Source: Bacillota bacterium | GTDB lineage: Bacteria; Bacillota; Clostridia; Ch29 | Assembly (NCBI GenBank): GCA_028686075.1 | Contig: JAQUCT010000009.1 | Location: 1-52,782, forward strand | Direction: 5' to 3' | DNA: 52,782 nt | Shown: positions 1-52,782 of the stretch, one piece after another | Numbering within the stretch: position 1 is the stretch's first letter | Layout: every line of letters starts with the position of its first letter | Made by a program: the position numbers and the translations under genes | The notes under the pieces: model-generated | What the model was told of the DNA's origin: nothing | The model's database searches: none | What the model saw: the letters and a program-made list of their open reading frames with translations, nothing else

Positions 1-15
1 CATGAACGTTAGGCG
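1..15 (+). other. 3' end of an attC-like site (boundary of first cassette)
   Basis: The window opens inside an attC-like site. GTTAGGC at 8-14 fits the R' consensus GTTRRRY exactly. The sequence after it (8-25) is the near-complement of 919-937 at the other end of the same cassette, with one insertion and one mismatch. The 5' part of the site lies outside the window. Confidence 0.55.
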
Positions 16-41
16 ATATAGTGCTTATTGGAGGCAATATA

Positions 42-920
42 ATGTCAGTATCAATATTTAATAGTTATGAAGGTGAGAAAAAACTTCTTAAACTCTATGA
101 TCAGGCTTTAATTGGACTCGGGTTGGAATATGAAGAAAATTATGTCAAGACCCGTTATGGTAAGACTCATATTTTAACTACTGGACCCGAGAAAGCTCCA
201 CCAGTTGTACTTTTGCAGGGAGGCAATACTGTTAGTCCAATAACGCTATCTTGGTTTCTTCCATTAACAAAACAATTTCGGGTTTATGCACCAGATACTA
301 TTGGACATCCAGGAAAAAGTGAACAGGTTAGAATTTCACCATCAGATGATAGCTTTGGAAAATGGACAATTGATATTCTGGATGGGTTGGGTTTGTCTGA
401 GGCTATATTCATTGGACCTTCATATGGTGCTGGGATTATATTAAGAACAGCATCGTTCGCACCAGAAAGAATAAAAAAGGCTGTGTTATATGTACCTTCA
501 GGTATTGCTTCGGGGTCGATAGCACAAATGGTACGCAAAGTAGTTCTGCCTATGCTGATGTACAAGATGTATCCAAGTGAAGAAAGATTAATTAAAGCAG
601 TAAGACCGATGTTTACTGGGGAAATTGATGAAATCACTAAGCAAGTTACCGGGGCGGTTTTTCGGTATGTTAAGCTTGAAACAAACATGCCCCGATTAGC
701 TAAGAAAGAGGAATTGATTAAGTTTAAATCTCCTACAATTGTTATAGCTGGAGATAAGGATATTTTTTTTCCTGCACAAAGAGTCATTCCGCGTGCAAAA
801 GATATTATTACTAATCTTGTAGGCGCAGAATCAATTCCGGATTTAGGGCATTTACCTTCAAAGGATAATTTAAACTACATAAATGACCTAATTATAAGAT
901 TTATCAAAAAAGAGAAATAG
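42..920 (+). CDS. alpha/beta hydrolase fold protein
   Basis: A 292-residue cytoplasmic protein of the alpha/beta hydrolase superfamily; substrate unknown. The nucleophile elbow is GPSYGAG (Ser about residue 127 from this start), the acid is in AGDKD (about 240) and the histidine in LGHLP (about 270), so a Ser-Asp-His triad is intact. The oxyanion region LQGGN lies near residue 59. I chose ATG 42 because GGAGG at 30-34 sits 7 nt upstream; a GTG at 21 in the same frame has no ribosome binding site. The gene fills the first cassette and is followed 10 nt after its stop by an attC-like R'' arm. It is AT-richer than the genes beyond 7.4 kb, consistent with acquisition as a cassette. Confidence 0.85.
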   Translation: MSVSIFNSYEGEKKLLKLYDQALIGLGLEYEENYVKTRYGKTHILTTGPEKAPPVVLLQGGNTVSPITLSWFLPLTKQFRVYAPDTIGHPGKSEQVRISPSDDSFGKWTIDILDGLGLSEAIFIGPSYGAGIILRTASFAPERIKKAVLYVPSGIASGSIAQMVRKVVLPMLMYKMYPSEERLIKAVRPMFTGEIDEITKQVTGAVFRYVKLETNMPRLAKKEELIKFKSPTIVIAGDKDIFFPAQRVIPRAKDIITNLVGAESIPDLGHLPSKDNLNYINDLIIRFIKKEK

Positions 921-929
921 CACTACGAT

Positions 930-1068
930 CGGCTAACAGCAAGGGTTTACGCAAGGGGTTCGGCCATAAAGAATGTGAGAATGAAAGCAATGACCTCACC
1001 CACATCACCAAGCCCAAGTCGAAGTGTCACTAGGGCTTGGCGACGTCGCAGATGCCTGACGTTATGTG
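930..1068 (+). other. attC-like recombination site 1
   Basis: R'' CGGCTAAC (930-937), a terminal hairpin CCAAGCCC/GGGCTTGG (1008-1015 with 1033-1040), then GACGTCGCAGATGCCTGAC and the R' core GTTATGTG (1061-1068). The 3' half aligns along its length with the sites ending at 3169, 4329, 5218 and 6470. Total length, about 138 bp, is at the long end of known attC sites, similar to Vibrio repeats. Confidence 0.65.
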
Positions 1069-1126
1069 AAATCGGCTAAAAAGGAGCAGAAGGTATGAAA
1101 CTTAAGTTCTAGTGAAATAATTATTG

Positions 1127-1155
1127 TTGAAGTAAAGGGAAAATTTAGATAGAAT
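1127..1155 (+). promoter_or_regulatory. promoter of HEPN/MNT pair 1
   Basis: TTGAAG (1127-1132) and TAGAAT (1150-1155) are separated by 17 nt, about 30 nt upstream of the HEPN start. It lies inside the cassette, so the toxin-antitoxin pair does not depend on an array promoter. Confidence 0.55.
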
Positions 1156-1185
1156 ATAAGGTAGAAATTGAAAAGGACATTAGAG

Positions 1186-1587
1186 ATGAATAAAGATCAG
1201 AAATTCCTGTATTGGTTGGATATAGCGGAATATGATCTAAAAACTGCCGAAGCTATGCTAACTTCTGGTAGATTTGTGTATGTTGTTTTCATGTGTCAAC
1301 AGTCTTTAGAGAAGCTTGCCAAAGGATTGTATAATTATTACATTGATGATAATGTCCCGCGCGTACATAATATTAGTTTTATTATAAATAGGTTAGTTGA
1401 AAAACTAAACATTGAAGTAGAAGAACAATGCTATTATTTATTCGATAAATTAGCTGCATATTATTTACAGGGCAGATATCCTTCATTTAAAGAAAAAATA
1501 TCAGAATTGGTCAGTGGGGACGAAGCAAGAAAAATCTTCGAAAAGACTAAGGAGGTTTTTGAATGGATGAAATCTCTGAAAGAATAA
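1186..1587 (+). CDS. HEPN domain protein, probable toxin of a HEPN/MNT pair
   Basis: A 133-residue all-helical HEPN domain protein (COG1895 type). Helix 1 holds WLDIAEYDLKTAEAML, followed by CQQSLEKLAKGL, an RVHNI segment (R59, H61) and the C-terminal GRYPS motif (R97) typical of this family. The classical RX4HXY ribonuclease motif of HepT is not evident, so RNase activity should not be assumed. The start is ATG 1186, with AAGG at 1173-1176; the frame also opens at TTG 1168. It overlaps the downstream nucleotidyltransferase by 25 nt, the usual translational coupling of HEPN/MNT pairs, in which the MNT partner modifies and neutralises the HEPN protein. It is clearly homologous to the protein at 3394-3786 in the next cassette. 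Confidence 0.8.
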   Translation: MNKDQKFLYWLDIAEYDLKTAEAMLTSGRFVYVVFMCQQSLEKLAKGLYNYYIDDNVPRVHNISFIINRLVEKLNIEVEEQCYYLFDKLAAYYLQGRYPSFKEKISELVSGDEARKIFEKTKEVFEWMKSLKE

Positions 1588-1889
1588 ATAGTGTAGTTAA
1601 AGACTATATTCGCGATGTACAAAAGCATTTTCCGATAAACAGAGCGGTTTTATATGGATCTTATGCTAAAGGTACCAATAATGAATATAGTGATGTAGAT
1701 GTGGCCATTTTCTCCGACAGCTTTAAAGATAAGAATAGGATCGAAGTAAATACATTTTTGTTTTCATTAGCGCGGAAATATAAAGACATTTGTATTGAGC
1801 CAATTGGGTTTGACAGTTCGGATTTAGAAGAAAACAACCCGTTTATTAAAGAAATAATAGATACAGGGAAAGAAATTTACGTTCAGTAG
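1563..1889 (+). CDS. MNT-type nucleotidyltransferase, probable antitoxin
   Basis: A 108-residue minimal nucleotidyltransferase (COG1708-like). The signature GSYAKG (residues 32-37) is followed by SDVDVAIF, giving the metal-binding pair D44 and D46. Characterised MNT antitoxins transfer AMP from ATP to a tyrosine of their HEPN partner; that role is inferred here from pairing and motif. The ORF overlaps the HEPN gene by 25 nt and ends 34 nt before an attC-like R'' arm. No helix-turn-helix is present, so autoregulation by this protein is not expected from sequence. Confidence 0.8.
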   Translation: MDEISERINSVVKDYIRDVQKHFPINRAVLYGSYAKGTNNEYSDVDVAIFSDSFKDKNRIEVNTFLFSLARKYKDICIEPIGFDSSDLEENNPFIKEIIDTGKEIYVQ

Positions 1890-1916
1890 ATTTCTCTTTT
1901 TTTATTGTGTGGTAGG

Positions 1917-1945
1917 CCGACATCACATAACAAATTAGAGATTTA
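1917..1945 (+). other. 5' arm of an interrupted attC-like site (site 2)
   Basis: CACATAAC at 1924-1931 is the exact reverse complement of the cassette's first bases (1061-1068), and the match extends to 13 of 15 (1917-1931 against 1061-1075). It is followed by AACAAATTAGAG, also present after the R'' at 5899. The rest of the site is separated from it by IS91-type sequence. Confidence 0.6.
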
Positions 1946-2021
1946 TGATGTTCTCGAACAAAAATAAAGAAAACCCCTTAATGAGTATAGGACCGGAGTT
2001 TTCGATTAGTTCTATCCCGAG

Positions 2022-2541
2022 TTACGGCACAGCATACGCATCACTTAATAGACCGAAAAACACCATAATACCGCCGCATAAAGGGCAGGCGAGATAATGC
2101 TTAACAACCTTGGGCATGGCAGGTCTTAAACCGGCAAGCTTAATACAAAGGGCAAGTTTTGTAGATATATTCCGGCTTGAAAAAATTCCATAGTGCCGGA
2201 TCTTAGTAAAGCCCGATGGAAGTACATGGAGAAGGAACCTTGTAGTCCTTCCATTTAAATGACACAGTGTTTCCATCAAAGCCAACTATTCTGCGGTTAC
2301 TGATGGCAACCCTATGGGTATATCGTCCCAGGTATTTGACCACGTGACCGGGTGACTTAAAAGGTTTCTTACAGTAGACAACCCAGGGCCTATGGTATAA
2401 ACTGTTAATTAAATCAAGGAAGTTAAGACCATATGAAAGCTCTTTAGCATCATTGAAAAGTTTAATATCACCACGCTTCCATGCTTCTTTTAAGTGAAAC
2501 AAGAATTTACCTTTAAACTTATTTGAGATTAAGCACCTCAC
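2022..2541 (-). pseudogene. IS91-family transposase, C-terminal remnant
   Basis: Two overlapping minus-strand frames encode consecutive parts of an IS91-type rolling-circle transposase. The first has CKKPFKSPGHVVKYLGRYTHRVAISN and ends in SFKWKDYK; the second continues FLLHVLPSGFTKIRHYGIF and a CPLCGG zinc knuckle. In intact transposases about 20 residues (the segment leading to EEFIRRF) lie between them, so a short out-of-frame deletion has removed that segment. The N-terminal half is absent. A 191-bp part (2072-2262) recurs almost identically at 6016-6206. Not functional. Confidence 0.8.
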
Positions 2542-2941
2542 TTATACGAAGACCGGCTGAATAGGCGGTAAGAAGCACGGTTTTGTGCTTAAGGTTTGGT
2601 ATATGCTCCATGATAGATAGAATTTCTTCCTTGGATAGTACATAGGGTAGTTTCTTTGGCTTCTTTGGCTGCACAATGACATCATCGGACCACCCTCGGC
2701 CAAGGACCGAGTTGAACATGACCTTGAAGGCATTGCAGGAGATATTAATATTACTGTAACTGATACCCTTTTTAATCCGGTAGTGAAGATACTGCTTTAT
2801 CTCATCAGGTGAGATGTGAATTGGGGGCTTGCCGGAATGTTTCTCTAGCAATCTAACGTGATTTAGGTAATGCCTTTGCGTGTTTTGGGAATAGCCGCGA
2901 AGCTCCATCTCGAACTTCATTGCTTCATAAGGGTTTTGCAT
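2519..2941 (-). pseudogene. truncated tyrosine recombinase (IS91-associated integrase-like ORF)
   Basis: About 140 residues match the N-terminal SAM-like DNA-binding domain (residues 5-85, GYSQNTQRHYLNHVRLLEKH) and the start of the catalytic domain of tyrosine recombinases, up to the first catalytic arginine in AGLRISEVLNLK. The frame then stops at the junction with transposase sequence; the remaining catalytic residues (second Arg, His, Tyr) are absent, so it cannot recombine DNA. Its position immediately upstream of IS91 transposase sequence fits the accessory recombinase of certain IS91-like elements better than an integron integrase, and the additional IntI-specific domain cannot be present in what remains. 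Confidence 0.7.
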
Positions 2942-3025
2942 AAGGTATACATCCTTTCCTGATTATTAAATACAGGAAGATGACACCACAAAGGAGGGTA
3001 ACACGAGCTACCGCGTAGCGGTTTA

Positions 3026-3169
3026 GTACAACAAAGCATGCCCGTAAAGGTGCGGCGGGGGCGGGTTTGGAGTATGCGCGCCACACCGTTTCACCGGGTG
3101 CAAGCACCGCCAGGAAGAATGGCTTTGTGGGTCCGGCTCAGGGGCGTCGCGAGTGCAGGACGTTCTCCG
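3026..3169 (+). other. attC-like recombination site 3
   Basis: GTACAACAAAGCATGC (from 3026) as R''/L'' arm, GC-rich centre, then CGCGAGTGC (3148-3156), a 5-nt AGGAC spacer and the R' core GTTCTCCG (3162-3169). The 5' arm AACAAAGCA is shared with site 4 at 4192. Short ORFs across this stretch are a by-product of its GC-rich hairpins. It is the probable 3' boundary of the cassette containing HEPN/MNT pair 1 and the IS91 remnant. Confidence 0.6.
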
Positions 3170-3348
3170 AAACCACACGCGTTGGACGCGGCGTCCTGCC
3201 GCGAATTATGCAAGCATATGATTTGAGTGTTTATTGGTTCATAGTAGTAGAATTATTAGTGGCAACGGAAATGTATGCTCCATCAGGCGAGTAATCACTG
3301 AGCTATTCTTTTAACCTGTGTGGTACTCTTCTATTTAAATGAAGTACA

Positions 3349-3357
3349 TGGTACAAT
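3349..3357 (+). promoter_or_regulatory. extended -10 promoter of HEPN/MNT pair 2
   Basis: TGGTACAAT (3349-3357) is an extended -10 element 37 nt upstream of the HEPN start. There is no good -35, which extended -10 promoters can dispense with. Confidence 0.4.
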
Positions 3358-3393
3358 ATAAGATAGAGTTTACATATAAAGGGAAGTGATATA

Positions 3394-3786
3394 ATGGATA
3401 AACAAGAAAGACATAAATACTGGCTTGAATTAGCTGAATATGATTTGGAAACGGCTAAGGTCATACTAACAGGAGAGCGATATTTGTATGTTGGTTTTAT
3501 GTGCCATCAAGTTATAGAAAAGGCCCTAAAAGGGTATTATGCTTGTATATCTGAAGATAATCCGCCTTATATTCATAACCTTACAATACTATCAAAGAAA
3601 TCAGGTGTATATCAGCTTTTTACTGAAGAGCAGAAGGATATTATTGATTCACTTGAGCCCCTTAATATTCAAGCAAGGTATCCAACCGTTAAGGATAAAC
3701 TTTTGAAGTCGTTGACAAAGGAAAAGTGTAAAAGAATAATTGATGAAACGGAGGTTTTATTTCAATGGATAAAAGCCAGGCTTTAG
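3394..3786 (+). CDS. HEPN domain protein, probable toxin (second pair)
   Basis: A 130-residue HEPN protein homologous to the one at 1186-1587: YWLELAEYDLETAK in helix 1, CHQVIEKALKGYY, IHNLTIL (H61) and the family motif ARYP (residues 94-97). As in the first copy the RX4HXY motif is not obvious. GGGAAGTGAT precedes the ATG. It overlaps the nucleotidyltransferase gene by 22 nt. The pair occupies its own cassette between attC-like sites 3 and 4. The sequence is too diverged from the first pair to be a recent duplication. Confidence 0.8.
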   Translation: MDKQERHKYWLELAEYDLETAKVILTGERYLYVGFMCHQVIEKALKGYYACISEDNPPYIHNLTILSKKSGVYQLFTEEQKDIIDSLEPLNIQARYPTVKDKLLKSLTKEKCKRIIDETEVLFQWIKARL

Positions 3787-4073
3787 AAAAGGCCATGCAA
3801 TATGCAGCATTAGTAAGTGAGAAGATAAAACCTCAAAAGATTGTTTTATATGGTTCTTACGCAAAAGGAAATTGGAAGGAAGAAAGCGATATAGATATTG
3901 CTATAGTTGTTGATGCAATTGGTGAGGACTTTTTAGATACAGAAACATTGTTATATAAATTGAGAAGGAATATAGATGACAGAATAGAACCGATCCTTTT
4001 GGAATGCAAAAAAGATGAAAGTGGTTTTTTAGATGAGATATTGAAACATGGGCAAGTTATTTATAGTGTATAA
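3765..4073 (+). CDS. MNT-type nucleotidyltransferase, probable antitoxin (second pair)
   Basis: A 102-residue minimal nucleotidyltransferase with GSYAKG (residues 30-35) and SDIDIAIV carrying the metal-binding D42 and D44. By family it should AMPylate and silence the overlapping HEPN protein. The ORF ends about 110 nt before attC-like site 4. A short stem-loop (GCTGGAAGTT ... AACTTTCAGC, about 4077-4100) followed by TTTTTAT right after the stop could end transcription. Confidence 0.8.
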   Translation: MDKSQALEKAMQYAALVSEKIKPQKIVLYGSYAKGNWKEESDIDIAIVVDAIGEDFLDTETLLYKLRRNIDDRIEPILLECKKDESGFLDEILKHGQVIYSV

Positions 4074-4075
4074 AA

Positions 4076-4108
4076 TGCTGGAAGTTTAATAACTTTCAGC
4101 ATTTTTAT
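4076..4108 (+). terminator. probable intrinsic terminator after HEPN/MNT pair 2
   Basis: The inverted repeat TGCTGGAAGTT / AACTTTCAGCA is followed directly by TTTTTAT, starting 3 nt after the stop codon at 4073. Confidence 0.6.
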
Positions 4109-4175
4109 ATAGTATAGCAGGAATTAAAAAGATTAATCTAGTGGTGCGACGTCCTGTCGCACTCTGAGTTAAGGG

Positions 4176-4329
4176 ACGTGTGGCTTCGGAGAACAAAGCA
4201 CTTGCACAAGGGGTACAGCAGGGGGAAAGGCTCTGGCGCAAGGTCATGAAGTTATCCTGCCCACATCCACCAGCTTAAGATAGGAGTTATCTAAGGCTGG
4301 CGGACGTCGCGAGTGCCAGACGTTATACG
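4176..4329 (+). other. attC-like recombination site 4
   Basis: The clearest site. R'' CGGAGAAC (4187-4194) is followed by AAAGCACTTGC as L''. A terminal stem-loop CCAGC/GGCTGG with paired AAGATA/TATCT flanks lies at 4270-4300. L' GCGAGTGC (4309-4316) pairs with GCACTTGC. A 5-nt CAGAC spacer leads to R' GTTATACG (4322-4329). R'' is the exact complement of the first 8 nt of its own cassette at 3162, and the match extends to 17 of 19 nt (4176-4194 against 3162-3180). A separate hairpin GTGCGAC/GTCGCAC lies just upstream at 4143-4161. Confidence 0.7.
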
Positions 4330-4363
4330 CCATGCGAAAGCAGGGGTGGAAAACAGAAAGAAA

Positions 4364-4774
4364 TCAGGGTCTTTCCCTTATGCCCAATCGTTCCTTCAAA
4401 GCGGATTGGAGTACCTGAGAAAAATTAACGTTTTTCTCTATTGCGAGCTTGTTCAGCCATTGAGGGATAGAAAGTGTTTTCTTTATAGAGTAGTTTTCAA
4501 TGGCCTCCCGCATTGTAGGCATATATACTTCAATTAGTACAACGGCTTGGTTGGAATCAAGGTGTATATTGTTTATAGGGGTTGGTTCAGGAATTTCATC
4601 GTTATCTTCTTCCAGGCTATAAAGGTGAAGACCGAGTGCATCATTGGCCATTTTGACTGCCTCTTGGTCTGAGTTTGCACAGGAAAAACATCCAGGCAAA
4701 TCAGGAAAGGAAATGGAAATCCCATCATTAGAATATTCGAAAACTGCGGGGTAAATATAATGGTCCTTTTTCAA
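4364..4774 (-). CDS. hicB: HicB-family antitoxin
   Basis: A 136-residue HicB-type protein. The N-terminal degraded-RNase-H-like half has the family pattern YPAVFEYSNDGISISFPDLPGC (about 8-29). The C-terminal part, KTLSIPQWLNKLAIEKNVNFSQVLQSAL, is a DNA-binding ribbon-helix-helix or HTH segment able to repress the operon. The start is TTG 4774 with AAGGAAG about 10 nt upstream; no ATG is available. The gene follows hicA with 33 nt between and runs opposite to the other cassette genes, toward attC-like site 4. HicB neutralises the HicA mRNA interferase by direct binding. Confidence 0.85.
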   Translation of the reverse strand: MKKDHYIYPAVFEYSNDGISISFPDLPGCFSCANSDQEAVKMANDALGLHLYSLEEDNDEIPEPTPINNIHLDSNQAVVLIEVYMPTMREAIENYSIKKTLSIPQWLNKLAIEKNVNFSQVLQSALKERLGIRERP

Positions 4775-4807
4775 TTTGAATACACTTCCTTTAACTGTTA
4801 AATGATT

Positions 4808-5008
4808 TTAGTCCGTGGGTTTAACATCTGCCTGCTTCATGACATTTTTGACGGTTTTGTAGGGAATGTCTTTTCTCGGGTGGGGGATGGTAACTTTGTC
4901 TTTTTTAGTAGGCTGCTTAAAATGGTGATGGCTGCCCGAGGCTTTATAGAAGTACCAACCATCATCATTTAGAATCTTAATCAACTCTGTTGATGAGTAT
5001 GACTTCAT
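4808..5008 (-). CDS. hicA: HicA-family mRNA interferase toxin
   Basis: A 66-residue HicA toxin, a small dsRNA-binding-fold ribonuclease that cleaves mRNA in the absence of HicB. It shows the family core LNDDGWYFYKASGSHHHF with the catalytic histidine in the GSHHHF motif, then VTIPHPRKDIPYKTVKNVMKQA. The start ATG 5008 is preceded by GAGGG about 9 nt upstream; the longer frame to 5110 has no ribosome binding site and would cross the promoter. It is first in the two-gene hicA-hicB operon, transcribed from the promoter at 5031-5059. Confidence 0.85.
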   Translation of the reverse strand: MKSYSSTELIKILNDDGWYFYKASGSHHHFKQPTKKDKVTIPHPRKDIPYKTVKNVMKQADVKPTD

Positions 5009-5030
5009 AGATAATATCCCTCTTAAGGTT

Positions 5031-5059
5031 ATTATAATACGTAGGAAACTACGTGTCAA
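5031..5059 (-). promoter_or_regulatory. hicAB promoter with palindromic operator in the spacer
   Basis: On the minus strand TTGACA (5059-5054), a 17-nt spacer and TATAAT (5036-5031) form a perfect consensus sigma-A promoter. The spacer carries the inverted repeat ACGTAG-N4-CTACGT (5039-5054), a strong candidate operator for HicB autorepression. Confidence 0.8.
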
Positions 5060-5082
5060 AGAGATTTTGAAAGAAGCACGTC

Positions 5083-5218
5083 GCAGAACAACGAGTTGCA
5101 GATTATGCACCGGTTAGAGATTAATCTCGGTAATTCCGGAGCTTCAACCCAAATCCGTCCGCCTAACATAAGAGCTATGTAAGGCAGCCGGACTTCTGCA
5201 ACTTGCAGGAGTTATCTG
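5083..5218 (+). other. attC-like recombination site 5
   Basis: R'' GCAGAAC (5083-5089) and L'' GAGTTGCAG (5093-5101). The central hairpin GTCCGCCTAACATA / TATGTAAGGCAGCCGGAC lies at about 5157-5193. L' CTGCAACTTGC (from 5196) pairs exactly with the L'' arm over 8 bp, and R' GTTATCTG is at 5211-5218. Here R'' is a poor match to its own cassette's start at 4322, unlike the other sites. The cassette it closes is the one with inverted hicAB. No gene lies in 5009-5333. Confidence 0.65.
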
Positions 5219-5292
5219 AAATATAGCACACGAAGTTGCCCGTCCTCGTGACGGGCAAACAAAGCGTTAGTGTGGTTGAGTTTATAGCCCTA

Positions 5293-5301
5293 TGGTATAA
5301 T
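5293..5301 (+). promoter_or_regulatory. extended -10 promoter of the ParD/ParE-like pair
   Basis: TGGTATAAT (5293-5301) is an extended -10 with a consensus TATAAT, 33 nt before the antitoxin start. A TTGAGT at 5276-5281 is too close (14 nt) to be a normal -35. Confidence 0.55.
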
Positions 5302-5333
5302 AAAGGAAAGCGCAATCAAGGGGGTGTTGATAA

Positions 5334-5510
5334 ATGAGTACTTTAAAAGATGAAGCCAGAAGAATAATTGAAGATTTGCCCGAAAATGCGACCTGGGATG
5401 ATTTAATGTACCAATTATATGTTAAAAAAAGAGTTGAGACCGGAATTAAAGAAATCGAAAATGGAGAGACACTTCCCCATGAAGAAGTAAAGAAGAGATT
5501 ATTAACATGA
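5334..5510 (+). CDS. small antitoxin of a ParE/RelE-type pair
   Basis: A 58-residue acidic protein beginning MSTLKDEARRIIEDLPENA, followed by TWDDLMYQLYVKKRVETGI and a C-terminal tail ending in KKRLLT. It has the size and layout of short antitoxins that precede RelE/ParE toxins (N-terminal dimerising segment, helix WDDLMYQLYVKKRVE, then a toxin-wrapping tail). AAGGGGGTG stands about 9 nt before ATG 5334. Its stop overlaps the start of the next gene (ATGA at 5507-5510), so the two are translationally coupled. Family assignment rests on position and pattern. Confidence 0.75.
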   Translation: MSTLKDEARRIIEDLPENATWDDLMYQLYVKKRVETGIKEIENGETLPHEEVKKRLLT

Positions 5511-5815
5511 AAATTATCTGGACTAAATCTGCTGTCTTAAATTTGGAGAGTATTAAAAGCTATATTGCTCAGGATTCACAGTATTATTCAGTAGAATTGA
5601 CAGAGAAAATTTTTGGTGCCGTAGAAAAGCTTAGCGGTTTTCCGAGATTGGGCAGGGAAGTTCCGGAAATAAAGAAAGAAAATATTCGTGAAATTATTTA
5701 TGGAAATTACCGTATTCTTTATAGAATTGACACCGAAGTCCTTTATATTATTGCCATCATTCATGCTACACGAGATTTTAACCAAGTAAAGTTAAACCAA
5801 TGGGAAATTTTCTAG
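5507..5815 (+). CDS. ParE/RelE-superfamily toxin
   Basis: A 102-residue plasmid stabilisation-type protein. The start MKIIWTKSAVLNLESIKSYI is the hallmark of ParE/RelE toxins, followed by the core FPRLGREVPEI, IREIIYGNYRILYRI and the C-terminal IIHATRDF. Members either poison gyrase (ParE) or cleave mRNA at the ribosome (RelE); the sequence does not decide between them. It overlaps the antitoxin stop by 4 nt and lies in its own cassette between attC-like sites 5 and 6. Confidence 0.85.
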   Translation: MKIIWTKSAVLNLESIKSYIAQDSQYYSVELTEKIFGAVEKLSGFPRLGREVPEIKKENIREIIYGNYRILYRIDTEVLYIIAIIHATRDFNQVKLNQWEIF

Positions 5816-5845
5816 CCACTAAAACTTATTCAATATAAATAGAAG

Positions 5846-5869
5846 TGAAAGTGCGACCATCCTTGGTCG
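5846..5869 (+). terminator. stem-loop after the ParE-like toxin
   Basis: GCGACC-ATCCTT-GGTCGC followed by TTCAAATT, about 35 nt after the toxin stop. The T-run is short, so it may instead be a transcript-stabilising hairpin. Confidence 0.4.
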
Positions 5870-5886
5870 CTTCAAATTAGGGCCGA

Positions 5887-5920
5887 TGTGCCATACTTCA
5901 GATAACAAATTAGAGTTGTA
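5887..5920 (+). other. 5' arm of interrupted attC-like site 6
   Basis: CAGATAAC (5899-5906) is the exact complement of the cassette start GTTATCTG at 5211. The match extends to 18 of 20 nt (5887-5906 against 5211-5230). AACAAATTAGAG follows, as in the arm at 1924. The other half of the site is found near 6400-6470, after insertion-sequence remnants. Confidence 0.6.
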
Positions 5921-6015
5921 CTGAACCGTCTGCCACACAGAAGCTCTTTATGGGGAATCAATCTTCGCCCTAACCATACAAACCGCCAAATGACAGTGTA
6001 TAAGAATAGTAGTAT

Positions 6016-6206
6016 CGCCGCATAAAGGGCAGGCGAGATAATGCTTAACAACCTTGGGTATGGCAGGTCTTAAACTGGCAAGCTTAATACAAAGGGCAAG
6101 TTTTGTAGATATATTCCGGCTTGAGAAAATTCCATAGTGCCGGATCTTAGTAAAGCCCGACGGAAGTACATGGAGAAGGAACCTTGTAGTCCTTCCATTT
6201 AAATGA
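6016..6206 (-). mobile_element. second fragment of the IS91-type element (191-bp direct repeat)
   Basis: Positions 6016-6206 repeat 2072-2262 with about four mismatches. On the minus strand they encode the same transposase C-terminal segment (FLLHVLPSGFTKIRHYGIF to CPLCG). The repeat includes the out-of-frame deletion junction of the first copy, so both derive from one already deleted element. Flanking sequence beyond CPLCG differs between the copies. Confidence 0.85.
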
Positions 6207-6209
6207 TAC

Positions 6210-6348
6210 ATAGCAAAAACTATTACCGAACTGAATAATCGCTGTGCTTTATTGGAGCAGCAAAACGTTGAATTAATGGTTAAATTAAGATGGTATGAAG
6301 AACAATTCCACCGTAATGCCGGCTTCAAAAGTAATTTTTCTCAACAGT
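6210..6348 (+). pseudogene. IS66-type transposase N-terminal remnant
   Basis: The plus-strand frame reads ITELNNRCALLEQQNVELM followed by KLRWYEEQFHRN. This resembles the coiled-coil N-terminus of IS66-family TnpC transposases (leucine-zipper-like segment followed by KLRWYEEQF). It abuts the IS91 repeat at 6206 directly and has no start codon or remainder. Assignment is by short motif only. Confidence 0.5.
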
Positions 6349-6379
6349 GCCGTGCGACCAATGCAAGGGTGCTGATGGT

Positions 6380-6470
6380 GAGTCTCTGAGGAAAGGTAGC
6401 ACCACACCTGCGAGCATAAGATAAGAGCTATCCAAGGCTCTCGGTGTCGTGAACCCGCATACGTTATCAG
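6380..6470 (+). other. 3' half of attC-like site 6
   Basis: The hairpin GAGC-ATAAGATA / TATCC-AAGGCTC (6411-6440), the segment TCGTGAACCCGCATAC and the R' core GTTATCAG (6463-6470) align position by position with the 3' halves of sites 1, 4 and 5. Because its L' does not pair with the arm at 5906-5920, the two halves may come from different original sites, joined by insertion-sequence activity. Confidence 0.55.
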
Positions 6471-6618
6471 ACAGGCTGAGGAGGCGTTATGGGTTTTTAA
6501 GGAAAATATTTGAATATTAGTGATTGATAAAGATATTTAATGATATAATTAAGCTAGAAAATTACATTATAAGCTCAATCTTTCTAAGAAACAACAAGAA
6601 CGTTGGCACAAAAAGTGT

Positions 6619-6747
6619 ATGTGTTTGATGGAGTTTCAAAATGTAAAAGAAATAGAACTGATTGACTTCAATCGCCAGGGCAATATGGATGATAGCAGTA
6701 ACCGTGGCATCGTGAGCGGATTTAAAAAGGAGGCACCCGGTCTATGA
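6619..6747 (+). CDS. possible small ORF coupled to the MoaE-like gene
   Basis: An open frame of about 42 codons from ATG 6619 (upstream it is open to about 6560 without a start) contains LMEFQNVKEIELIDFNRQG and ends in GFKKEAPGL. Its stop codon overlaps the start of the following gene (ATGA at 6744-6747). There is no clear ribosome binding site and I recognise no family. It could be a remnant of a longer gene or a leader peptide. Confidence 0.25.
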   Translation: MCLMEFQNVKEIELIDFNRQGNMDDSSNRGIVSGFKKEAPGL

Positions 6748-7154
6748 CTAATGGAAAAATGAAAAAACTACCACCATCAATCGACGAATGGCTAAAAGAA
6801 GCAAAGTCTGATTCGGCGGCCTTACAGGAAGGGATGTTTTTGGTTCATAACGGAATCGTACGCCAAACGCCCAAAGCCAAAGTGCGCCAGGGAATCGATG
6901 ACGGTTCGACGGTAAAGGGGATGGAATTTGCCTATGATACAGCAAAGGTTGATGCGGCTATTAGCGAAACCTATAAGATGGACGGTATATTCCATGTCAG
7001 GGCTTGGCTTAATGAAGGCCACCTAGAACTTGGCGACGATATAATGTATGTACTGATAGGCGGCGATATAAGGTCTCATGTTGTAGATGCCTTACAATTC
7101 TTGGTTGAAAGTATAAAAAGCGAATGTGTTACCGAGGTCGAACAAAAATATTAA
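6744..7154 (+). CDS. MoaE-like protein
   Basis: A 136-residue protein resembling the large subunit of molybdopterin synthase (MoaE fold). The pattern is GMFLVHNGIVR (about 30-40) in place of the MoaE GAvvxFxGxVR strand, KGMEFAYD, RAWLNEGHLELGDDIMYVLI (about 86-105) and a C-terminal IKSECVTEVEQ. The C-terminal segment lacks the PxWKKE motif with the catalytic lysine of true MoaE, and no MoaD is nearby, so it may be a divergent paralogue rather than a working molybdopterin synthase subunit. GGAGG (6729-6733) precedes ATG 6744. It lies beyond attC-like site 6 and may be the last cassette. Confidence 0.65.
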   Translation: MTNGKMKKLPPSIDEWLKEAKSDSAALQEGMFLVHNGIVRQTPKAKVRQGIDDGSTVKGMEFAYDTAKVDAAISETYKMDGIFHVRAWLNEGHLELGDDIMYVLIGGDIRSHVVDALQFLVESIKSECVTEVEQKY

Positions 7155-7186
7155 TAAACCAATAAGTAAATAGCGAGCATATACCT

Positions 7187-7323
7187 GCCGATAACTACCC
7201 TGTAAGAATAATGAAGAAGTGCTATAAGAAGCGGTACTATCTACAGGCGAAGGCAGATGGGGAAAGCCGGTATCGCCGATGCCGGTTTTTTTTATGGTAA
7301 ACTTGTATTCGGAGAGTTATGTA
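7187..7323 (+). other. possible degenerate attC-like site 7 and downstream intergenic region
   Basis: GCCGATAAC (7187-7195) partly matches the complement of the preceding cassette start at 6463 (CCTG-C-GATAAC). A GTTATGTA core lies at 7316. Between them are paired CCTGTA/TACAGG arms and a terminator. The evidence is weaker than for sites 1 and 3-5. From here to 7478 I see no gene. Confidence 0.3.
7265..7293 (+). terminator. intrinsic terminator after the MoaE-like gene
   Basis: CCGGTATC-GCC-GATGCCGG (7267-7285, one T-G pair) is followed by eight T residues (7286-7293). Confidence 0.8.
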
Positions 7324-7478
7324 AGGCAATTGCATTAGCAGAAGAGGATACGATGGCGGATAGGCGGGACAATAACGATTATTTGCGCGGCAGTCGCCTG
7401 CGGAGACGGTGAGACGGAGATGAAAGTATGACAGTGGCGGTTAGTTATCGGATAAATAAAAAGGTAGGAGGCGGGAGA

Positions 7479-8015
7479 ATGACCCTGGATGAGTTGATTG
7501 TTTCGAGAAGAAGCGTAAGACAATACAATGAGAAAAAGGTTGAAAGAGATAAGATAGAATCACTTGTTAATGCGGCAATATGGGCTCCCACGGCAGGGAA
7601 CCTCCAGCTACTGCATTTTGTGGTAGTCCGGGATAAAGGGGTCATTGAAAAAGTGAAACTTTTTTCACCGGGAATGCCAAAAACGGCACCCTGTGTAATT
7701 GCAATCTGTGCTGACCTTGAGGAGGCCAGGCTAAGGGGCGGGGAGTTTGCGGAGAAAAATACACCCGTTGATTCGGCCTTCGCGGCACAAAATATACTGC
7801 TAAAAGCTCACCAAATAAGGCTTGGGGCCTGTGTGGTCAAATCATACAACAAAAAATCAATAGGCCGGATTTTAAAACTGCCCGGTGCAATGATGGTACT
7901 TATGTTAATAACGGTAGGTTATTATGACAAACGGCCAAAGGCACCGGCAAGGAAAAGTCTTTCAGAGGTACTCCATTATGAAAACTGGGAAAGCGAGATG
8001 AAACAGGATGAATAG
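7479..8015 (+). CDS. nitroreductase family protein
   Basis: A 178-residue flavoprotein of the nitroreductase superfamily, FMN-dependent and using NAD(P)H on nitro, quinone or flavin-type substrates that cannot be predicted. The N-terminal FMN-phosphate motif RRSVRQYNEKKV (residues 8-19) and APTAGNLQLLHFVVV (about 35-49) are typical, and LGACVV (about 115) lies near the C-terminal FMN contact. The start ATG 7479 has AGGAGG 7 nt upstream; the frame extends further to 7428 without support. The last 8 nt overlap the next gene, so the two are co-translated. Confidence 0.85.
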   Translation: MTLDELIVSRRSVRQYNEKKVERDKIESLVNAAIWAPTAGNLQLLHFVVVRDKGVIEKVKLFSPGMPKTAPCVIAICADLEEARLRGGEFAEKNTPVDSAFAAQNILLKAHQIRLGACVVKSYNKKSIGRILKLPGAMMVLMLITVGYYDKRPKAPARKSLSEVLHYENWESEMKQDE

Positions 8016-8286
8016 AGACTGCCAGGCGAGGATATTTACTTTTCTTCTAACAAGCGCAAGGGGATGCGTGGATGAACCGCCCCTCTACGGGCCGCTTAGG
8101 CTGTTAGAGGCATACTCATTGCTGCTGGGAATGCTAAAATCCGATGAAACCGATGAGTTTTATTATAAACTGAACGAGAAGATTGAAGCATTAAAAGATA
8201 GGTGCATGGAAGATGAAGGTGAGTTTATCGAGGGGCTTGACAGGGTACTGGAGGAACTGACCGGTCACATTATTGATGAGTATTAA
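8008..8286 (+). CDS. small protein of unknown function (DUF6092-like)
   Basis: A 92-residue, largely helical acidic protein. The segment FLLTSARGCVDEPPLYGPLRLLEAY (residues 12-36) resembles the conserved core of the DUF6092 family as I remember it; the rest is amphipathic helix. No membrane segment or catalytic motif is visible. It overlaps the nitroreductase stop by 8 nt (ATGAATAG), so it is probably a functional partner or accessory of that enzyme. A 93-nt gap separates it from the pucR-type gene. Confidence 0.6.
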   Translation: MNRDCQARIFTFLLTSARGCVDEPPLYGPLRLLEAYSLLLGMLKSDETDEFYYKLNEKIEALKDRCMEDEGEFIEGLDRVLEELTGHIIDEY

Positions 8287-8379
8287 GGAGGATGTGTATT
8301 ATAGACAGCGGCAGTATGTGGTGCCGTCGCCCGGAGGTTCTGTTGCAGGGCCAAAATGGGATAATATGGAGGGATAATT

Positions 8380-9528
8380 ATGAGCATTAGCGTCAGAGAA
8401 GCTCTCAGGCTTGAATGTTTCAAAGGGGTAAGGTTTATTGCGGGGGAGGCGGGTTTTGACAGGCTAATAACCCGTGTGAGCGTATTGGAAAGCCCCGACC
8501 TGGATGACTTCGGAACCGCAATGGGTAAGGGGGATTTTTATATATCCAGCTTTTACGCTATTAAGGACGACCCGAAGGCCCAGTTGGATACCCTGAAGAT
8601 ACTGGTGAATACCAATTCAAGCGGTCTTTGTCTGATAGACCTGTATATGGACGACCTGTGTCGCGACGTTAAGGAGTATGCAAACAAAGAAACCTATCCC
8701 ATTGTGATGATATCCAATTTTGTTCCCTATGCTGCGGTTATTACCGAGATAATGGATGCAATAATTAAGCACAAGGAAGACACCATCACCGAGATGACCA
8801 TAAGAAGCCTTCTGCAGCCCAATGTCACCGGCCAGGAGGTTTGCGACACAGCAAAGAGGATAAACAACAAGTTCAGAGACAATATAGGAGCCCTATACCT
8901 CAAGGCGGACTCTGAGGATAAAGAGGGCATCGAAGCATTGAAGCATAGTCATAGGGACAAAGAACACTGGTCTTTTTTAAAGTATGAAGGCGGCATCCTC
9001 ATTATAATGAGTTTCGGTAAGGCGTCCAAGGAACGTATACATATACAGTTAAAACAAGTTACTGAAAGCGTTGATTACTATCTGGATAATTATGGCCTGG
9101 GTATTAGCAGGTTCCACAAGGGGTTGGACAACCTCAACACATGTGTAAGGGAGGCACTTCTTTCCTACGAGGTGTGCGAAGGAAGAAGCGAAAGAAAGGT
9201 CTACTATAACGACCTGGGGGTGTACCGGCTGCTGATGCTCCTAAAGGACGAGCCCGAACTTAAGAGGTATCACGATGAGATAATGATACCCCTTGCGGAC
9301 TATGACGCAAAAAACGGTACAAGCCTTGTGAATACGGCAATATCCTATATTGATAATGACGGTAACTTGGCGAAAACCGCCGCAAATCTATACCAGCACC
9401 AGAACACCATAAGATACCGTCTCAACAAGGTCAGAGAGATTCTGGACATGAAGGAGAGGGGCGTCAGTTTTTATGAAAAAATATCAATTGCAGTAAAAAT
9501 TAATAAAATAATGAAAGAACGTTTGTAA
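8380..9528 (+). CDS. PucR-family transcriptional regulator
   Basis: A 382-residue regulator in three parts. An N-terminal PucR sensory domain (about 1-125) begins SISVREALRLECFKGVRFIAG, a CdaR/GGDEF-like linker domain spans about 150-275, and a C-terminal HTH_30 domain (about 320-375) contains NLAKTAANLYQHQNTIRYRL. The prototype PucR of Bacillus activates purine catabolism, and relatives control use of hydantoins, amino acids and sugars acids in response to the pathway substrate. It lies directly upstream of the transporter and the DUF917/NicX-like genes in the same direction, so it most likely governs them. GGAGGGATAATT precedes the ATG. Confidence 0.85.
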   Translation: MSISVREALRLECFKGVRFIAGEAGFDRLITRVSVLESPDLDDFGTAMGKGDFYISSFYAIKDDPKAQLDTLKILVNTNSSGLCLIDLYMDDLCRDVKEYANKETYPIVMISNFVPYAAVITEIMDAIIKHKEDTITEMTIRSLLQPNVTGQEVCDTAKRINNKFRDNIGALYLKADSEDKEGIEALKHSHRDKEHWSFLKYEGGILIIMSFGKASKERIHIQLKQVTESVDYYLDNYGLGISRFHKGLDNLNTCVREALLSYEVCEGRSERKVYYNDLGVYRLLMLLKDEPELKRYHDEIMIPLADYDAKNGTSLVNTAISYIDNDGNLAKTAANLYQHQNTIRYRLNKVREILDMKERGVSFYEKISIAVKINKIMKERL

Positions 9529-9618
9529 AAACAACAAATCGATTGACATATAATTGTTAAACAACCAAAGGAAAATAAGATTTTATGTAGAAGAACTAAT
9601 ATTTATACAAATAATAAT

Positions 9619-9657
9619 AGCTGCTGTTAATTGAAAATTTATGCACAGCAGTTTTTT
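9619..9657 (+). terminator. terminator between pucR-type gene and transporter operon
   Basis: CTGCTGT (9621-9627) pairs with ACAGCAG (9645-9651), followed by TTTTTT. The loop of 17 nt is long, so efficiency may be modest or conditional. Confidence 0.5.
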
Positions 9658-9750
9658 AAAAAACAAGCAAATTAAAGGGACTACAGTAGTGAAGACAGAG
9701 CTGCGGGATGAGATATTCCGCAGGTTATTATTATCAGGGGGTGTATATTT

Positions 9751-11349
9751 ATGAAATTCCTTTTAAGAGAAAAAAGCATCGTTTTGACAGTGACACTGAT
9801 AGTGCTGGTAGCCGTAATCGCATCGGGATGCGGGGGAAGCAGTACCGGTCAGAACGACACCGGGGAGGAGCAGCCCAAGATAGCGTTTTATGCATTCAAC
9901 AGCGAACCCATACTGGACTGGGACCCAAGCGTGGAGTATTCCAATGGCATAGTGGTACTTAATAATGTTTATGAAACTCTGCTAAGGTACAATCCGATCA
10001 GCAATGAAGTAATTCCACTGCTGGCAGCTGAGTATTCCAAGAGCGATGACGGTCTTACCTGGACTTTCAAACTAAGGCAGGGTGTAAAGTTCCACGACGG
10101 TACCGACCTAAAAGCGGAAGACGTTAAAGCTTCGATTGACAGAACTATAGCTTTAGGTCAGGGAGCGGCCTTTATCTGGGATGCGGTGGAAGAGATAGTA
10201 GTAAAGGATGACTATACAATCGATTTTGAGCTTAATTATCCGGCTCCCCTAGACCTAATTGCCAGTTCGGGCTATGCGGCGTTCATAATGTCAGCCGAAG
10301 CGATAGAATCCAATCCAGACGACTGGTTCTCCCAGGGTAACGAGGCAGGGACCGGTCCCTATATGCTGCAGAGCTTTAAAATGGGCGATGAGGTTGTTAT
10401 GACTAAGTTTGACGACTACTGGAAGGGATGGGACGGCGAGCATTTTGATAAAGTTGTAATAAAGAAAATCCCTGAAACCGCATCAAGACGTCAGTTGGTC
10501 GAAAAGGGGGAAGCGGATGTTACGATGGAGCTTCCCTATGAAGATATTGAAGCACTTAAAGGCAATTCCGCTGTAAACATAATCGATGAGCCATCATTCC
10601 AGAACCTGCTGGTATTTTTCAATACCGAGAAAGCCCCTTTGGACAACAAATTGGTAAGACAGGTACTTTGTTATGCTTTCCCCTATGGAGACGTAGTTAA
10701 GTACGCAATGGGCGGATATGCAACCCAGGGCAGAGGACCTATTCCTGCAGGGCACTGGGGTCATGGAAAGGATTTATTCCAGCATGAATATGACTTGGAC
10801 AAAGCAAAGGAACTGCTGGCCCAGGCCGGATACCCGGATGGGGGGTTGGACCTTTTGTTTACCTATATGGCTGGGGACGAAGCGGAGAAAAAGTCGGCAG
10901 AACTGTATAAAACGGAGCTTTCAAAAATTGGTATCAACCTTGAGATAAGGGGAATGCCGTGGGAAAGCCAGTGGGAATTGGCGAGGGACTCTGATCCAGA
11001 AAAGAGGCAGGACATACTGACAATGTACTGGTGGCCGGATTATGCCAGCCCTTATAGCTGGCTATACAGCTTATACCACAGCGAAGAGGAAATTCTGTTT
11101 AATTTGGCATACTGGAAGAATGCCCGGTTTGACCAGTTAATAGACGAAGGGAACGAAAAGAGCGGTATAGACAGACAGGTAGCGGAAGACCTGTACATCC
11201 AGGCGCAGGAAATTCTTATAGAGGAGACGCCATCGTTGTTTGCCTATGATAAAAGATATGTATGGGTTACAAATAGTTCCTTCAAAGGGTTTGAAAGCAA
11301 CCCCATATATCCCAACGTGGTATTCTTCTATGATACATATCATGAATAG
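9751..11349 (+). CDS. ABC transporter substrate-binding lipoprotein, oligopeptide/nickel type
   Basis: A 532-residue extracytoplasmic solute-binding protein of family SBP_bac_5. It has a type II signal peptide (KFLLREKSIVLTVTLIVLV) and a lipobox ending at Cys27 (ASGC). Family motifs are LLAAEYSKSDDGLTWTFKLRQGVKFHDG (about 90-117) and the C-terminal YPNVVFFYD region. It delivers ligand to the permeases encoded next. AGGGGGTG precedes the ATG. Ligands of this family include peptides, nickel, and small amides; with the catabolic genes downstream a non-peptide ligand is plausible. A hairpin after the gene would give more binding protein than permease. Confidence 0.9.
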   Translation: MKFLLREKSIVLTVTLIVLVAVIASGCGGSSTGQNDTGEEQPKIAFYAFNSEPILDWDPSVEYSNGIVVLNNVYETLLRYNPISNEVIPLLAAEYSKSDDGLTWTFKLRQGVKFHDGTDLKAEDVKASIDRTIALGQGAAFIWDAVEEIVVKDDYTIDFELNYPAPLDLIASSGYAAFIMSAEAIESNPDDWFSQGNEAGTGPYMLQSFKMGDEVVMTKFDDYWKGWDGEHFDKVVIKKIPETASRRQLVEKGEADVTMELPYEDIEALKGNSAVNIIDEPSFQNLLVFFNTEKAPLDNKLVRQVLCYAFPYGDVVKYAMGGYATQGRGPIPAGHWGHGKDLFQHEYDLDKAKELLAQAGYPDGGLDLLFTYMAGDEAEKKSAELYKTELSKIGINLEIRGMPWESQWELARDSDPEKRQDILTMYWWPDYASPYSWLYSLYHSEEEILFNLAYWKNARFDQLIDEGNEKSGIDRQVAEDLYIQAQEILIEETPSLFAYDKRYVWVTNSSFKGFESNPIYPNVVFFYDTYHE

Positions 11350-11355
11350 AAATCC

Positions 11356-11379
11356 AAGGGGCTAGTATTTAGCCCCTTT
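11356..11379 (+). terminator. intercistronic hairpin between binding protein and permease genes
   Basis: GGGGCTA (11358-11364) and TAGCCCC (11370-11376) followed by TTTA. It sits 6 nt after the stop codon and 28 nt before the permease. It is a likely partial terminator or 3'-end stabiliser that adjusts subunit ratios. Confidence 0.55.
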
Positions 11380-11406
11380 ATAGCGTTTTCCGGGGGAGGT
11401 GAGCTT

Positions 11407-12417
11407 TTGAGGTCGTTTATTTTAAAAAGAATAATTCTAGGAGTATTGGTTTTGTTTGGAGTAGTATTGATTGCCTTTGTGCTAACCAGGGTGATTCCTT
11501 CCGACCCTGCCGCACAGTGGGTGGGGCAGCGTGCGACGTCAGAGCAGATAGAGGCAGCAAGTATAGAGCTGGGGCTGGATAAGCCTTTGTACGTGCAATT
11601 GGGTAAATATTTGGCCGACCTGTTTAAAGGCGACCTGGGACGCTCGCTGAGGTCACACCAGCCGGTATCGGCCGAGCTTAAGGCATATCTTCCGGCTACC
11701 GTAGAGCTTGTACTGGTATCCACAATCGTAGCCATTTTTTTAGGCATACCTCTTGGAGTTGTATCAGCCAAGAGAAAGGACCAGCTGGTGGACCATGTAA
11801 GCAGATTCTTTTCGGTGGGTGCTGTGTCGCTACCGACCTTTTGGGTGGGAATGTTCCTGCAGTTAATATTCTACAGATGGTTGGAGCTGCTTCCTCTGGG
11901 AGACCAGCTTAGCATGGGGATAAAGCTGACCTGCGAGATACCCCATATTACAGGTTTTTTAATCTTTGACAGTCTGATAACCGGTGATTTGGTAGTTTTC
12001 AAAGATGCACTGGCCCATATAATACTGCCGGGAATAACCGTTGCCCTGTACCCGATAGGGTTGGTGGCACGTATGACCCGTTCGGCCCTTCTCGAGATAC
12101 TGGACGAGGATTATATAAGGGCGGCCCGGTCTTACGGACTGCCTGAAAGGATGGTGCTGTGGTCCTATGCGATTAAAAACTCCCTTGGCCCAACTGCTAC
12201 CGTGGTGACGCTGTCCATAGGCTATACCCTGGTAAATACGTTCCTTGTGGAAGCCATATTCAGCTGGCCGGGGATTGGGAGCTACATTTCATCGGCAGTT
12301 ATAAGTCTTGATTATCCGGCGATAATGGGTGTAACAATCTTTTCAGCCTGCGCCTACGTGGTGTTGAACCTAATTGCAGACGTCATAATTGCCTTGGACC
12401 CGAGGGTCCGGGTATAG
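11407..12417 (+). CDS. ABC transporter permease, DppB/OppB type
   Basis: A 336-residue inner-membrane permease with an N-terminal helix (IILGVLVLFGVVLIAFVLTR) and five further membrane segments. The cytoplasmic coupling loop DYIRAARSYGLPERMVLWSYAIKNSL (about 237-262) contacts the ATPases. The TTG start at 11407 is supported by GGGGGAGGTGA a few nt upstream. It forms the transport pore with the next gene's product. The gene order binding protein, B, C, D, F is the standard one of the peptide/nickel family. Confidence 0.9.
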   Translation: MRSFILKRIILGVLVLFGVVLIAFVLTRVIPSDPAAQWVGQRATSEQIEAASIELGLDKPLYVQLGKYLADLFKGDLGRSLRSHQPVSAELKAYLPATVELVLVSTIVAIFLGIPLGVVSAKRKDQLVDHVSRFFSVGAVSLPTFWVGMFLQLIFYRWLELLPLGDQLSMGIKLTCEIPHITGFLIFDSLITGDLVVFKDALAHIILPGITVALYPIGLVARMTRSALLEILDEDYIRAARSYGLPERMVLWSYAIKNSLGPTATVVTLSIGYTLVNTFLVEAIFSWPGIGSYISSAVISLDYPAIMGVTIFSACAYVVLNLIADVIIALDPRVRV

Positions 12418-12430
12418 GGAGGTGCACAGC

Positions 12431-13324
12431 ATGACAAAAAACTTAGGACTAATTAATTCAATCAAACCAAGAATCAAAGAGATTAGACTTTCCCTCTACC
12501 TTTTGGGCAGAAACAGACTGACCCGGCTGTCGCTGGTGGTGGTTATTCTTCTTATACTTATTGCTTTGGTAGCACCATATATAGTTCCCTACCCGGAGCA
12601 CATAGAAACCGAGACCAACCCTGAAGACAAGCTTTTACTTCCATCCGGCGACTATTTTTTCGGAACCGATGAGCTGGGAAGAGATGTTTTCAGTCGTGTC
12701 CTTTACGGTACAAGGATCTCGCTGCAGACAGCCCTTGTAGCGGTAGGGCTGGCACTTTTAATAGGAATACCCCTTGGGGCCATTGCGGGAGCTACCGGGG
12801 GCATAGTCGACGAAATAATAATGAGGATTACAGATATATTTTTAAGTTTCCCGCCTTTGCTGCTTGCTATTGCCATAGCTGCATTCCTCGGCCCAAGCCT
12901 TGAGAATGCGATGCTTGCCATAGCGGTATCCTGGTGGCCGTGGTATACAAGGCTTATAAGGGGTCAGGCAGTATCCATAAGGGAAAGACAGTTTGTTAAA
13001 GCGGCAAGGGCAATAGGGACCCCTCCGATGAAGATAGTATTCGGGCACATAGTGCCCAACTGCATAGCACCGGTTATAGTTCAGGCATCTATGGATATAG
13101 GGGGAGTTATATTAACCATTGCTTCGCTCAGCTTTTTGGGACTGGGCGCGCAGCCTCCTACTCCCGAGTGGGGGCTTATGGTAAGCACCAGCAGGAACTA
13201 TTTCCTGAATGCATGGTGGTACAGCATTTTTCCGGGGCTTGCCATATTTGTAACGGTTTTGGTATTTAACCTGCTGGGGGACGGTTTGAGGGAGATTCTG
13301 GACCCTAAGACCAGAAAGATTTAA
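12431..13324 (+). CDS. ABC transporter permease, DppC/OppC type
   Basis: A 297-residue permease. Its amphipathic N-terminus and first membrane helix (LSLVVVILLILIALVAPYIV) are followed by GTDELGRDVFSRVLYGTR, the diagnostic motif of the OppC/DppC subfamily, then four to five helices and the coupling loop FVKAARAIGTPPMKIVFGHI. ATG 12431 is preceded by GGGAGGTG, whereas the in-frame ATG at 12389 overlaps the upstream gene and has no ribosome binding site. It heterodimerises with the preceding permease. Confidence 0.9.
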   Translation: MTKNLGLINSIKPRIKEIRLSLYLLGRNRLTRLSLVVVILLILIALVAPYIVPYPEHIETETNPEDKLLLPSGDYFFGTDELGRDVFSRVLYGTRISLQTALVAVGLALLIGIPLGAIAGATGGIVDEIIMRITDIFLSFPPLLLAIAIAAFLGPSLENAMLAIAVSWWPWYTRLIRGQAVSIRERQFVKAARAIGTPPMKIVFGHIVPNCIAPVIVQASMDIGGVILTIASLSFLGLGAQPPTPEWGLMVSTSRNYFLNAWWYSIFPGLAIFVTVLVFNLLGDGLREILDPKTRKI

Positions 13325-13336
13325 GGGGTGGAAGAA

Positions 13337-14338
13337 ATGAGCGGGTATTTCGAGGTAAAAAACCTGAAGGTGGATTTTAAAACCTTTGAAGGGCAGAAAA
13401 ATGTACTCGATATAGATTCCCTTGCACTTGATAAGGGAGAAACCTTTGGGATAGTAGGAGAAAGCGGAGCGGGTAAAACCGTGCTTGCCCTTACAATACT
13501 GCTCCTTTTATCGGCACCCCCCGCCGTTATAAGGAGCGGTAGCATTAATTTAGATGGAGAAAACCTGCTGCAAAAGACCGAGAAAGAGATGCAAAAAATC
13601 CGGGGCAGAAATATTTCCATGATATTTCAGGACCCCATGTCCACTTTAAATCCGGTTTTTACGGTGGGAGAACAGATAATACGAGTGTTCAAGAACAACA
13701 AGAGAATCACCAGGAAGGATGCACAAAAAGAAGCCCTTAGGATGATTGAGACGGTAAAGCTGCCGGATGCAGCGAATATTATGGCAAAATATCCCCACGA
13801 ACTGAGCGGTGGCCAAAGACAGAGGATAGTAATAGCCATAGCCCTTTCCTGTGGCTCAGAGTTCCTGATAGCCGACGAACCGACGCGCAACCTTGATGTT
13901 ACTATACAGGCCGGAATACTGAAACTGGTGGCAGAACTCCAGAAGGAACTGGGGGTTACCGTTCTTTTTATCGCAAACAATCTGGGCCTTGTTTCAGCCA
14001 TATGCAGTAGAGTTGCCATACTGCATGAGGGACGGATTGTGGAAACGGGTAAAGTTAAGGAAGTTTTAAAGGACCCCAGGCACCCGTACACTTTAACGCT
14101 ATTAAACGCTATACCCAGGGATAAAGGCGAAAAAGTAAACCTGGACAATATAGTCTTCAAAGATAGTGAAAATGCAAACGAAAAGGGATGTCGGTATTAC
14201 TACCGGTGTCCTGAAAAAAAGGACCTGTGCCGTGACACCGAACCCGTTTGCCGCCTAATTGCAGGCACGCATACGGTGGCCTGTCACATGGCCTTCAAGG
14301 GAGGTGAAGCCGGTGGCAAACAGCATACTGAAGGTTAG
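13337..14338 (+). CDS. ABC transporter ATP-binding protein, DppD/OppD type
   Basis: A 333-residue ATPase with Walker A GESGAGKT (41-48), signature LSGGQRQRI (about 156-164), Walker B FLIADEPT (about 176-183) and a C-terminal oligopeptide-type extension with cysteines (CRYYYRCPEKKDLC). After Walker B it reads RNLDVT instead of the usual TALDVT. The start ATG 13337 is chosen because AGGGGTGG lies just upstream; a GTG at 13328 falls inside that site. Its 3' end overlaps the next ATPase gene by 26 nt. Confidence 0.9.
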   Translation: MSGYFEVKNLKVDFKTFEGQKNVLDIDSLALDKGETFGIVGESGAGKTVLALTILLLLSAPPAVIRSGSINLDGENLLQKTEKEMQKIRGRNISMIFQDPMSTLNPVFTVGEQIIRVFKNNKRITRKDAQKEALRMIETVKLPDAANIMAKYPHELSGGQRQRIVIAIALSCGSEFLIADEPTRNLDVTIQAGILKLVAELQKELGVTVLFIANNLGLVSAICSRVAILHEGRIVETGKVKEVLKDPRHPYTLTLLNAIPRDKGEKVNLDNIVFKDSENANEKGCRYYYRCPEKKDLCRDTEPVCRLIAGTHTVACHMAFKGGEAGGKQHTEG

Positions 14339-15296
14339 GGCCCTGAAGAAATATTTTCCGGTGCGGAGCGGTTTTTTTTCAAAACCGGTTGCATGGGTCA
14401 AGGCTGTCGATGGTGTGACCTTAGAAATGGAGCAGGGGGAAGTCCTTGGACTGGTTGGGGAGTCCGGATGCGGTAAAACCACTTTGGTAAACGTTTTGTT
14501 AAAGCTTGAGGAGCCTACTTCTGGGGAGGTGTTTTTTGACGGCCTGGACCTGTTTAATATGGATAAAAAAAGCTTAAGAAAAATAAGGAAAAACATCCAG
14601 ATAGTATTCCAGGACCCTTTCTGGTCGTTAAACCCCCGGCTGCTTATAAGGGATATTGTGGGTGAGCCCATAAAGGTTCATACGAACTGTGGCGGGGAGG
14701 AGCTGGCAACAAAAGTGGGTGACCTGATGGAAATGGTTGGGCTGCCCAGGAACGGCGTTTATAAATACCCGCACGAATTCAGCGGCGGGGAGAGGCAGCG
14801 CATAGCAATAGCCCGTGCTCTTGCGCTAAGCCCCAAGCTGGTAGTGTTGGACGAGCCCACATCTTCGATTGATGTACTTTCACAGGCGCAGATATTAGAG
14901 CTTTTAAGAGATCTTAAGGAAAGACTGGGGCTGACCTATATTCTCATATCCCATGACCTAAGCGTTGTGAATTACATGGCGGACAGGATAGCGGTAATGT
15001 ACCTGGGCAAAATAGTTGAATACGGTCCGGCGGAGGATGTATTCGGCCAAACCGCCCATCCGTATACAAAGGCCCTGTTTGCCGCCATACCCACCCTGGA
15101 TACCGAGGGGATTGATTCTATAACGACCATAGAGGGGAATGTACCCAGTGCTATAAACCCTCCTTCCGGGTGCAGGTTCCATACCCGATGCCCCATGGCG
15201 AAGGATATATGTAAAGAAAAGGAGCCGGGTATGGTTGATTGTGACGAAGGACATATAGCGGCATGCCATTTTATTAAACAAAAACCCGGAGGTTAA
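14313..15296 (+). CDS. ABC transporter ATP-binding protein, DppF/OppF type
   Basis: A 327-residue ATPase with Walker A GESGCGKTT (49-57), signature FSGGERQRI, Walker B LVVLDEPT followed by SSIDV, and the C-terminal cysteine-rich oligopeptide-transporter domain (CRFHTRCPMAKDIC and later HIAACHF), which in relatives can bind an Fe-S cluster. The GTG start at 14313 follows AGGGAGGTG by 6 nt; an ATG at 14259 in frame lies deep inside the upstream gene. It pairs with the preceding ATPase to drive import. Confidence 0.9.
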   Translation: MANSILKVRALKKYFPVRSGFFSKPVAWVKAVDGVTLEMEQGEVLGLVGESGCGKTTLVNVLLKLEEPTSGEVFFDGLDLFNMDKKSLRKIRKNIQIVFQDPFWSLNPRLLIRDIVGEPIKVHTNCGGEELATKVGDLMEMVGLPRNGVYKYPHEFSGGERQRIAIARALALSPKLVVLDEPTSSIDVLSQAQILELLRDLKERLGLTYILISHDLSVVNYMADRIAVMYLGKIVEYGPAEDVFGQTAHPYTKALFAAIPTLDTEGIDSITTIEGNVPSAINPPSGCRFHTRCPMAKDICKEKEPGMVDCDEGHIAACHFIKQKPGG

Positions 15297-15338
15297 TATT
15301 GATGCATTGTATATAGATTGAGGTAAGGAGGCTTTATG

Positions 15339-16382
15339 ATGGCTAAAATGTACGAGTATGAACTGGGAAAAGCATCCGACATACTAATGAGGGACATGTT
15401 TGAACTAAAACCGGGGGAGACGGTTGTAATAACCGCCGATACCGAATCGGATGAAAGGGTTGTAAACGCTGCGGCAAGAAGTGCTTTTGCGTTGGGAGCA
15501 AAGCCTATGGTAATTTGGCTTCCGGCAGCCAAGGGTGTAGGCAAAGCGGCGGATCCAATGCTGCCGGTTGACGCGCTTACGGGGGCCCTGAGCCATGCGG
15601 ATGCCTGGGTGGAGTTTAACAACAAGTGGCTTTTGTACTCTACCCCTTTTGAGATAGCTATGAAGGAAAATCCCAGGCTGAGATACCTGTGCCTTGTGGG
15701 TATGGATTCTGATTTGATGGTAAGGACTATTGGAAGGGTGGACAAGGAGCGGCTGGCAGGTTTTCTGCACAGGGTAGCTGATATGACCGGCAGTGCGAAG
15801 ACCATGAGGATAACAACACCGGCCGGATGTAACCTTGAATTCGAGATTGAACCAAGGCACAAGTTAAGCTGTGACGACGGCAGTGCCGGTGTACCCGGCA
15901 TGCACATGCTGGCCGGACAGATTTGCTTTATACCGAGGCTGGACAGCATAAACGGCACGCTGGTGTTTGACGGTTCCCTTGATCCTCCCTGTGGGCTGCT
16001 TAAAGAGCCGGTTGTTCTAAAGGTGGAAAAGGGGAGAGTAATCGGTATAAGCGGCGGGAGCCAGGCGGAAGAGTTCAAGGCGTGGCTGGAGAGCTTTGAT
16101 GACCCCAACATGTTCAGGCTGGCACATGGATGCTATGGCTTTAACCCCGGTGCAAAGCTTACCGGAAACATACTGGAAGATGAGCGCGTGTGGGGCTGCA
16201 CCGAATGGGGCCTGGGATACTTAAGTCCCATTGATGCACCTCCTGTAGGTATAGATGCCAAGTCCCATACCGACGGTATATGCCTTAACTCAAGCGTATG
16301 GCTGGACGGTGTAATTATAATGGATAAAGGCCGGGTGGTCCATCCGAAATTGAATAAAATGGTAGAGAAAATTATGAAATAA
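15339..16382 (+). CDS. M29/NicX-like metalloprotein
   Basis: A 347-residue protein related to the M29 aminopeptidase / NicX (2,5-dihydroxypyridine dioxygenase) fold. The N-terminal half starts GKASDILMRDMFELKPGETVVITAD, and the C-terminal half has LAHGCYGFNPGAKLTGNILEDERVWGCTEWGLG (about 263-295) and KSHTDGICLNSSVWLDG, where the acidic and histidine metal ligands of the family lie. NicX opens a pyridine ring using iron, whereas M29 members are metallo-aminopeptidases; sequence alone does not choose. AAGGAGG precedes two adjacent ATGs (15336, 15339). Located 40 nt after the ABC transporter and before a DUF917 gene, it probably processes the imported compound. Confidence 0.7.
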   Translation: MAKMYEYELGKASDILMRDMFELKPGETVVITADTESDERVVNAAARSAFALGAKPMVIWLPAAKGVGKAADPMLPVDALTGALSHADAWVEFNNKWLLYSTPFEIAMKENPRLRYLCLVGMDSDLMVRTIGRVDKERLAGFLHRVADMTGSAKTMRITTPAGCNLEFEIEPRHKLSCDDGSAGVPGMHMLAGQICFIPRLDSINGTLVFDGSLDPPCGLLKEPVVLKVEKGRVIGISGGSQAEEFKAWLESFDDPNMFRLAHGCYGFNPGAKLTGNILEDERVWGCTEWGLGYLSPIDAPPVGIDAKSHTDGICLNSSVWLDGVIIMDKGRVVHPKLNKMVEKIMK

Positions 16383-16415
16383 ATGTACACATAATTGGAG
16401 AGGGGGCACCAATGT

Positions 16416-17534
16416 ATGAAAAAACTAAGTAGGCAGGACCTTAACGATATACTTTTCGGATGTACTATATTAGGCACAGGGGGCGGTGGAAACCCGAAAG
16501 AAGGCTTAGTCCTTATAGACAAAGCCCTCCAAGCCGGCAAAGAGTTTGTGCTGGCAGACCTTGACGAAGTACCCGACGATGCTATGATAGGAATTCCTTA
16601 TATGTGTGGCTCGGTTTCGCCGGCCAAGTCTGAGGATGAACAAAAATACAGGGGTCTGCCAAGGATGGATGAGGAACCCGCCCTTAAAGCCCTGGAAGAA
16701 ATGGAAGAATACCTGAGTCAGAAGTTTTTGGGTGTCATGTCCACCGAACTAGGCGGCGGCAATACCGCCATAGCCTTTTATGTAGGGGCAATGCTGGGCA
16801 AACGAATAATAGATGCTGACCCTGCAGGAAGGTCGGTGCCGGAGCTGCAGCATTCCATCTTTTATATTAATGGTCTGCCAATAGAGCCCCTTGCGGTGGC
16901 CAACGAGTTCGGCGATGTTGCCATAGTAAAGAAAGTGGTAAATGACGAAAGGGCCGAAGCCCTTGTGAGGGCTATGGCGGTGGCAAGCGGGAACTCGGTG
17001 GGCGTTGTTGACCATCCTGCAAGGATGAGGGATATAAAAAACTCCGTAATACCCGGTGCCATATCCTATGCGCTAGAGATAGGCAAGGCCTTTAGAAAGG
17101 CAAAGGAAGCAAAGGGCGACCTTGCAGCCGAGGTTGCTAAGGCCGGGTGCGGATGCGTGCTATTTAAAGGAAGGGTATCCGGTTACAAATGGGATACGGT
17201 GGACGGATTCACTATAGGTGATGTTTTCATTGAAGGCGAAGGGGGATACGCCGGTTCCAATTACGAAATATGGTACAAGAACGAGCATATAATATCCTGG
17301 AAGGACGGTAGTGTTGATGTTACCGTTCCCGACCTTATATGCATAATAAGTGACGATACCAAAGAGCCCCTTACTAATCCCAACTATGAAGAAGGAATGA
17401 AGGTATCGGTGTTAGGATTTCCGGCTCCAAAGGGATGGAGGACAAAAGAAGGGCTTGAAATATTTGGGCCGAGGCATTTCGGGTATGATTTTGACTATAT
17501 TCCTATAGAGGATAAATATAGACTTACTGATTAG
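16416..17534 (+). CDS. DUF917 family protein
   Basis: A 372-residue DUF917 protein (the family that includes S-methylthiohydantoin desulfurase-like proteins and is often encoded beside hydantoinases). The glycine-rich start FGCTILGTGGGGNPKEGL (about 13-30), GIPYMCGSVSPAKSEDEQ and ELGGGNTAIAF (about 111-121) are characteristic. The ATG 16416 follows GGAGAGGGGG; an upstream in-frame TTG at 16395 lies before that site. It is the last gene of the pucR/ABC/NicX-like group, ending before a strong terminator. Reaction unknown; a role in breakdown of a cyclic amide or other heterocycle is inferred from family and neighbours. Confidence 0.8.
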   Translation: MKKLSRQDLNDILFGCTILGTGGGGNPKEGLVLIDKALQAGKEFVLADLDEVPDDAMIGIPYMCGSVSPAKSEDEQKYRGLPRMDEEPALKALEEMEEYLSQKFLGVMSTELGGGNTAIAFYVGAMLGKRIIDADPAGRSVPELQHSIFYINGLPIEPLAVANEFGDVAIVKKVVNDERAEALVRAMAVASGNSVGVVDHPARMRDIKNSVIPGAISYALEIGKAFRKAKEAKGDLAAEVAKAGCGCVLFKGRVSGYKWDTVDGFTIGDVFIEGEGGYAGSNYEIWYKNEHIISWKDGSVDVTVPDLICIISDDTKEPLTNPNYEEGMKVSVLGFPAPKGWRTKEGLEIFGPRHFGYDFDYIPIEDKYRLTD

Positions 17535-17565
17535 AGTCTGGCATCAAGCAAACCACTTGATTAAG

Positions 17566-17600
17566 CAAAGGGCAGCCTATTAGCGGAGGCTGCCCTTTGG
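17566..17600 (+). terminator. terminator of the transporter/DUF917 operon
   Basis: CAAAGGGCAGCCT (17566-17578) pairs perfectly with AGGCTGCCCTTTG (17587-17599) around an 8-nt loop. The stem supplies its own A/T-rich base; no long T-run follows. Confidence 0.7.
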
Positions 17601-17701
17601 TACTCCAATATCCCGACACTACAGCGCAGATACCATTTATGCAGAGGTATTTCCGACATAACGTCGCTATATATGAAGTGTTAATAAAGTTACATAAGAT
17701 G

Positions 17702-17776
17702 TGTCATCCTGAAGGAGGAACGACTGAAGGATCTTTATTTTGCCTTACGCAAGGTCCTTCGCTTCGCTCAGGATGA
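17702..17776. repeat. dispersed palindromic repeat, copy 1
   Basis: GTCATCCTG (17702-17710) and CAGGATGAC (17768-17776) are exact inverted ends of a roughly 75-bp element containing GGTCCTTCGCTTCGCT. Related sequence occurs at 35066-35174 and 49837-49914, always between genes. Such GTCATCCTGAGCGAAG-type repeats are common short mobile or REP-like elements. The rest of 17601-17897 is AT-rich without a recognisable gene. Confidence 0.7.
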
Positions 17777-17897
17777 CGGTTGTGTAAAGTCTTTATCACG
17801 TTATATATAATAACATCGGTAGAGAGATTTTTGCGCCATAATGTCAGGAATAATGTAGACCTTATTTTTAAAAATATAAGGAAATAAAATTACAGGG

Positions 17898-17921
17898 CCT
17901 CGGGATATACTAATCCCGAGG
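17898..17921 (+). promoter_or_regulatory. hairpin overlapping the ribosome binding site of the next gene
   Basis: CCTCGGGAT (17898-17906), loop ATACTA, ATCCCGAGG (17913-17921) form a perfect 9-bp stem whose 3' side contains AGG of the Shine-Dalgarno sequence GAGGTGA. Folding would block translation initiation. No T-run follows, so it is not a standard terminator. Confidence 0.5.
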
Positions 17922-17929
17922 TGATTAAT

Positions 17930-18790
17930 TTGGACAAAGGGTTGGTAAAAAGGACGCTGTTTTGTTTTGTGCTGGCTTTTTTATTATTGATTAGTATGTT
18001 AACGGGCTGTGGCCGCAGAGAGCAGCGACCGGCGCAGCAGGCCAAAAAGGAAAACATACCGGTGTCCCTTACGAAAATAGTGGAAAACTCCCAGACCATA
18101 ATAGAACAGATGGAAAAACTGCAGAAGGAGATGCAAAAGCCCGTACAACCGTCGGGGGAGGGCGGAGGGCAGGACGGTCAGGGCACTGAGGGTGGTGGCG
18201 GCGGTGGCGGTGGCGGTGGGGGCCAGAGCCCGCCCGACCCGGAGCAAGAGAAGAAGCAAAGAATTGATAAGATGTGGGAGGATACCTTAAAGACGGTGGA
18301 GGATACCCACAAGCAGTGGAATGACTACGAAAATACAGCCGTAAAGGATAATGCCAGGGACGAAAGTATTGTTAAGTTCGAGACCCATCTTAATACCCTT
18401 ACTGTTACGATAAACCAAAGGGACTCGATGGCCGTAATGGACGAGGCAAACGGTATGGCCCTTGTGGCTGCCGATTTCCTTGCTTTGTACCGGGACAACC
18501 CGGATTCCGAAATTGTTAGGGTAAGGCATTATCTGCAGCAGACCTGCGTAGATGCAAGGCGAAATAGATGGGATGAGGCAAGGCGAAGCATAAGCTCTGC
18601 AAAACAGGCGATGGGGAAACTGGAACAAAAAGCGGAATTGGAGGAGGCGGATAAGGGGCTTATTGACAAGCTTAGACTGTCAATCGACAACCTGGGAAAT
18701 TCAATGCTGGACAGGGACCTGGACCTTTTGAAGATTAAAAAGGATATAGCCCTTGCAAACCTTGACGAAGTGGAGAAAAAAGCAAAGTAA
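17930..18790 (+). CDS. glycine-rich lipoprotein of unknown function
   Basis: A 286-residue predicted lipoprotein. The signal peptide LFCFVLAFLLLISM ends in a lipobox with Cys27 (MLTGC). A proline/glutamine segment and a run of eleven glycines (about residues 88-98) form a flexible linker. Then follows a helical, charged domain (about 110-286) rich in DxxxxxWDEARRSISSAKQAMGKLEQ-like repeats, suggesting a coiled or bundle structure. I recognise no family. The TTG start at 17930 has AGGTGA 5 nt upstream; a GTG at 17921 lies within that site. It is transcribed alone toward a bidirectional terminator. Confidence 0.7.
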   Translation: MDKGLVKRTLFCFVLAFLLLISMLTGCGRREQRPAQQAKKENIPVSLTKIVENSQTIIEQMEKLQKEMQKPVQPSGEGGGQDGQGTEGGGGGGGGGGGQSPPDPEQEKKQRIDKMWEDTLKTVEDTHKQWNDYENTAVKDNARDESIVKFETHLNTLTVTINQRDSMAVMDEANGMALVAADFLALYRDNPDSEIVRVRHYLQQTCVDARRNRWDEARRSISSAKQAMGKLEQKAELEEADKGLIDKLRLSIDNLGNSMLDRDLDLLKIKKDIALANLDEVEKKAK

Positions 18791-18792
18791 AG

Positions 18793-18820
18793 GCGGGCAG
18801 GGGGAAAACCCCTGCTGGCC
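18793..18820. terminator. bidirectional terminator between lipoprotein and cupin genes
   Basis: GCAGGGG (18798-18804) and CCCCTGC (18809-18815), extended by GGC/GCC pairs, separate two convergent genes whose ends are 29 nt apart. Confidence 0.6.
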
Positions 18821-19167
18821 TATACGTCGCCCTCTTCGGGTACTATACAGATTAGGGACAGTTTTCCGGTACCGTTATTTATAAAGTTGTGTTCTTTGCC
18901 GCCGGGAACATAGGCAAAGGAGCCCTCTTTTATCAAGTGCTGGGCGCCGTCTAAGTACAGTGTACCGCTTCCCTCCAGCACATAATTTATGTGGGGCCAA
19001 TCGTGGGTGTGTCTTGGGGTATTGCCACCCTCATCGATATCAAACACCCTCATTACGTAGCCTTCCCAGCCTTCCGAGGGAGATATAAGCACCTTTTTCA
19101 TGGCACCGCAGGACCCCGGGGCACAAACCTTTATTCCTTCTACATCCTTTACATGGGACACTATCAT
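18820..19167 (-). CDS. cupin domain protein
   Basis: A 115-residue single-domain cupin. Cupin motif 1 is PRHTHDWPHINYVLEGSG (H53, H55, E65) and motif 2 ends with PGGKEHNFINN (H93), giving the 3-His/1-Glu metal site. Such small proteins may be enzymes (dioxygenase, isomerase) or metal-dependent sensors; there is no DNA-binding domain. ATG 19167 follows GGAGGTG by 6 nt. It is monocistronic, convergent with the lipoprotein gene, and has its own promoter at 19199-19226. Confidence 0.85.
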   Translation of the reverse strand: MIVSHVKDVEGIKVCAPGSCGAMKKVLISPSEGWEGYVMRVFDIDEGGNTPRHTHDWPHINYVLEGSGTLYLDGAQHLIKEGSFAYVPGGKEHNFINNGTGKLSLICIVPEEGDV

Positions 19168-19198
19168 TTGAGACACCTCCTTGGTTTTTCTATTTATT

Positions 19199-19226
19199 AT
19201 TATATAACATGCGGTACAAAAACCAA
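19199..19226 (-). promoter_or_regulatory. promoter of the cupin gene
   Basis: On the minus strand TTGGTT (19226-19221), a 16-nt spacer and TATAAT (19204-19199), about 30 nt before the start codon. Confidence 0.6.
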
Positions 19227-19351
19227 ATGATTAATTGCCTGAGAATCGGGCAGGAGTTCTGCTTTGATGCATGGAATAGTATAGCGAGGGCCCGGCAGGT
19301 GTTAGACTTGCGGGCTGCTGATGCAAAATACCACAAGGAAGGTGCATACTA

Positions 19352-19546
19352 ATGAAGGTCGAGTGTAATGATATTGTGGTTTTCAAAACCCCGGACAGGG
19401 TGCTAAAGTCAAGGGTATCAAAGGTGGACGGGAATGTGATAAAGCTTTTTGAGGAGGACGGTTCCTACCGGCAAATGTCCCGCAGGGACCTTGAGCGGAT
19501 GGTTGAAAAGGGTTTCGCCCAGATAAAAAAACCGGACATTGGATAG
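19352..19546 (+). CDS. small protein of unknown function
   Basis: A 64-residue basic protein, MKVECNDIVVFKTPDRVL at the N-terminus and then RQMSRRDLERMVEKG near the C-terminus. The alternating hydrophobic pattern of the first 35 residues suggests a small beta-barrel (KOW- or SH3-like) followed by a short helix; this is only a visual impression. AAGGAAGGTG lies 7 nt before the ATG, and the ORF stands alone, so it is probably real. I do not recognise a family. Confidence 0.6.
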   Translation: MKVECNDIVVFKTPDRVLKSRVSKVDGNVIKLFEEDGSYRQMSRRDLERMVEKGFAQIKKPDIG

Positions 19547-19884
19547 GGGTTGCCGTAACAGTCCCCCATCGAGATAAAAACTCACAGCAACACGAAGGGA
19601 CAGGGCAAATCCGGTGACGGAAAGGTTCCGCCCCTTTATATACCGCGGTTTACTATTGTTTACAGATATTAATGCCGCCGGTCTATTTCTTGCCTGTTTA
19701 CTATTATGTGAATGAATACAACGTACCGCATTTTTTGCCGTGGTACATTCTATCACAGACCATCCTGCCACGGAAGGTGTTAAGCAACATTTTTTCCTTA
19801 GTAATAGTTGACATATGTCTAAAAGAACAATAGAATAGTAATGGGCATAAGCCAATAATACCCTCTGTGAAAGGGAGTGATTTT
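19547..19884. other. intergenic region without gene, containing a promoter
   Basis: No supported ORF. It contains two similar GTTTACTATT stretches (about 19651 and 19698) and the promoter at 19808-19836. Confidence 0.5.
19808..19836 (+). promoter_or_regulatory. sigma-A promoter of the radical SAM / kinase operon
   Basis: TTGACA (19808-19813), a 17-nt spacer and TAGAAT (19831-19836), about 50 nt before the start codon. Confidence 0.75.
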
Positions 19885-20832
19885 TTGGAGGTTTTTGGGC
19901 CGGTCCCTTCTAGGCGACTAGGACAGAGCCTTGGTATAAACAATATACCGCCCAAGACATGTTCCTATTCGTGTATATACTGTCAGTTGGGCAGGACAAA
20001 CCGGATGAGGATTGAAAGGGAAAACTTTTATCCGCCGGAAGACGTTTATAAAAAAGCCAAGGCAAAAATGGACCAACTGGAAAAATCGGGGGAAAGGGTT
20101 GACTATATTACCTTTGTAACCGATGGAGAGCCCACCCTTGATAAAAACTTGGGGTTTGAAATTACTCTTCTGCGGTCTCTGGGTCCAAAGATAGCAGTCA
20201 TTTCAAACGCTTCCCTTGTTTGGATGGACGATGTCAAGGAAGACCTTTATAAAGCCGATTGGGTATCGCTAAAGGTGGACTCCATAGAGCATGATACCTG
20301 GCGTTTGGTTGACAGGCCCCACGGGGGACTACATTTGGAAAAGGTACTGGAGGGCATAAGAGACTTTGCCGTCAATTATAAAGGCACTCTGGTTACCGAG
20401 ACCATGTTGGTAAAGGGAGTTAATGATGGACTGAAGTGCGTTTCCAAAACCGCTGATTTCCTGGCCGGGGTTAAACCCCAAGCAGCATATATTCTGGTAC
20501 CTTCAAGGCCCCCTTCGGAGGGGTGGGTAAAGCGGCCGGATATGGGCAATCTGAGGGAGATATATGCGATTATGAGCGAGAGACTGGGTCCTGTGGTGGA
20601 AATAGTGAGCGGTGATGAGGAAGATAGTTTCTTTTTTACCGACGACATAGTAAAAGACGTCTTAAGCATAGCTTCGGTACACCCAATAAGGGAGGACGTC
20701 ATTGCAAGGCTCCTTGACGACAGGGGCTGCAGCTGGACCGAAATAGAAGGCTTGGTGGAGCAGGGATTACTGGAAAGATTTGATTACGAAGATAAGAGGT
20801 TCTATGTTAAAAAAATAGGCCAGAGGAGGTAG
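19885..20832 (+). CDS. radical SAM protein (COG0731-like)
   Basis: A 315-residue radical S-adenosylmethionine enzyme. The N-terminal FGPVPSRRLGQSLGINNIP is typical of the COG0731 group (relatives of wybutosine-type proteins). The [4Fe-4S] motif CSYSCIYC supplies C26, C30 and C33, and VTDGEPTLD (about 85-93) is the SAM-binding GGEP-like strand. The C-terminal 80 residues form a small winged-helix-like domain (DVIARLLDDRGCSWTEIEGL). The substrate is unknown. The TTG start at 19885 follows GGGAGTGA; the frame extends to a GTG at 19867 within that site. It is followed after 4 nt by a pyridoxal-kinase-like gene. Confidence 0.85.
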   Translation: MEVFGPVPSRRLGQSLGINNIPPKTCSYSCIYCQLGRTNRMRIERENFYPPEDVYKKAKAKMDQLEKSGERVDYITFVTDGEPTLDKNLGFEITLLRSLGPKIAVISNASLVWMDDVKEDLYKADWVSLKVDSIEHDTWRLVDRPHGGLHLEKVLEGIRDFAVNYKGTLVTETMLVKGVNDGLKCVSKTADFLAGVKPQAAYILVPSRPPSEGWVKRPDMGNLREIYAIMSERLGPVVEIVSGDEEDSFFFTDDIVKDVLSIASVHPIREDVIARLLDDRGCSWTEIEGLVEQGLLERFDYEDKRFYVKKIGQRR

Positions 20833-20836
20833 GGAT

Positions 20837-21709
20837 ATGAGGTCCCCAAATCCAAGGGTGGCAGCAGTTCATGACCTGTCCGGTTTCGGTAGGGCGTCCC
20901 TTACTGTTATTATTCCAATACTTTCTACAATGGGCATACAGGTCTGCCCGCTGCCTACTGCTGTGCTGTCCACTCATACCGGTGGATTTGACGGCTATAA
21001 GTTTATAGACCTTACCGACCACCTTGAAGAATATATAAGACACTGGACTTCCCTGGGTATAGAGTTTGACTGTATTTATTCGGGGTTTCTAGGTTCCCCA
21101 AGGCAAATAGACATAATATCCGGGTTTATTGAAAGCTTTCGCAGGCCGGGTCAGTTGGTGGTTATTGATCCGGTGATGGGGGATGACGGGGGTCTGTACT
21201 CTGCCGTGAATACTCGAATGGTACATCAAATGAGAAGATATATTGGACTTGCCGATATAATAACACCGAATTATACCGAGGCGGTCTATCTTCTTGATAA
21301 ACCCTATAAAGACAGTGTCGATGAAGAAGAGATAAAAGAATGGCTGTTCCTTCTGACTGAGCAGGGCCCTGATATTGCAATTATTACAAGCGTACCGGAT
21401 TGCAAATCCAGAAAAACAACGAGCGTTATTGCATACAACAGTGGAGACGGACGATTCTGGAAAGTTAAATGTGACTATATTCCAGCCGGTTTTCCAGGAA
21501 CTGGGGACGGGTTTGCGAGTGTTATGGTCGGCAGCATTATGCAACGAGACAGTCTTCCAATAGCCCTTGACCGTGCGGTCCAGTTCATATCTTCTGCCAT
21601 AAGGGCAAGCTATGGACACAGGTATCCGGAAAGGGAAGGGGTATTGCTTGAGCGGGTTCTTGGCAATTTGAAGATGCCTGTGCTGACGTGCACCTATGAG
21701 ATTCTATAA
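20837..21709 (+). CDS. pyridoxine/pyridoxamine kinase-like protein
   Basis: A 290-residue ribokinase-superfamily protein of the PdxK/PdxY type, which phosphorylates B6 vitamers with ATP. Features are AVHDLSGFGRASLTV (10-24), TGGFDGY, VIDPVMGDDGGLY (about 111-123), ITPNYTEAVYLL (about 144-155) and the anion-hole/catalytic GTGDGFASV (about 221-229, Asp as base). AGGAGGTAGGGAT stands before ATG 20837. The 4-nt gap to the radical SAM gene implies one operon, with no obvious functional link. In Firmicutes such proteins can also be HMP kinases, so pyridoxal specificity is not proven. Confidence 0.85.
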   Translation: MRSPNPRVAAVHDLSGFGRASLTVIIPILSTMGIQVCPLPTAVLSTHTGGFDGYKFIDLTDHLEEYIRHWTSLGIEFDCIYSGFLGSPRQIDIISGFIESFRRPGQLVVIDPVMGDDGGLYSAVNTRMVHQMRRYIGLADIITPNYTEAVYLLDKPYKDSVDEEEIKEWLFLLTEQGPDIAIITSVPDCKSRKTTSVIAYNSGDGRFWKVKCDYIPAGFPGTGDGFASVMVGSIMQRDSLPIALDRAVQFISSAIRASYGHRYPEREGVLLERVLGNLKMPVLTCTYEIL

Positions 21710-21811
21710 TCAGCCTGAATAATGGCAGGTTGCCGGTATATCTAATGATGTAATATGGTTACCGGGCATATCCAATTGGTTTATCTGGCCTTGGAAAGGG
21801 AGGGATAATGG

Positions 21812-22276
21812 TTGCTTGCGGAAGCCTATCACTTGCTTAAGGAACAGAAGGTGAGGATGACGCCTCAAAGGAAAGCCATCCTTGAAATACTCTACGACTT
21901 CAAAGGCCACCATCTTGAAATTGAGGACATACACCGGCTGCTTACCGCCAGGAGAGGTAATGCAAACAGGGCGGGGATAGCTACTATTTATCGTGCTATT
22001 GAACTGTTTCAAAAAGTTGGGCTTGTCTCAAGGCTGCCTATGGAAAATTCTCCGGCCAGGTATGAGTTTATAAGCCCTAGGGCATCGGGTCATCATCACC
22101 TGATCTGCCTTGGATGCGGAAAGGTTGAGGAGATCGACGACTGGTTGGTGGATGGTTTAAGGAAACGTATACTACAAGATAAGGGTTTTTCGATGGCGGG
22201 AAGACCTATCAAGATATATGGTTATTGCAGCACCTGCAGCAAAAAAGTGTTGCAAGACCGAAAAATTAGTGTATAA
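21812..22276 (+). CDS. Fur-family metalloregulator
   Basis: A 154-residue repressor of the Fur/PerR/Zur family. The winged-helix N-terminal half has MTPQRKAILEILYDF and IATIYRAIELFQKVGLV (recognition helix about 56-72). The regulatory site shows SGHHHLICLGCGKVEEI (H94-H96), and two CxxC pairs (C99/C102, C139/C142) form the structural zinc site. Which metal it senses cannot be read safely. The start is TTG 21812, with AAGGGAGGG 7 nt upstream; a nearby ATG at 21808 is out of frame. glnA follows, but with its own promoter inside the end of this gene. Confidence 0.85.
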   Translation: MLAEAYHLLKEQKVRMTPQRKAILEILYDFKGHHLEIEDIHRLLTARRGNANRAGIATIYRAIELFQKVGLVSRLPMENSPARYEFISPRASGHHHLICLGCGKVEEIDDWLVDGLRKRILQDKGFSMAGRPIKIYGYCSTCSKKVLQDRKISV

Positions 22277-22277
22277 T
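22250..22277 (+). promoter_or_regulatory. glnA promoter
   Basis: TTGCAA (22250-22255) and TATAAT (22272-22277), spacer 16 nt, overlapping the end of the fur-type gene. It gives a leader of about 95 nt that includes the hairpin at 22314-22353. Confidence 0.6.
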
Positions 22278-22311
22278 ATTGACATTGGTGTTAATAATGA
22301 TACGGGCAACG

Positions 22312-22361
22312 GCGTCCGATGAGCGCGGGGTGTACCCCCTTGCTCAGGGACGCTTTTTTAT
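22312..22361 (+). promoter_or_regulatory. candidate transcription attenuator in the glnA leader
   Basis: GCGTCC ... GGGACGC with nested TGAGC/GCTCA and GGGGT/ACCCC pairings (about 22314-22353) is followed by TTTTTTA, only 24 nt before the glnA start. A full intrinsic terminator between promoter and gene implies conditional readthrough. It could instead terminate the upstream gene, but the promoter lies before it. Confidence 0.6.
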
Positions 22362-22376
22362 TAAAGGAGGGTTTAT

Positions 22377-23711
22377 ATGGCAAACAAAATGACCAAGAAA
22401 GACGTTCTTGAAAAGGCGAGGGAAATGGATATCCAGTTTATCCATCTTCAGTTTACGGATATACTGGGGGTAATGAAGAATGTGGCCATTACCATCGAAC
22501 AGCTGGAAAAGGCACTTGATAATGAAATAATGTTTGACGGTTCCTCTATAGATGGTTTTGTACGAATAGAGGAATCCGATATGTACCTTATTCCCGACCC
22601 CTCTACCTTTGTGGTCTTCCCGTGGATCTCCAACGCAAGGGAAGCAAGGCTTATCTGTGACGTGTATACAAAGGATGGTGAGCCCTTTGCCGGATGCCCC
22701 AGGAATACCCTCAAAAGGGCTCTGAAAGAGGCGGAGGATATGGGATATAGGATGAAAGTGGGCCCGGAGTGCGAGTTCTTCTTATTCCATACCGATGAGA
22801 GGGGTAAGCCCTCACTGGAGACCCACGACAATGCAGGCTATTTTGACCTGGCTCCGGTGGACTTAGGAGAAAGTGCCCGGAGGGATATGGTTCTTACTCT
22901 TAAGGAGATGGGTTTTGAAATAGAGGCCTCCCATCACGAAGTGGCCCCGGGACAGCATGAGATTGATTTCAAGTACGATGATGCTCTAACAACGGCGGAC
23001 AATATAATGACCTTTAAAATGGTCATAAGGATAATTGCCCAAAGACACGGCCTTCACGCCACCTTTATGCCAAAACCGGTATACGGAATACCCGGTTCGG
23101 GGATGCACGTAAATATGTCCCTTTATAACCTTGAGGGCAAAAACGCCTTCTGCGACGAAGAAGGAGAGCTGCAACTGTCCGGTATGGCTTACAATTACCT
23201 TGCGGGACTTCTTAAGCACGCCCGTGGGTTTACAGCCATTACCAACCCCACTGTCAACTCTTACAAAAGGCTTGTCCCCGGTTATGAGGCCCCGGTTTAT
23301 GTGGCCTGGTCGGCGGTAAACCGCAGCCCGCTGGTGAGGGTACCTACCAAGAGGGGCGGCTCAACCCGGCTCGAGTTAAGAAACCCCGACCCGGCGGCCA
23401 ATCCTTACATTGCCCTTGCTGTGATATTAAAGTCGGGTCTTGACGGAATTAAAAACAAGTTTCAGCCTCCGGCTCCTATAAGCGGCAATATATACGATAT
23501 GGATAAGCTGGACCGGGAAGAAAAGGGCGTGGAGAATCTTCCCCACAACCTATTCGAAGCCCTGAGGGAATTAAAGAAGGATGAAGTAATAAAATCCGCC
23601 CTGGGCGACCATATATACAAGAGGTTTGTAGAAGCGGCAATGATTGAATGGAACGAGTATAGGACAAGGATAAGCGAGTGGGAAATAGAAAAATACCTCA
23701 CCAAATTCTAA
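22377..23711 (+). CDS. glnA: glutamine synthetase type I (GSI-alpha)
   Basis: A 444-residue glutamine synthetase, the ATP-dependent condensation of glutamate and ammonia; cytoplasmic dodecamer. Signatures are FDGSSIDGF (53-61) followed by [10 protein letters not shown] with R63, the position of the feedback-control arginine of the Bacillus GSI-alpha type. Others are the metal/ATP site [11 protein letters not shown], the [10 protein letters not shown] segment, [34 protein letters not shown] and the C-terminal [13 protein letters not shown]. The adenylylation tyrosine loop of GSI-beta is absent, as expected for the 444-residue class. AAAGGAGGG precedes the ATG. No GlnR-type gene is adjacent; control may be through the leader hairpin. 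Confidence 0.95.
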
Positions 23712-23735
23712 GAGAGCGCAAGCTCTTTTTTTTTA
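23710..23735 (+). terminator. glnA terminator
   Basis: AGAGAGC-GCA-AGCTCTT directly after the stop codon, followed by a run of T residues (to about 23735). Confidence 0.8.
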
Positions 23736-23891
23736 TGGCAACACTTCTTTGTATAATACTGGTTGTATGTTGGTAGCCGAAAGGGTCCGGATTAATTTTT
23801 GCATATTTGGGCAATATAAGCCAGAGGATTATCTTCTTTTCACAATTGGATTTCGTTTACGTTCTATCACAAAGGCAAGGAGTGATTCGTT

Positions 23892-26369
23892 ATAAAAGCT
23901 GTAATAATGGCAGGCGGCGAAGGAACCAGGTTGAGACCTTTAACCTGTGATGTTCCCAAGCCGATGGTTCCCATACTCAACAAACCGGTTATGGAATATA
24001 CCATCGAGCTGCTCAAAAAACATAACATAGAGGATATATCTGTAACACTGGCATACCTGCCTTCTGCAATAACTGAATACTTCGATGACGGAAAGGAATG
24101 GGGAGTAAACCTAAACTATTTTATCGAAGAAACACCCCTCGGGACCGGGGGGAGCGTAAAAAACGCCGGTGAAAACTTAAGTAGCACGTTCATAGTAATA
24201 AGCGGCGACGCACTGACCGACCTGGACCTTAACCGTGCGGTGGACTTTCACAGGGCAAAGGGGTCCAAGGCCACCCTGGTACTAAAACGGGAATCGGTGC
24301 CGCTGGAGTATGGGGTGATTATAACCGACGACAGCGGCCGGATAATAAGATTCCTGGAAAAGCCAAGCTGGGGCGAGGTGTTCAGCGATACCATAAACAC
24401 AGGTATATACATACTGGAGCCGGAGGTACTGGGGTATTACCAAAAGGGTGAAAACTTCGATTTCAGTAAGGATTTGTTTCCCAAACTGCTCCGGGACGGG
24501 GTGCCTATGTACGGTTACATAACAAAGGATTACTGGTGTGACATAGGGGATTTAGAATCCTACAAACAGACGCAGTTTGACATACTTGAGGGCAGGGTTA
24601 ATGCGGATATAGGGGTCCGGCAGGTAGAAAAGGGCCTATGGATGGACGAGGGTGTACAGATAGGCGACAATGTGGCCGTTTCCCCGCCGGTGTATTTTGG
24701 AAGAAACTGTCGTGTTGCAAAGGGATGTGATATACACCCCTTTACTGTTATAGGCGAAAACTGCAGTATAGGCCATGAAACAACCCTTAAGAAGAGCGTT
24801 CTGTGGAAAAACGTAAGCACGGGAGAATACTGCCACTTAAGGGGAACGGTTGTATGCTCCAACGTCCATATAAAGAACGGCGTGAGCCTTTTAGAGAACT
24901 CGGCTATAGGCGCAGACAGCAGGATTGGTTCCAAAGTAACTGTAAAACCGGGCATAAAGGTCTGGCCGGACAAGAGAATAGACGAGGGAATGGTTATTAC
25001 CCAAAACCTTATATGGGGCACAAAGGGCACAAAGACACTTTTTGGTCACAGGGACATAAAGGGAGCGGTTAATACCGATATTACTCCGGAATTTGCATCC
25101 CGCTTAGGGTCGGCCTTTGCTACCCTTATGAAGGACGATGCGTTTATAGTGGTAAGCGGTGACAACACCGCCGGGTCAAAGTTGGTTAGGGATTCGCTGG
25201 TGTGCGGTATACTGTCCACCGGTGTTGGCGTTATTGACATAAATAACGCATCGGCACCGGCCAACCGGTTTGCGGTAACCTATTTCAAAGCGGACGGAGG
25301 AGTACACATAAGGGGCAGCAACTCGGACCAAAACCAGGTGTATATAGAATTGGTTGGCGATAACGGAGCCAATATAGACCGGGGCGTTGAACGGAAAATT
25401 GAAAACCTGTTCAACAGGGACGATTATGAGCGGTGCAATGGCGACCGCATAAGTGAGTTGGTTACGGTGGACGGGTTTACGTCCATATATTTAAAAAGCG
25501 GTGCCGCCATGCTTGGAAGCCTTAAGGAAATAAAGGCCAAAGGCCCCGGTATACTGGTAGGTGCCCGGTCGGAAAACGTGCTGGCTCTTGCGACGCAATT
25601 TTTGAAATACATAGGGTGCAGGGTAAAAACTGATCACCACGGCGACAGCCATCCGTCGGTGGACAGCTATCGGGACTCCACGGCCCGACAGGTGATTAAA
25701 GACAGACTTCACATGGGAATAATTTTTGGCGGGAATGGGGAAAATTTAATTCTGGTTGATGACAGGGGCAGGGTTATTGACAACGAGAAGTACACAGTCC
25801 TGGTATCCCTTATAGTGCTTAAGTCGGGGACCGCCGACAGTCTGGTATTGCCCTACACCGCCTCCGAAACTATAGAGGCAATGGCCAGGGGCTACGGCGT
25901 GGAGGTAATAAGGACAAAATCCAACCCGTCCAATTGGATGAATGAAATGCTTAAAGCAGGCGGTGCGGGGGACGGAGCCAAACTGCAGTACGCGCTCAAT
26001 TTTGATGCCATATGGGGTGCCGGCAGTATAATAAACTTTTTGGCCGATAAGGGGATAAAACTGAGCGAGTTGGTGGACGAGCTGCCTAAGTTCCATTACG
26101 TCAAAAGGGAGATTGAATGCGACTGGAAGGATAAGGGCAGGATTATAAAGGAAATAATAAACCGGAACAGAGACAGGGACTTAGAACTGTTCGAGGGAGT
26201 AAAGATAAAGGACAAAAAAGGCTGGGCATTGGTCCTTCCGGATTCCGAAAGGCCGGTGTTCAATGTATACGCCGAGGGGCCCTCTGAGGAATACGCCGCC
26301 GAGCTTTCGGCAGCTTTAAGCGAAAAGGTGAAGGAACTCATGGCGAACAAGGAGTGCCCTACATCATAG
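23892..26369 (+). CDS. sugar nucleotidyltransferase fused to a degenerate phosphomannomutase domain
   Basis: About 825 residues in three parts. First is a nucleotidyltransferase domain (about 1-235) with [25 protein letters not shown] and the metal-binding GDALTD; it would form an NDP-sugar from a sugar 1-phosphate. Second are left-handed beta-helix repeats (about 245-375). Third is a phosphohexomutase-type domain (about 380-820) in which the phosphoserine, metal-loop, sugar-loop and phosphate-loop motifs are all altered ([42 protein letters not shown]), so mutase activity is unlikely. The start is unusual: AAGGAG (23877-23882) points to ATA 23892, which gives the family N-terminus; the first ATG (23907) would cut off five conserved residues. 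The glucan synthase gene starts 22 nt later. Confidence 0.8.
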
Positions 26370-26390
26370 GGGAGGAAGGACGCAACCGTT

Positions 26391-29300
26391 ATGGAAGCTT
26401 TGTTATTCGTTCTGATAATAGGCTTGCTGCTTATAGGCTTTAGTAGATACAAAAATATAAAGGATGATGATACGGGTGCCGTAAAGGACGTTCTGCTCCA
26501 GCCGGAACAGCTGTTAAGTCATGCAGCCCAGATGGCCCGGGAGCATACCGTTTCAAAAAGTACAAAGCACGTAAAATCTCTCCCCGGACGGATAGACAAT
26601 AATTTTAAGGCCATAACGGAGGTTTACAAAAGAATAAACACCTACGCCAAAAAGGGCAGGGATCTAACCCCAGCTTCCGAATGGCTGTTGGACAATTATT
26701 ATAAAATAGAGGAGCAGGTAAAGGAGGTAAGGCAGAGCCTTACCAGGGAAAGGCTACGCAAGCTAAGCATCTTAAAGGGCGGTATCCTTAAGGGTTATCC
26801 AAGGGTGTACGCCATAGCATTAGAGCTTATATCCCATACCGACGGCAGGCTTGACCAAAATCTGCTAATCGATTTTGTAAGGGCATACCAGAGTCACAGT
26901 AAACTCTCAAGTGCCGAGGTCTGGTCTTTATCACTTATGACCCGGCTGGCCCTTATAGAGAACATAAGGTACATTTGCGAAAGGATACATAAAACCCAGC
27001 AGCAGTGGGAAAGGGCCGGGAGGTTTGTTAAGGAAAACGGAAATAATCTGCTGCTCGTCCTAAGGGAGCAGGTGAAGGACAAAAAAGGGCTAAACCCCTC
27101 CTTTATTGAGCATCTGCTCAGGAGACTTAGAAAGGATGGAATAGACAGCGGGGAGATTATCGATTTAATTGACGACAGGCTTTTCGACTACGGTTTAACT
27201 GTAAAGGACCTGATAGAACAGGAGCATAAGGACCAGGCCGCGAGGAAAATATCTGTGGGTAATGCGATAACAAGCCTAAACGTTGTGGCGGTGCTGGACT
27301 GGAACGATATATTCGAATCCCTGTGTGCCATCCATGAGATACTAAAGGATGACCCGGTGGGTGTGTATCCCGGGATGGACTTTGAATCAAGGGACTATTA
27401 CAGAAAATTGATTGAAAAGATAGCCCAAAGGGCAAGGGTGCCCCAGATAAGCGTGGCACGAAAGGCACTGGAATGTGCCAGGAGGTCAGCCGCAGAAGGC
27501 GGCAGCGAAAGGGAGAGCCATATAGGGTATTACATTGCCGGCGGGGGCAGGAAAGAGTTGATGGGGCTACTGGGAATGGCTTCTGCCGGGGACAGGTTCC
27601 ACAATTATAGCCTGTCCTCCTATCTGATCATTATTACGGTTATTACGCTGGCAATAACGGTGGGGCTATTGTACTATTCCTACGCTCTGGTCGGTGAGGA
27701 GCACATACTTTTAAACCTGCTAATCGCATTGGTAGCACTGTTGCCGGCCAGCGACGTGGCAATAAATCTGGTCAACTGGTGTTTTACCCACGGCATTTCG
27801 CCCACCTTTTTGCCCAAGCTGGAGTACAGGGACGGTATACCGGATTCCGCCCGCACTCTGGTGGCCATTCCCACCCTTCTGACGGACAAAAAAAAGGTAC
27901 GGGAACATATTGACCATCTTGAGGTTTACTACCACGCCAACAGGGAGAAAAACTTATATTTTGCACTGGCGGGGGACTTTAAGGATGCGGACAAAAAAGC
28001 CATGCCCGGGGACGAGGAGATAATCAGAGAGGGCCTTGAGGGGATAAGGCTGCTTAACGAAAAATACTCCGACAATGGAGACCTATTTTTTTTTCTGGTA
28101 AGGCATAGGCAGCATAGCGAAAAGCAGGATAAGTGGATGGGCTGGGAAAGGAAAAGGGGAGCACTGCTGGAGCTTAACGCACTGCTTTGCGGAAGCAAGG
28201 ATACGTCCTATTCTGTCGTTTCGGGGAATATATCCGGCCTTGGAACGGTGAAATACGTAATAACGCTGGATGCCGATACAAACCTTACCATGGATACCGC
28301 CAAAAAGCTTATAGGGACCATATCCCATCCGCTTAACAGGGCGGTATGCGATGAGGACGCAAGTCTAATACGCGACGGGTACGGCATAATACAGCCCAGG
28401 ATAAGCATAGACGTAGAGAGTGCCAACCGGTCTGCCTTCACCCGGGTCTTTGCCGGGCAGGGGGGTATTGACCCTTACACCACCGCTATTTCGGACATAT
28501 ACCAGGACCTGTTCGGTGAGGGTATATTTACCGGCAAGGGTATATATGACGTTGATGTATTCAACAGGGTACTTAAGGGAGCCTTCCCGGACAATTCGGT
28601 GTTAAGCCACGACCTTTTGGAGGGAAGCTTTGCCCGGACTGCACTGGCTACCGATATAGAGCTTATTGACGGTTACCCCTCGGGCTACGGCTCCTACATG
28701 ATGCGGCTGCACCGGTGGGTAAGGGGCGACTGGCAGCTTATAAGGTGGCTGTGCCAAAGGGTAAGGAACAGGGAGGGTAAGGAGAGCAAAAACCCGTTGT
28801 CCTTATTGTCCCGGTGGAAAATACTTGACAACCTCCGGAGGAGCCTTGTGCCGGTATTTCAGTTTCTGCTTGTAGTGCTGGGGATTTTAATCTTCCCGGG
28901 AAATGCCGGTGTATGGGTGCTTTTTTCGGCGATCACCGTTGGTTTTAGGTTCCTGCTTGGAGTGGTGGACCATATTATGCTTGGGTCCCATTCAGGGTTT
29001 GGAGAAAAGCTTAACGGTAACGTAATATCCGGCTTGAAGGCTACGGCTTACCAGGCCTTTCTTCTGTTTGTTTTTTTGCCCTATCACGTATATATAACGG
29101 CGGACGGTATAATAAGGTCGCTGCATAGGGTGTTTGTATCCGGCAGGAATATGCTTGAATGGGTTACCGCCTCGGAGGTTGAAAGGTCCTTTAAAAACGA
29201 TCGGTTGGGCTACGCGAAGAAAATGGGGTTACCGGCACTCCTTTCCGCCGCAGTACTTGTCCTTGCGCTGTCCTTTAAGCCGCAAGGCCTGCCCTATGTA

Positions 29301-32300
29301 TTGGTTATTGGAATATTATGGGTAATGTCTCCCAGGATAGCCTACAGGATAAGTGTTGTGGAGGGTATGGAAGAGCTGGACCTAAGCTCGGAGGAAACCG
29401 AGGAACTGCGTAAGCTCTCAAGGAAGACCTGGGCGTATTACGAGGACTTTGTCAACGCGGAAAACAATTACCTCGCACCGGACAATGTGCAGGTAGAACC
29501 GCCCAACGGCGTAGCCCATAGGACGTCCCCCACCAATATCGGATTTATGCTAATATCGACCCTGTCGGCCAGGGACTTTGGGTATATTTCCACCTCGGAT
29601 ATGGTGGACAGGATAGAGCACTCCATAGACACCATTGAGGGGATGGAGACCTGGAGGGGACACCTGTACAACTGGTACGATACCAAAACGCTGGAGGTAC
29701 TAAGACCCTATTTTGTATCCACCGTGGACAGTGGTAACCTGGTGGGGTACCTTATATGCCTGAGGCAGGGGCTTAAAGAGTATGCAAAAAACCCGGTTAT
29801 TCATATTGGCCGCGTGAGGGGGCTGCTTGATACCGCACTGCTTGTGGAGGAGGGTGCTGAAGCGGCAATTGATATGCTGGACCGTGCCCTGGGTGAGGGT
29901 TCCATTACGCTGTCAGAATGGTGCATTCTCCTTGCAAAACTGGAGGAGGCTGTGTTTGACGCCGATAGCTGGGAAATAAGGCTTAATAAAACCGTTGCTT
30001 CTTTTATAAAGGAAACAAGGGACCTTTTTCCCGACAGAGACCTTCTGGATAAAGTTTACCGCCTTATTGGCGGCCGGGATGATTATAAAAAAGTGCTTGC
30101 TCTTATAGAAGAGGTCGAGGAAAGGGCATCCCTTACCGACCTTTTGGAGGTGTACGACCGCCTAATCAAGGAGATGGACGGCCTGCAAAGAGAACCGGAG
30201 CAGCAGAAGGACGCCGCGTCCTACATATCCCGACTTAGGGTTGAAGTGTTACGGTGCCGGGCGGCTACCAAGGCACTTTTAGGTCGTATGGATGTTCTGA
30301 TGGACAGGATAGGCATTCTTGTAGACGCAACTGAGTTTGCGCCGCTCTATGACACCACCAGGCATCTTTTTTCAATCGGGTACAACGTCGGGGAGGAAAA
30401 TCTTATTAACTCCTATTACGACCTTTTGGCCTCGGAGGCCAGGATTACAAGCTATATAGCCATAGCAAGGCGGGAGGTGCCGAAAAAACACTGGTTCAAG
30501 CTGGGCCGTGCCCTTTCGGTAGTGGACGGGTACCGGGGTCTGGTATCCTGGGCGGGGACCATGTTTGAATACCTGATGCCGCTGCTCGTGCTCAAAAACT
30601 ATAAAAACACGCTGCTGGACGAGACCTACGGTACCATAGTTAAGGCCCAGAAAAGCTACGGCGATAAAAGGAATGCACCCTGGGGCATTTCGGAGTCCGG
30701 TTATTATGCCTTTGATATGCTTTTCAATTACCAATACAAGGCCTTCGGTGTCCCGGACTTCGGGCTAAAAAGGGGTCTGGCGGAGGATATGGTGGTATCC
30801 CCTTATTCAACGCTGCTGGCACTGCCGGTTAATCCACGGCTGGCGGTGGATAACATAAAAAGGCTTAAGAAAGAAGGCCTGGAAGGGGAGTACGGGTTTT
30901 ACGAAGCGGTGGATTATACCCCCGACCGGCTGCCCCGGGGCAAAAGAAGCGTTCTAGTAAAAAGTTATATGGCCCATCACCAGGGTATGGGTTTTATTTC
31001 ACTGAACAACTACTTAAACTGCGGTATCATACAGAAAAGGTTCCACGGCGACCCGGTGATAAGGGCTGCAGAAATTTTGCTGCAGGAAAAGATGCCACTT
31101 AAGGTTATAATAACAAAGGAATACAAGGAGGAGATACAGCCCCTAGAAGTGATTGACAGGGAAGAGGTAAAGGTAATAAGGATATTCGGTGTGCCGGATA
31201 CACCGGTTCCGCAGTGTCATATGCTATCTAACGGGAGCTATTCCCTTATGCTCACGAACGGCGGCGGCGGGTACAGCAGGAAGGACAGCCTACAGGTTAC
31301 CCGTTGGAGGGAGGACCCGCTGGAGGTAAAACACGGGACCTTTGTATTTTTGCGGAACCTTAACACAAAGAAGGTATGGAGCAGTACGCATCAGCCGCTG
31401 GGAGGTCACCCGGACGGATATATGGCCATTTTTTCCCAGGACAGGGCCGAATACTATAGGACCGATGATAATATAGATACCCACAGCGAGATTGTGGTAA
31501 CCACCGAGGACAATGCCGAGATAAGGAGGATATCCCTTACAAATCATGGCAACGGTCCCGCAGTGGTGGAGCTTACCAGCTATATGGAGCCGGTGCTGGC
31601 CGCCCAGGCCGCTGATATTGCCCATCCTGCTTTCAGTAACCTGTTCGTAAGGACCGAGTACATTTCGCAGTACGATAGCTTACTTGCTTCCCGGCGTCCT
31701 AGGGTGCCAAAGCAGGAGACCCTGTGGGCGGTCCATACCATGGCGGTGGAGGGTGAGACGGCGGGTAGCCTGCAGTATGAGACCATAAGGGGCAATTTCA
31801 TAGGCCGGGGCAGGGATATTACAAACCCCGCGGGGCTTACCCAGCCCCTTACCAACACCGTGGGTATAGTCCTTGACCCGGTTATGTGCCTTCGAAGAAA
31901 GGTTAAGGTTGAGCCGGGCAAGGTGGTAAAAATTAGCTTTGTTACCAGTCTTACGGGCAGCAGGGAGGAGGCCATTTCCCTGGCTGCAAAGTATCATAAC
32001 CCGGCATCCATAGACCGGGCCTTCGACTTGGCTCTTACAAGGAGCCAGGTCGAGACAACCTACCTGAACCTGCGGGCGGGCGAGATAAAGACCTATCAGA
32101 ATATGATTTCACAGATAGTGTTTGCAAGCCCTGCCAGGAGGAAGTATCAGGATATAATAAGAAAGAACGCAAAGGGCCAGTCGGGGCTGTGGTCCTACGG
32201 GGTATCCGGTGACATACCCATTGTGCTTGTAAGCATTGATCGGACCGAACACGCGGAGTTGGTTAAAGAATGCCTCAAGGCCCATGAATACTGGAGGTTT

Positions 32301-35048
32301 AAAGGTCTGCCGGCAGACCTTGTAATACTTAACCGGGACGGGAGCAGTTACCTGCAGCCGCTGCAGGAACTGGTCAATGAGATAGTCCTTTCCAGCAACG
32401 GCAGGGACGTTATAGATAAGCCGGGCGGGGTGCATATCTTAAACTCCGGTATAATGCCCGAGGAGGATATTGTCCTTATTCACGCCGCCGCAAGGATAAT
32501 CTTAAAGGGCGGTGAGGGGCCCATTGACGTGCAGCTAAAAGGGCTTGAGGAGGAAGAGGACCTTCCCAGGGTAAAGAGTTTTAACCGTTACGACATGGTA
32601 TACGAGGGCAGGGACTACCCGTTGGAGGTCACATTTTTTAACGGATATGGAGGATTTACCAGCGATGGAAGAGAATATATCGTAAGACTTAAGGAAAACA
32701 GCCATACCCCGGCACCGTGGACAAACGTAATATCTAACGAGGGGTTCGGGTTTTTGGTTTCGGAAAGCGGTTCCGGCTCGGTATGGGCGGAGAACAGCCG
32801 TGAGAACAAGCTGACACCGTGGTCCAACGACCCGGTTACCGACCCGCCGGGGGAGATTATATACTTAAGGGACGAGGAGAACGGGGACCTATGGACAATA
32901 ACCCCGCTGCCCATAAGGGATGATGCGGATTATACCATAAGGCACGGACTGGGTTATTCCTCCTTCCACCACCTAAGCCACGGCATTGACCAAAACCTTA
33001 CCATGTTCGTACCTAAAAGTGACCCGGTTAAGATATCGGTGGTAAAGCTTAAAAACGACAGTAACAAGAAAAGACACTTAAGCATTACCTATTATATAAG
33101 ACCGGTGCTGGGTATAAGCGACCAGCTGACACAGCAGTATATAGAAACCGAATACGACAGCGACAGCCAGACATTTTTCATAAGAAACCCCTTTAACTAC
33201 GATTTTCCAGGCCGGATTGCCTTTGTGGCAACCTCCGACGAGATAGGCAGCTGCACCGGGGACAGGGCCGAGTTTTTGGGCACCGGCGAAAGCCTTGCAA
33301 ACCCTAAAGCCCTGTCAAGGGAGTGCCTGTCCAACAGGACCGGCGTGGGTTATGACCCCTGCGTGGCGGTTCAGACCTTTGCGGAACTGAAGGCCGGCGA
33401 AGAAAAAGAGCTGGTGTTTTTGCTAGGCCAGGTGCCGGAGGAGGGGCACCTAAGAGGGATAGTTGAAAAATACAATGACCCCGATAGCTGCCGCAGGGCC
33501 CTGGAAGAGGTTAAGGAATACTGGGAGGACACCCTGGGGGTAATAAGAGTTTATACCCCCGACGCATCCATGGATTTGATGCTAAACTACTGGCTTATGT
33601 ACCAGACCATAGCCTGCCGGCTGTGGGCAAGGACCGCTTTTTACCAGTCGGGTGGTGCCTACGGTTTCAGAGACCAGCTGCAGGATGCGGTAAACGTGGT
33701 TTATGCGCTGCCGCAGCTTACCCGCAGGCAGATTCTTGTTCACTGTGCACACCAGTTTGTTGAGGGAGATGTGCAGCACTGGTGGCACCCTGGTATACAG
33801 GAGAAGGGTATTCGCACCCGGTTCACCGATGACCTGCTGTGGTTGCCCTATACAGTAGCAGAGTATATTAAAAGGACCGGGGATTACAGCATCCTTAATG
33901 AGGAGGCGCATTACCTGGAGGACCTGCCTTTGGACGAAAACGAGGACGAAAGGTACGGCACACCCCGGATTTCCGAGGAGAGGTCCAGCGTTTACGAGCA
34001 CTGCGTGCGGGCCATCGAAAGGGGCCTAAGGTGTGGTGAGCACGGGATACCCCTTATGGGTTCCGGGGACTGGAACGACGGGATGAGCACGGTGGGCAAC
34101 AAAGGGAAGGGCGAAAGCATATGGCTGGGATGGTTCCTGTGTGATACCCTCAAAAAATTCCTGCCCGCCTGTGACAGTATGAAGGATACCGAGCGGAAGG
34201 AAAGGTTTAGCAAAGCCGTTGAGGATATAACCCGGGCTATTGAACAGAACGGATGGGACGGGTCATGGTACAGGAGAGCCTATTTCGATGACGGCACTCC
34301 CCTTGGCTCCTCCGAGAATACTGAGTGTACAATAGATTCTATTGCCCAGTCCTGGGCGGTTATAAGTGGCCAGGGTGACCCCAACAGGGTTGTTGAAGCA
34401 ATGAACGCGGTGGAGCACTACCTCGTAAGAAGGGGCGAAGGCATTATACTGCTGTTCACACCGCCCTTCGACGAAAGTGAGCTGGAGCCAGGATATATTA
34501 AGGGTTATGTGCCGGGGGTCAGGGAGAACGGCGGTCAATACACCCACGCGGCCTCCTGGGTGATGAAGGCATTTGCGATGCTGGGTAATGGAGACAAGGC
34601 ATGGGAGTTATTTAACATGATTAACCCGGTTAACCATGCCAGGACACCCATTGAATGCGCTACTTACAAGGTGGAGCCCTATGTGGCGGCGGCGGACGTG
34701 TACGCGGTAGCACCCCATTCGGGAAGGGGAGGCTGGACCTGGTATACCGGAGCGGCCGGCTGGCTGTACAGGGTGGGGCTGGAGTCTTTACTCGGTTTTA
34801 ATAAGGAGGGCGGCCGCCTAAGGATACAGCCCTGTATTCCCAGGGAATGGGCCGGGTATTCAATGGAGTACAGGTACAAGGGCACCAGATACCATATAGA
34901 AGTTAAAAACCCCGACAAGGTAAGCCTGGGTGTTCGGGAGGTTACGCTGGACGAAAAGGTTATGCAGGACGGTTATATACCCCTTTCGGAGGACGGCAGC
35001 CTTCACAGGGTACAGGTAATCCTGGGAGATACCGGGATTAATGAATGA
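26391..35048 (+). CDS. ndvB: cyclic beta-1,2-glucan synthase (GT84 / GH94)
   Basis: A 2885-residue multidomain membrane enzyme matching the NdvB/ChvB/Cgs type in length and order. An N-terminal membrane helix (about 3-17) and helical region lead to membrane segments near 410-450. A GT84 glycosyltransferase domain follows, with TLDADT (D627 and D629) and LHRWVRGDWQ (about 773-782), then further membrane helices (about 810-1000). A glycoamylase-like domain (about 1370-1560) has WGISESGYYAFD, and two GH94-type regions end in a phosphorylase domain with GAYGFRDQLQD and SGDWNDGM (D2560 region). The family polymerises UDP-glucose into beta-1,2-glucan, trims it and closes the ring. It stands 22 nt behind the nucleotidyltransferase gene and before phosphoglucomutase and isomerase genes, which supply glucose 1-phosphate. 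Confidence 0.9.
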   Translation: MEALLFVLIIGLLLIGFSRYKNIKDDDTGAVKDVLLQPEQLLSHAAQMAREHTVSKSTKHVKSLPGRIDNNFKAITEVYKRINTYAKKGRDLTPASEWLLDNYYKIEEQVKEVRQSLTRERLRKLSILKGGILKGYPRVYAIALELISHTDGRLDQNLLIDFVRAYQSHSKLSSAEVWSLSLMTRLALIENIRYICERIHKTQQQWERAGRFVKENGNNLLLVLREQVKDKKGLNPSFIEHLLRRLRKDGIDSGEIIDLIDDRLFDYGLTVKDLIEQEHKDQAARKISVGNAITSLNVVAVLDWNDIFESLCAIHEILKDDPVGVYPGMDFESRDYYRKLIEKIAQRARVPQISVARKALECARRSAAEGGSERESHIGYYIAGGGRKELMGLLGMASAGDRFHNYSLSSYLIIITVITLAITVGLLYYSYALVGEEHILLNLLIALVALLPASDVAINLVNWCFTHGISPTFLPKLEYRDGIPDSARTLVAIPTLLTDKKKVREHIDHLEVYYHANREKNLYFALAGDFKDADKKAMPGDEEIIREGLEGIRLLNEKYSDNGDLFFFLVRHRQHSEKQDKWMGWERKRGALLELNALLCGSKDTSYSVVSGNISGLGTVKYVITLDADTNLTMDTAKKLIGTISHPLNRAVCDEDASLIRDGYGIIQPRISIDVESANRSAFTRVFAGQGGIDPYTTAISDIYQDLFGEGIFTGKGIYDVDVFNRVLKGAFPDNSVLSHDLLEGSFARTALATDIELIDGYPSGYGSYMMRLHRWVRGDWQLIRWLCQRVRNREGKESKNPLSLLSRWKILDNLRRSLVPVFQFLLVVLGILIFPGNAGVWVLFSAITVGFRFLLGVVDHIMLGSHSGFGEKLNGNVISGLKATAYQAFLLFVFLPYHVYITADGIIRSLHRVFVSGRNMLEWVTASEVERSFKNDRLGYAKKMGLPALLSAAVLVLALSFKPQGLPYVLVIGILWVMSPRIAYRISVVEGMEELDLSSEETEELRKLSRKTWAYYEDFVNAENNYLAPDNVQVEPPNGVAHRTSPTNIGFMLISTLSARDFGYISTSDMVDRIEHSIDTIEGMETWRGHLYNWYDTKTLEVLRPYFVSTVDSGNLVGYLICLRQGLKEYAKNPVIHIGRVRGLLDTALLVEEGAEAAIDMLDRALGEGSITLSEWCILLAKLEEAVFDADSWEIRLNKTVASFIKETRDLFPDRDLLDKVYRLIGGRDDYKKVLALIEEVEERASLTDLLEVYDRLIKEMDGLQREPEQQKDAASYISRLRVEVLRCRAATKALLGRMDVLMDRIGILVDATEFAPLYDTTRHLFSIGYNVGEENLINSYYDLLASEARITSYIAIARREVPKKHWFKLGRALSVVDGYRGLVSWAGTMFEYLMPLLVLKNYKNTLLDETYGTIVKAQKSYGDKRNAPWGISESGYYAFDMLFNYQYKAFGVPDFGLKRGLAEDMVVSPYSTLLALPVNPRLAVDNIKRLKKEGLEGEYGFYEAVDYTPDRLPRGKRSVLVKSYMAHHQGMGFISLNNYLNCGIIQKRFHGDPVIRAAEILLQEKMPLKVIITKEYKEEIQPLEVIDREEVKVIRIFGVPDTPVPQCHMLSNGSYSLMLTNGGGGYSRKDSLQVTRWREDPLEVKHGTFVFLRNLNTKKVWSSTHQPLGGHPDGYMAIFSQDRAEYYRTDDNIDTHSEIVVTTEDNAEIRRISLTNHGNGPAVVELTSYMEPVLAAQAADIAHPAFSNLFVRTEYISQYDSLLASRRPRVPKQETLWAVHTMAVEGETAGSLQYETIRGNFIGRGRDITNPAGLTQPLTNTVGIVLDPVMCLRRKVKVEPGKVVKISFVTSLTGSREEAISLAAKYHNPASIDRAFDLALTRSQVETTYLNLRAGEIKTYQNMISQIVFASPARRKYQDIIRKNAKGQSGLWSYGVSGDIPIVLVSIDRTEHAELVKECLKAHEYWRFKGLPADLVILNRDGSSYLQPLQELVNEIVLSSNGRDVIDKPGGVHILNSGIMPEEDIVLIHAAARIILKGGEGPIDVQLKGLEEEEDLPRVKSFNRYDMVYEGRDYPLEVTFFNGYGGFTSDGREYIVRLKENSHTPAPWTNVISNEGFGFLVSESGSGSVWAENSRENKLTPWSNDPVTDPPGEIIYLRDEENGDLWTITPLPIRDDADYTIRHGLGYSSFHHLSHGIDQNLTMFVPKSDPVKISVVKLKNDSNKKRHLSITYYIRPVLGISDQLTQQYIETEYDSDSQTFFIRNPFNYDFPGRIAFVATSDEIGSCTGDRAEFLGTGESLANPKALSRECLSNRTGVGYDPCVAVQTFAELKAGEEKELVFLLGQVPEEGHLRGIVEKYNDPDSCRRALEEVKEYWEDTLGVIRVYTPDASMDLMLNYWLMYQTIACRLWARTAFYQSGGAYGFRDQLQDAVNVVYALPQLTRRQILVHCAHQFVEGDVQHWWHPGIQEKGIRTRFTDDLLWLPYTVAEYIKRTGDYSILNEEAHYLEDLPLDENEDERYGTPRISEERSSVYEHCVRAIERGLRCGEHGIPLMGSGDWNDGMSTVGNKGKGESIWLGWFLCDTLKKFLPACDSMKDTERKERFSKAVEDITRAIEQNGWDGSWYRRAYFDDGTPLGSSENTECTIDSIAQSWAVISGQGDPNRVVEAMNAVEHYLVRRGEGIILLFTPPFDESELEPGYIKGYVPGVRENGGQYTHAASWVMKAFAMLGNGDKAWELFNMINPVNHARTPIECATYKVEPYVAAADVYAVAPHSGRGGWTWYTGAAGWLYRVGLESLLGFNKEGGRLRIQPCIPREWAGYSMEYRYKGTRYHIEVKNPDKVSLGVREVTLDEKVMQDGYIPLSEDGSLHRVQVILGDTGINE

Positions 35049-35069
35049 CAGGGGGTAAAACCCCTGTCA
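35046..35069 (+). terminator. hairpin after the glucan synthase gene
   Basis: TGACAGGGG (35046-35054) and CCCCTGTCA (35061-35069) form a perfect 9-bp stem that starts inside the stop codon. No T-run follows; it merges with the dispersed repeat, so it may be part of that element. Confidence 0.5.
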
Positions 35070-35174
35070 TTCCGAAGAAGCGAAGCCCGAAGAATCTTAC
35101 CTGGAGGTAGACATTTCGCTATCGCAAGGTCCTTCGCTACCGCTCAGGATGACAACCATTTCGCTCAGGATGAC
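35066..35174. repeat. dispersed palindromic repeat, copy 2
   Basis: GTCATTCCGAAGAAGCGAAG at the left and two tandem CGCTCAGGATGAC ends at the right (ending at about 35153 and 35174), with GGTCCTTCGCT inside, as in copy 1 at 17702-17776. The doubled right end suggests partial duplication of the element. Confidence 0.65.
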
Positions 35175-35223
35175 ACATTAGGGTATGTAAAGTCTTAAGC
35201 ATATTATGTATAGAGGTGAGAAG

Positions 35224-36993
35224 GTGGAGTATTTATCCGAATACAGGAAATGGGTTGACAACCCGTATATAGATGAAGAAACAAAAAAGGAACTTCGGAA
35301 TATAGAAAACAATGAAGAGGAGATAAGGAATCGTTTCTGTGCATTTCTGGAGTTTGGCACGGCGGGCCTTAGGGGCCTTATGGGTGCCGGCATAAATAGG
35401 ATGAACGTGTACACGGTGGGAAGGGCCGCCTTAGGTCTTGCAAACCATATAAGGTCCCAGGGTCAGTCTTACGCCGACCGGGGTGTGGCAATAGCATACG
35501 ATTCCCGGCATTTTTCCTTTGAGTTTGCGCTGCGGGCGGCACAAGTCCTTAATGCAGCTGGAGTAAAGGCCTATCTTTTTGACTATATTAGGCCAACTCC
35601 CCTTTTGTCCTTTGCGGTAAGGGAACTAAATGCCGTGGCAGGGATAGTGGTGACCGCCAGTCACAATCCGCCCCAGTACAACGGTTTTAAGGTGTACTGG
35701 GAGGACGGAGGCCAGATAATAGACGACAGGGCGGAGAAAATAACCAGCGAGATATTAGGCGTTTGCGACGTATGCGAAGTGTCGGTGATGGAAAGGGAAA
35801 GGGCCCTCCGGCAGGGGCTGCTTATTATGGTGGGGAAAGACATTGACAGAAAGTATACCGAAAGGGTGCTGCAGCTTAGCCTTGATAGGGAAATGATACG
35901 TGAAAACGGCGGCGGGCTGGGAATAGTATATACACCCCTTCACGGTACCGGCTACGGGCCTGTGACGACGGTGCTGGAAAAGGCCGGGTTTAAAAGGGTT
36001 GACACCGTTAAGGAGCAGCAGGAACCCCACAGCGATTTTCCCACAGTCAAATCCCCCAATCCGGAGGACCGGGAAGCCTTGGAGCTGGCTATAGGTATGG
36101 CGGAGGAAAGGGATGCGGACCTGGTAATAGGTACCGACCCTGATGCGGACAGGGTGGGTATTGCCGCCAGAAATAGGGATGGAGTGTTTGAGACCTTTAC
36201 CGGCAATCAGGTAGGGGTGCTGCTCGTCGAGTATATATTGTCCAGAAGGAAGGAAAAGGGATTAAGCACCGATCGGGATACTGTTATTAAGACCATAGTA
36301 ACAAGCGAAATGGGAAGGACAGTGGCCACTACATACGGAGTTGACACAATGGATACGCTGACCGGTTTTAAGTATATAGCCGGAAAGATAGAGGAGTTTT
36401 CAAAGACCGGAGAAAGGTGCTTTGTGTTCGGCTATGAGGAAAGCAATGGGTATCTTGCAGGGGACTTTGTCAGGGATAAGGACGGAGTTATTGCAACTTT
36501 GCTGGTATGCGAGATGGTACTTTTCTATAAATTGAAGGGGCTGACGCTGTCCGAGGTGCTGGAGGATTTGTACCGGCGTCACGGGTACTACGTAGAGGAC
36601 GTTGTTTCAATAAGGCTGGAGGGCTGTGAAGGCCTGGAAAGGATTAGAAGTATTATGTCCTATTTCAGGAATAACAAAGGGCGGATGGAAGAATCTCTTG
36701 GGGAGCCGGTGGAGGAAATAAGGGATTACATAAAAGGTATGCATTATGATGGGAAGGGCCAAGAGACGGGGAAACTAGACCTTCCTGTATCCGATGTATT
36801 GTATTTCAGGCTGAAGGGGAACTCCTGGGTGTGCATTAGACCCTCCGGCACAGAGCCAAAGCTTAAGATATATTTTTCGGTAACCGGCAAAGGCAGGGAA
36901 GAGGCACTGGACAGGCTAAAGGGACTTAAGGCAAAGGTTAACAGCAGTCTCCAACGCCTCTTTTTGCGGGAAACACGGGGAATGAAAAGGTAG
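35224..36993 (+). CDS. pgcA: phosphoglucomutase / phospho-sugar mutase
   Basis: A 589-residue alpha-phosphohexomutase of the long Firmicute PgcA type, interconverting glucose 6-phosphate and glucose 1-phosphate. All four motifs are intact: phosphoserine TASHNPPQYNGFK, metal loop GTDPDADRVG, sugar loop FGYEESNGYL and phosphate loop RPSGTEPKLK. The N-terminal LEFGTAGLRGLMGAGINRMN is typical. GTG 35224 is chosen because AGGTGA lies 5 nt upstream; the ATG at 35206 precedes that site. The gene supplies glucose 1-phosphate for UDP-glucose and hence for the glucan synthase before it; pgi follows after 23 nt. Confidence 0.9.
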   Translation: MEYLSEYRKWVDNPYIDEETKKELRNIENNEEEIRNRFCAFLEFGTAGLRGLMGAGINRMNVYTVGRAALGLANHIRSQGQSYADRGVAIAYDSRHFSFEFALRAAQVLNAAGVKAYLFDYIRPTPLLSFAVRELNAVAGIVVTASHNPPQYNGFKVYWEDGGQIIDDRAEKITSEILGVCDVCEVSVMERERALRQGLLIMVGKDIDRKYTERVLQLSLDREMIRENGGGLGIVYTPLHGTGYGPVTTVLEKAGFKRVDTVKEQQEPHSDFPTVKSPNPEDREALELAIGMAEERDADLVIGTDPDADRVGIAARNRDGVFETFTGNQVGVLLVEYILSRRKEKGLSTDRDTVIKTIVTSEMGRTVATTYGVDTMDTLTGFKYIAGKIEEFSKTGERCFVFGYEESNGYLAGDFVRDKDGVIATLLVCEMVLFYKLKGLTLSEVLEDLYRRHGYYVEDVVSIRLEGCEGLERIRSIMSYFRNNKGRMEESLGEPVEEIRDYIKGMHYDGKGQETGKLDLPVSDVLYFRLKGNSWVCIRPSGTEPKLKIYFSVTGKGREEALDRLKGLKAKVNSSLQRLFLRETRGMKR

Positions 36994-37016
36994 GATTTAA
37001 GATGGGAGAGAAGTAA

Positions 37017-38351
37017 ATGGGTGAAAGAATAAGGCTGGATTATTCTAATATGCTGAAGGCGGTGCCGGCGGTTGAAGAAGAAATAGAAAAAGCCCGACCT
37101 GAGCTTATTTCTGCAGTGGAATCGGTGGAGGCCAAAAGGAATGAGGGGCTTTTGGGTTTTTTCAACCTTCCCTTTCTCAAAGAGGACGCTGCGGCCATCA
37201 AAGAAACCGCGGAGCATATTAAAGATGGTTACGAGAGCCTGGTTGTAATAGGAATAGGTGGTTCCGCCCTGGGTAACAGACTGTTGCACGCGGCTCTGAA
37301 CCACCCTTGGCATAACAAACTGTCTAATGTTCAAAGGAAGGGCTGCCCAAGGGTATATGTGCTGGACAGCATAGATTCAGACCATTTGAATGGGCTGCTG
37401 GACATCCTGGACCTTAATAAAACGGCGTTCAACGTTATAACAAAATCGGGCAGCACAGTTGAGACTATGGCGAATTACCTCATACTGAAGGATTTGTTGG
37501 AAAGAGAGGTGGGTCCGCACAGGGCGGCAAAAAGCATAATAGCAACCACCGACGCGTCCCGGGGAAGCCTGCTGCAGATTGCCCGGCGGTCGGGCTACCG
37601 GCTTTTTTATATACCCGGTAATGTGGGGGGAAGATACTCGGTATTGTCCGCTGTGGGACTTCTGTCGGCGGCGGTGTCGGGAATTGATATTGAAGAACTG
37701 CTTTCCGGAGCGGCGCAAACCGCCGGGGAGTGCACCGTCGCCGATCCGTACCAAAACCCGGCCCTTATGGGAGCTGCCCTACAGTATATCGCCTATAAGA
37801 AGGGTAAGAACATTTCGGTTGTAATGCCCTATTCCGATGCACTGGATTACTTCGGAGACTGGTACTGCCAGCTCTGGGCCGAAAGCCTGGGTAAAATCAA
37901 AGAAAGCAGCGGCAGAAAGGAGCAGCTGGGCCAGACTCCGATTAAGGCAATAGGGGCAAGGGACCAGCATTCACTGTTGCAGCTGTTTTTGGACGGGCCA
38001 GATGATAAGATATTCACTCTTATTGAGATTGAGCGAAGGGAAAACTCCTTTGTTATACCGGAACCGGGCGAGGGGGGTATAGACCTACAGTACCTGAGCG
38101 GAAGTACGCTGGAAAAACTGCTCCAATCTGAGTTTAATGCCACCGAAAGCGTGCTTACGAAGCGGGGCAGGATGAATTACAAAATATCCCTGCCGCAGAT
38201 TTGTGCCCATACGATAGGACAGCTAATATTCCTGTATATGCTTATGACCGCCTACATGGGCGAGCTTTTTGGAGTAAACGCCTTTGACCAGCCGGCGGTG
38301 GAGGAAGGCAAAAAAATTACCTATCGTCTTATGGGTAGGCCGGGTTATTAG
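37017..38351 (+). CDS. pgi: glucose-6-phosphate isomerase
   Basis: A 444-residue phosphoglucose isomerase interconverting glucose 6-phosphate and fructose 6-phosphate. Key segments are VVIGIGGSALGNRLLH (about 76-91), the phosphate-binding ITKSGSTVET (about 142-151), GNVGGRYSVLSAVGLL (about 201-216, with the catalytic-site arginine) and IGARDQHSLLQLF near 310. The length is that of the compact bacterial/Firmicute form. GGGAGAG precedes the ATG. It is last of the glucose-phosphate group and is convergent, with a 4-nt overlap, to the ytrI-type gene on the other strand. Confidence 0.95.
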   Translation: MGERIRLDYSNMLKAVPAVEEEIEKARPELISAVESVEAKRNEGLLGFFNLPFLKEDAAAIKETAEHIKDGYESLVVIGIGGSALGNRLLHAALNHPWHNKLSNVQRKGCPRVYVLDSIDSDHLNGLLDILDLNKTAFNVITKSGSTVETMANYLILKDLLEREVGPHRAAKSIIATTDASRGSLLQIARRSGYRLFYIPGNVGGRYSVLSAVGLLSAAVSGIDIEELLSGAAQTAGECTVADPYQNPALMGAALQYIAYKKGKNISVVMPYSDALDYFGDWYCQLWAESLGKIKESSGRKEQLGQTPIKAIGARDQHSLLQLFLDGPDDKIFTLIEIERRENSFVIPEPGEGGIDLQYLSGSTLEKLLQSEFNATESVLTKRGRMNYKISLPQICAHTIGQLIFLYMLMTAYMGELFGVNAFDQPAVEEGKKITYRLMGRPGY

Positions 38352-38812
38352 GCAGGAGGCAGGTCGGATACGTCTATGTATATTCCAAGGGTTTCGGACA
38401 GCAGCAAATATCGAACTCTAAGCTGGCACCGGTTGGAGTTGAATGTGAGAATCCTTCTGTCAAAGACACGGACCACCAGCTCCAGGTCAACGCTTTCGAC
38501 GGGACGTCCTATAAGGTGACCAACAGAATCTATTATGTATTCTTCCAGGGATGATAATTCTATTTTATGCCCGTCGTAACTCAGGAAGGGTTTTATATTT
38601 TCCACTACTAGCTCCTTTGGTGGAACTTCCTTATTCTGGAGCTGACCCAGTTTGTTTTCCGCATAGCTAAGCTGCGTCCTTAAATCGTTTATGGTGCTGT
38701 GGGCCTTTTCCAGTCTGTACCCATATAAAAGGTTCACCAACACCGCCCCTATTAAGACGCCTAGCAACAAAAAACCCAGATAACGGACTGCCCTTACAAA
38801 GGTTTTATTCAG
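38348..38812 (-). CDS. ytrI: YtrI-like sporulation membrane protein
   Basis: A 154-residue protein with positive N-terminus NKTFVRAVRYLG, one membrane helix FLLLGVLIGAVLVNLLYGY, a coiled coil (about 35-63) and a soluble C-terminal domain. I assign YtrI by position and architecture after the YtrH-like gene, not by strong motif. The start is unusual: GGAAGGA then 7 nt leads to CTG 38812-38810, which overlaps the upstream stop as CTGA; the first TTG (38773 or 38770) would fall inside the membrane helix and has no ribosome binding site. The two genes form an operon under the sigma-E promoter at 39155-39184. Confidence 0.6.
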   Translation of the reverse strand: MNKTFVRAVRYLGFLLLGVLIGAVLVNLLYGYRLEKAHSTINDLRTQLSYAENKLGQLQNKEVPPKELVVENIKPFLSYDGHKIELSSLEEYIIDSVGHLIGRPVESVDLELVVRVFDRRILTFNSNRCQLRVRYLLLSETLGIYIDVSDLPPA

Positions 38813-39138
38813 TAAATATTCCTTCCATTTATAAGATAGAGTATAACATAACCGAGTTGGGCACCGCCCATGGCAAAGAAGACATACAGAAGCTGCCTTA
38901 TAAGGGACTTTAACTCTCCCTTGAAAAGCCCTTGCTCAAGGACCCGAAAGGATGAAAAAGTCCCCCCCAATGCCACGGCGATAGCCCAGATTTTTATGCT
39001 GTCGGCTACGTCTATCATCGTCTTAAGGGGAGGCTGTCCGGTAAGGGCGGCGGCCAGGGCACCGAAAACCGAGCCCCCAAGGATAACCCCCAGGGCGATA
39101 AAGAAATTTAGGATAATATTAGAGATAAATGAGACCAT
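38809..39138 (-). CDS. ytrH: YtrH-family sporulation protein
   Basis: A 109-residue membrane protein of the YtrH family, needed for efficient spore formation in Bacillus. Three hydrophobic segments are visible: NIILNFFIALGVILGGSVFGAL, IKIWAIAVALGGTFSSF and LLYVFFAMGGAQLGYVILYL. The FFIALGVxxGG and AMGGAQ motifs are the ones I associate with the family. The ATG 39138 has AGGGTGG 6 nt upstream; the frame opens 9 nt earlier at a GTG inside that site. Expression in the mother cell is implied by the sigma-E-like promoter. Confidence 0.8.
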   Translation of the reverse strand: MVSFISNIILNFFIALGVILGGSVFGALAAALTGQPPLKTMIDVADSIKIWAIAVALGGTFSSFRVLEQGLFKGELKSLIRQLLYVFFAMGGAQLGYVILYLINGRNIY

Positions 39139-39154
39139 AAATACCACCCTTACA

Positions 39155-39184
39155 TTTGTATGAGGGGCGGTACCTTAATTATTC
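39155..39184 (-). promoter_or_regulatory. sigma-E-type promoter of ytrH-ytrI
   Basis: On the minus strand GAATAATT (39184-39177), a 14-nt spacer and CATACAAA (39162-39155), close to the sigma-E consensus KMATATT-N14-CATACAHT, about 17 nt before the ytrH start. Confidence 0.65.
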
Positions 39185-39193
39185 AAAAAACTA

Positions 39194-39233
39194 TTAAAGC
39201 CCATACAGGGTATCCCCGGTACGGGCTTTTTTC
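39194..39233. terminator. terminator after the ParM-like gene
   Basis: AAAGCCC-TACAGGG ... CCCGGTA-CGGGCTTT (39197-39228) with T-rich tracts on both sides. It separates the actin-like gene from ytrH on the minus strand. Confidence 0.7.
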
Positions 39234-39237
39234 TTGA

Positions 39238-40239
39238 CTATTCGTTTAGCGAACCCCAGTAGCGGTTTGCCCAGGATAGATAACCCCGGCTGTTTGATGT
39301 TATAGGCTCATTGGTGAGCTGGGCCTGAGACAGTTTAGGCAGCACATAGTCGCTTACCGACTGGCCGCCGCCGCCGCTAAGCACCAGCCTGTCGAAATCG
39401 GTGGTTTTCCAGTTGGAGTTGATTGTTACCAGGATATTTACCGCAAGCTTTTGGAAGGCACTGTTTATGACTTCGGTAATATCTATGGTTTCGCCGGCAA
39501 CATTTATTTTCCCTTTCACCACTATGCTGTCCAGGTCGTAGCTTTCCTTTTCCAGTCCGTAGGTTGTGGCCAGGTAGGAAGCAATATCGCTGTAGGCCGT
39601 TACCAGTCCAATCGGAACGGTTTTACTTTTTTCCGGTATGTACTCGGAGTCTTCTACGGCTGCAAGGTCGGTTGTCCTAAAGCCGACGTCTATTATTCCG
39701 GTGCGTCCTTCCATCGACTCGGAAATCTGGCCAAGGGAATTAAGATGCACCGACCAATATGTGCCCAGGGGCTGAGGAACCACTTCAACGGCATCTATGT
39801 CTATTTTGATCTCGTGGGGGTTGCCTTCGCTGTATATGGTTATCATTTTTTCGCCCTTAACCCTTTCGGCCAGGTCGGTTGCAAGGTGCATTCTCTCCAC
39901 CGGGAGACCTGTGATTACCCTGAATCTGTTTACCGCTTCGGTGCAGAAAGGACTGAGGGCACTAAAAAACAGCGTCTCCAGGTCATCGCTTATCGCCCTT
40001 GTATAGGAGAGGTCCCGGTGTGCAAACTTAGAATGCCTTATAGCAGATTTCCCGACAAAATATAGTTCATTGTCTATCCCTATTTTCATGTCGTCAACCA
40101 CCGATAATTCGTCCGACATCACGTTAAAGGTAGGTTTATTGTGCCCTTCACCCACTACACTGGGGAAGGAGTATCCGATCCTGCCGTCTGTGACCTTTAC
40201 AAACCCGTAACCAACATCAAGCCCTATTAACATTGTCAT
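39238..40239 (-). CDS. ParM/Alp-like bacterial actin
   Basis: A 333-residue actin-fold ATPase of the ParM/StbA/Alp family. Motifs: phosphate 1 LIGLDVGYGFVKV (4-16), phosphate 2 GIIDVGFRTTDL (about 186-197) and the adenosine motif LVLSGGGGQSV (about 290-300). Plasmid members form filaments that push DNA molecules apart; chromosomal copies in Clostridia are mostly uncharacterised. No ParR-like adaptor or centromere-type repeats are visible beside it. AGGAGGT stands 7 nt before the ATG. It is monocistronic, ending in a strong terminator. Confidence 0.8.
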   Translation of the reverse strand: MTMLIGLDVGYGFVKVTDGRIGYSFPSVVGEGHNKPTFNVMSDELSVVDDMKIGIDNELYFVGKSAIRHSKFAHRDLSYTRAISDDLETLFFSALSPFCTEAVNRFRVITGLPVERMHLATDLAERVKGEKMITIYSEGNPHEIKIDIDAVEVVPQPLGTYWSVHLNSLGQISESMEGRTGIIDVGFRTTDLAAVEDSEYIPEKSKTVPIGLVTAYSDIASYLATTYGLEKESYDLDSIVVKGKINVAGETIDITEVINSAFQKLAVNILVTINSNWKTTDFDRLVLSGGGGQSVSDYVLPKLSQAQLTNEPITSNSRGYLSWANRYWGSLNE

Positions 40240-40549
40240 TATAATACCTCCTAAAAATTAGATTATATTGCGGAACATATAAAATAACGAAACAGGATAA
40301 GCACCCGGGCAGCTGCTTAAGTTTTGGAATACCGTTCGGGTGAATTATCCTTAGTAGCTTAAAGTGAACACATTCTAATATAATAATCGACAGGTACTAC
40401 AAATTATATTAGCATAATAATTATATTTTACAGAAAATTATTAATAATAATATATTGCGACAAATATTTAGTTTCAAACAGGCGTTCACAACCTATGCCT
40501 ATTAAAAATAAACTGATAGTGTGGAAAAAATAATGGAAGGATGATTGGT
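40240..40549. other. divergent intergenic region without gene
   Basis: AT-rich, between divergent genes. It contains the inverted repeat CACCCG ... CGGGTG (about 40302 and 40337) and a TATAAT on the minus strand near 40265 that may serve the actin-like gene. No ORF is supported. Confidence 0.4.
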
Positions 40550-41626
40550 GTGGCAGGAAGGATAAGGAAAATGTTCCCCGGAGGCAGTACTTCTCAGGGG
40601 TTCTATTCATATTATAGATACTTATTGTCCGAGGATGCAAAGCGCATTTTTATAATAAAAGGGGGGCCGGGAACAGGCAAATCGGATTTTATGAAAAAAA
40701 TAGCCCAGGCGATGAATGGACTTGGTTACGATGTAGAGATGCATTATTGTGCATCGGACTTCGATTCCCTTGATGCAATTGTAATCGAAAGCTTAAAAGT
40801 CGCGCTACTGGACGGTACCGCACCCCATATCACTGACCCAAAATTTCCGGGGGTAGTTGATGAAATACTCAACCTTGGCGAATATTGGGATGTAAAGGGA
40901 TTGGAAAAAAACAGAGACGATATTATTGAATGCAGCAAAAAAACAAGCGGTCATTTTGCCAGGGCATATAGACTCTTGGCCGCGGCAAAGCTTGTTATGG
41001 ATGATATTGAAGAAAAACACCGGTCGTGTATGTATAATGGCAGGGCAAACCTGGTAGCGGAGGAATGGGCCGGTGAGATATTCGACGGCTGGTCGGTGTT
41101 GCCGGTACCGGGAAAGGAGCGCCACCTGTTCATGGGCGCATTCACGCCGGGGGGGTATATCGATTATTCAGATACCCTTATTAAAAACGTACAAAGGGTA
41201 TACTATGTAGAGGGGCATCCCGGAACCGGGAAAACTCGCCTGCTTGGCAGACTGGCCGAGAAGGCAATCGACAGGGGAGTAAGGGTTGAATACTTCCACT
41301 CTCCCCTAAAGCCCCATAAGCTTCATACCATAGTGATGGATGAACTGAGCATCGCAGTTACCTGCGGTGACGGGGCCAAAGCAAGGTCGGAAAGAAAAGT
41401 GAATTTAAACTCATTTTTGGACCGGGAGAGGCTAAAGGATAGCACAGAGTACATTAAGAGGGATACCGACCTGTATAAGCAGCTTATATCCGAAGCGGTG
41501 GCGGCGGTTTCCGAGGCAAAGAAGGCCCATGATATACTGGAGGGGTACTATATAGACAATATGGACTTCCAGGCTATAGACAGGCTTAGGGAAAGGGTTT
41601 TGGAAAGAATACTTGAATACAGGTGA
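40550..41626 (+). CDS. tandem P-loop ATPase (PRK06851-like)
   Basis: A 358-residue cytoplasmic protein made of two P-loop NTPase units, with Walker A GGPGTGKSD (about 38-46) and GHPGTGKTR (about 222-230). The N-terminus IRKMFPGGSTSQGFYSYY is typical of an uncharacterised Firmicute ATPase family (PRK06851). The second half contains EYFHSPLKPHKLHTIVMDE. No membrane segment is present. GTG 40550 is chosen over ATG 40541 because GAAGGA overlaps the latter too closely. Function unknown. It is monocistronic, divergent from the actin-like gene. Confidence 0.75.
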   Translation: MAGRIRKMFPGGSTSQGFYSYYRYLLSEDAKRIFIIKGGPGTGKSDFMKKIAQAMNGLGYDVEMHYCASDFDSLDAIVIESLKVALLDGTAPHITDPKFPGVVDEILNLGEYWDVKGLEKNRDDIIECSKKTSGHFARAYRLLAAAKLVMDDIEEKHRSCMYNGRANLVAEEWAGEIFDGWSVLPVPGKERHLFMGAFTPGGYIDYSDTLIKNVQRVYYVEGHPGTGKTRLLGRLAEKAIDRGVRVEYFHSPLKPHKLHTIVMDELSIAVTCGDGAKARSERKVNLNSFLDRERLKDSTEYIKRDTDLYKQLISEAVAAVSEAKKAHDILEGYYIDNMDFQAIDRLRERVLERILEYR

Positions 41627-41680
41627 GTGACCGGCTGCCGGGGTTGTGGTAATAAAAAGCCGCTCCGCTATTTTTTGTTA

Positions 41681-41740
41681 TTGACAGGATAGAGTTGTTG
41701 GTTTAATATTTAGATATAAATCTAAATATCTAAATATCTA
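41681..41740 (+). promoter_or_regulatory. sdpR-sdpI promoter with repeated operator
   Basis: TTGACA (41681-41686) and TAATAT (41704-41709), spacer 17. ATTTAGAT (41708-41715) and ATCTAAAT (41720-41727) form an inverted repeat over the start-site region; ATCTAAAT recurs at 41728-41735 and ATCTA at 41736. It is a good candidate for ArsR-type autorepression. Confidence 0.65.
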
Positions 41741-41764
41741 CTAATGCAGGCGGAGGGTGATTTT

Positions 41765-42022
41765 TTGCTTGGAGATACCTTCAAGGCTTTGTCGGACAAA
41801 ACAAGAAGAGAGATATTGCTCATGCTGAAGGACAGCGATATGAGTGCCGGTGAAATAGCTGAAGGGTTTTCAACAACCCATGCAACTATTTCCCATCATT
41901 TAAAGATGCTTAAGGATACAGGCCTTGTATCGGTTGAAAGGCAGGGTCAAAGCATTATTTATTCGCTCAATACCACCGTTTTTCAGGACCTGTTAGCATG
42001 GCTTGTTAATTTCAAGGAATAG
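41765..42022 (+). CDS. sdpR: ArsR/SdpR-family repressor
   Basis: An 85-residue winged-helix repressor. FKALSDKTRREILLMLK (4-20), DMSAGEIAEGF and the recognition helix THATISHHLKMLKDTGLV are typical of the SdpR branch of ArsR proteins. There are no metal-binding cysteines. TTG 41765 follows GGAGGGTGA by 4 nt; ATG 41744 lies upstream of that site. sdpI follows after 12 to 15 nt. In Bacillus, SdpI sequesters SdpR at the membrane when it binds the SDP toxin, releasing the operon. Confidence 0.8.
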   Translation: MLGDTFKALSDKTRREILLMLKDSDMSAGEIAEGFSTTHATISHHLKMLKDTGLVSVERQGQSIIYSLNTTVFQDLLAWLVNFKE

Positions 42023-42037
42023 GAGGTTTGATATTTG

Positions 42038-42691
42038 ATGAAAAAAATTCGCACTAATCCGATAATACTTATTATTCTGGTGGTGGTATTTGCCGTTGCC
42101 ATTTATGCCTACATTAAACTTCCTGCCGATGGCCAGTATCCGGTACACTGGTCCTTTAACGGTCAGCCGGACAGGTACGGCTCAAAATTTGAGGCGGTAT
42201 CCTTTGGTCCCATTATTTCTGGTGTGATTTATGCTATGGCAGTGGTGTTGCCTAGGTTGGACCCCAAGAAGAGGAATTATCAAAGGTTCCAAAGAGAATA
42301 CCTTCTGCTTATGCAGGTAATAATGGGTTTTTTGGCGGCTGTTTATGTAATTACTATAATGGCGGCCTTCGGCAAGCAGATAAACATTGCGATGTGGGTT
42401 AATGCAACGGTAGGGGTGCTGTTTATAATACTGGGCAACTACATGGGAAGGATAAAACAGAACTGGTATATGGGAATAAAGACCCCATGGACACTGTCCA
42501 ACGAGAAGGTATGGGTTAAGACCCACCGTTTTGGCGGCAGGATGTTCGTAATACTTGGAGTTTTGTTTGTATTAAACGCCTTTATTGGGTTTATTACCAA
42601 TGTAGTAGTTTTCCTGGTGCTGCTCCTTGTATTTACTTTTTCCCCGGTGGCATATTCCTATATACTGTATAGAAAATTGGAAGACAGGTAG
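42038..42691 (+). CDS. sdpI: SdpI-family immunity/membrane protein
   Basis: A 217-residue integral membrane protein with about six helices. It has the SdpI/DUF1648 opening, a helix followed by LPADGQYPVHWSFNGQPDRYGSK (about 30-52), and the C-terminal signature GNYMGRIKQNWYMGIKTPWTLSNEKVWVKTHRFGG (about 134-168). In Bacillus it protects against the SDP cannibalism peptide and controls SdpR. No sdpABC toxin genes are in the window, so it may defend against toxin from others. AGGAGG precedes a TTG (42035) and this ATG by 8 and 11 nt; either may be used. Confidence 0.85.
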   Translation: MKKIRTNPIILIILVVVFAVAIYAYIKLPADGQYPVHWSFNGQPDRYGSKFEAVSFGPIISGVIYAMAVVLPRLDPKKRNYQRFQREYLLLMQVIMGFLAAVYVITIMAAFGKQINIAMWVNATVGVLFIILGNYMGRIKQNWYMGIKTPWTLSNEKVWVKTHRFGGRMFVILGVLFVLNAFIGFITNVVVFLVLLLVFTFSPVAYSYILYRKLEDR

Positions 42692-42748
42692 CGCACCCTT
42701 AGTGCCGGGCTACAGGTTAAGTTTATGTGTTTATATCCGTTAAAACGG

Positions 42749-42757
42749 TGGTATAAT
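42749..42757 (+). promoter_or_regulatory. extended -10 promoter of the zinc-ribbon gene
   Basis: TGGTATAAT (42749-42757), with TTTATA 16 nt upstream as a weak -35. Confidence 0.5.
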
Positions 42758-42820
42758 GTAATTATACCCCCATACCCTATATAAGAATAGTTTAACCGGC
42801 AATGGAAAGGAGAGATAAGG

Positions 42821-43045
42821 ATGCCTATATACGAATACAATTGCGAAAAATGCGGTAAAACCTTTGAAAAACTGATAAGGGCCTCGGACGGGGACAAAAA
42901 GATAGAATGCCCCGATTGCGGCGTCGGCGAGGTAAAGAGAATATTCTCCGTATTCGGAGTTGGCAGGAACGCAGGAAACAAAGGTGACAGTATGTTTCCC
43001 TGCGGTGCGGACAGGTCCCACGGCCCGGCCTGCGGCGGCGGGTGA
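42821..43045 (+). CDS. FmdB-family zinc ribbon protein
   Basis: A 74-residue protein beginning MPIYEYNCEKCGKTFEKL, the hallmark of FmdB-type regulatory zinc ribbons. It has CxxC at C8/C11 and a second pair in ECPDCG. The C-terminal tail is glycine-rich with three more cysteines (MFPCGADRSHGPACGGG). The founding member was proposed to regulate formamidase; general function is unknown. AAAGGAGAGAT precedes the ATG. Transcribed alone, convergent with tyrS. Confidence 0.85.
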   Translation: MPIYEYNCEKCGKTFEKLIRASDGDKKIECPDCGVGEVKRIFSVFGVGRNAGNKGDSMFPCGADRSHGPACGGG

Positions 43046-43080
43046 GGCCTGTAAACGTCCCGGTCCGGGATATAGAAAAA

Positions 43081-43108
43081 GCAGCCCACCCTCAAGGGTG
43101 GGTTGTTT
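43081..43108. terminator. bidirectional terminator between zinc-ribbon gene and tyrS
   Basis: CCCACCC-TCAA-GGGTGGG (43085-43102) flanked by GCAGC/GCTGC pairs, followed by TTGTTT, between convergent genes. Confidence 0.75.
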
Positions 43109-43113
43109 GGCTG

Positions 43114-44340
43114 CTAGATCAGTTTTACCAGGTGGTATACTTTTTTGCCCTTTCTAAGCATAAGGGTTCCGTCGGTAAATTCTTTATCGGTTACCATAAG
43201 GTCAATGGTTTCAACCCGCTCTTCTCCCATGTACAGTCCACCCTGCTGCACCAGACGCCTTCCCTCTCCCTTGGAAGATGTAAGCCCCGTCTTCACAAGC
43301 AGGTCCAGTATATTTATGCCCTGTTCCATTTCAACCCTGGCGACCTCGGTAGTCGGAGCGGACTGAAGGTCCGAGCCGCTTGAGAACAGTGCCCGGGCCG
43401 CGGCCTGGGCTTTTTTGGCCTCCTTCTCGCCGTGAACCATATTGGTAAGTTCAAAGGCCAGCCTTTCCTTGGCATTATTTATTTCTGCCCCCTCTAGGGA
43501 GCCCAGCCTTCTTACCTCCTCCATCGGAAGGAAGGTTAAAAGGGCAAGGCATTTTTCCACATCCCTGTCATCAACGTTTCGCCAGTACTGGTAGAAATCG
43601 TAAGGGGACGTTTTCTCCGGGTCCAGCCATATTGCTCCAGACTCGGTTTTGCCCATTTTCTTGCCTTCGCTTGTGGTAAGCAGCGTATAGGTGAGACCAT
43701 AGGCCGAAGCACCCTCCACCCTGCGTATCAGTTCAACTCCGCCTATTATATTTGACCACTGGTCATTTCCGCCCATCTGCATCTTGCAGTTGTATTTTTT
43801 GTAAAGCTGCAGGAAGTCATAGGACTGCATTATCATGTAGTTAAACTCGAGGAAAGTAAGCCCCGTTTCCAGTCTTTCTTTGTAGCACTCAGCCGAAAGC
43901 ATCCTGTTTATTGAAAAATGCCGCCCAATATCGCGGAGGAATGAAACATAGTTCAGCTTAAGCAGCCAGTCGGCGTTGTTAACCATTATTGCTCTGTCGT
44001 TTTCAAAGTCAATGAAACGGGAAAACTGAACTTTGAACTTATCGGCGTTGTGCTGAATCTGCTCCTGGGTCAGCATTTTGCGCATATCCGTTTTACCCGA
44101 TGGGTCCCCCACCATGGTGGTACCCCCGCCCAGAAGCACTATGGGCCTATGGCCCGCCCGTTGCATATGCGCCATTGTCATCATCTGAAGGAAATGCCCT
44201 ATGTGCATGCTATCGGCGGTGGGGTCAAACCCTATATAAAAGGTGACGGATTCTGTGCTCAGCAGTTCCCTTATTTCCTCTTCATGGGTTGCCTGCTCGA
44301 TAAATCCCCTCTCTGTAAGGATATCGTATACGTTTTTCAT
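43114..44340 (-). CDS. tyrS: tyrosyl-tRNA synthetase
   Basis: A 408-residue class I aminoacyl-tRNA synthetase charging tRNA-Tyr. HIGH motif is HIGHF (46-50); the KMSKS equivalent is KMGKTE (about 229). Other segments are [17 protein letters not shown] and [11 protein letters not shown], the tyrosine-binding and class-defining parts, and a C-terminal S4 RNA-binding domain (about 345-408, [20 protein letters not shown]). GGGAGGTTTTCAGA lies before the ATG. Expression is controlled by the T-box leader upstream. Confidence 0.95.
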
Positions 44341-44372
44341 TCTGAAAACCTCCCGTGGATTTATGTGAAATC

Positions 44373-44605
44373 AAAAAGGGTTTTCCCGCCTAAGGACGAG
44401 AAAACCCGTGGTACCACCTTACTTTGCATTTTGGATGCCTCTTGTGCCGCGGTAACGTGCGGCGGTTCGCCCAAAACTGGGGGCTCCGGAGTGTAATTCA
44501 CAAATTCCCGTGTGCTACCGTCCTTACACCTACCGGGCGGCTCTCTTTGTTGTAACCACGGGACGCTACTTGGTTCCTTCATAGCCTCGCATTAATATAA
44601 TTGGT
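44373..44605 (-). ncRNA. T-box leader of tyrS
   Basis: On the minus strand the leader contains the specifier region GAATTACACTCC with a TAC tyrosine codon, the conserved AAGGTGGTACCACGGG T-box (about 44422-44407), and a terminator GGGTTTTCTCG ... CGGGAAAACCC followed by TTTTT (44408-44373). Uncharged tRNA-Tyr would stabilise the antiterminator formed with the T-box. Confidence 0.9.
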
Positions 44606-44817
44606 TATATATTAGCATATTATACATCTCTATGGCAAGGCTTAAGTTATAAACGATTCAAACATGGGGACAGGCACCTTGCTTGGAACCTGACTTTGGC
44701 AGCAAAAACAAAGAAAAATACAGGAATAACTTTTGTTTGTCTACTACTCCTGGCAGACATGCCTTATAATCGATATAATATAAGGTAGAAAATAATTAAC
44801 TATGGAGGTTGATAGCG

Positions 44818-45486
44818 GTGAGAATTGAATACCTTGGACATGCTTGTTTCTTGCTGGAGGATGCAGGCGTGAAGATACTTATCGACCCATTCCTGACGGG
44901 CAACCAATTGGCGGCTAAGACCGCCGGGGAGGTGGAGGCGGATTACATTTTTGTCACCCACGGTCATGATGACCACCTGGGGGATACCTATGCCATTGCA
45001 AAAAGAACGGGGGCTACCGTTTACGCTGTGGTAGAGTTTGCGGATGGTCCCATGGCAGAGCAAGGCATAAAAACCGCTAAGGGCAACATAGGAGGAAGAC
45101 AAAAAACGCCCTTTGGAAGCGTTAAATTCTTCCCCGCCGCCCACGGCAGCGGAGTACCGGGTGCCCTGGCCTGCGGTTACGTCTTTGAGATAGGCGGAAA
45201 GAAGGTCTATCATGCCGGTGATACCGGGCTTATTGCCGAGATGAGTTTACTGGCAGACGAAAGGATAGACGTGGCACTTCTGCCTATAGGTGACTTTTTC
45301 ACTATGGGCCCGGAAGACGCAGTGAAGGCGGCGGAGATGATTGCGCCAAAATGCGTTATCCCGATGCATTATGATACTTTCCCGGTTATAAAGCAAAACC
45401 CTGATGACTATAAGAAGGTTGTCGAGGATAAGGGTATATGCGAAGTAAAGGTACTGAGCCCGGGCGGGTCGCTGGAAATCTACTGA
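44818..45486 (+). CDS. metal-dependent hydrolase (UPF0173 family)
   Basis: A 222-residue metallo-beta-lactamase-fold protein, MRIEYLGHACFLLE at the start, VTHGHDDHLGD (H48, H50, D52, H53) as zinc site, AAHGSG and the second metal histidine region HAGDTGL (about 129-135), IPMHYDTFPVI near the C-terminus. Physiological substrate unknown. GTG 44818 follows GGAGG by 9 nt; a TTG at 44809 overlaps that site. A T-box-controlled tyrS lies divergently upstream. The 44641-44817 stretch holds only AT-rich promoter-like sequence, including TATAAT at about 44775. Confidence 0.85.
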   Translation: MRIEYLGHACFLLEDAGVKILIDPFLTGNQLAAKTAGEVEADYIFVTHGHDDHLGDTYAIAKRTGATVYAVVEFADGPMAEQGIKTAKGNIGGRQKTPFGSVKFFPAAHGSGVPGALACGYVFEIGGKKVYHAGDTGLIAEMSLLADERIDVALLPIGDFFTMGPEDAVKAAEMIAPKCVIPMHYDTFPVIKQNPDDYKKVVEDKGICEVKVLSPGGSLEIY

Positions 45487-45598
45487 CAAGAGGCGGAGTT
45501 GGTGTCATACCGGCACGTTGCCCTGGCAGAAAAGTGATGGGCAGCTCGGAGCAATTAACTGACAGGAAAATTAATACCAAGATATGGAGGGGAGCCGT

Positions 45599-46633
45599 AT
45601 GAGACTGGCAGTAGTGGGCTTTGGAGGAGTGGGGCAGGCCTTTGTGGACCTTTTGTTATTAAAACGCTCCTACCTGTATAATGAAGGTTTGGATATTAAG
45701 ATTAACTACATAATGAACAGCAGGGGAGGCGTTTATTCGCCCACCGGGATAGACTGTGCATCCCTTGTTGAGTTTTCTAAGGCTAACGGAGACCTTTCGC
45801 AGTACAAAAATGGCGGCTCTAAGCAAATAACTTTTGAGAGTATTATGAAGAATAAAGATATTGATGTGCTGGTGGAAATGACCCCCACCAACAAGGAGAC
45901 CGGCGAACCGGGTATGACCTATATAGAGAGGGCACTGGAAAAGGGTATCCACGTAATAACTTCTAACAAAGGTCCGGTGATGCTGGCGTATAAACGGCTG
46001 AACAAGTTGGCGGCAAAAAACGGTGTGCAGCTTGGAATAGGCTGCACCTCGGGAGGGGCACTCCCCACGGTAAACGGTGGCCTTATAGATATGGCCGGTG
46101 CTGAAATACTGTCCATCGAGGGAATACTAAACGGTACCACAAACTTTATATTGGACGAGATGGCACAAAAAGGTGTTACATATGATGACGCCCTAAAAAA
46201 AGCAATGGACCTCGGAATAGCCGAAGCCGACCCGACTTTGGATGTAGAAGGCTGGGACACTGCCACCAAGCTTTTGATACTCACCAATATTCTTATGAAC
46301 GAAGAAAAGACACTGGCGGATATCTTGGTGGAAGGCATAACCGGTATCACGCCGGAGCAGATTGAAAAGGCTAAAAGAGAGGGCAAAAAATATAAGCTTG
46401 TGGGCAGAACGGAAAACAGGGACGGTTCACTGCACATGACGGTAAGACCGGAAAAACTGGACAGGGGGCATCCTCTGTACAGCATAGACGGGCGGCACAA
46501 AGCAGTCAGGTATGTTTCAGACACTTTAGGGGACCTTACACTGTCGGGGGGTGCTTCGGGAGTTACGCCTGCGGCGGCTTCGGTACTTAGGGACCTTATT
46601 AACATATACAGAGGTTACAGGTACTCGATATGA
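45599..46633 (+). CDS. hom: homoserine dehydrogenase (short form)
   Basis: A 344-residue NAD(P)-dependent homoserine dehydrogenase, reducing aspartate semialdehyde to homoserine in threonine/methionine synthesis. It has an N-terminal Rossmann motif VGFGGVGQAF (6-15), the family core EGILNGTTNFILDEM (about 176-190) and AEADPTLDVEGWDTATKL (about 203-220). The C-terminal ACT domain of the long bacterial form is absent, so allosteric threonine inhibition of that type is not expected. Start ATG 45599 has GGAGGGG 6 nt upstream; ATG 45584 lies within that site. Monocistronic. Confidence 0.9.
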   Translation: MRLAVVGFGGVGQAFVDLLLLKRSYLYNEGLDIKINYIMNSRGGVYSPTGIDCASLVEFSKANGDLSQYKNGGSKQITFESIMKNKDIDVLVEMTPTNKETGEPGMTYIERALEKGIHVITSNKGPVMLAYKRLNKLAAKNGVQLGIGCTSGGALPTVNGGLIDMAGAEILSIEGILNGTTNFILDEMAQKGVTYDDALKKAMDLGIAEADPTLDVEGWDTATKLLILTNILMNEEKTLADILVEGITGITPEQIEKAKREGKKYKLVGRTENRDGSLHMTVRPEKLDRGHPLYSIDGRHKAVRYVSDTLGDLTLSGGASGVTPAAASVLRDLINIYRGYRYSI

Positions 46634-46716
46634 CAGGGTATTTATCGCACCATTTGAGGGAAACAAAGATTGACAGGGATATGTCAATTGCATTAAAATA
46701 TAAATGACAAGTACAT

Positions 46717-46815
46717 AGCTCCGATTCCGCATACCTGATAGCTAATGGCCCATGGGATGCGGAACGACAGGGTACGGCTGGAAACGACCGTGCCTCCCAG
46801 GGTGGAAAGGAGACC
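46717..46815 (+). ncRNA. structured leader resembling a Moco/Tuco riboswitch
   Basis: Outer CTCC/GGAG pair (46719-46722 with 46809-46812), helix TTCCGCAT/ATGCGGAA (46725-46732 with 46757-46764) capped by a loop containing GCTAATGGCCCATG, and helix ACGG/CCGT (46774-46777 with 46788-46791) with a GAAA tetraloop (46781-46784), then GTGCCTCCCAGG and GGAAAGGAGACC. This arrangement and these segments resemble my recollection of the molybdenum/tungsten cofactor riboswitch class. The downstream genes, molybdopterin-fold lipoproteins, an FmdE-like protein and an ABC importer, are of the kind controlled by that class. A covariance search would settle it. Confidence 0.55.
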
Positions 46816-46844
46816 TATAGCTGCATTTGCGCTAGATGGTTAAT

Positions 46845-46876
46845 AAATGCGTCTTCTTCTAGAAGACGCATTTTTG
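46845..46876 (+). terminator. leader terminator of the putative Mo/W locus
   Basis: AAATGCGTCTTCT (46845-46857) pairs perfectly with AGAAGACGCATTT (46861-46873), followed by further Ts. Placed between the structured leader and the first gene, it is the likely expression platform. Confidence 0.8.
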
Positions 46877-46939
46877 GTAGGCAGTCTTAATACTCCTTAA
46901 ACTTTGGGTAATGGGGTTTTTGTATTGGAGGGATGTAGT

Positions 46940-47464
46940 ATAGGGGTAACCAGGTTTATTGCATTTATTGCGTTGATATGCTTGCTTACTGCATGTGCTA
47001 GTGTGCAAACAATCCCCGTGTACGTTGAAGAGCTGTCAGTAGATGGGGAGACCATAAGAAGGCTTGGCACATATGAAGGCGGAGGCATTACTGCAGTTTA
47101 CATAATACAAAACGGGGAGGGCGGGGCAAGGGCCGTTATACAGGCAGCAGAAGCGCAAGGCTTCAATGATACGATTAGGATTCTGGTGCTGACCAACGTG
47201 CAAACCGGCCTGACAGAGAGGGTTGAAGTACTTGAGCATAATGAAACTGAGGACTATGGGGGATACGTAACAGAAGAATGGTTCCTTGGCAGGTTTGTCG
47301 GCAAGGATGCCGAGACAAGCCTGCGGCTTGTTAAAATGGCTGTCAAAAGCAAGGAGGATATTGTGGCCATTACCGGTGCTACATATACAAGCCAGGCCAT
47401 AGTGGACTCAGTGAATATGTGTCTTATAAACTACAGGAGAATAATTGAGGAGGTCGAATTGTAG
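46940..47464 (+). CDS. FMN-binding domain lipoprotein (RnfG/NqrC-like)
   Basis: About 174 residues. The signal peptide VTRFIAFIALICLL ends in the lipobox LTAC, so it is anchored outside the membrane. The FMN_bind domain has YIIQNGEGGARAVIQAA and ends with AITGATYTSQAIVDSVN, where the threonine before the final serine region is the site of covalent FMN attachment (by ApbE) in relatives. The start is uncertain: GGAGGG (46928-46933) points to ATA 46940, giving an ideal lipoprotein N-terminus; TTG 46925 or 46904 would place charged and cysteine residues before the signal helix and lack ribosome binding sites. It is first gene after the riboswitch-like leader, and the next gene starts at the following base. 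Confidence 0.75.
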   Translation: MGVTRFIAFIALICLLTACASVQTIPVYVEELSVDGETIRRLGTYEGGGITAVYIIQNGEGGARAVIQAAEAQGFNDTIRILVLTNVQTGLTERVEVLEHNETEDYGGYVTEEWFLGRFVGKDAETSLRLVKMAVKSKEDIVAITGATYTSQAIVDSVNMCLINYRRIIEEVEL

Positions 47465-48595
47465 ATGAGAAAACAAGTGAGGATACTTCAATTTTTAGCC
47501 CTGCTGCTTGTAATGACGCTTGTTGCTGTTGCGTGCTCCGCACCGGTGGAGGCACCGGCAGAAACCGGCAATGGGGCCGAAGAACAACCCAGCGGGCAAG
47601 AAGGGGAGAAAATAGTGATTTCTGGGCTTGAAAGTACCGATATAGAGGTTATAGTGGAAGAAATAAAGGACCTTAAGTCGGTAACGGTGAATGCCACATC
47701 GGTTAGCTCCTCCGGCGAAGAAAATCAGTATACCGTTACAGGGCCGATTTTTGACGACCTTTTAAAAAAGTATGGTAAGTCCCAGGATGACCTTTCGGGG
47801 ATACGGCTGGTGGCAGGGGACGGTTATTCCATAGAGGTGTCGCAGGAGATACTGCAAAGCCGTGACATAATTCTTGCCCATACCATAGACGGACAGCCGC
47901 TGGATGAAAAGACAAGGCCCATAAGGGTGGTTATCCCGGAGGAAAGGGCAATGTACTGGATAAGGAACCTGGTTAAGATTGAAGTCCTGGAAAGCGCGCC
48001 GAAGGCCGAGGTGGGAAGGGTATTAATACTTGAGACATTAATCTCACAGGCAAATGCGGAAGACTATACCTATTACGAGAGTACCGACAAGGCTGTTAAG
48101 GTGGAGGAACTGCTGGAGTTGCTTGCATTGGAAAGTCTTCCGGATACCGCCTCCTTTGTTGCATCCGACGGTTTTGAAAAGAACGAGCAGTTGGATATAT
48201 TCTCCAAGGGATACATAAAATTTACCGGTGAGGATGCTCCCCTTTTCCTGTCTCCCGACTTGCCAAAGGGTATGCACATAAAAAGCATATACCTTTGCTC
48301 CATGGGGGATGTGGCACTGGTGTCGCAGCAGATGGCGGCGGAGGTGCTGGGCACCAAAGAGGTTAAGGATAAGGTAGGAGTAGACCTTAAGGAACTTATA
48401 AATAAGGCCGGGCTAGCCGATGCCGACAAATACCTGCTTACCGCTGCCGATGGTTATACGGTGGAGATTTTGCGGGAGGACAGGGAAAAGGGCGTAGTGT
48501 TTATAAACAGCAAGGGTCAGGTTACCACCTTCTTCGAAGACCTTCCCAAGAACACGCAGGTTAAGGACTTTCTTTCCATTGAAGGAATCGAATAA
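47465..48595 (+). CDS. lipoprotein with sulfite-oxidase-like molybdopterin-fold domains
   Basis: A 376-residue lipoprotein: signal LLLVMTLVAVAC with lipobox Cys24, a low-complexity Pro/Glu linker (27-48), then a domain (about 50-180) with GIRLVAGDGYSIEV and LDEKTRPIRVVIPEERAMYWIRNLVKIEV, which matches the C-terminal strand pattern of the oxidoreductase molybdopterin-binding fold (PF00174). A second, less obvious repeat of that domain spans about 200-376 (ASDGFEKNEQ, LTAADGYTVEI). The cysteine that ligates Mo in true enzymes is not seen. It may bind a cofactor or metal rather than catalyse. GGAGG precedes the ATG by about 10 nt. Confidence 0.7.
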   Translation: MRKQVRILQFLALLLVMTLVAVACSAPVEAPAETGNGAEEQPSGQEGEKIVISGLESTDIEVIVEEIKDLKSVTVNATSVSSSGEENQYTVTGPIFDDLLKKYGKSQDDLSGIRLVAGDGYSIEVSQEILQSRDIILAHTIDGQPLDEKTRPIRVVIPEERAMYWIRNLVKIEVLESAPKAEVGRVLILETLISQANAEDYTYYESTDKAVKVEELLELLALESLPDTASFVASDGFEKNEQLDIFSKGYIKFTGEDAPLFLSPDLPKGMHIKSIYLCSMGDVALVSQQMAAEVLGTKEVKDKVGVDLKELINKAGLADADKYLLTAADGYTVEILREDREKGVVFINSKGQVTTFFEDLPKNTQVKDFLSIEGIE

Positions 48596-48624
48596 GCAAA
48601 AACATCGGATGGGAGGCCTTCTCT

Positions 48625-49374
48625 GTGATTGTACAAAGACTGATAGATGAAGTAAGACAGGACGCTTTATATAGAACCCTTGCCGAGGTAAGGATAGGTA
48701 TTGGATATACGGCGGTGCTTCTTGATGACGGCAGCTGCGGCGTATCGTACACCTTCAGGAATGAGTTGGGCCCCCAGTGCGGACTTATAGACGAGGCCGG
48801 AGACCTTGCAGGTAAAAACTGCAGTGAAATTATACTCTGGGCCATGGATTTAAACCTGGCAAAATGTGCAGTAGGCCTGGCCTGTATAAACGCAATCCTT
48901 CAGCAGCATCTTGAGGGTTTTTCCACCGGTAATGCCCTGGAGCAGATAGACTTCAGGTCGGGAGACACCGTTGGGATGATAGGCTATTTCAAACCGGTTC
49001 TTGACAGGGTGGAGGGAAAGGCCAAGGATGTTTATATTTTCGAGCGCAACATAACCGATGGAGGCCTCCTGCCGGACTGGGCAGAGGATATATACCTGCC
49101 TAAATGCGATGTTGTAATAATAACCGGCACCACGCTTCTTAACAAGACTATGGATGGAATACTTGAGAAGTGCCATAATGCAAGGGAGATAGTGGTTATG
49201 GGACCCACTGCGGCATTATGCCCTAAGGTTTACAGGGAACATGGCGTCACGATATTGGCCGGTGTAAGGGTTGTGGATGCACAAAGGGTATTGAATATAG
49301 CCGGTGAAGGCGGCGGCGGTCTGGTGCTTAAGGACAGCGTGGTGCAGGTTTTCAGGCGGCTTGACAAGCGGTAA
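48625..49374 (+). CDS. DUF364/DUF4213 protein, putative heavy-metal chelation
   Basis: A 249-residue protein. The N-terminal DUF4213 part (about 1-85, RIGIGYTAVLLDDGSCGVSYTF) is followed by a Rossmann-like DUF364 domain (about 95-245) with GDTVGMIGYFKPVLDRV, IFERNI, LPKCDVVIITGTTLLNKT and VVMGPTAALCPKVY. The family is annotated as putative heavy-metal chelation and recurs beside metal ABC importers, but no reaction is established. GTG 48625 follows GGGAGG by 8 nt. It lies between the molybdopterin-fold lipoprotein and the FmdE-like gene in the same operon. Confidence 0.85.
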   Translation: MIVQRLIDEVRQDALYRTLAEVRIGIGYTAVLLDDGSCGVSYTFRNELGPQCGLIDEAGDLAGKNCSEIILWAMDLNLAKCAVGLACINAILQQHLEGFSTGNALEQIDFRSGDTVGMIGYFKPVLDRVEGKAKDVYIFERNITDGGLLPDWAEDIYLPKCDVVIITGTTLLNKTMDGILEKCHNAREIVVMGPTAALCPKVYREHGVTILAGVRVVDAQRVLNIAGEGGGGLVLKDSVVQVFRRLDKR

Positions 49375-49388
49375 GCGGAGGTGCGAAT

Positions 49389-49793
49389 ATGGACGGCATT
49401 GACTGGAACATTGACAATCCACAGGTCAAAAAGATTATAGAGGCTGCCCGGGTGCTGCACTGGGGTACAATGAGCATAGGCCTTGCCCTGGGCTTAAGGT
49501 CGGGGATAAAGGCCATGGGTGCCCTGGGGCTTAAAAGGAAACAGGCGGACTGGGTGAAGGTGTCCGGAAGCTACTGTTTCGCCCAGGGAGTGGAAGCCAT
49601 AACCGGCTGCAGCCTGCTGCGGGGCAAGATGGAGTTTGAACACCGCACCGGCGGCGAAGCGGAGTTCCACCTCTGGGGCCAGGGCAAGCACCTGAGGGTA
49701 AAGCCCTATAGCAGGGGATTTCACGACGGGCAGCAGGTAATGGACATGGAGGAAGGGGAGATATTTGAAAAGATAGAAATACTGGATCCGTGA
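49389..49793 (+). CDS. FmdE-like protein
   Basis: A 134-residue protein resembling formylmethanofuran dehydrogenase subunit E. The opening HWGTMSIGLALGLRSGIKAM (24-43) corresponds to the FmdE HGHxCPGxxLGxR motif, but with HWGTMS replacing HGHxCP, so the usual cysteine there is missing. SYCFAQGVEAITGCSLLRGKMEF (about 61-83) keeps the C-x-(D)-A-x-x-TGC pattern. FmdE family proteins occur without methanogenesis genes in loci for Mo/W metabolism. GGAGGTGCGAAT stands before ATG 49389; the spacing to the preceding gene is 14 nt. Confidence 0.7.
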   Translation: MDGIDWNIDNPQVKKIIEAARVLHWGTMSIGLALGLRSGIKAMGALGLKRKQADWVKVSGSYCFAQGVEAITGCSLLRGKMEFEHRTGGEAEFHLWGQGKHLRVKPYSRGFHDGQQVMDMEEGEIFEKIEILDP

Positions 49794-49836
49794 TTATCTA
49801 TTGTTAAATAACACATAAAGGTATATATCTCAACAT

Positions 49837-49914
49837 GTCATCCTTAGTGAAACGAAGGATCTTATGTCTGTTTCTAAGCAAGATTCTTCGGGTTTTGCTT
49901 CTTAAGAACGACAG
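49837..49914. repeat. dispersed palindromic repeat, copy 3
   Basis: GTCATCCTTAGTGAAACGAAGGAT at the left and AAGATTCTTCGGGTTTTGCTTCTTAAGAACGAC at the right form an imperfect inverted repeat related to copies at 17702 and 35066. It lies between two genes of the putative Mo/W locus and may act as a transcript boundary. Confidence 0.55.
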
Positions 49915-49982
49915 ATAGAGTAAGTAACGCTGTTATTACGCTTTATATAGTTCTAATTAAAACTTTTTTAGGGGGAAAAAAC

Positions 49983-50492
49983 ATGAACAAGAATCATCTT
50001 GTAAGGTTCTATCCTGTATTGTTGATTGTATTGACTAGTATAATGCTGGGAGGCTGCAGCCAGCCGGCCGGCGATACTTCCGGAGCCGATGCCCCGCCAA
50101 TGGAGGAATGGAGCATTACCGTTGAGGTTGTCGGAGGAGAAACCGTTGAGTTTACCAATGAGGATGCATTGGAAATTGGACCGGTTGAGGTGGCAATCGC
50201 CGAAAAGGATAAGGACACCACCAAGGAAGAAGAGCAGTGGACCGGAGTTTTGCTTAAGGACATACTGGAGTATGCCGGGGTCACCGAATTCTCGGTTGTA
50301 TCGGTGGAAGCGTCCGACGGCTATGCCAGGGAATACGAGCCGGAGATTGCAAACAGCGAAGGCACAGCCCTGGGCTGGTGCCGCAACGGTGAGCTTCTGG
50401 GCGAGGAGGATGGTTTTGTAAAGCTGGTTGTTGACGGCAAAGGCAAAAACTGGCAGATTAAACAGGTTGCAAAGATAGTAGTTATTCCTTAG
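49983..50492 (+). CDS. small lipoprotein with molybdopterin-fold-like domain
   Basis: A 169-residue lipoprotein: signal FYPVLLIVLTSIMLGG with lipobox Cys25, then a single compact domain (about 42-169). Segments QWTGVLLKDILEYAG, SVVSVEASDGYAREY and KLVVDGKGKNWQIKQVAKIVVI follow the strand order of the oxidoreductase molybdopterin-binding fold and resemble half of the protein at 47465-48595. No Mo-ligating cysteine is apparent. AGGGGGAA precedes the ATG. The permease gene of the importer starts 9 nt after its stop, so it may act as an extra ligand-binding component. Confidence 0.7.
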   Translation: MNKNHLVRFYPVLLIVLTSIMLGGCSQPAGDTSGADAPPMEEWSITVEVVGGETVEFTNEDALEIGPVEVAIAEKDKDTTKEEEQWTGVLLKDILEYAGVTEFSVVSVEASDGYAREYEPEIANSEGTALGWCRNGELLGEEDGFVKLVVDGKGKNWQIKQVAKIVVIP

Positions 50493-50500
50493 ACAACGTC

Positions 50501-51508
50501 ATGAGAAAAAAACTGACAGCGGCAGGATTGGCTGTGGCCCCATTTTTGCTTATATTCATATCGCTATTCATAGGCAGGTATCCACTGTCTATGGGGCAGG
50601 TTATAGGCGTCCTGGGCATAAAGACCGGGCTGTCCGCCACCGCACCCCTTCCCATACATATAAACGTGGTATGGGACATACGCCTTCCCAGGGCGATTCT
50701 GGGAGCCTTAGTGGGAGGCAGCCTTGCGGTAAGCGGGGCAGCCTTCCAGGGGCTTTTTCGAAACCCGCTCGTAAGCTCCGGGGTGCTGGGGGTAAGTGCC
50801 GGTGCGGGGTTTGGGGCATCATTAGCAATCATACTGTTTGGTAGCGATACCTTTTACGTCTATGCCTTTGCCTTTTGTTTCGGAATTCTTGCGGTGGTTT
50901 TAAGCTATGTGATAGGCACCAATTACACTTCTACTCCCACCATTATGCTGGTGCTTGGCGGGGTGGTTGTTTCATCCATATTCTCGTCCCTGGTATCGCT
51001 TCTTAAATATATTGCCGATCCCTATGAGCAGCTGCCCAGCATAGTTTTCTGGCTGATGGGCAGTATGGCGTCGGCAAGGTTTAAAGATATAGCCATTTCA
51101 GCTATACCCATGGGTGTGGGAATGGCAGGCCTTGTTGCAATGCGGTGGCGGCTCAACGTCCTCTCGATGGACGACAGGGAGGCCCAGGCCCTGGGTGTTA
51201 ATATAATATTCGTAAAGGGCCTTGCCATACTTTTTGCAACTCTTGCTACCGCCGGCGCGGTATGCGTAAGCGGGGTAATAGGATGGGTAGGGCTTGTTGT
51301 GCCCCATATGGGAAGGATGCTATCAGGCAACGATAATACGGTTCTTGTGCCCACGTGCCTGTCCATAGGAGCAGGCTATCTAATAATAGTGGATAATGTG
51401 GCAAGGACCCTTACCGGCTCGGAGATACCGTTAGGGATTCTGACTTCTATAATGGGGGCACCTTTTTTTGTATATCTCCTTAAAAAAACCAAGGGACGGG
51501 GATGGTAA
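50501..51508 (+). CDS. FecCD/BtuC-type ABC importer permease
   Basis: A 335-residue permease with about ten membrane helices. Family motifs are VWDIRLPRAILGALVGGSLAVSGAAFQGLFRNPL (57-90), SSGVLGVSAGAGFGA (92-106), REAQALGV (about 225-232, cytoplasmic coupling helix) and VGLVVPHMGRML (about 265-276). Relatives import vitamin B12, haem, siderophores, or molybdate/tungstate (MolB). ATG 50501 sits 9 nt after the lipoprotein gene. The ligand here is inferred, from neighbours, to be a Mo/W compound or metal cofactor. Confidence 0.9.
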   Translation: MRKKLTAAGLAVAPFLLIFISLFIGRYPLSMGQVIGVLGIKTGLSATAPLPIHINVVWDIRLPRAILGALVGGSLAVSGAAFQGLFRNPLVSSGVLGVSAGAGFGASLAIILFGSDTFYVYAFAFCFGILAVVLSYVIGTNYTSTPTIMLVLGGVVVSSIFSSLVSLLKYIADPYEQLPSIVFWLMGSMASARFKDIAISAIPMGVGMAGLVAMRWRLNVLSMDDREAQALGVNIIFVKGLAILFATLATAGAVCVSGVIGWVGLVVPHMGRMLSGNDNTVLVPTCLSIGAGYLIIVDNVARTLTGSEIPLGILTSIMGAPFFVYLLKKTKGRGW

Positions 51509-51511
51509 AGC

Positions 51512-52318
51512 ATGTCAATAATAGAGGCCGAAAAAGCGTCCTTTTCTTACGGACAGCAGAATGTACTTCAGAATATCAGCATGAAGGTAAGAGAGGGAGA
51601 GATGTTTTGCCTGTTCGGACCCAACGGTTGCGGTAAGACCACCCTCATCCAGTGCCTGCTGGGAATACTTAAAACCAGTAGCGGTACCATAAGGCTGCGG
51701 GGCAGGGACATAAGAAGTATGAAGGCGGTAGAAATCGCCAGGGAGTTGGCGTATATACCCCAGGCCCATGAAAAGCCTTTTCCCTACAAAGTAATAGACG
51801 TGGTGCTTATGGGTAGGGTATCCTATACCGGTTTGTTTTCGCTTCCGAAGAAAGAAGACAGAAAAACCGCCGAGGAGGCCCTGGAAAGGGTGGGTATGCT
51901 GTCTTTCAAGGATAAGCCCTATACGCAGCTTAGCGGCGGTGAGACGCAACTTGTTATGGTGGCAAGGGCCCTGGCGCAGCAAACGCCGGTCCTTGTAATG
52001 GATGAACCGACGGCGCACCTTGACTTCAGAAACGAGCTTGGCTTTTTGGAAACAATAGTACGCCTTGTAAAGGACACAAAAATAACCGTGGTTATGGCGA
52101 CGCATTTCCCCAACCACGCCTTTTATTTTGAAAACTCCAATATAGAATCAAGGGTCGCCCTTATGAACGAAAAGATGTTCTATGCCCAGGGCAGGCCCGA
52201 TGAGGTACTGACAGAGTATAATATGTATGACATATTTAAAATAAAGTCAAAACTCATAGCCCATCAGTGGGAAGAAGGAAAATTAAAGCAGATTCTTCCG
52301 ATAAAAACATATGGGTAG
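51512..52318 (+). CDS. FecE/BtuD-type ABC importer ATPase
   Basis: A 268-residue ATPase: Walker A GPNGCGKTT (36-44), Q-loop YIPQAHEKPFPY (about 81-92), signature LSGGETQLV (about 138-146), Walker B VLVMDEPTAHLDF (about 160-172) and H-switch MATHFPNH (about 198-205). The signature reads ETQLV where most relatives have ERQLV or EQQLV. It energises the permease encoded 3 nt upstream. The sequence starts MSIIEAEKASFSYGQQNVLQNIS. Confidence 0.9.
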   Translation: MSIIEAEKASFSYGQQNVLQNISMKVREGEMFCLFGPNGCGKTTLIQCLLGILKTSSGTIRLRGRDIRSMKAVEIARELAYIPQAHEKPFPYKVIDVVLMGRVSYTGLFSLPKKEDRKTAEEALERVGMLSFKDKPYTQLSGGETQLVMVARALAQQTPVLVMDEPTAHLDFRNELGFLETIVRLVKDTKITVVMATHFPNHAFYFENSNIESRVALMNEKMFYAQGRPDEVLTEYNMYDIFKIKSKLIAHQWEEGKLKQILPIKTYG

Positions 52319-52339
52319 TATCCTTAAAGGGGGAGTTTC

Positions 52340-52782
52340 ATGAAAGACTATGGTAGTAGATTGGTAATTTGTATAATAATGATATCGCTAATTCTGTCCG
52401 GCTGCGGACAAACCGGCACTCAGCAAGCATCAAAAACGCCGGAGGACGTATCTGGCTTTTATATAACCGACAGTTTCGGCAGGGAAGCTTTTGTCCCGGA
52501 CGAGGTGGAAAATATAGCCTGTCTGTATTCCTTTGCTGGGTACGCGGTAAGCCTCCTTGGCAGGGGAGATAATCTGGTGGCGGTACCCGACGGTCTTAAG
52601 AGGGACGTAATGCTCACAGAAATAATCCCGCAGGTAATGGAGGCGGCGGTGCCCAGGAAGTCCGGCAAAATAAACATTGAAGAGCTTTTAAGGCAAAAAC
52701 CCGATGTAGTAATAATAAGAGGCGATACCGCCAGAGATGAAAAGGAAGTAGAGCAGCTTGAAAAAACCGGCCTTAACTATAT
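52340..52782 (+). CDS. ABC importer substrate-binding lipoprotein (BtuF/FecB type), truncated by window end
   Basis: The first 147 codons of a periplasmic-binding-protein family (PF01497) lipoprotein. The signal LVICIIMISLILSG ends at lipobox Cys22. SGFYITDSFGREAFVPDEVENIACLYS (about 37-63) is the family's first strand pair, followed by KINIEELLRQKPDVVII. GGGGGAG precedes ATG 52340. It completes the importer with the permease and ATPase. Its residues do not reveal the ligand; homologues bind Fe-siderophores, cobalamin, or molybdate/tungstate. Confidence 0.85.
   Translation, partial: MKDYGSRLVICIIMISLILSGCGQTGTQQASKTPEDVSGFYITDSFGREAFVPDEVENIACLYSFAGYAVSLLGRGDNLVAVPDGLKRDVMLTEIIPQVMEAAVPRKSGKINIEELLRQKPDVVIIRGDTARDEKEVEQLEKTGLNY

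Follow-up and report, generated by a model that had tools for sequence, protein, structure and literature searches.

The window (the whole stretch of DNA analysed, 52.8 kb; positions 1-52782 of contig C7, genome G000) carries an array of small gene units at positions 1-7323 (Table 1), comprising one hydrolase, two HEPN-MNT pairs, HicAB, a ParE pair and a MoaE-like gene. Because the window begins at the contig start, the array is truncated there at position 1, its upstream part being missing from the assembly. The sequence-only reading had placed the DNA in a Clostridia host, and this was borne out, the genome being assigned to the same class as Clostridium sp. CF012. Two IS91-like transposase remnants were found in the array interior (2022-2941 and 6010-6210, the latter 97% identical to 2066-2266), and the attC sites starting at 1929 and at 5904 are broken. 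An intact copy of the type broken at 1929 is located on contig C86 of the same genome, with CATCATGAATCTC as its L'. The tyrosine recombinase fragment within the first remnant was rejected as an integrase candidate, as it adjoins the Y2 transposase and forms part of the IS91-like remnant. PADLOC returned weak matches only, mostly between the two MNT proteins and candidate defence families.

Table 1 Features of the putative cassette array and the candidate integrase gene (window positions unless another contig is named)
Feature	Position	Strand	Content and evidence
Tail of preceding junction	1..7	+	CATGAAC before GTT; contig edge
Cassette 0	8..1061	+	Alpha/beta hydrolase ORF 21-920 (PF00561); R'' GATCGGCTAAC ends 937; complementarity 12.5 (8/937)
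attC-type site A	930..1068	+	R3 77.2 bits, E 5.6e-17 at 933-1068
Cassette 1	1061..1931	+	HEPN 1168-1587 (PF05168), MNT nucleotidyltransferase 1563-1889 (PF18765); R'' ends 1931; complementarity 12.5 (1061/1931)
Broken attC half, then IS91-like remnant	1929..3029	.	attC half AACAAATTAGAGATTTATGATG
Y2 transposase fragments	2022-2541	-	PF04986; within IS91-like remnant 1 (2022-2941)
Tyrosine recombinase, N-terminal half	2519-2941	-	PF13495; within IS91-like remnant 1
attC-type site B2	3025..3169	+	R3 45.6 bits, E 1.9e-9
Cassette 2	3162..4322	+	Second HEPN 3394-3786, MNT 3765-4073; R'' ends 4194; complementarity 16 (3162/4194)
attC-type site C	4187..4329	+	R3 80.5 bits, E 9.4e-18
Cassette 3	4322..5211	-	HicB 4364-4774, HicA 4808-5110 (PF15919, PF07927); reversed in array
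attC-type site D	5082..5218	+	R3 47.3 bits, E 7.4e-10
Cassette 4	5211..5906	+	Small antitoxin-like ORF 5334-5510, ParE toxin 5507-5815 (PF05016); R'' ends ~5906; complementarity 16 (5211/5906)
Deleted attC, cassette start, second IS91-like remnant	5905..6463	.	Cassette start GTTGTACTGAACCG (5915)
attC-type site E2	6346..6470	+	R3 56.6 bits, E 4.5e-12 at 6355-6470
Last cassette	6463..7323	+	MoaE-like ORF 6744-7154 (PF02391); weak complementarity 8.5
Degenerate end of last cassette			R''-like GCCGATAAC to 7195, GTTATGTA at 7316; distal end of array
Tyrosine recombinase gene	contig C5, 116-1228	-	Likely array integrase

The sites ending at 1068, 3169, 4329, 5218 and 6470 had been read as homologous attC-type sites, and we confirmed this homology with a covariance model (R3) trained on 24 sites, all from genomes other than G000. 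Across the whole 52.8 kb window, R3 matched all five on the plus strand (E-values from 1.9e-9 to 9.4e-18) and gave no further match up to E = 10. The inner hairpins were strong, and stem pairing was kept between the sites (80% of cells paired, compared to 32-39% when slid). Site B2 shared 94% identity over 123 bp with a site that lies downstream of a recombinase on contig C33 of genome G005. The proposed check with an attC model gave a divided result: R3, derived from other Bacillota arrays, matched all five sites, whereas a home-made class 1-type model (R2, built from 14 class 1-type sites) matched neither the window sites nor the Bacteroidota arrays; R2 does detect class 1 sites and VCRs. 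The window sites were covered by no Rfam family. A generic R''/R' scan without a cassette-length test was too noisy and was dropped.

That the array is of integron type had been proposed because the R'' at each cassette end is complementary to the start of that same cassette. This was the case for four cassettes, all of which scored higher than each of 400 control GTT positions taken from the rest of the window (highest control score 11), but the HicAB cassette (4322) and the final one (6463) showed weak complementarity. The complementarity and the R3 matches support the claim of an integron-type cassette array. Comparison between genomes showed traces of cassette exchange. Related Paenibacillus overall have the flank, integrase and attI in common at 90-97% identity; in L093 and L116, with 94% identity in the upstream flank and 97% in integrase and attI, the cassettes right after attI were not alignable and the break fell at GTT. 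One cassette was common to G001 and G260, which belong to different families, with both breaks at GTT, and a cassette on contig C86 was 97% identical to a cassette of G005, which represents another genus.

Integrons are usually defined by IntI and its special domain, for which survey software searches, and they are regarded as nearly absent from Bacillota. The sequence-only reading had proposed a genome-wide search for intI; no canonical IntI was found in G000 by profile search. With the curated IntI model TIGR02249 (cut-off 265 bits), no IntI exceeded the cut-off in any of 391 Clostridia genomes, and no canonical IntI was detected in 25 genomes with an array-head recombinase, while the same search, applied as positive control to 198 genomes from another phylum, detected IntI in 66. 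The likely integrase instead belongs to a sister lineage of IntI. It is a tyrosine recombinase encoded on contig C5, which scored 230 bits against TIGR02249 and narrowly passed the NCBI model NF040815 ('site-specific tyrosine recombinase/integron integrase'; 222 vs 220 bits). The genome also encodes XerD (C24) and another Xer (C13), both of which were ordinary and were rejected as array integrase. The catalytic R-K-H-R-H-Y residues are kept in the recombinase family, a C-terminal SPLD motif is common to the family and IntI, and the closest fold match was VchIntIA (2a3v). The segment from GKGxKDR to HxLRH spans 58-63 aa in 74 family members compared to 100 aa in 14 IntI, and the IntI-specific additional domain (a ~40-residue insertion) is absent from all 74. 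In the tree, every member fell outside the fully supported IntI clade, and the family together with IntI was split from Xer by a branch with support 98; the unity of the family was weakly supported in this quick tree (73), and IntI might be nested within it. Family members are also carried by some archaeal MAGs (L099, L102, L104 and L112).

Because the recombinase and the arrays of G000 lie on separate contigs of an incomplete assembly (93.5% complete), their linkage rests on relatives and on contig C10. Family genes are located directly upstream of arrays and on the same strand in G005 (C33), G155 (C9), G277 (C1), G318 (C1) and G380 (C349); G005 belongs to the same taxonomic family as G000, and its sites reach 94% identity with those of the window. 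Around 80 family genes, 104 cassette-type complementary pairs were counted in 347.6 kb downstream vs 5 in 497.3 kb upstream, a roughly 30-fold higher density (minus-strand counts are no control because the pair test is symmetric). Many of these loci had few or no detectable cassettes, partly through contig ends. Overall, the recombinase was present in about 15 of 23 Clostridia genomes with sites and in about 8 of 368 without (Fisher P about 5e-16, with counts matched by hand); 8 of the 23 site-bearing genomes had no recombinase at the cut-off, possibly through fragmentation or decay. In 42 of 67 loci, an attI-like junction, consisting of tandem imperfect palindromes followed by 10-12 bp and G^TT, was found no more than 900 nt away, in most cases 64-130 nt past the recombinase stop. 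In G000, the copy of attI on contig C10 is joined to a first cassette, and the edge of contig C5 falls at the G of G^TT. By position and comparison, the junction is a predicted attI adjoining the integrase gene, with insertion at G^TT. The integrase was co-directional with the cassettes in the linked cases rather than divergent as in canonical integrons. We therefore put at about 0.85 the joint probability that the array-head family is a sister group of IntI without the IntI-specific domain and that positions 1-7323 are the distal end of an integron-like array with the C5 recombinase, a member of this family, as its likely integrase.

An alternative explanation is that the array is an ordinary CALIN, with cassettes made and inserted by a canonical IntI that has since been lost or that came from other bacteria, and that the neighbouring recombinase is an unrelated Xer or phage-type enzyme. 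Five sites and no IntI do correspond to the definition of a CALIN (at least two attC, no IntI nearby), the start of the array is missing from the assembly, and integrase-less CALIN are common, with a few reported in Firmicutes (PMC9024848). Yet an IntI-sister recombinase heads such arrays across phyla, with the directional enrichment described above and an attI-like site after its stop, and canonical IntI was absent from the Clostridia and the recombinase-bearing genomes that were searched, so that we consider this explanation improbable. The recombinase could also be a genuine IntI whose IntI-specific domain disappeared secondarily in some lineages, which would make the arrays ordinary integrons with a reduced integrase. 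The nearest solved structure and profile, the common SPLD motif and the weakly supported unity of the family agree with such a loss, but 74 of 74 members lack the segment and lie outside the IntI clade, and they are intact and head diverse arrays, making secondary loss unlikely. Finally, the strong inner hairpins and the lack of a class 1-type match might suggest terminators or other intergenic repeats instead of recombination sites; this is hardly credible, as it is contradicted by the complementarity of cassette starts and ends and by exchange breaks precisely at GTT in other genomes, and as the sites come after a recombinase and an attI-like site.

The integron-like array headed by an IntI-sister recombinase resembles known integrons (IntI/attI/attC, including sedentary chromosomal ones) in its one- or two-gene cassettes, R''-L''-L'-R' attC with GTT core, attI beside the integrase, cassette turnover at attI and richness in toxin-antitoxin pairs. 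It differs in its integrase, which has no IntI-specific domain and falls short of the IntI cut-off, and in its attC, which in Bacillota are often 120-150 nt long, have perfect L stems and asymmetric spacers (3-4/6-7 nt) and are unmatched by the class 1-type model. Similar to the linked cases described here, the atypical integrons of Treponema (T. denticola), an accepted exception to the divergent arrangement, have an integrase transcribed toward attI in the cassette direction (PMC3607928), but that gene is described as intI while our recombinase lies outside the IntI clade. Archaeal integrons (Ghaly et al. 2022, PMC9668308) likewise occur outside the usual phyla with attI downstream of the integrase gene, but their IntI contains the IntI-specific domain, which the present family lacks although it is found in some archaeal MAGs. 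The core tyrosine recombinase fold and the narrow NF040815 pass are shared with XerA/Xer, from which the recombinase differs by grouping with IntI and heading cassette arrays. The earlier statement that integrons are essentially not described in Firmicutes was nearly right, but the IntegronFinder 2.0 survey lists a single complete integron there (Limnochorda pilosa), along with a few CALIN (PMC9024848). We found no literature describing an integron-like system with a recombinase of this kind in Clostridia, Paenibacillus or Bacteroidota, in a search that covered few subscription papers and no preprints, and an earlier description is possible.

In the proposed mechanism, the recombinase gene points toward an attI-like site ~100 bp past its stop codon, and cassettes in circular form, each bearing a hairpin attC (R'', 3-4 nt, L'' ... 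L', 6-7 nt, R'), would be inserted at the attI GTT and excised or reshuffled at the attC GTT cores. The attC is probably used as a folded single strand, as in integrons, and the recombination would be performed by a C5-type recombinase, with polarity presumably set by the spacer asymmetry and not by an extrahelical base held by the IntI domain; an N-terminal HARP-like domain may help to bind the hairpin. The array stores toxin-antitoxin pairs and small accessory genes. Judged from sequence, the best reading is a second, apparently unrecognised integron lineage. It is probable that this lineage is widespread among both Bacillota and Bacteroidota and also occurs in other bacteria and in some archaeal MAGs, that it is run by the domain-less sister family of IntI and that its hairpin attC are recombined by a different recognition geometry, and it may retain the condition that preceded the evolution of IntI. 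If the sister recombinase heads arrays in these phyla, a large reservoir of mobile cassettes, containing toxin-antitoxin and other accessory genes, would have been overlooked or recorded as unlinked attC clusters, and the origin of integrons would become testable, namely whether recombination at hairpin sites predates the IntI-specific domain.

Two covariance models were used to assess the integron-type cassette array that the sequence-only reading had proposed for window positions 1-7323. The R1 model, built from the window sites and one site of contig C86 of the source genome, was run on 391 genomes of that genome's class and detected homologous sites in at least 23 of them, often with several on one contig (8 candidates scored per genome). 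R3 was built from the sites found by R1 and from other genomes, source-genome sequence being excluded entirely; its matches in the window were exactly the five sites already proposed, with none besides up to E = 10, and it also matched sites on contigs C86 and C10 of the source genome and in Paenibacillus arrays. Pairing was kept in 80% of the paired cells of the sites, compared to 32-39% when slid. Many sites across genera had the conserved inner hairpin CTAAGATARGAGCTATCTAAG in common. Of 73 sites in which the L stem was clear, nearly all had a longer spacer on the 3' side than on the 5' side (most commonly 7 vs 4, 6 vs 3 and 5 vs 2-3). A separate model trained on 14 class 1-type attC sites recovered its training-type sites and VCRs but matched neither the window nor Bacteroidota arrays, suggesting that standard tools may overlook part of such arrays.

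Complementarity was scored between the first 20 bases of each unit, counted from GTT, and its cassette-end motif R''. The proposed match of R'' with its own cassette start held for four window cassettes (12.5, 12.5, 16 and 16; top score 11 among 400 control GTT positions elsewhere in the window), but not for HicAB and the last cassette. The assembly (1.95 Mb, 95 contigs, 93.5% complete) places window position 1 at a contig edge, since the window covers bases 1-52,782 of contig C7. Positions 1-7400 were annotated by direct sequence reading and Pfam. The two IS91-like Y2 transposase remnants are 97% identical, and each adjoins a broken attC of AACAAATTAGAG type; attC sites may be the target of an IS91-like element carrying its own tyrosine recombinase. 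The cassette start GTTGTACTGAACCG at 5915 is complementary to the R'' at 3032, pointing to a single cassette type present as two broken copies.

Features of the window and of related source-genome loci (window positions are on contig C7)
Feature	Contig	Position	Strand	Remark
Ends of attC-type sites	C7	1068, 3169, 4329, 5218, 6470
Array element 1	C7			hydrolase
Array element 2	C7			HEPN-MNT
Array element 3	C7			IS91-like remnant with half tyrosine recombinase
Array element 4	C7			HEPN-MNT
Array element 5	C7			HicAB, reversed
Array element 6	C7			ParE pair
Array element 7	C7			second IS91-like remnant
Array element 8	C7			MoaE-like gene
Y2 remnants	C7	2066-2266; 6010-6210
Cassette start GTTGTACTGAACCG	C7	5915
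Complementary R''	C7	3032
Host genes	C7	from 7428		after MoaE-like gene
Large host ORF	C7	26391-35048		2885 aa
Molybdenum/tungsten cofactor riboswitch	C7	46707-46828		RF01055, 64.5 bits
Recombinase of array-head family	C5	116-1228	-	relative of G318 protein; faces contig end
attI-type site	C10	about 1966-1993		joined to cassette
attI-array locus	C10	1-1990 (L078)
RelB/ParE-type cassette	C86	16879-17932 (L027)

In the single-contig genome G318, a tyrosine recombinase gene points into an array that starts directly after it, extends over 30 kb and holds more than 15 sites, each on the same strand. Relatives of this recombinase occupy the same place in G005, G155, G277 and G380; in G005, of the same family as the source genome, the adjacent sites are 85-94% identical to the window sites. 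A named-genome scan returned 80 recombinase loci, spanning Halonatronum, Clostridium, Desulfosporosinus, Fusibacter, Paenibacillus and many Bacteroidota, as well as MAGs of other phyla, archaea among them. Cassette-type start/end pairs numbered 104 in the 347.6 kb downstream of these 80 genes, compared to 5 in the 497.3 kb upstream. Within Clostridia, the gene was found in roughly 15 of 23 site-positive and 8 of 368 site-negative genomes, counts that are approximate because size and position were used to match genomes across two separate searches. Family members were also seen in archaeal MAGs (L099, L102, L104 and L112; Micrarchaeota, Undinarchaeales, Altarchaeum). Extra, shorter paralogues lie within or near arrays in G329 (L063, L067) and Clostridium sp. 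CF012 (G392), the latter with four members. The host was placed in class Clostridia, as hits in the class of Clostridium sp. CF012 lie at contig positions identical to those of hits in the source-genome class (G005, G155, G277, G318, G329).

A first cassette start was detected within 900 bases past the recombinase stop codon in 42 of 67 loci, mostly at 64-130, and an imperfect palindrome (e.g., ATACGAAC..TTCGT) lies 10-12 bases 5' of the attI GTT. An attI-like junction was also observed 3' of the recombinase gene of the archaeal locus L099. Contig C10 carries a second attI-array locus of the source genome, lacking a recombinase, in which GCGACATGATGTCGGTAATTACATA^GTT is followed by a cassette whose R'' matches its own start (score 13); a transposase remnant, IS256/Mutator-like by eye, lies on the other side of attI, and a DinB-type polymerase gene also flanks the locus. 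C5, which carries the recombinase, breaks off at the G of the attI GTT, as would be expected if the next cassette differs within the population.

Traces of exchange were found at several loci. Paenibacillus loci L093 and L116 are 94% identical upstream and 97% across integrase and attI, and unrelated right after the attI GTT; L093 and L097 show the same pattern. Genomes of different families (G001 and G260) have a cassette in common (93% over 1,051 bp, 98% over 916 bp) with GTT at both ends. The RelB/ParE-type cassette on C86, with a repeated AATGTACAACTAGC..TATACTATT element on both sides, matches a cassette of G005, of a different genus, at 97% identity over 1,056 bp, although the recombinases of the two genomes are just 55% identical.

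A canonical IntI was sought with a curated model, which nothing passed in the source genome, its order or 391 Clostridia genomes; in the same search IntI1 scored 505 bits and, in another phylum, 66 of 198 genomes had an IntI above the cut-off. Catalytic residues of the array-head family are conserved. The distance from GKGxKDR to HxLRH is 58-63 residues in 74/74 members, compared to 100 in 14/14 IntI (64-65 in Xer), indicating that the IntI-specific segment is absent; this domain is retained in archaeal IntI, and its profile is partly what IntegronFinder uses to identify IntI (PMC9668308). A quick maximum-likelihood tree split the family and IntI from Xer (support 98), with IntI a single clade (100) and the family a single group with weak support (73). 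The top profile and fold match was VchIntIA (2a3v), followed by XerA, the fold comparison using the structure that AlphaFold predicts for the Clostridium sp. CF012 member (mean pLDDT 89.7). Several members have an N-terminal domain whose match to HARP stays below the threshold (best 19 bits, cut-off 25), and we would guess that this HARP-like domain holds hairpins.

IntegronFinder 2.0 reported one complete integron and a few CALIN in Firmicutes (PMC9024848), and our literature search, without preprints and most subscription papers, returned none linking this recombinase family to arrays. Treponema integrons are co-directional (PMC3607928), as are these arrays. Judged from its sequences, the system would work as an integron does; by the tests made here it falls outside the IntI-defined family, since its integrase lacks the domain that defines that family. 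We call it a candidate system, putatively a lineage of integrons that uses an IntI-sister integrase.

Follow-up and report, generated by a model that had tools for sequence, protein, structure and literature searches.

A putative operon for salvage of the tungsten/molybdenum pterin cofactor with an ECF transporter and PruR-like surface lipoproteins

Introduction

Both Moco and its tungsten form are sensitive to air. To our knowledge, free passage of either between bacterial cells is not known. No bacterial Moco/MPT importer was found in the literature searched, whose coverage left out subscription papers and preprints. The stretch of DNA analysed here (52,782 nucleotides; "the window") ends in an operon in which a Moco riboswitch is followed by genes for surface lipoproteins and an importer. 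What is taken up by this operon: a metal oxyanion, a pterin, or the finished cofactor? The genes present and their synteny, the riboswitch, the protein folds and catalytic motifs, and the co-occurrence with tungsten aldehyde oxidoreductase (AOR) and with loss of MoaA and MoeA were computed directly. They suggest that the operon is probably a salvage system for the finished tungsten/molybdenum pterin cofactor, which would be caught by PruR-like surface proteins and enter via an ECF transporter. The exact substrate is presumably the metal-pterin cofactor.

Results

Organization of the Operon

The following features are arranged in one direction at the end of the window.

46670..46699, + strand: promoter-like site, TTGACA-18-TAAAAT (11/12 consensus matches)
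46707..46828, + strand: Moco riboswitch aptamer RF01055, P3-lacking (tungsten-cofactor type; 64.5 bits, cut-off 36, E 2.6e-13)
46845..46875, + strand: intrinsic-terminator-like expression platform with a 13-bp stem and a T tail (sequence and RNA fold)
46904..47464, + strand: FMN_bind (RnfG-like) lipoprotein (PF04205, 44.1 bits, cut-off 22; start codon uncertain)
47465..48595, + strand: OMB2, lipoprotein with tandem Oxidored_molyb-like (pterin-fold) domains and no Mo-ligand Cys (PF00174, 38.5 bits, cut-off 24)
48625..49374, + strand: DUF4213/DUF364 protein (66.3 and 146.2 bits; PDB homologues 3npg/3l5o)
49389..49793, + strand: FmdE-like protein (PF02663, 29.7 bits, cut-off 22.9)
49983..50492, + strand: OMB1, Oxidored_molyb lipoprotein with a PruR-like fold (PF00174, 36.6 bits; best Foldseek match PruR 7kom)
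50501..51508, + strand: MolB-like permease (FecCD, 274.7 bits; HI1471 (2nq2), E 1.7e-73)
51512..52318, + strand: MolC-like ABC ATPase (PF00005)
52340..52782, + strand: MolA-like substrate-binding lipoprotein (Peripla_BP_2-type), 5' part, cut by the contig end

The Rfam and Pfam scores bear out the collinearity of riboswitch, FMN_bind protein, two Oxidored_molyb lipoproteins, DUF364, FmdE and FecCD-type importer that had been noticed in the initial annotation. The leader, described there as riboswitch-type, scores above the gathering threshold of RF01055. The P3 columns are deleted in the alignment of all six RF01055 copies of this genome, which places them in the P3-lacking (Tuco) subtype. Regulation by Fur or cobalamin had been named as evidence against a molybdenum or tungsten system, and the control element is instead the Moco riboswitch. 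When the cofactor is scarce, this riboswitch would let transcription through the terminator.

The window is contig C7 of genome G000, and the operon is interrupted by the contig end. The truncated MolA-like protein shows 77% identity to residues 1-147 of the intact protein of G005, a genome that is syntenic for this gene group. The gene order across the junction of C7 and another contig, C31, is unbroken in G005:C37, and from OMB1 onward also in G001:C172. Based on this synteny, we infer that the two contigs are physically joined, with ~1 kb missing between them, and that the operon goes on from the window to G000:C31.

Surface Lipoproteins

Pfam, profile and structure matches agree on the SUOX fold of the surface proteins, the profile matches being sulfite dehydrogenases and a pterin-binding protein. 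PruR (7kom) is at Foldseek rank 1 for OMB1 (E 7.4e-08). Domains 1 and 3 of OMB2 match OMB1 with 99.9 and 96.9% probability, and domain 2 matches weakly. The OMB2 sequence gave no meaningful match in the PDB; its profile has weak sulfite oxidase matches, which were used to place the Cys position. The homologue alignments (37 and 17 sequences) agree with the initial annotation that neither lipoprotein has a Mo-ligand cysteine. Among the cysteines only the one in the lipobox is conserved, and Ser or another residue stands where sulfite oxidase has its Cys.

The absence of the metal-ligating Cys from all homologues examined makes it extremely improbable that the lipoproteins are surface molybdo- or tungsto-enzymes, or a redox chain of FMN_bind and the sulfite-oxidase fold, merely fed by the transporters, despite the presence of an RnfG-like FMN_bind lipoprotein beside the SUOX fold and the report of Moco RNAs at putative sulphite oxidase genes of S. 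wolfei (Regulski et al. 2008, PMC2408646).

PruR is a SUOX-fold periplasmic pterin binder that likewise lacks the Mo-ligating Cys (7kom, 7kos; PMC13259868). The OMB proteins share with it the fold, the missing Cys and the extracytoplasmic location. They differ in their lipid anchor, in their tandem arrangement or fusion to a phosphodiesterase (PDE), and in being tied to a transporter, while PruR is tied to DcpA signalling; the ligand here is predicted. We propose that these membrane-anchored sulfite-oxidase/PruR-fold proteins bind metal-pterin outside the cell. By its published description, the PruR pocket is not large enough for Moco (PMC13259868), and hence the catcher lipoproteins may hold a smaller pterin. 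The FMN_bind lipoprotein has a presumed role in the system.

ECF Cassette and Its Distribution

The S, A, A' and T components of an ECF transporter are encoded on G000:C31. Also on this contig are genes for a PDE lipoprotein with a pterin-type domain at its N-terminus, a third Oxidored_molyb protein (OMB3), a MobB/Fe-S protein and a kinase. The transporter is assigned to the ECF type from the joint presence of S, T and two ATPases. The S component belongs to PF09819 (50.8 bits, cut-off 25.2) and the T component to CbiQ (102.1, cut-off 25). The best matches of the ATPases are ECF ATPases, below equivalog cut-offs. A comparison of the S component with solved structures in the PDB gave no match at E up to 1. 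PF09819, which carries cobalt in its family name, includes the thiamin-precursor component YkoE.

The metal-site residues of the PDE are conserved. The kinase is above the Pfam cut-off for APH (24.5 vs 23.2), its model (pLDDT 94) has a RIO/PRPK/APH fold, and K47, D144, N149 and D160 are invariant among homologues. The MobB-like protein is above the TIGR00176 cut-off (82.6 vs 76.2); four of its C-terminal Cys are invariant, and a fifth is present in 93%. We propose that the PDE lipoprotein, itself with a pterin-type domain, strips a nucleotide or phosphate from the metal-pterin, that the ECF transporter carries the pterin into the cell, and that the APH/RIO-type kinase puts the phosphate back inside, this direction of the PDE/kinase pair being the presumed one. 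The MobB/Fe-S protein would then bind or pass on the cofactor.

The ECF cassette is the conserved core, seen at 79 loci in several phyla. It is accompanied by an Oxidored_molyb-type protein at 73 of these loci, by MobB/Fe-S at 48, by the PDE at 41 and by the kinase at 39. Upstream sequence of 2.5 kb or more is available for 64 loci, and 40 of these have a Moco riboswitch there. Riboswitch matches with E<1e-6 are on the cassette strand in 49 of 50 cases, and Rfam confirmed 13 of the 16 loci tested, including those of Chloroflexota, Actinomycetota and Cloacimonadota.

The membership of the S component in PF09819, and the fact that PruR itself is a signalling protein, would also fit an ECF transporter for another pterin or vitamin (folate-type pterin, thiamin precursor, cobalt) or PruR-like pterin signalling. 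The recurrent position behind a Moco riboswitch across phyla, the MobB-family member in the operon, and the link with AOR and MoaA/MoeA loss described below make these readings very improbable.

MolABC, DUF364 and FmdE

The permease in the window is nearest to HI1471 MolB (E 1.7e-73), the next best match being at 2.4e-44. This similarity speaks against the haem or cobalamin importer that the initial annotation had set as the contrary outcome. Siderophore, haem and cobalamin readings were all rejected, based on the permease similarity and the Moco riboswitch. Since the importer is MolABC-like, molybdate or tungstate is its probable cargo, as judged from sequence. The window's own binding protein is cut; a paralogue in a second MolABC and DUF364 operon of the same genome (L010) matches HI_1472 at 4.7e-15, but matches 4ovk better. 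This second operon, which also encodes two lipoproteins with only weak Oxidored_molyb similarity, is likewise under a Moco riboswitch, and within the window's family DUF364 is downstream of a Moco riboswitch in 5/5 cases. Gene contexts of DUF364 with Mo/W/V transport were reported previously (PMC2954201). FmdE gave only spurious repeat proteins in the PDB.

The permease similarity, the HI_1472 match of the paralogue, the second operon under its Moco riboswitch and the published DUF364 contexts would suit molybdate/tungstate uptake by the whole cluster, with MolABC and ECF both importing oxyanions, and the lipoproteins and DUF364 binding metal. Such a reading is improbable: nearly all cassette loci are without MolABC, and the surface proteins have a pterin-binding fold. 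The best explanation is that MolABC, DUF364 and FmdE are a metal module added on in the window's family, where this extra importer, with DUF364 and FmdE in putative roles, would supply the metal oxyanion.

H. influenzae MolABC (HI1470-1472; PMC4031551) shares the permease family and may share the binding-protein family and the predicted Mo/W oxyanion. The system here differs in its Moco riboswitch control and in being part of an operon for the cofactor, where DUF364, FmdE and a TiaS-like protein are also encoded.

Co-occurrence with AOR and Cofactor-Synthesis Genes

In a sample of 399 genomes of the phylum, phylogenetically uneven and partly MAGs, tungsten AOR is present in 37 of 40 cassette carriers and in 168 of 332 non-carriers (p 1e-7). 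When only AOR+ genomes of good quality are compared, 10/33 carriers lack MoaA, against 5/148 non-carriers (p 1.8e-5; p 0.008 after collapsing to families). MoeA is also absent from all ten of these carriers; the ECF operon has a riboswitch in nine, seven of them Rfam-confirmed. Genus g102 contains both states in single-contig genomes: in G133 the cassette is present without MoaA or MoeA, and G095, which lacks the cassette, encodes MoaA and two MoeA. Clostridiaceae bacterium M8S5 is an example of an isolate without MoaA and MoeA. The survey of genomes suggested in the initial annotation is thus positive, with the cassette tracking AOR and MoaA/MoeA loss. MoaE (PF02391) was dropped as a marker, because most MoaA+ MoeA+ carriers likewise lack a recognised MoaE.

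The ECF transporter could alternatively import a metal-free precursor (molybdopterin, cPMP or a related pterin), into which metal brought by MolABC, TupABC or ModABC is inserted inside. MolABC, DUF364 and FmdE share the operon in the window's family, the PruR pocket fits small pterins, and three MoaA-less carriers (G443, G448 and G449) retain a MoeA-type protein. This is nevertheless unlikely. The ten MoaA-less genomes above would have to insert the metal spontaneously, as they lack MoeA, and in nine of them the importer is controlled by a riboswitch sensing the finished cofactor. A metal-only ECF transporter was also rejected, since bare metal is of little use in MoaA/MoeA-less cassette genomes.

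Uptake of the finished cofactor remains the favoured reading. Many cassette carriers retain MoaA, and the PDE and kinase are missing from several loci of cofactor-gene-less genomes. The window's organism encodes both MoaA and MoeA, so salvage there would only supplement synthesis.

Discussion

Of the two readings in the initial annotation, capture of a released cofactor by surface proteins has good support from the pterin fold, the riboswitch and the MoaA/MoeA loss. The FecBCD importer of the window does not appear to be the pterin importer, for which the ECF transporter outside the window is the most likely candidate. The MolABC-like importer of the window probably carries molybdate/tungstate, which comes near the other reading, tungstate import with cytoplasmic metal insertion; both parts are in one operon. 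A further proposal has about as much for it as against it: entire lineages of anaerobes would be auxotrophs for the finished tungsten cofactor, having lost MoaA and MoeA and kept tungsten AOR. Surface "cofactor-phores" would catch the metal-pterin that neighbours release, and a dedicated ECF transporter under a tungsten-cofactor riboswitch would bring it into the cell.

If a dedicated bacterial importer exists, cofactor sharing in anaerobic communities becomes testable, the running of tungsten enzymes in genomes without MoaA and MoeA is explained, and several orphan families gain functions. Exogenous Moco could also be deliverable to cells, which is relevant to human Moco deficiency.

ECF importers of vitamins that are accompanied by salvage enzymes and controlled by a cofactor riboswitch are known for PreQ1 (QrtT-QueK-QueL) and FMN (RibU) (PMC11477304). 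They share the S+A+A'+T module, processing enzymes and a product-sensing riboswitch with the present system, which differs in its predicted metal-pterin substrate, its pterin-fold lipoproteins and its MobB/Fe-S protein. No Moco class appears among the coenzyme transporters under riboswitch control that Sun et al. (2013) compiled (PMC3766115). C. elegans also acquires finished Moco from outside, from its diet, and the way in which it gets through membranes was still being asked about in a paper of 2022 (PMC9793310); in contrast to that eukaryotic uptake, a defined bacterial transporter is proposed here.

The aptamer, the P3-lacking tungsten type and the terminator platform are as described for the Moco/Tuco riboswitch class (RF01055; Regulski et al. 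2008, PMC2408646), while here an importer is controlled in genomes without Moco synthesis genes. The importer reading may offer an explanation for the "sulphite oxidase" exceptions of S. wolfei in that report.

Structure of the operon

The gene cluster proposed in the initial annotation is real and was correctly annotated, and its leader is a Moco (molybdenum pterin cofactor) riboswitch:

46707–46828, Moco riboswitch (RF01055)

A good promoter is seen upstream and a terminator-like 13-bp stem downstream. The P3 stem is missing here and in the other five Moco riboswitches of the source genome; Regulski et al. (PMC2408646) tied its absence to the tungsten cofactor (Tuco). Elsewhere in this genome (L007, on contig C39), two Moco riboswitches (494–613 and 1190–1305, minus strand) lie on either side of a ModE-like HTH gene, and a NuoE/hydrogenase-type gene cluster follows downstream.

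The window corresponds to contig C7, one of 95 in the genome, and ends within the substrate-binding protein. In G005, a relative of the same family, the same operon is on a single contig (L015):

Riboswitch, FMN_bind lipoprotein, OMB2, DUF364, FmdE, OMB1, MolB, MolC, MolA
then TiaS-TCKD-like protein, ECF S, phosphodiesterase (PDE) lipoprotein, OMB3, ECF A, A', T, MobB/Fe-S protein, kinase

The second half is found on contig C31 (1–6760) of the window's own genome (PDE protein, 72% identity). In G001:C172, OMB1 to the kinase is uninterrupted. Based on synteny, we infer the junction of C7 and C31 in the source genome.

The operons of G003 and G004 include DUF364 and lack FmdE and MolABC; MolABC is thus an optional module. 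The MolA-like binding protein at 6028–6666 of L069 (G003:C24) is truncated and has a short N-terminus fused to it; this relative keeps the ECF cassette and has apparently lost its MolABC module, leaving this remnant. In a Clostridiaceae MAG (L076), two tandem Moco riboswitches (3438–3716) lie 5' of the operon kinase-MolB-MolC-MolA-TiaS-like-FMN-OMB2-ECF, a combination of MolABC with the ECF cassette that is not confined to the window's family.

Conservation of the ECF cassette

A genome-wide pattern scan for the S component found 80 loci, in Firmicutes, Actinomycetota, Dehalococcoidia, Cloacimonadota and one record titled Sumerlaeota. Neighbours were scored in 79 loci with home-made profiles. 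An Oxidored_molyb-type protein is nearby in 73 of the 79, followed by MobB/Fe-S (48), PDE (41), kinase (39) and FMN_bind (18); MolB, MolA and DUF364 are seen in only three each. With a covariance model made from this clade's own riboswitches, a Moco riboswitch was found upstream in 40 of the 64 loci with at least 2.5 kb of upstream sequence. Strong matches share the operon strand in 49 of 50 cases, and Rfam confirmed 13 of 16 loci tested.

FmdE-like proteins adjoin the S component in Pelotomaculum, Gelria and Syntrophopropionicum records (L100, L108, L120), which is a second link between FmdE and the ECF system. In L182, from a genome without MoaA/MoeA, a group II intron (RF02001; 17635–17814, plus strand) lies about 2 kb past the cassette.

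Co-occurrence with AOR and loss of cofactor synthesis

Carriers of the cassette (S component at E<=1e-30) were compared with non-carriers among 399 genomes of the phylum. Within this sample, AOR (tungsten aldehyde oxidoreductase) is present in 37/40 carriers versus 168/332 non-carriers (p 1e-7). Among good-quality AOR-positive genomes, MoaA is missing in 10/33 carriers versus 5/148 non-carriers (odds ratio 12, p 1.8e-5); apparent gene loss may reflect MAG incompleteness, yet it is seen in single-contig genomes as well. Carriers are distributed unevenly among families, and counted by family the values are 7/21 versus 5/63 (p 0.008). MoeA is also missing in all 10 of the MoaA-less carriers. Nine of them have a Moco riboswitch 5' of the ECF operon; Rfam confirms seven, P3-lacking among those displayed. 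Such control of an importer by a finished-cofactor riboswitch, in genomes unable to make the cofactor, is a signature of vitamin salvage.

Within genus g102, the single-contig genome G133 has the cassette and AOR without MoaA and MoeA, and single-contig G095 has MoaA and two MoeA without the cassette. The pair form a natural swap of synthesis genes for cassette. G005 also lacks MoaA and MoeA. In G247, a full-length AOR gene is about 10 kb from the cassette. Four good-quality AOR-positive genomes (G060, G111, G271, G343) have no detected MoaA, MoeA or ECF cassette, which may reflect another import route or missing data.

The window's organism has both MoaA and MoeA, and here the import system would be a supplement to its own synthesis. 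A divergent MoaE-like protein is encoded at 6744–7154 (plus strand; PF02391, E 1e-7). Recognised MoaE is rare in the MoaA- and MoeA-positive Firmicutes tested (8 matches in 60 genomes), so their molybdopterin synthase may be unusual.

Surface proteins and proposed mechanism

The SUOX fold is seen in OMB1, in OMB3 and in the first domain of OMB2, and in a divergent version at the N-terminus of the PDE protein (96.7% probability against OMB1). Among the homologues examined, the metal position shows no conserved Cys. The best fold matches of the OMB1 AlphaFold model (mean pLDDT 82, N-terminus disordered) are PruR, sulfite dehydrogenases and W-loaded YedY. PruR, a periplasmic pterin binder with the SUOX fold, lacks the Cys (PMC13259868) and is therefore a precedent for pterin binding without enzymatic function. 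In 2008, Moco RNAs beside "sulphite oxidase" genes of S. wolfei were described as an exception to the Moco/Tuco rule (PMC2408646); these genes may encode surface proteins of the OMB type.

In the PDE, about 94% of sequences keep the alkaline-phosphatase-superfamily metal residues and 88% keep the presumed nucleophile Thr, both as we assign them from family knowledge. The kinase keeps its K, D, N and D residues and has a RIO/PRPK/APH fold. The MobB-like protein scores above the MobB cut-off, with an invariant Cys cluster. PDE and kinase are absent from some loci.

In the chain we propose, the pterin-fold lipoproteins capture the cofactor, the phosphodiesterase trims it, the ECF transporter imports the trimmed form, and after rephosphorylation the MobB/Fe-S protein would hand it over. 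This chain is the simplest; everything beyond an import system serving the cofactor is what we infer. FMN_bind may keep the pterin reduced. No description of a bacterial importer of Moco, Tuco or molybdopterin was found in the literature searched, which is no proof of absence.

MolABC and other probable metal transporters

The best solved relative of the window permease is HI1471 (MolB; E 1.7e-73). Haem or cobalamin permease identity was rejected, being far behind HI1471 in similarity. MolABC of H. influenzae imports molybdate, and MolA binds tungstate too (PMC4031551). In the window's organism, MolABC/DUF364/FmdE probably adds metal. ModABC-like and TupABC-like operons, identified by reading their sequences, are also under Moco riboswitches in this genome. 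So is a paralogous cassette:

L010 (G000:C35:12000-26000), 2436–13684, second Moco-riboswitch operon: lipoprotein, MolA, MolB, MolC, lipoprotein, DUF364, ModE-like HTH, NTPase, methyltransferase, then permease, YqeC and MocA-like genes
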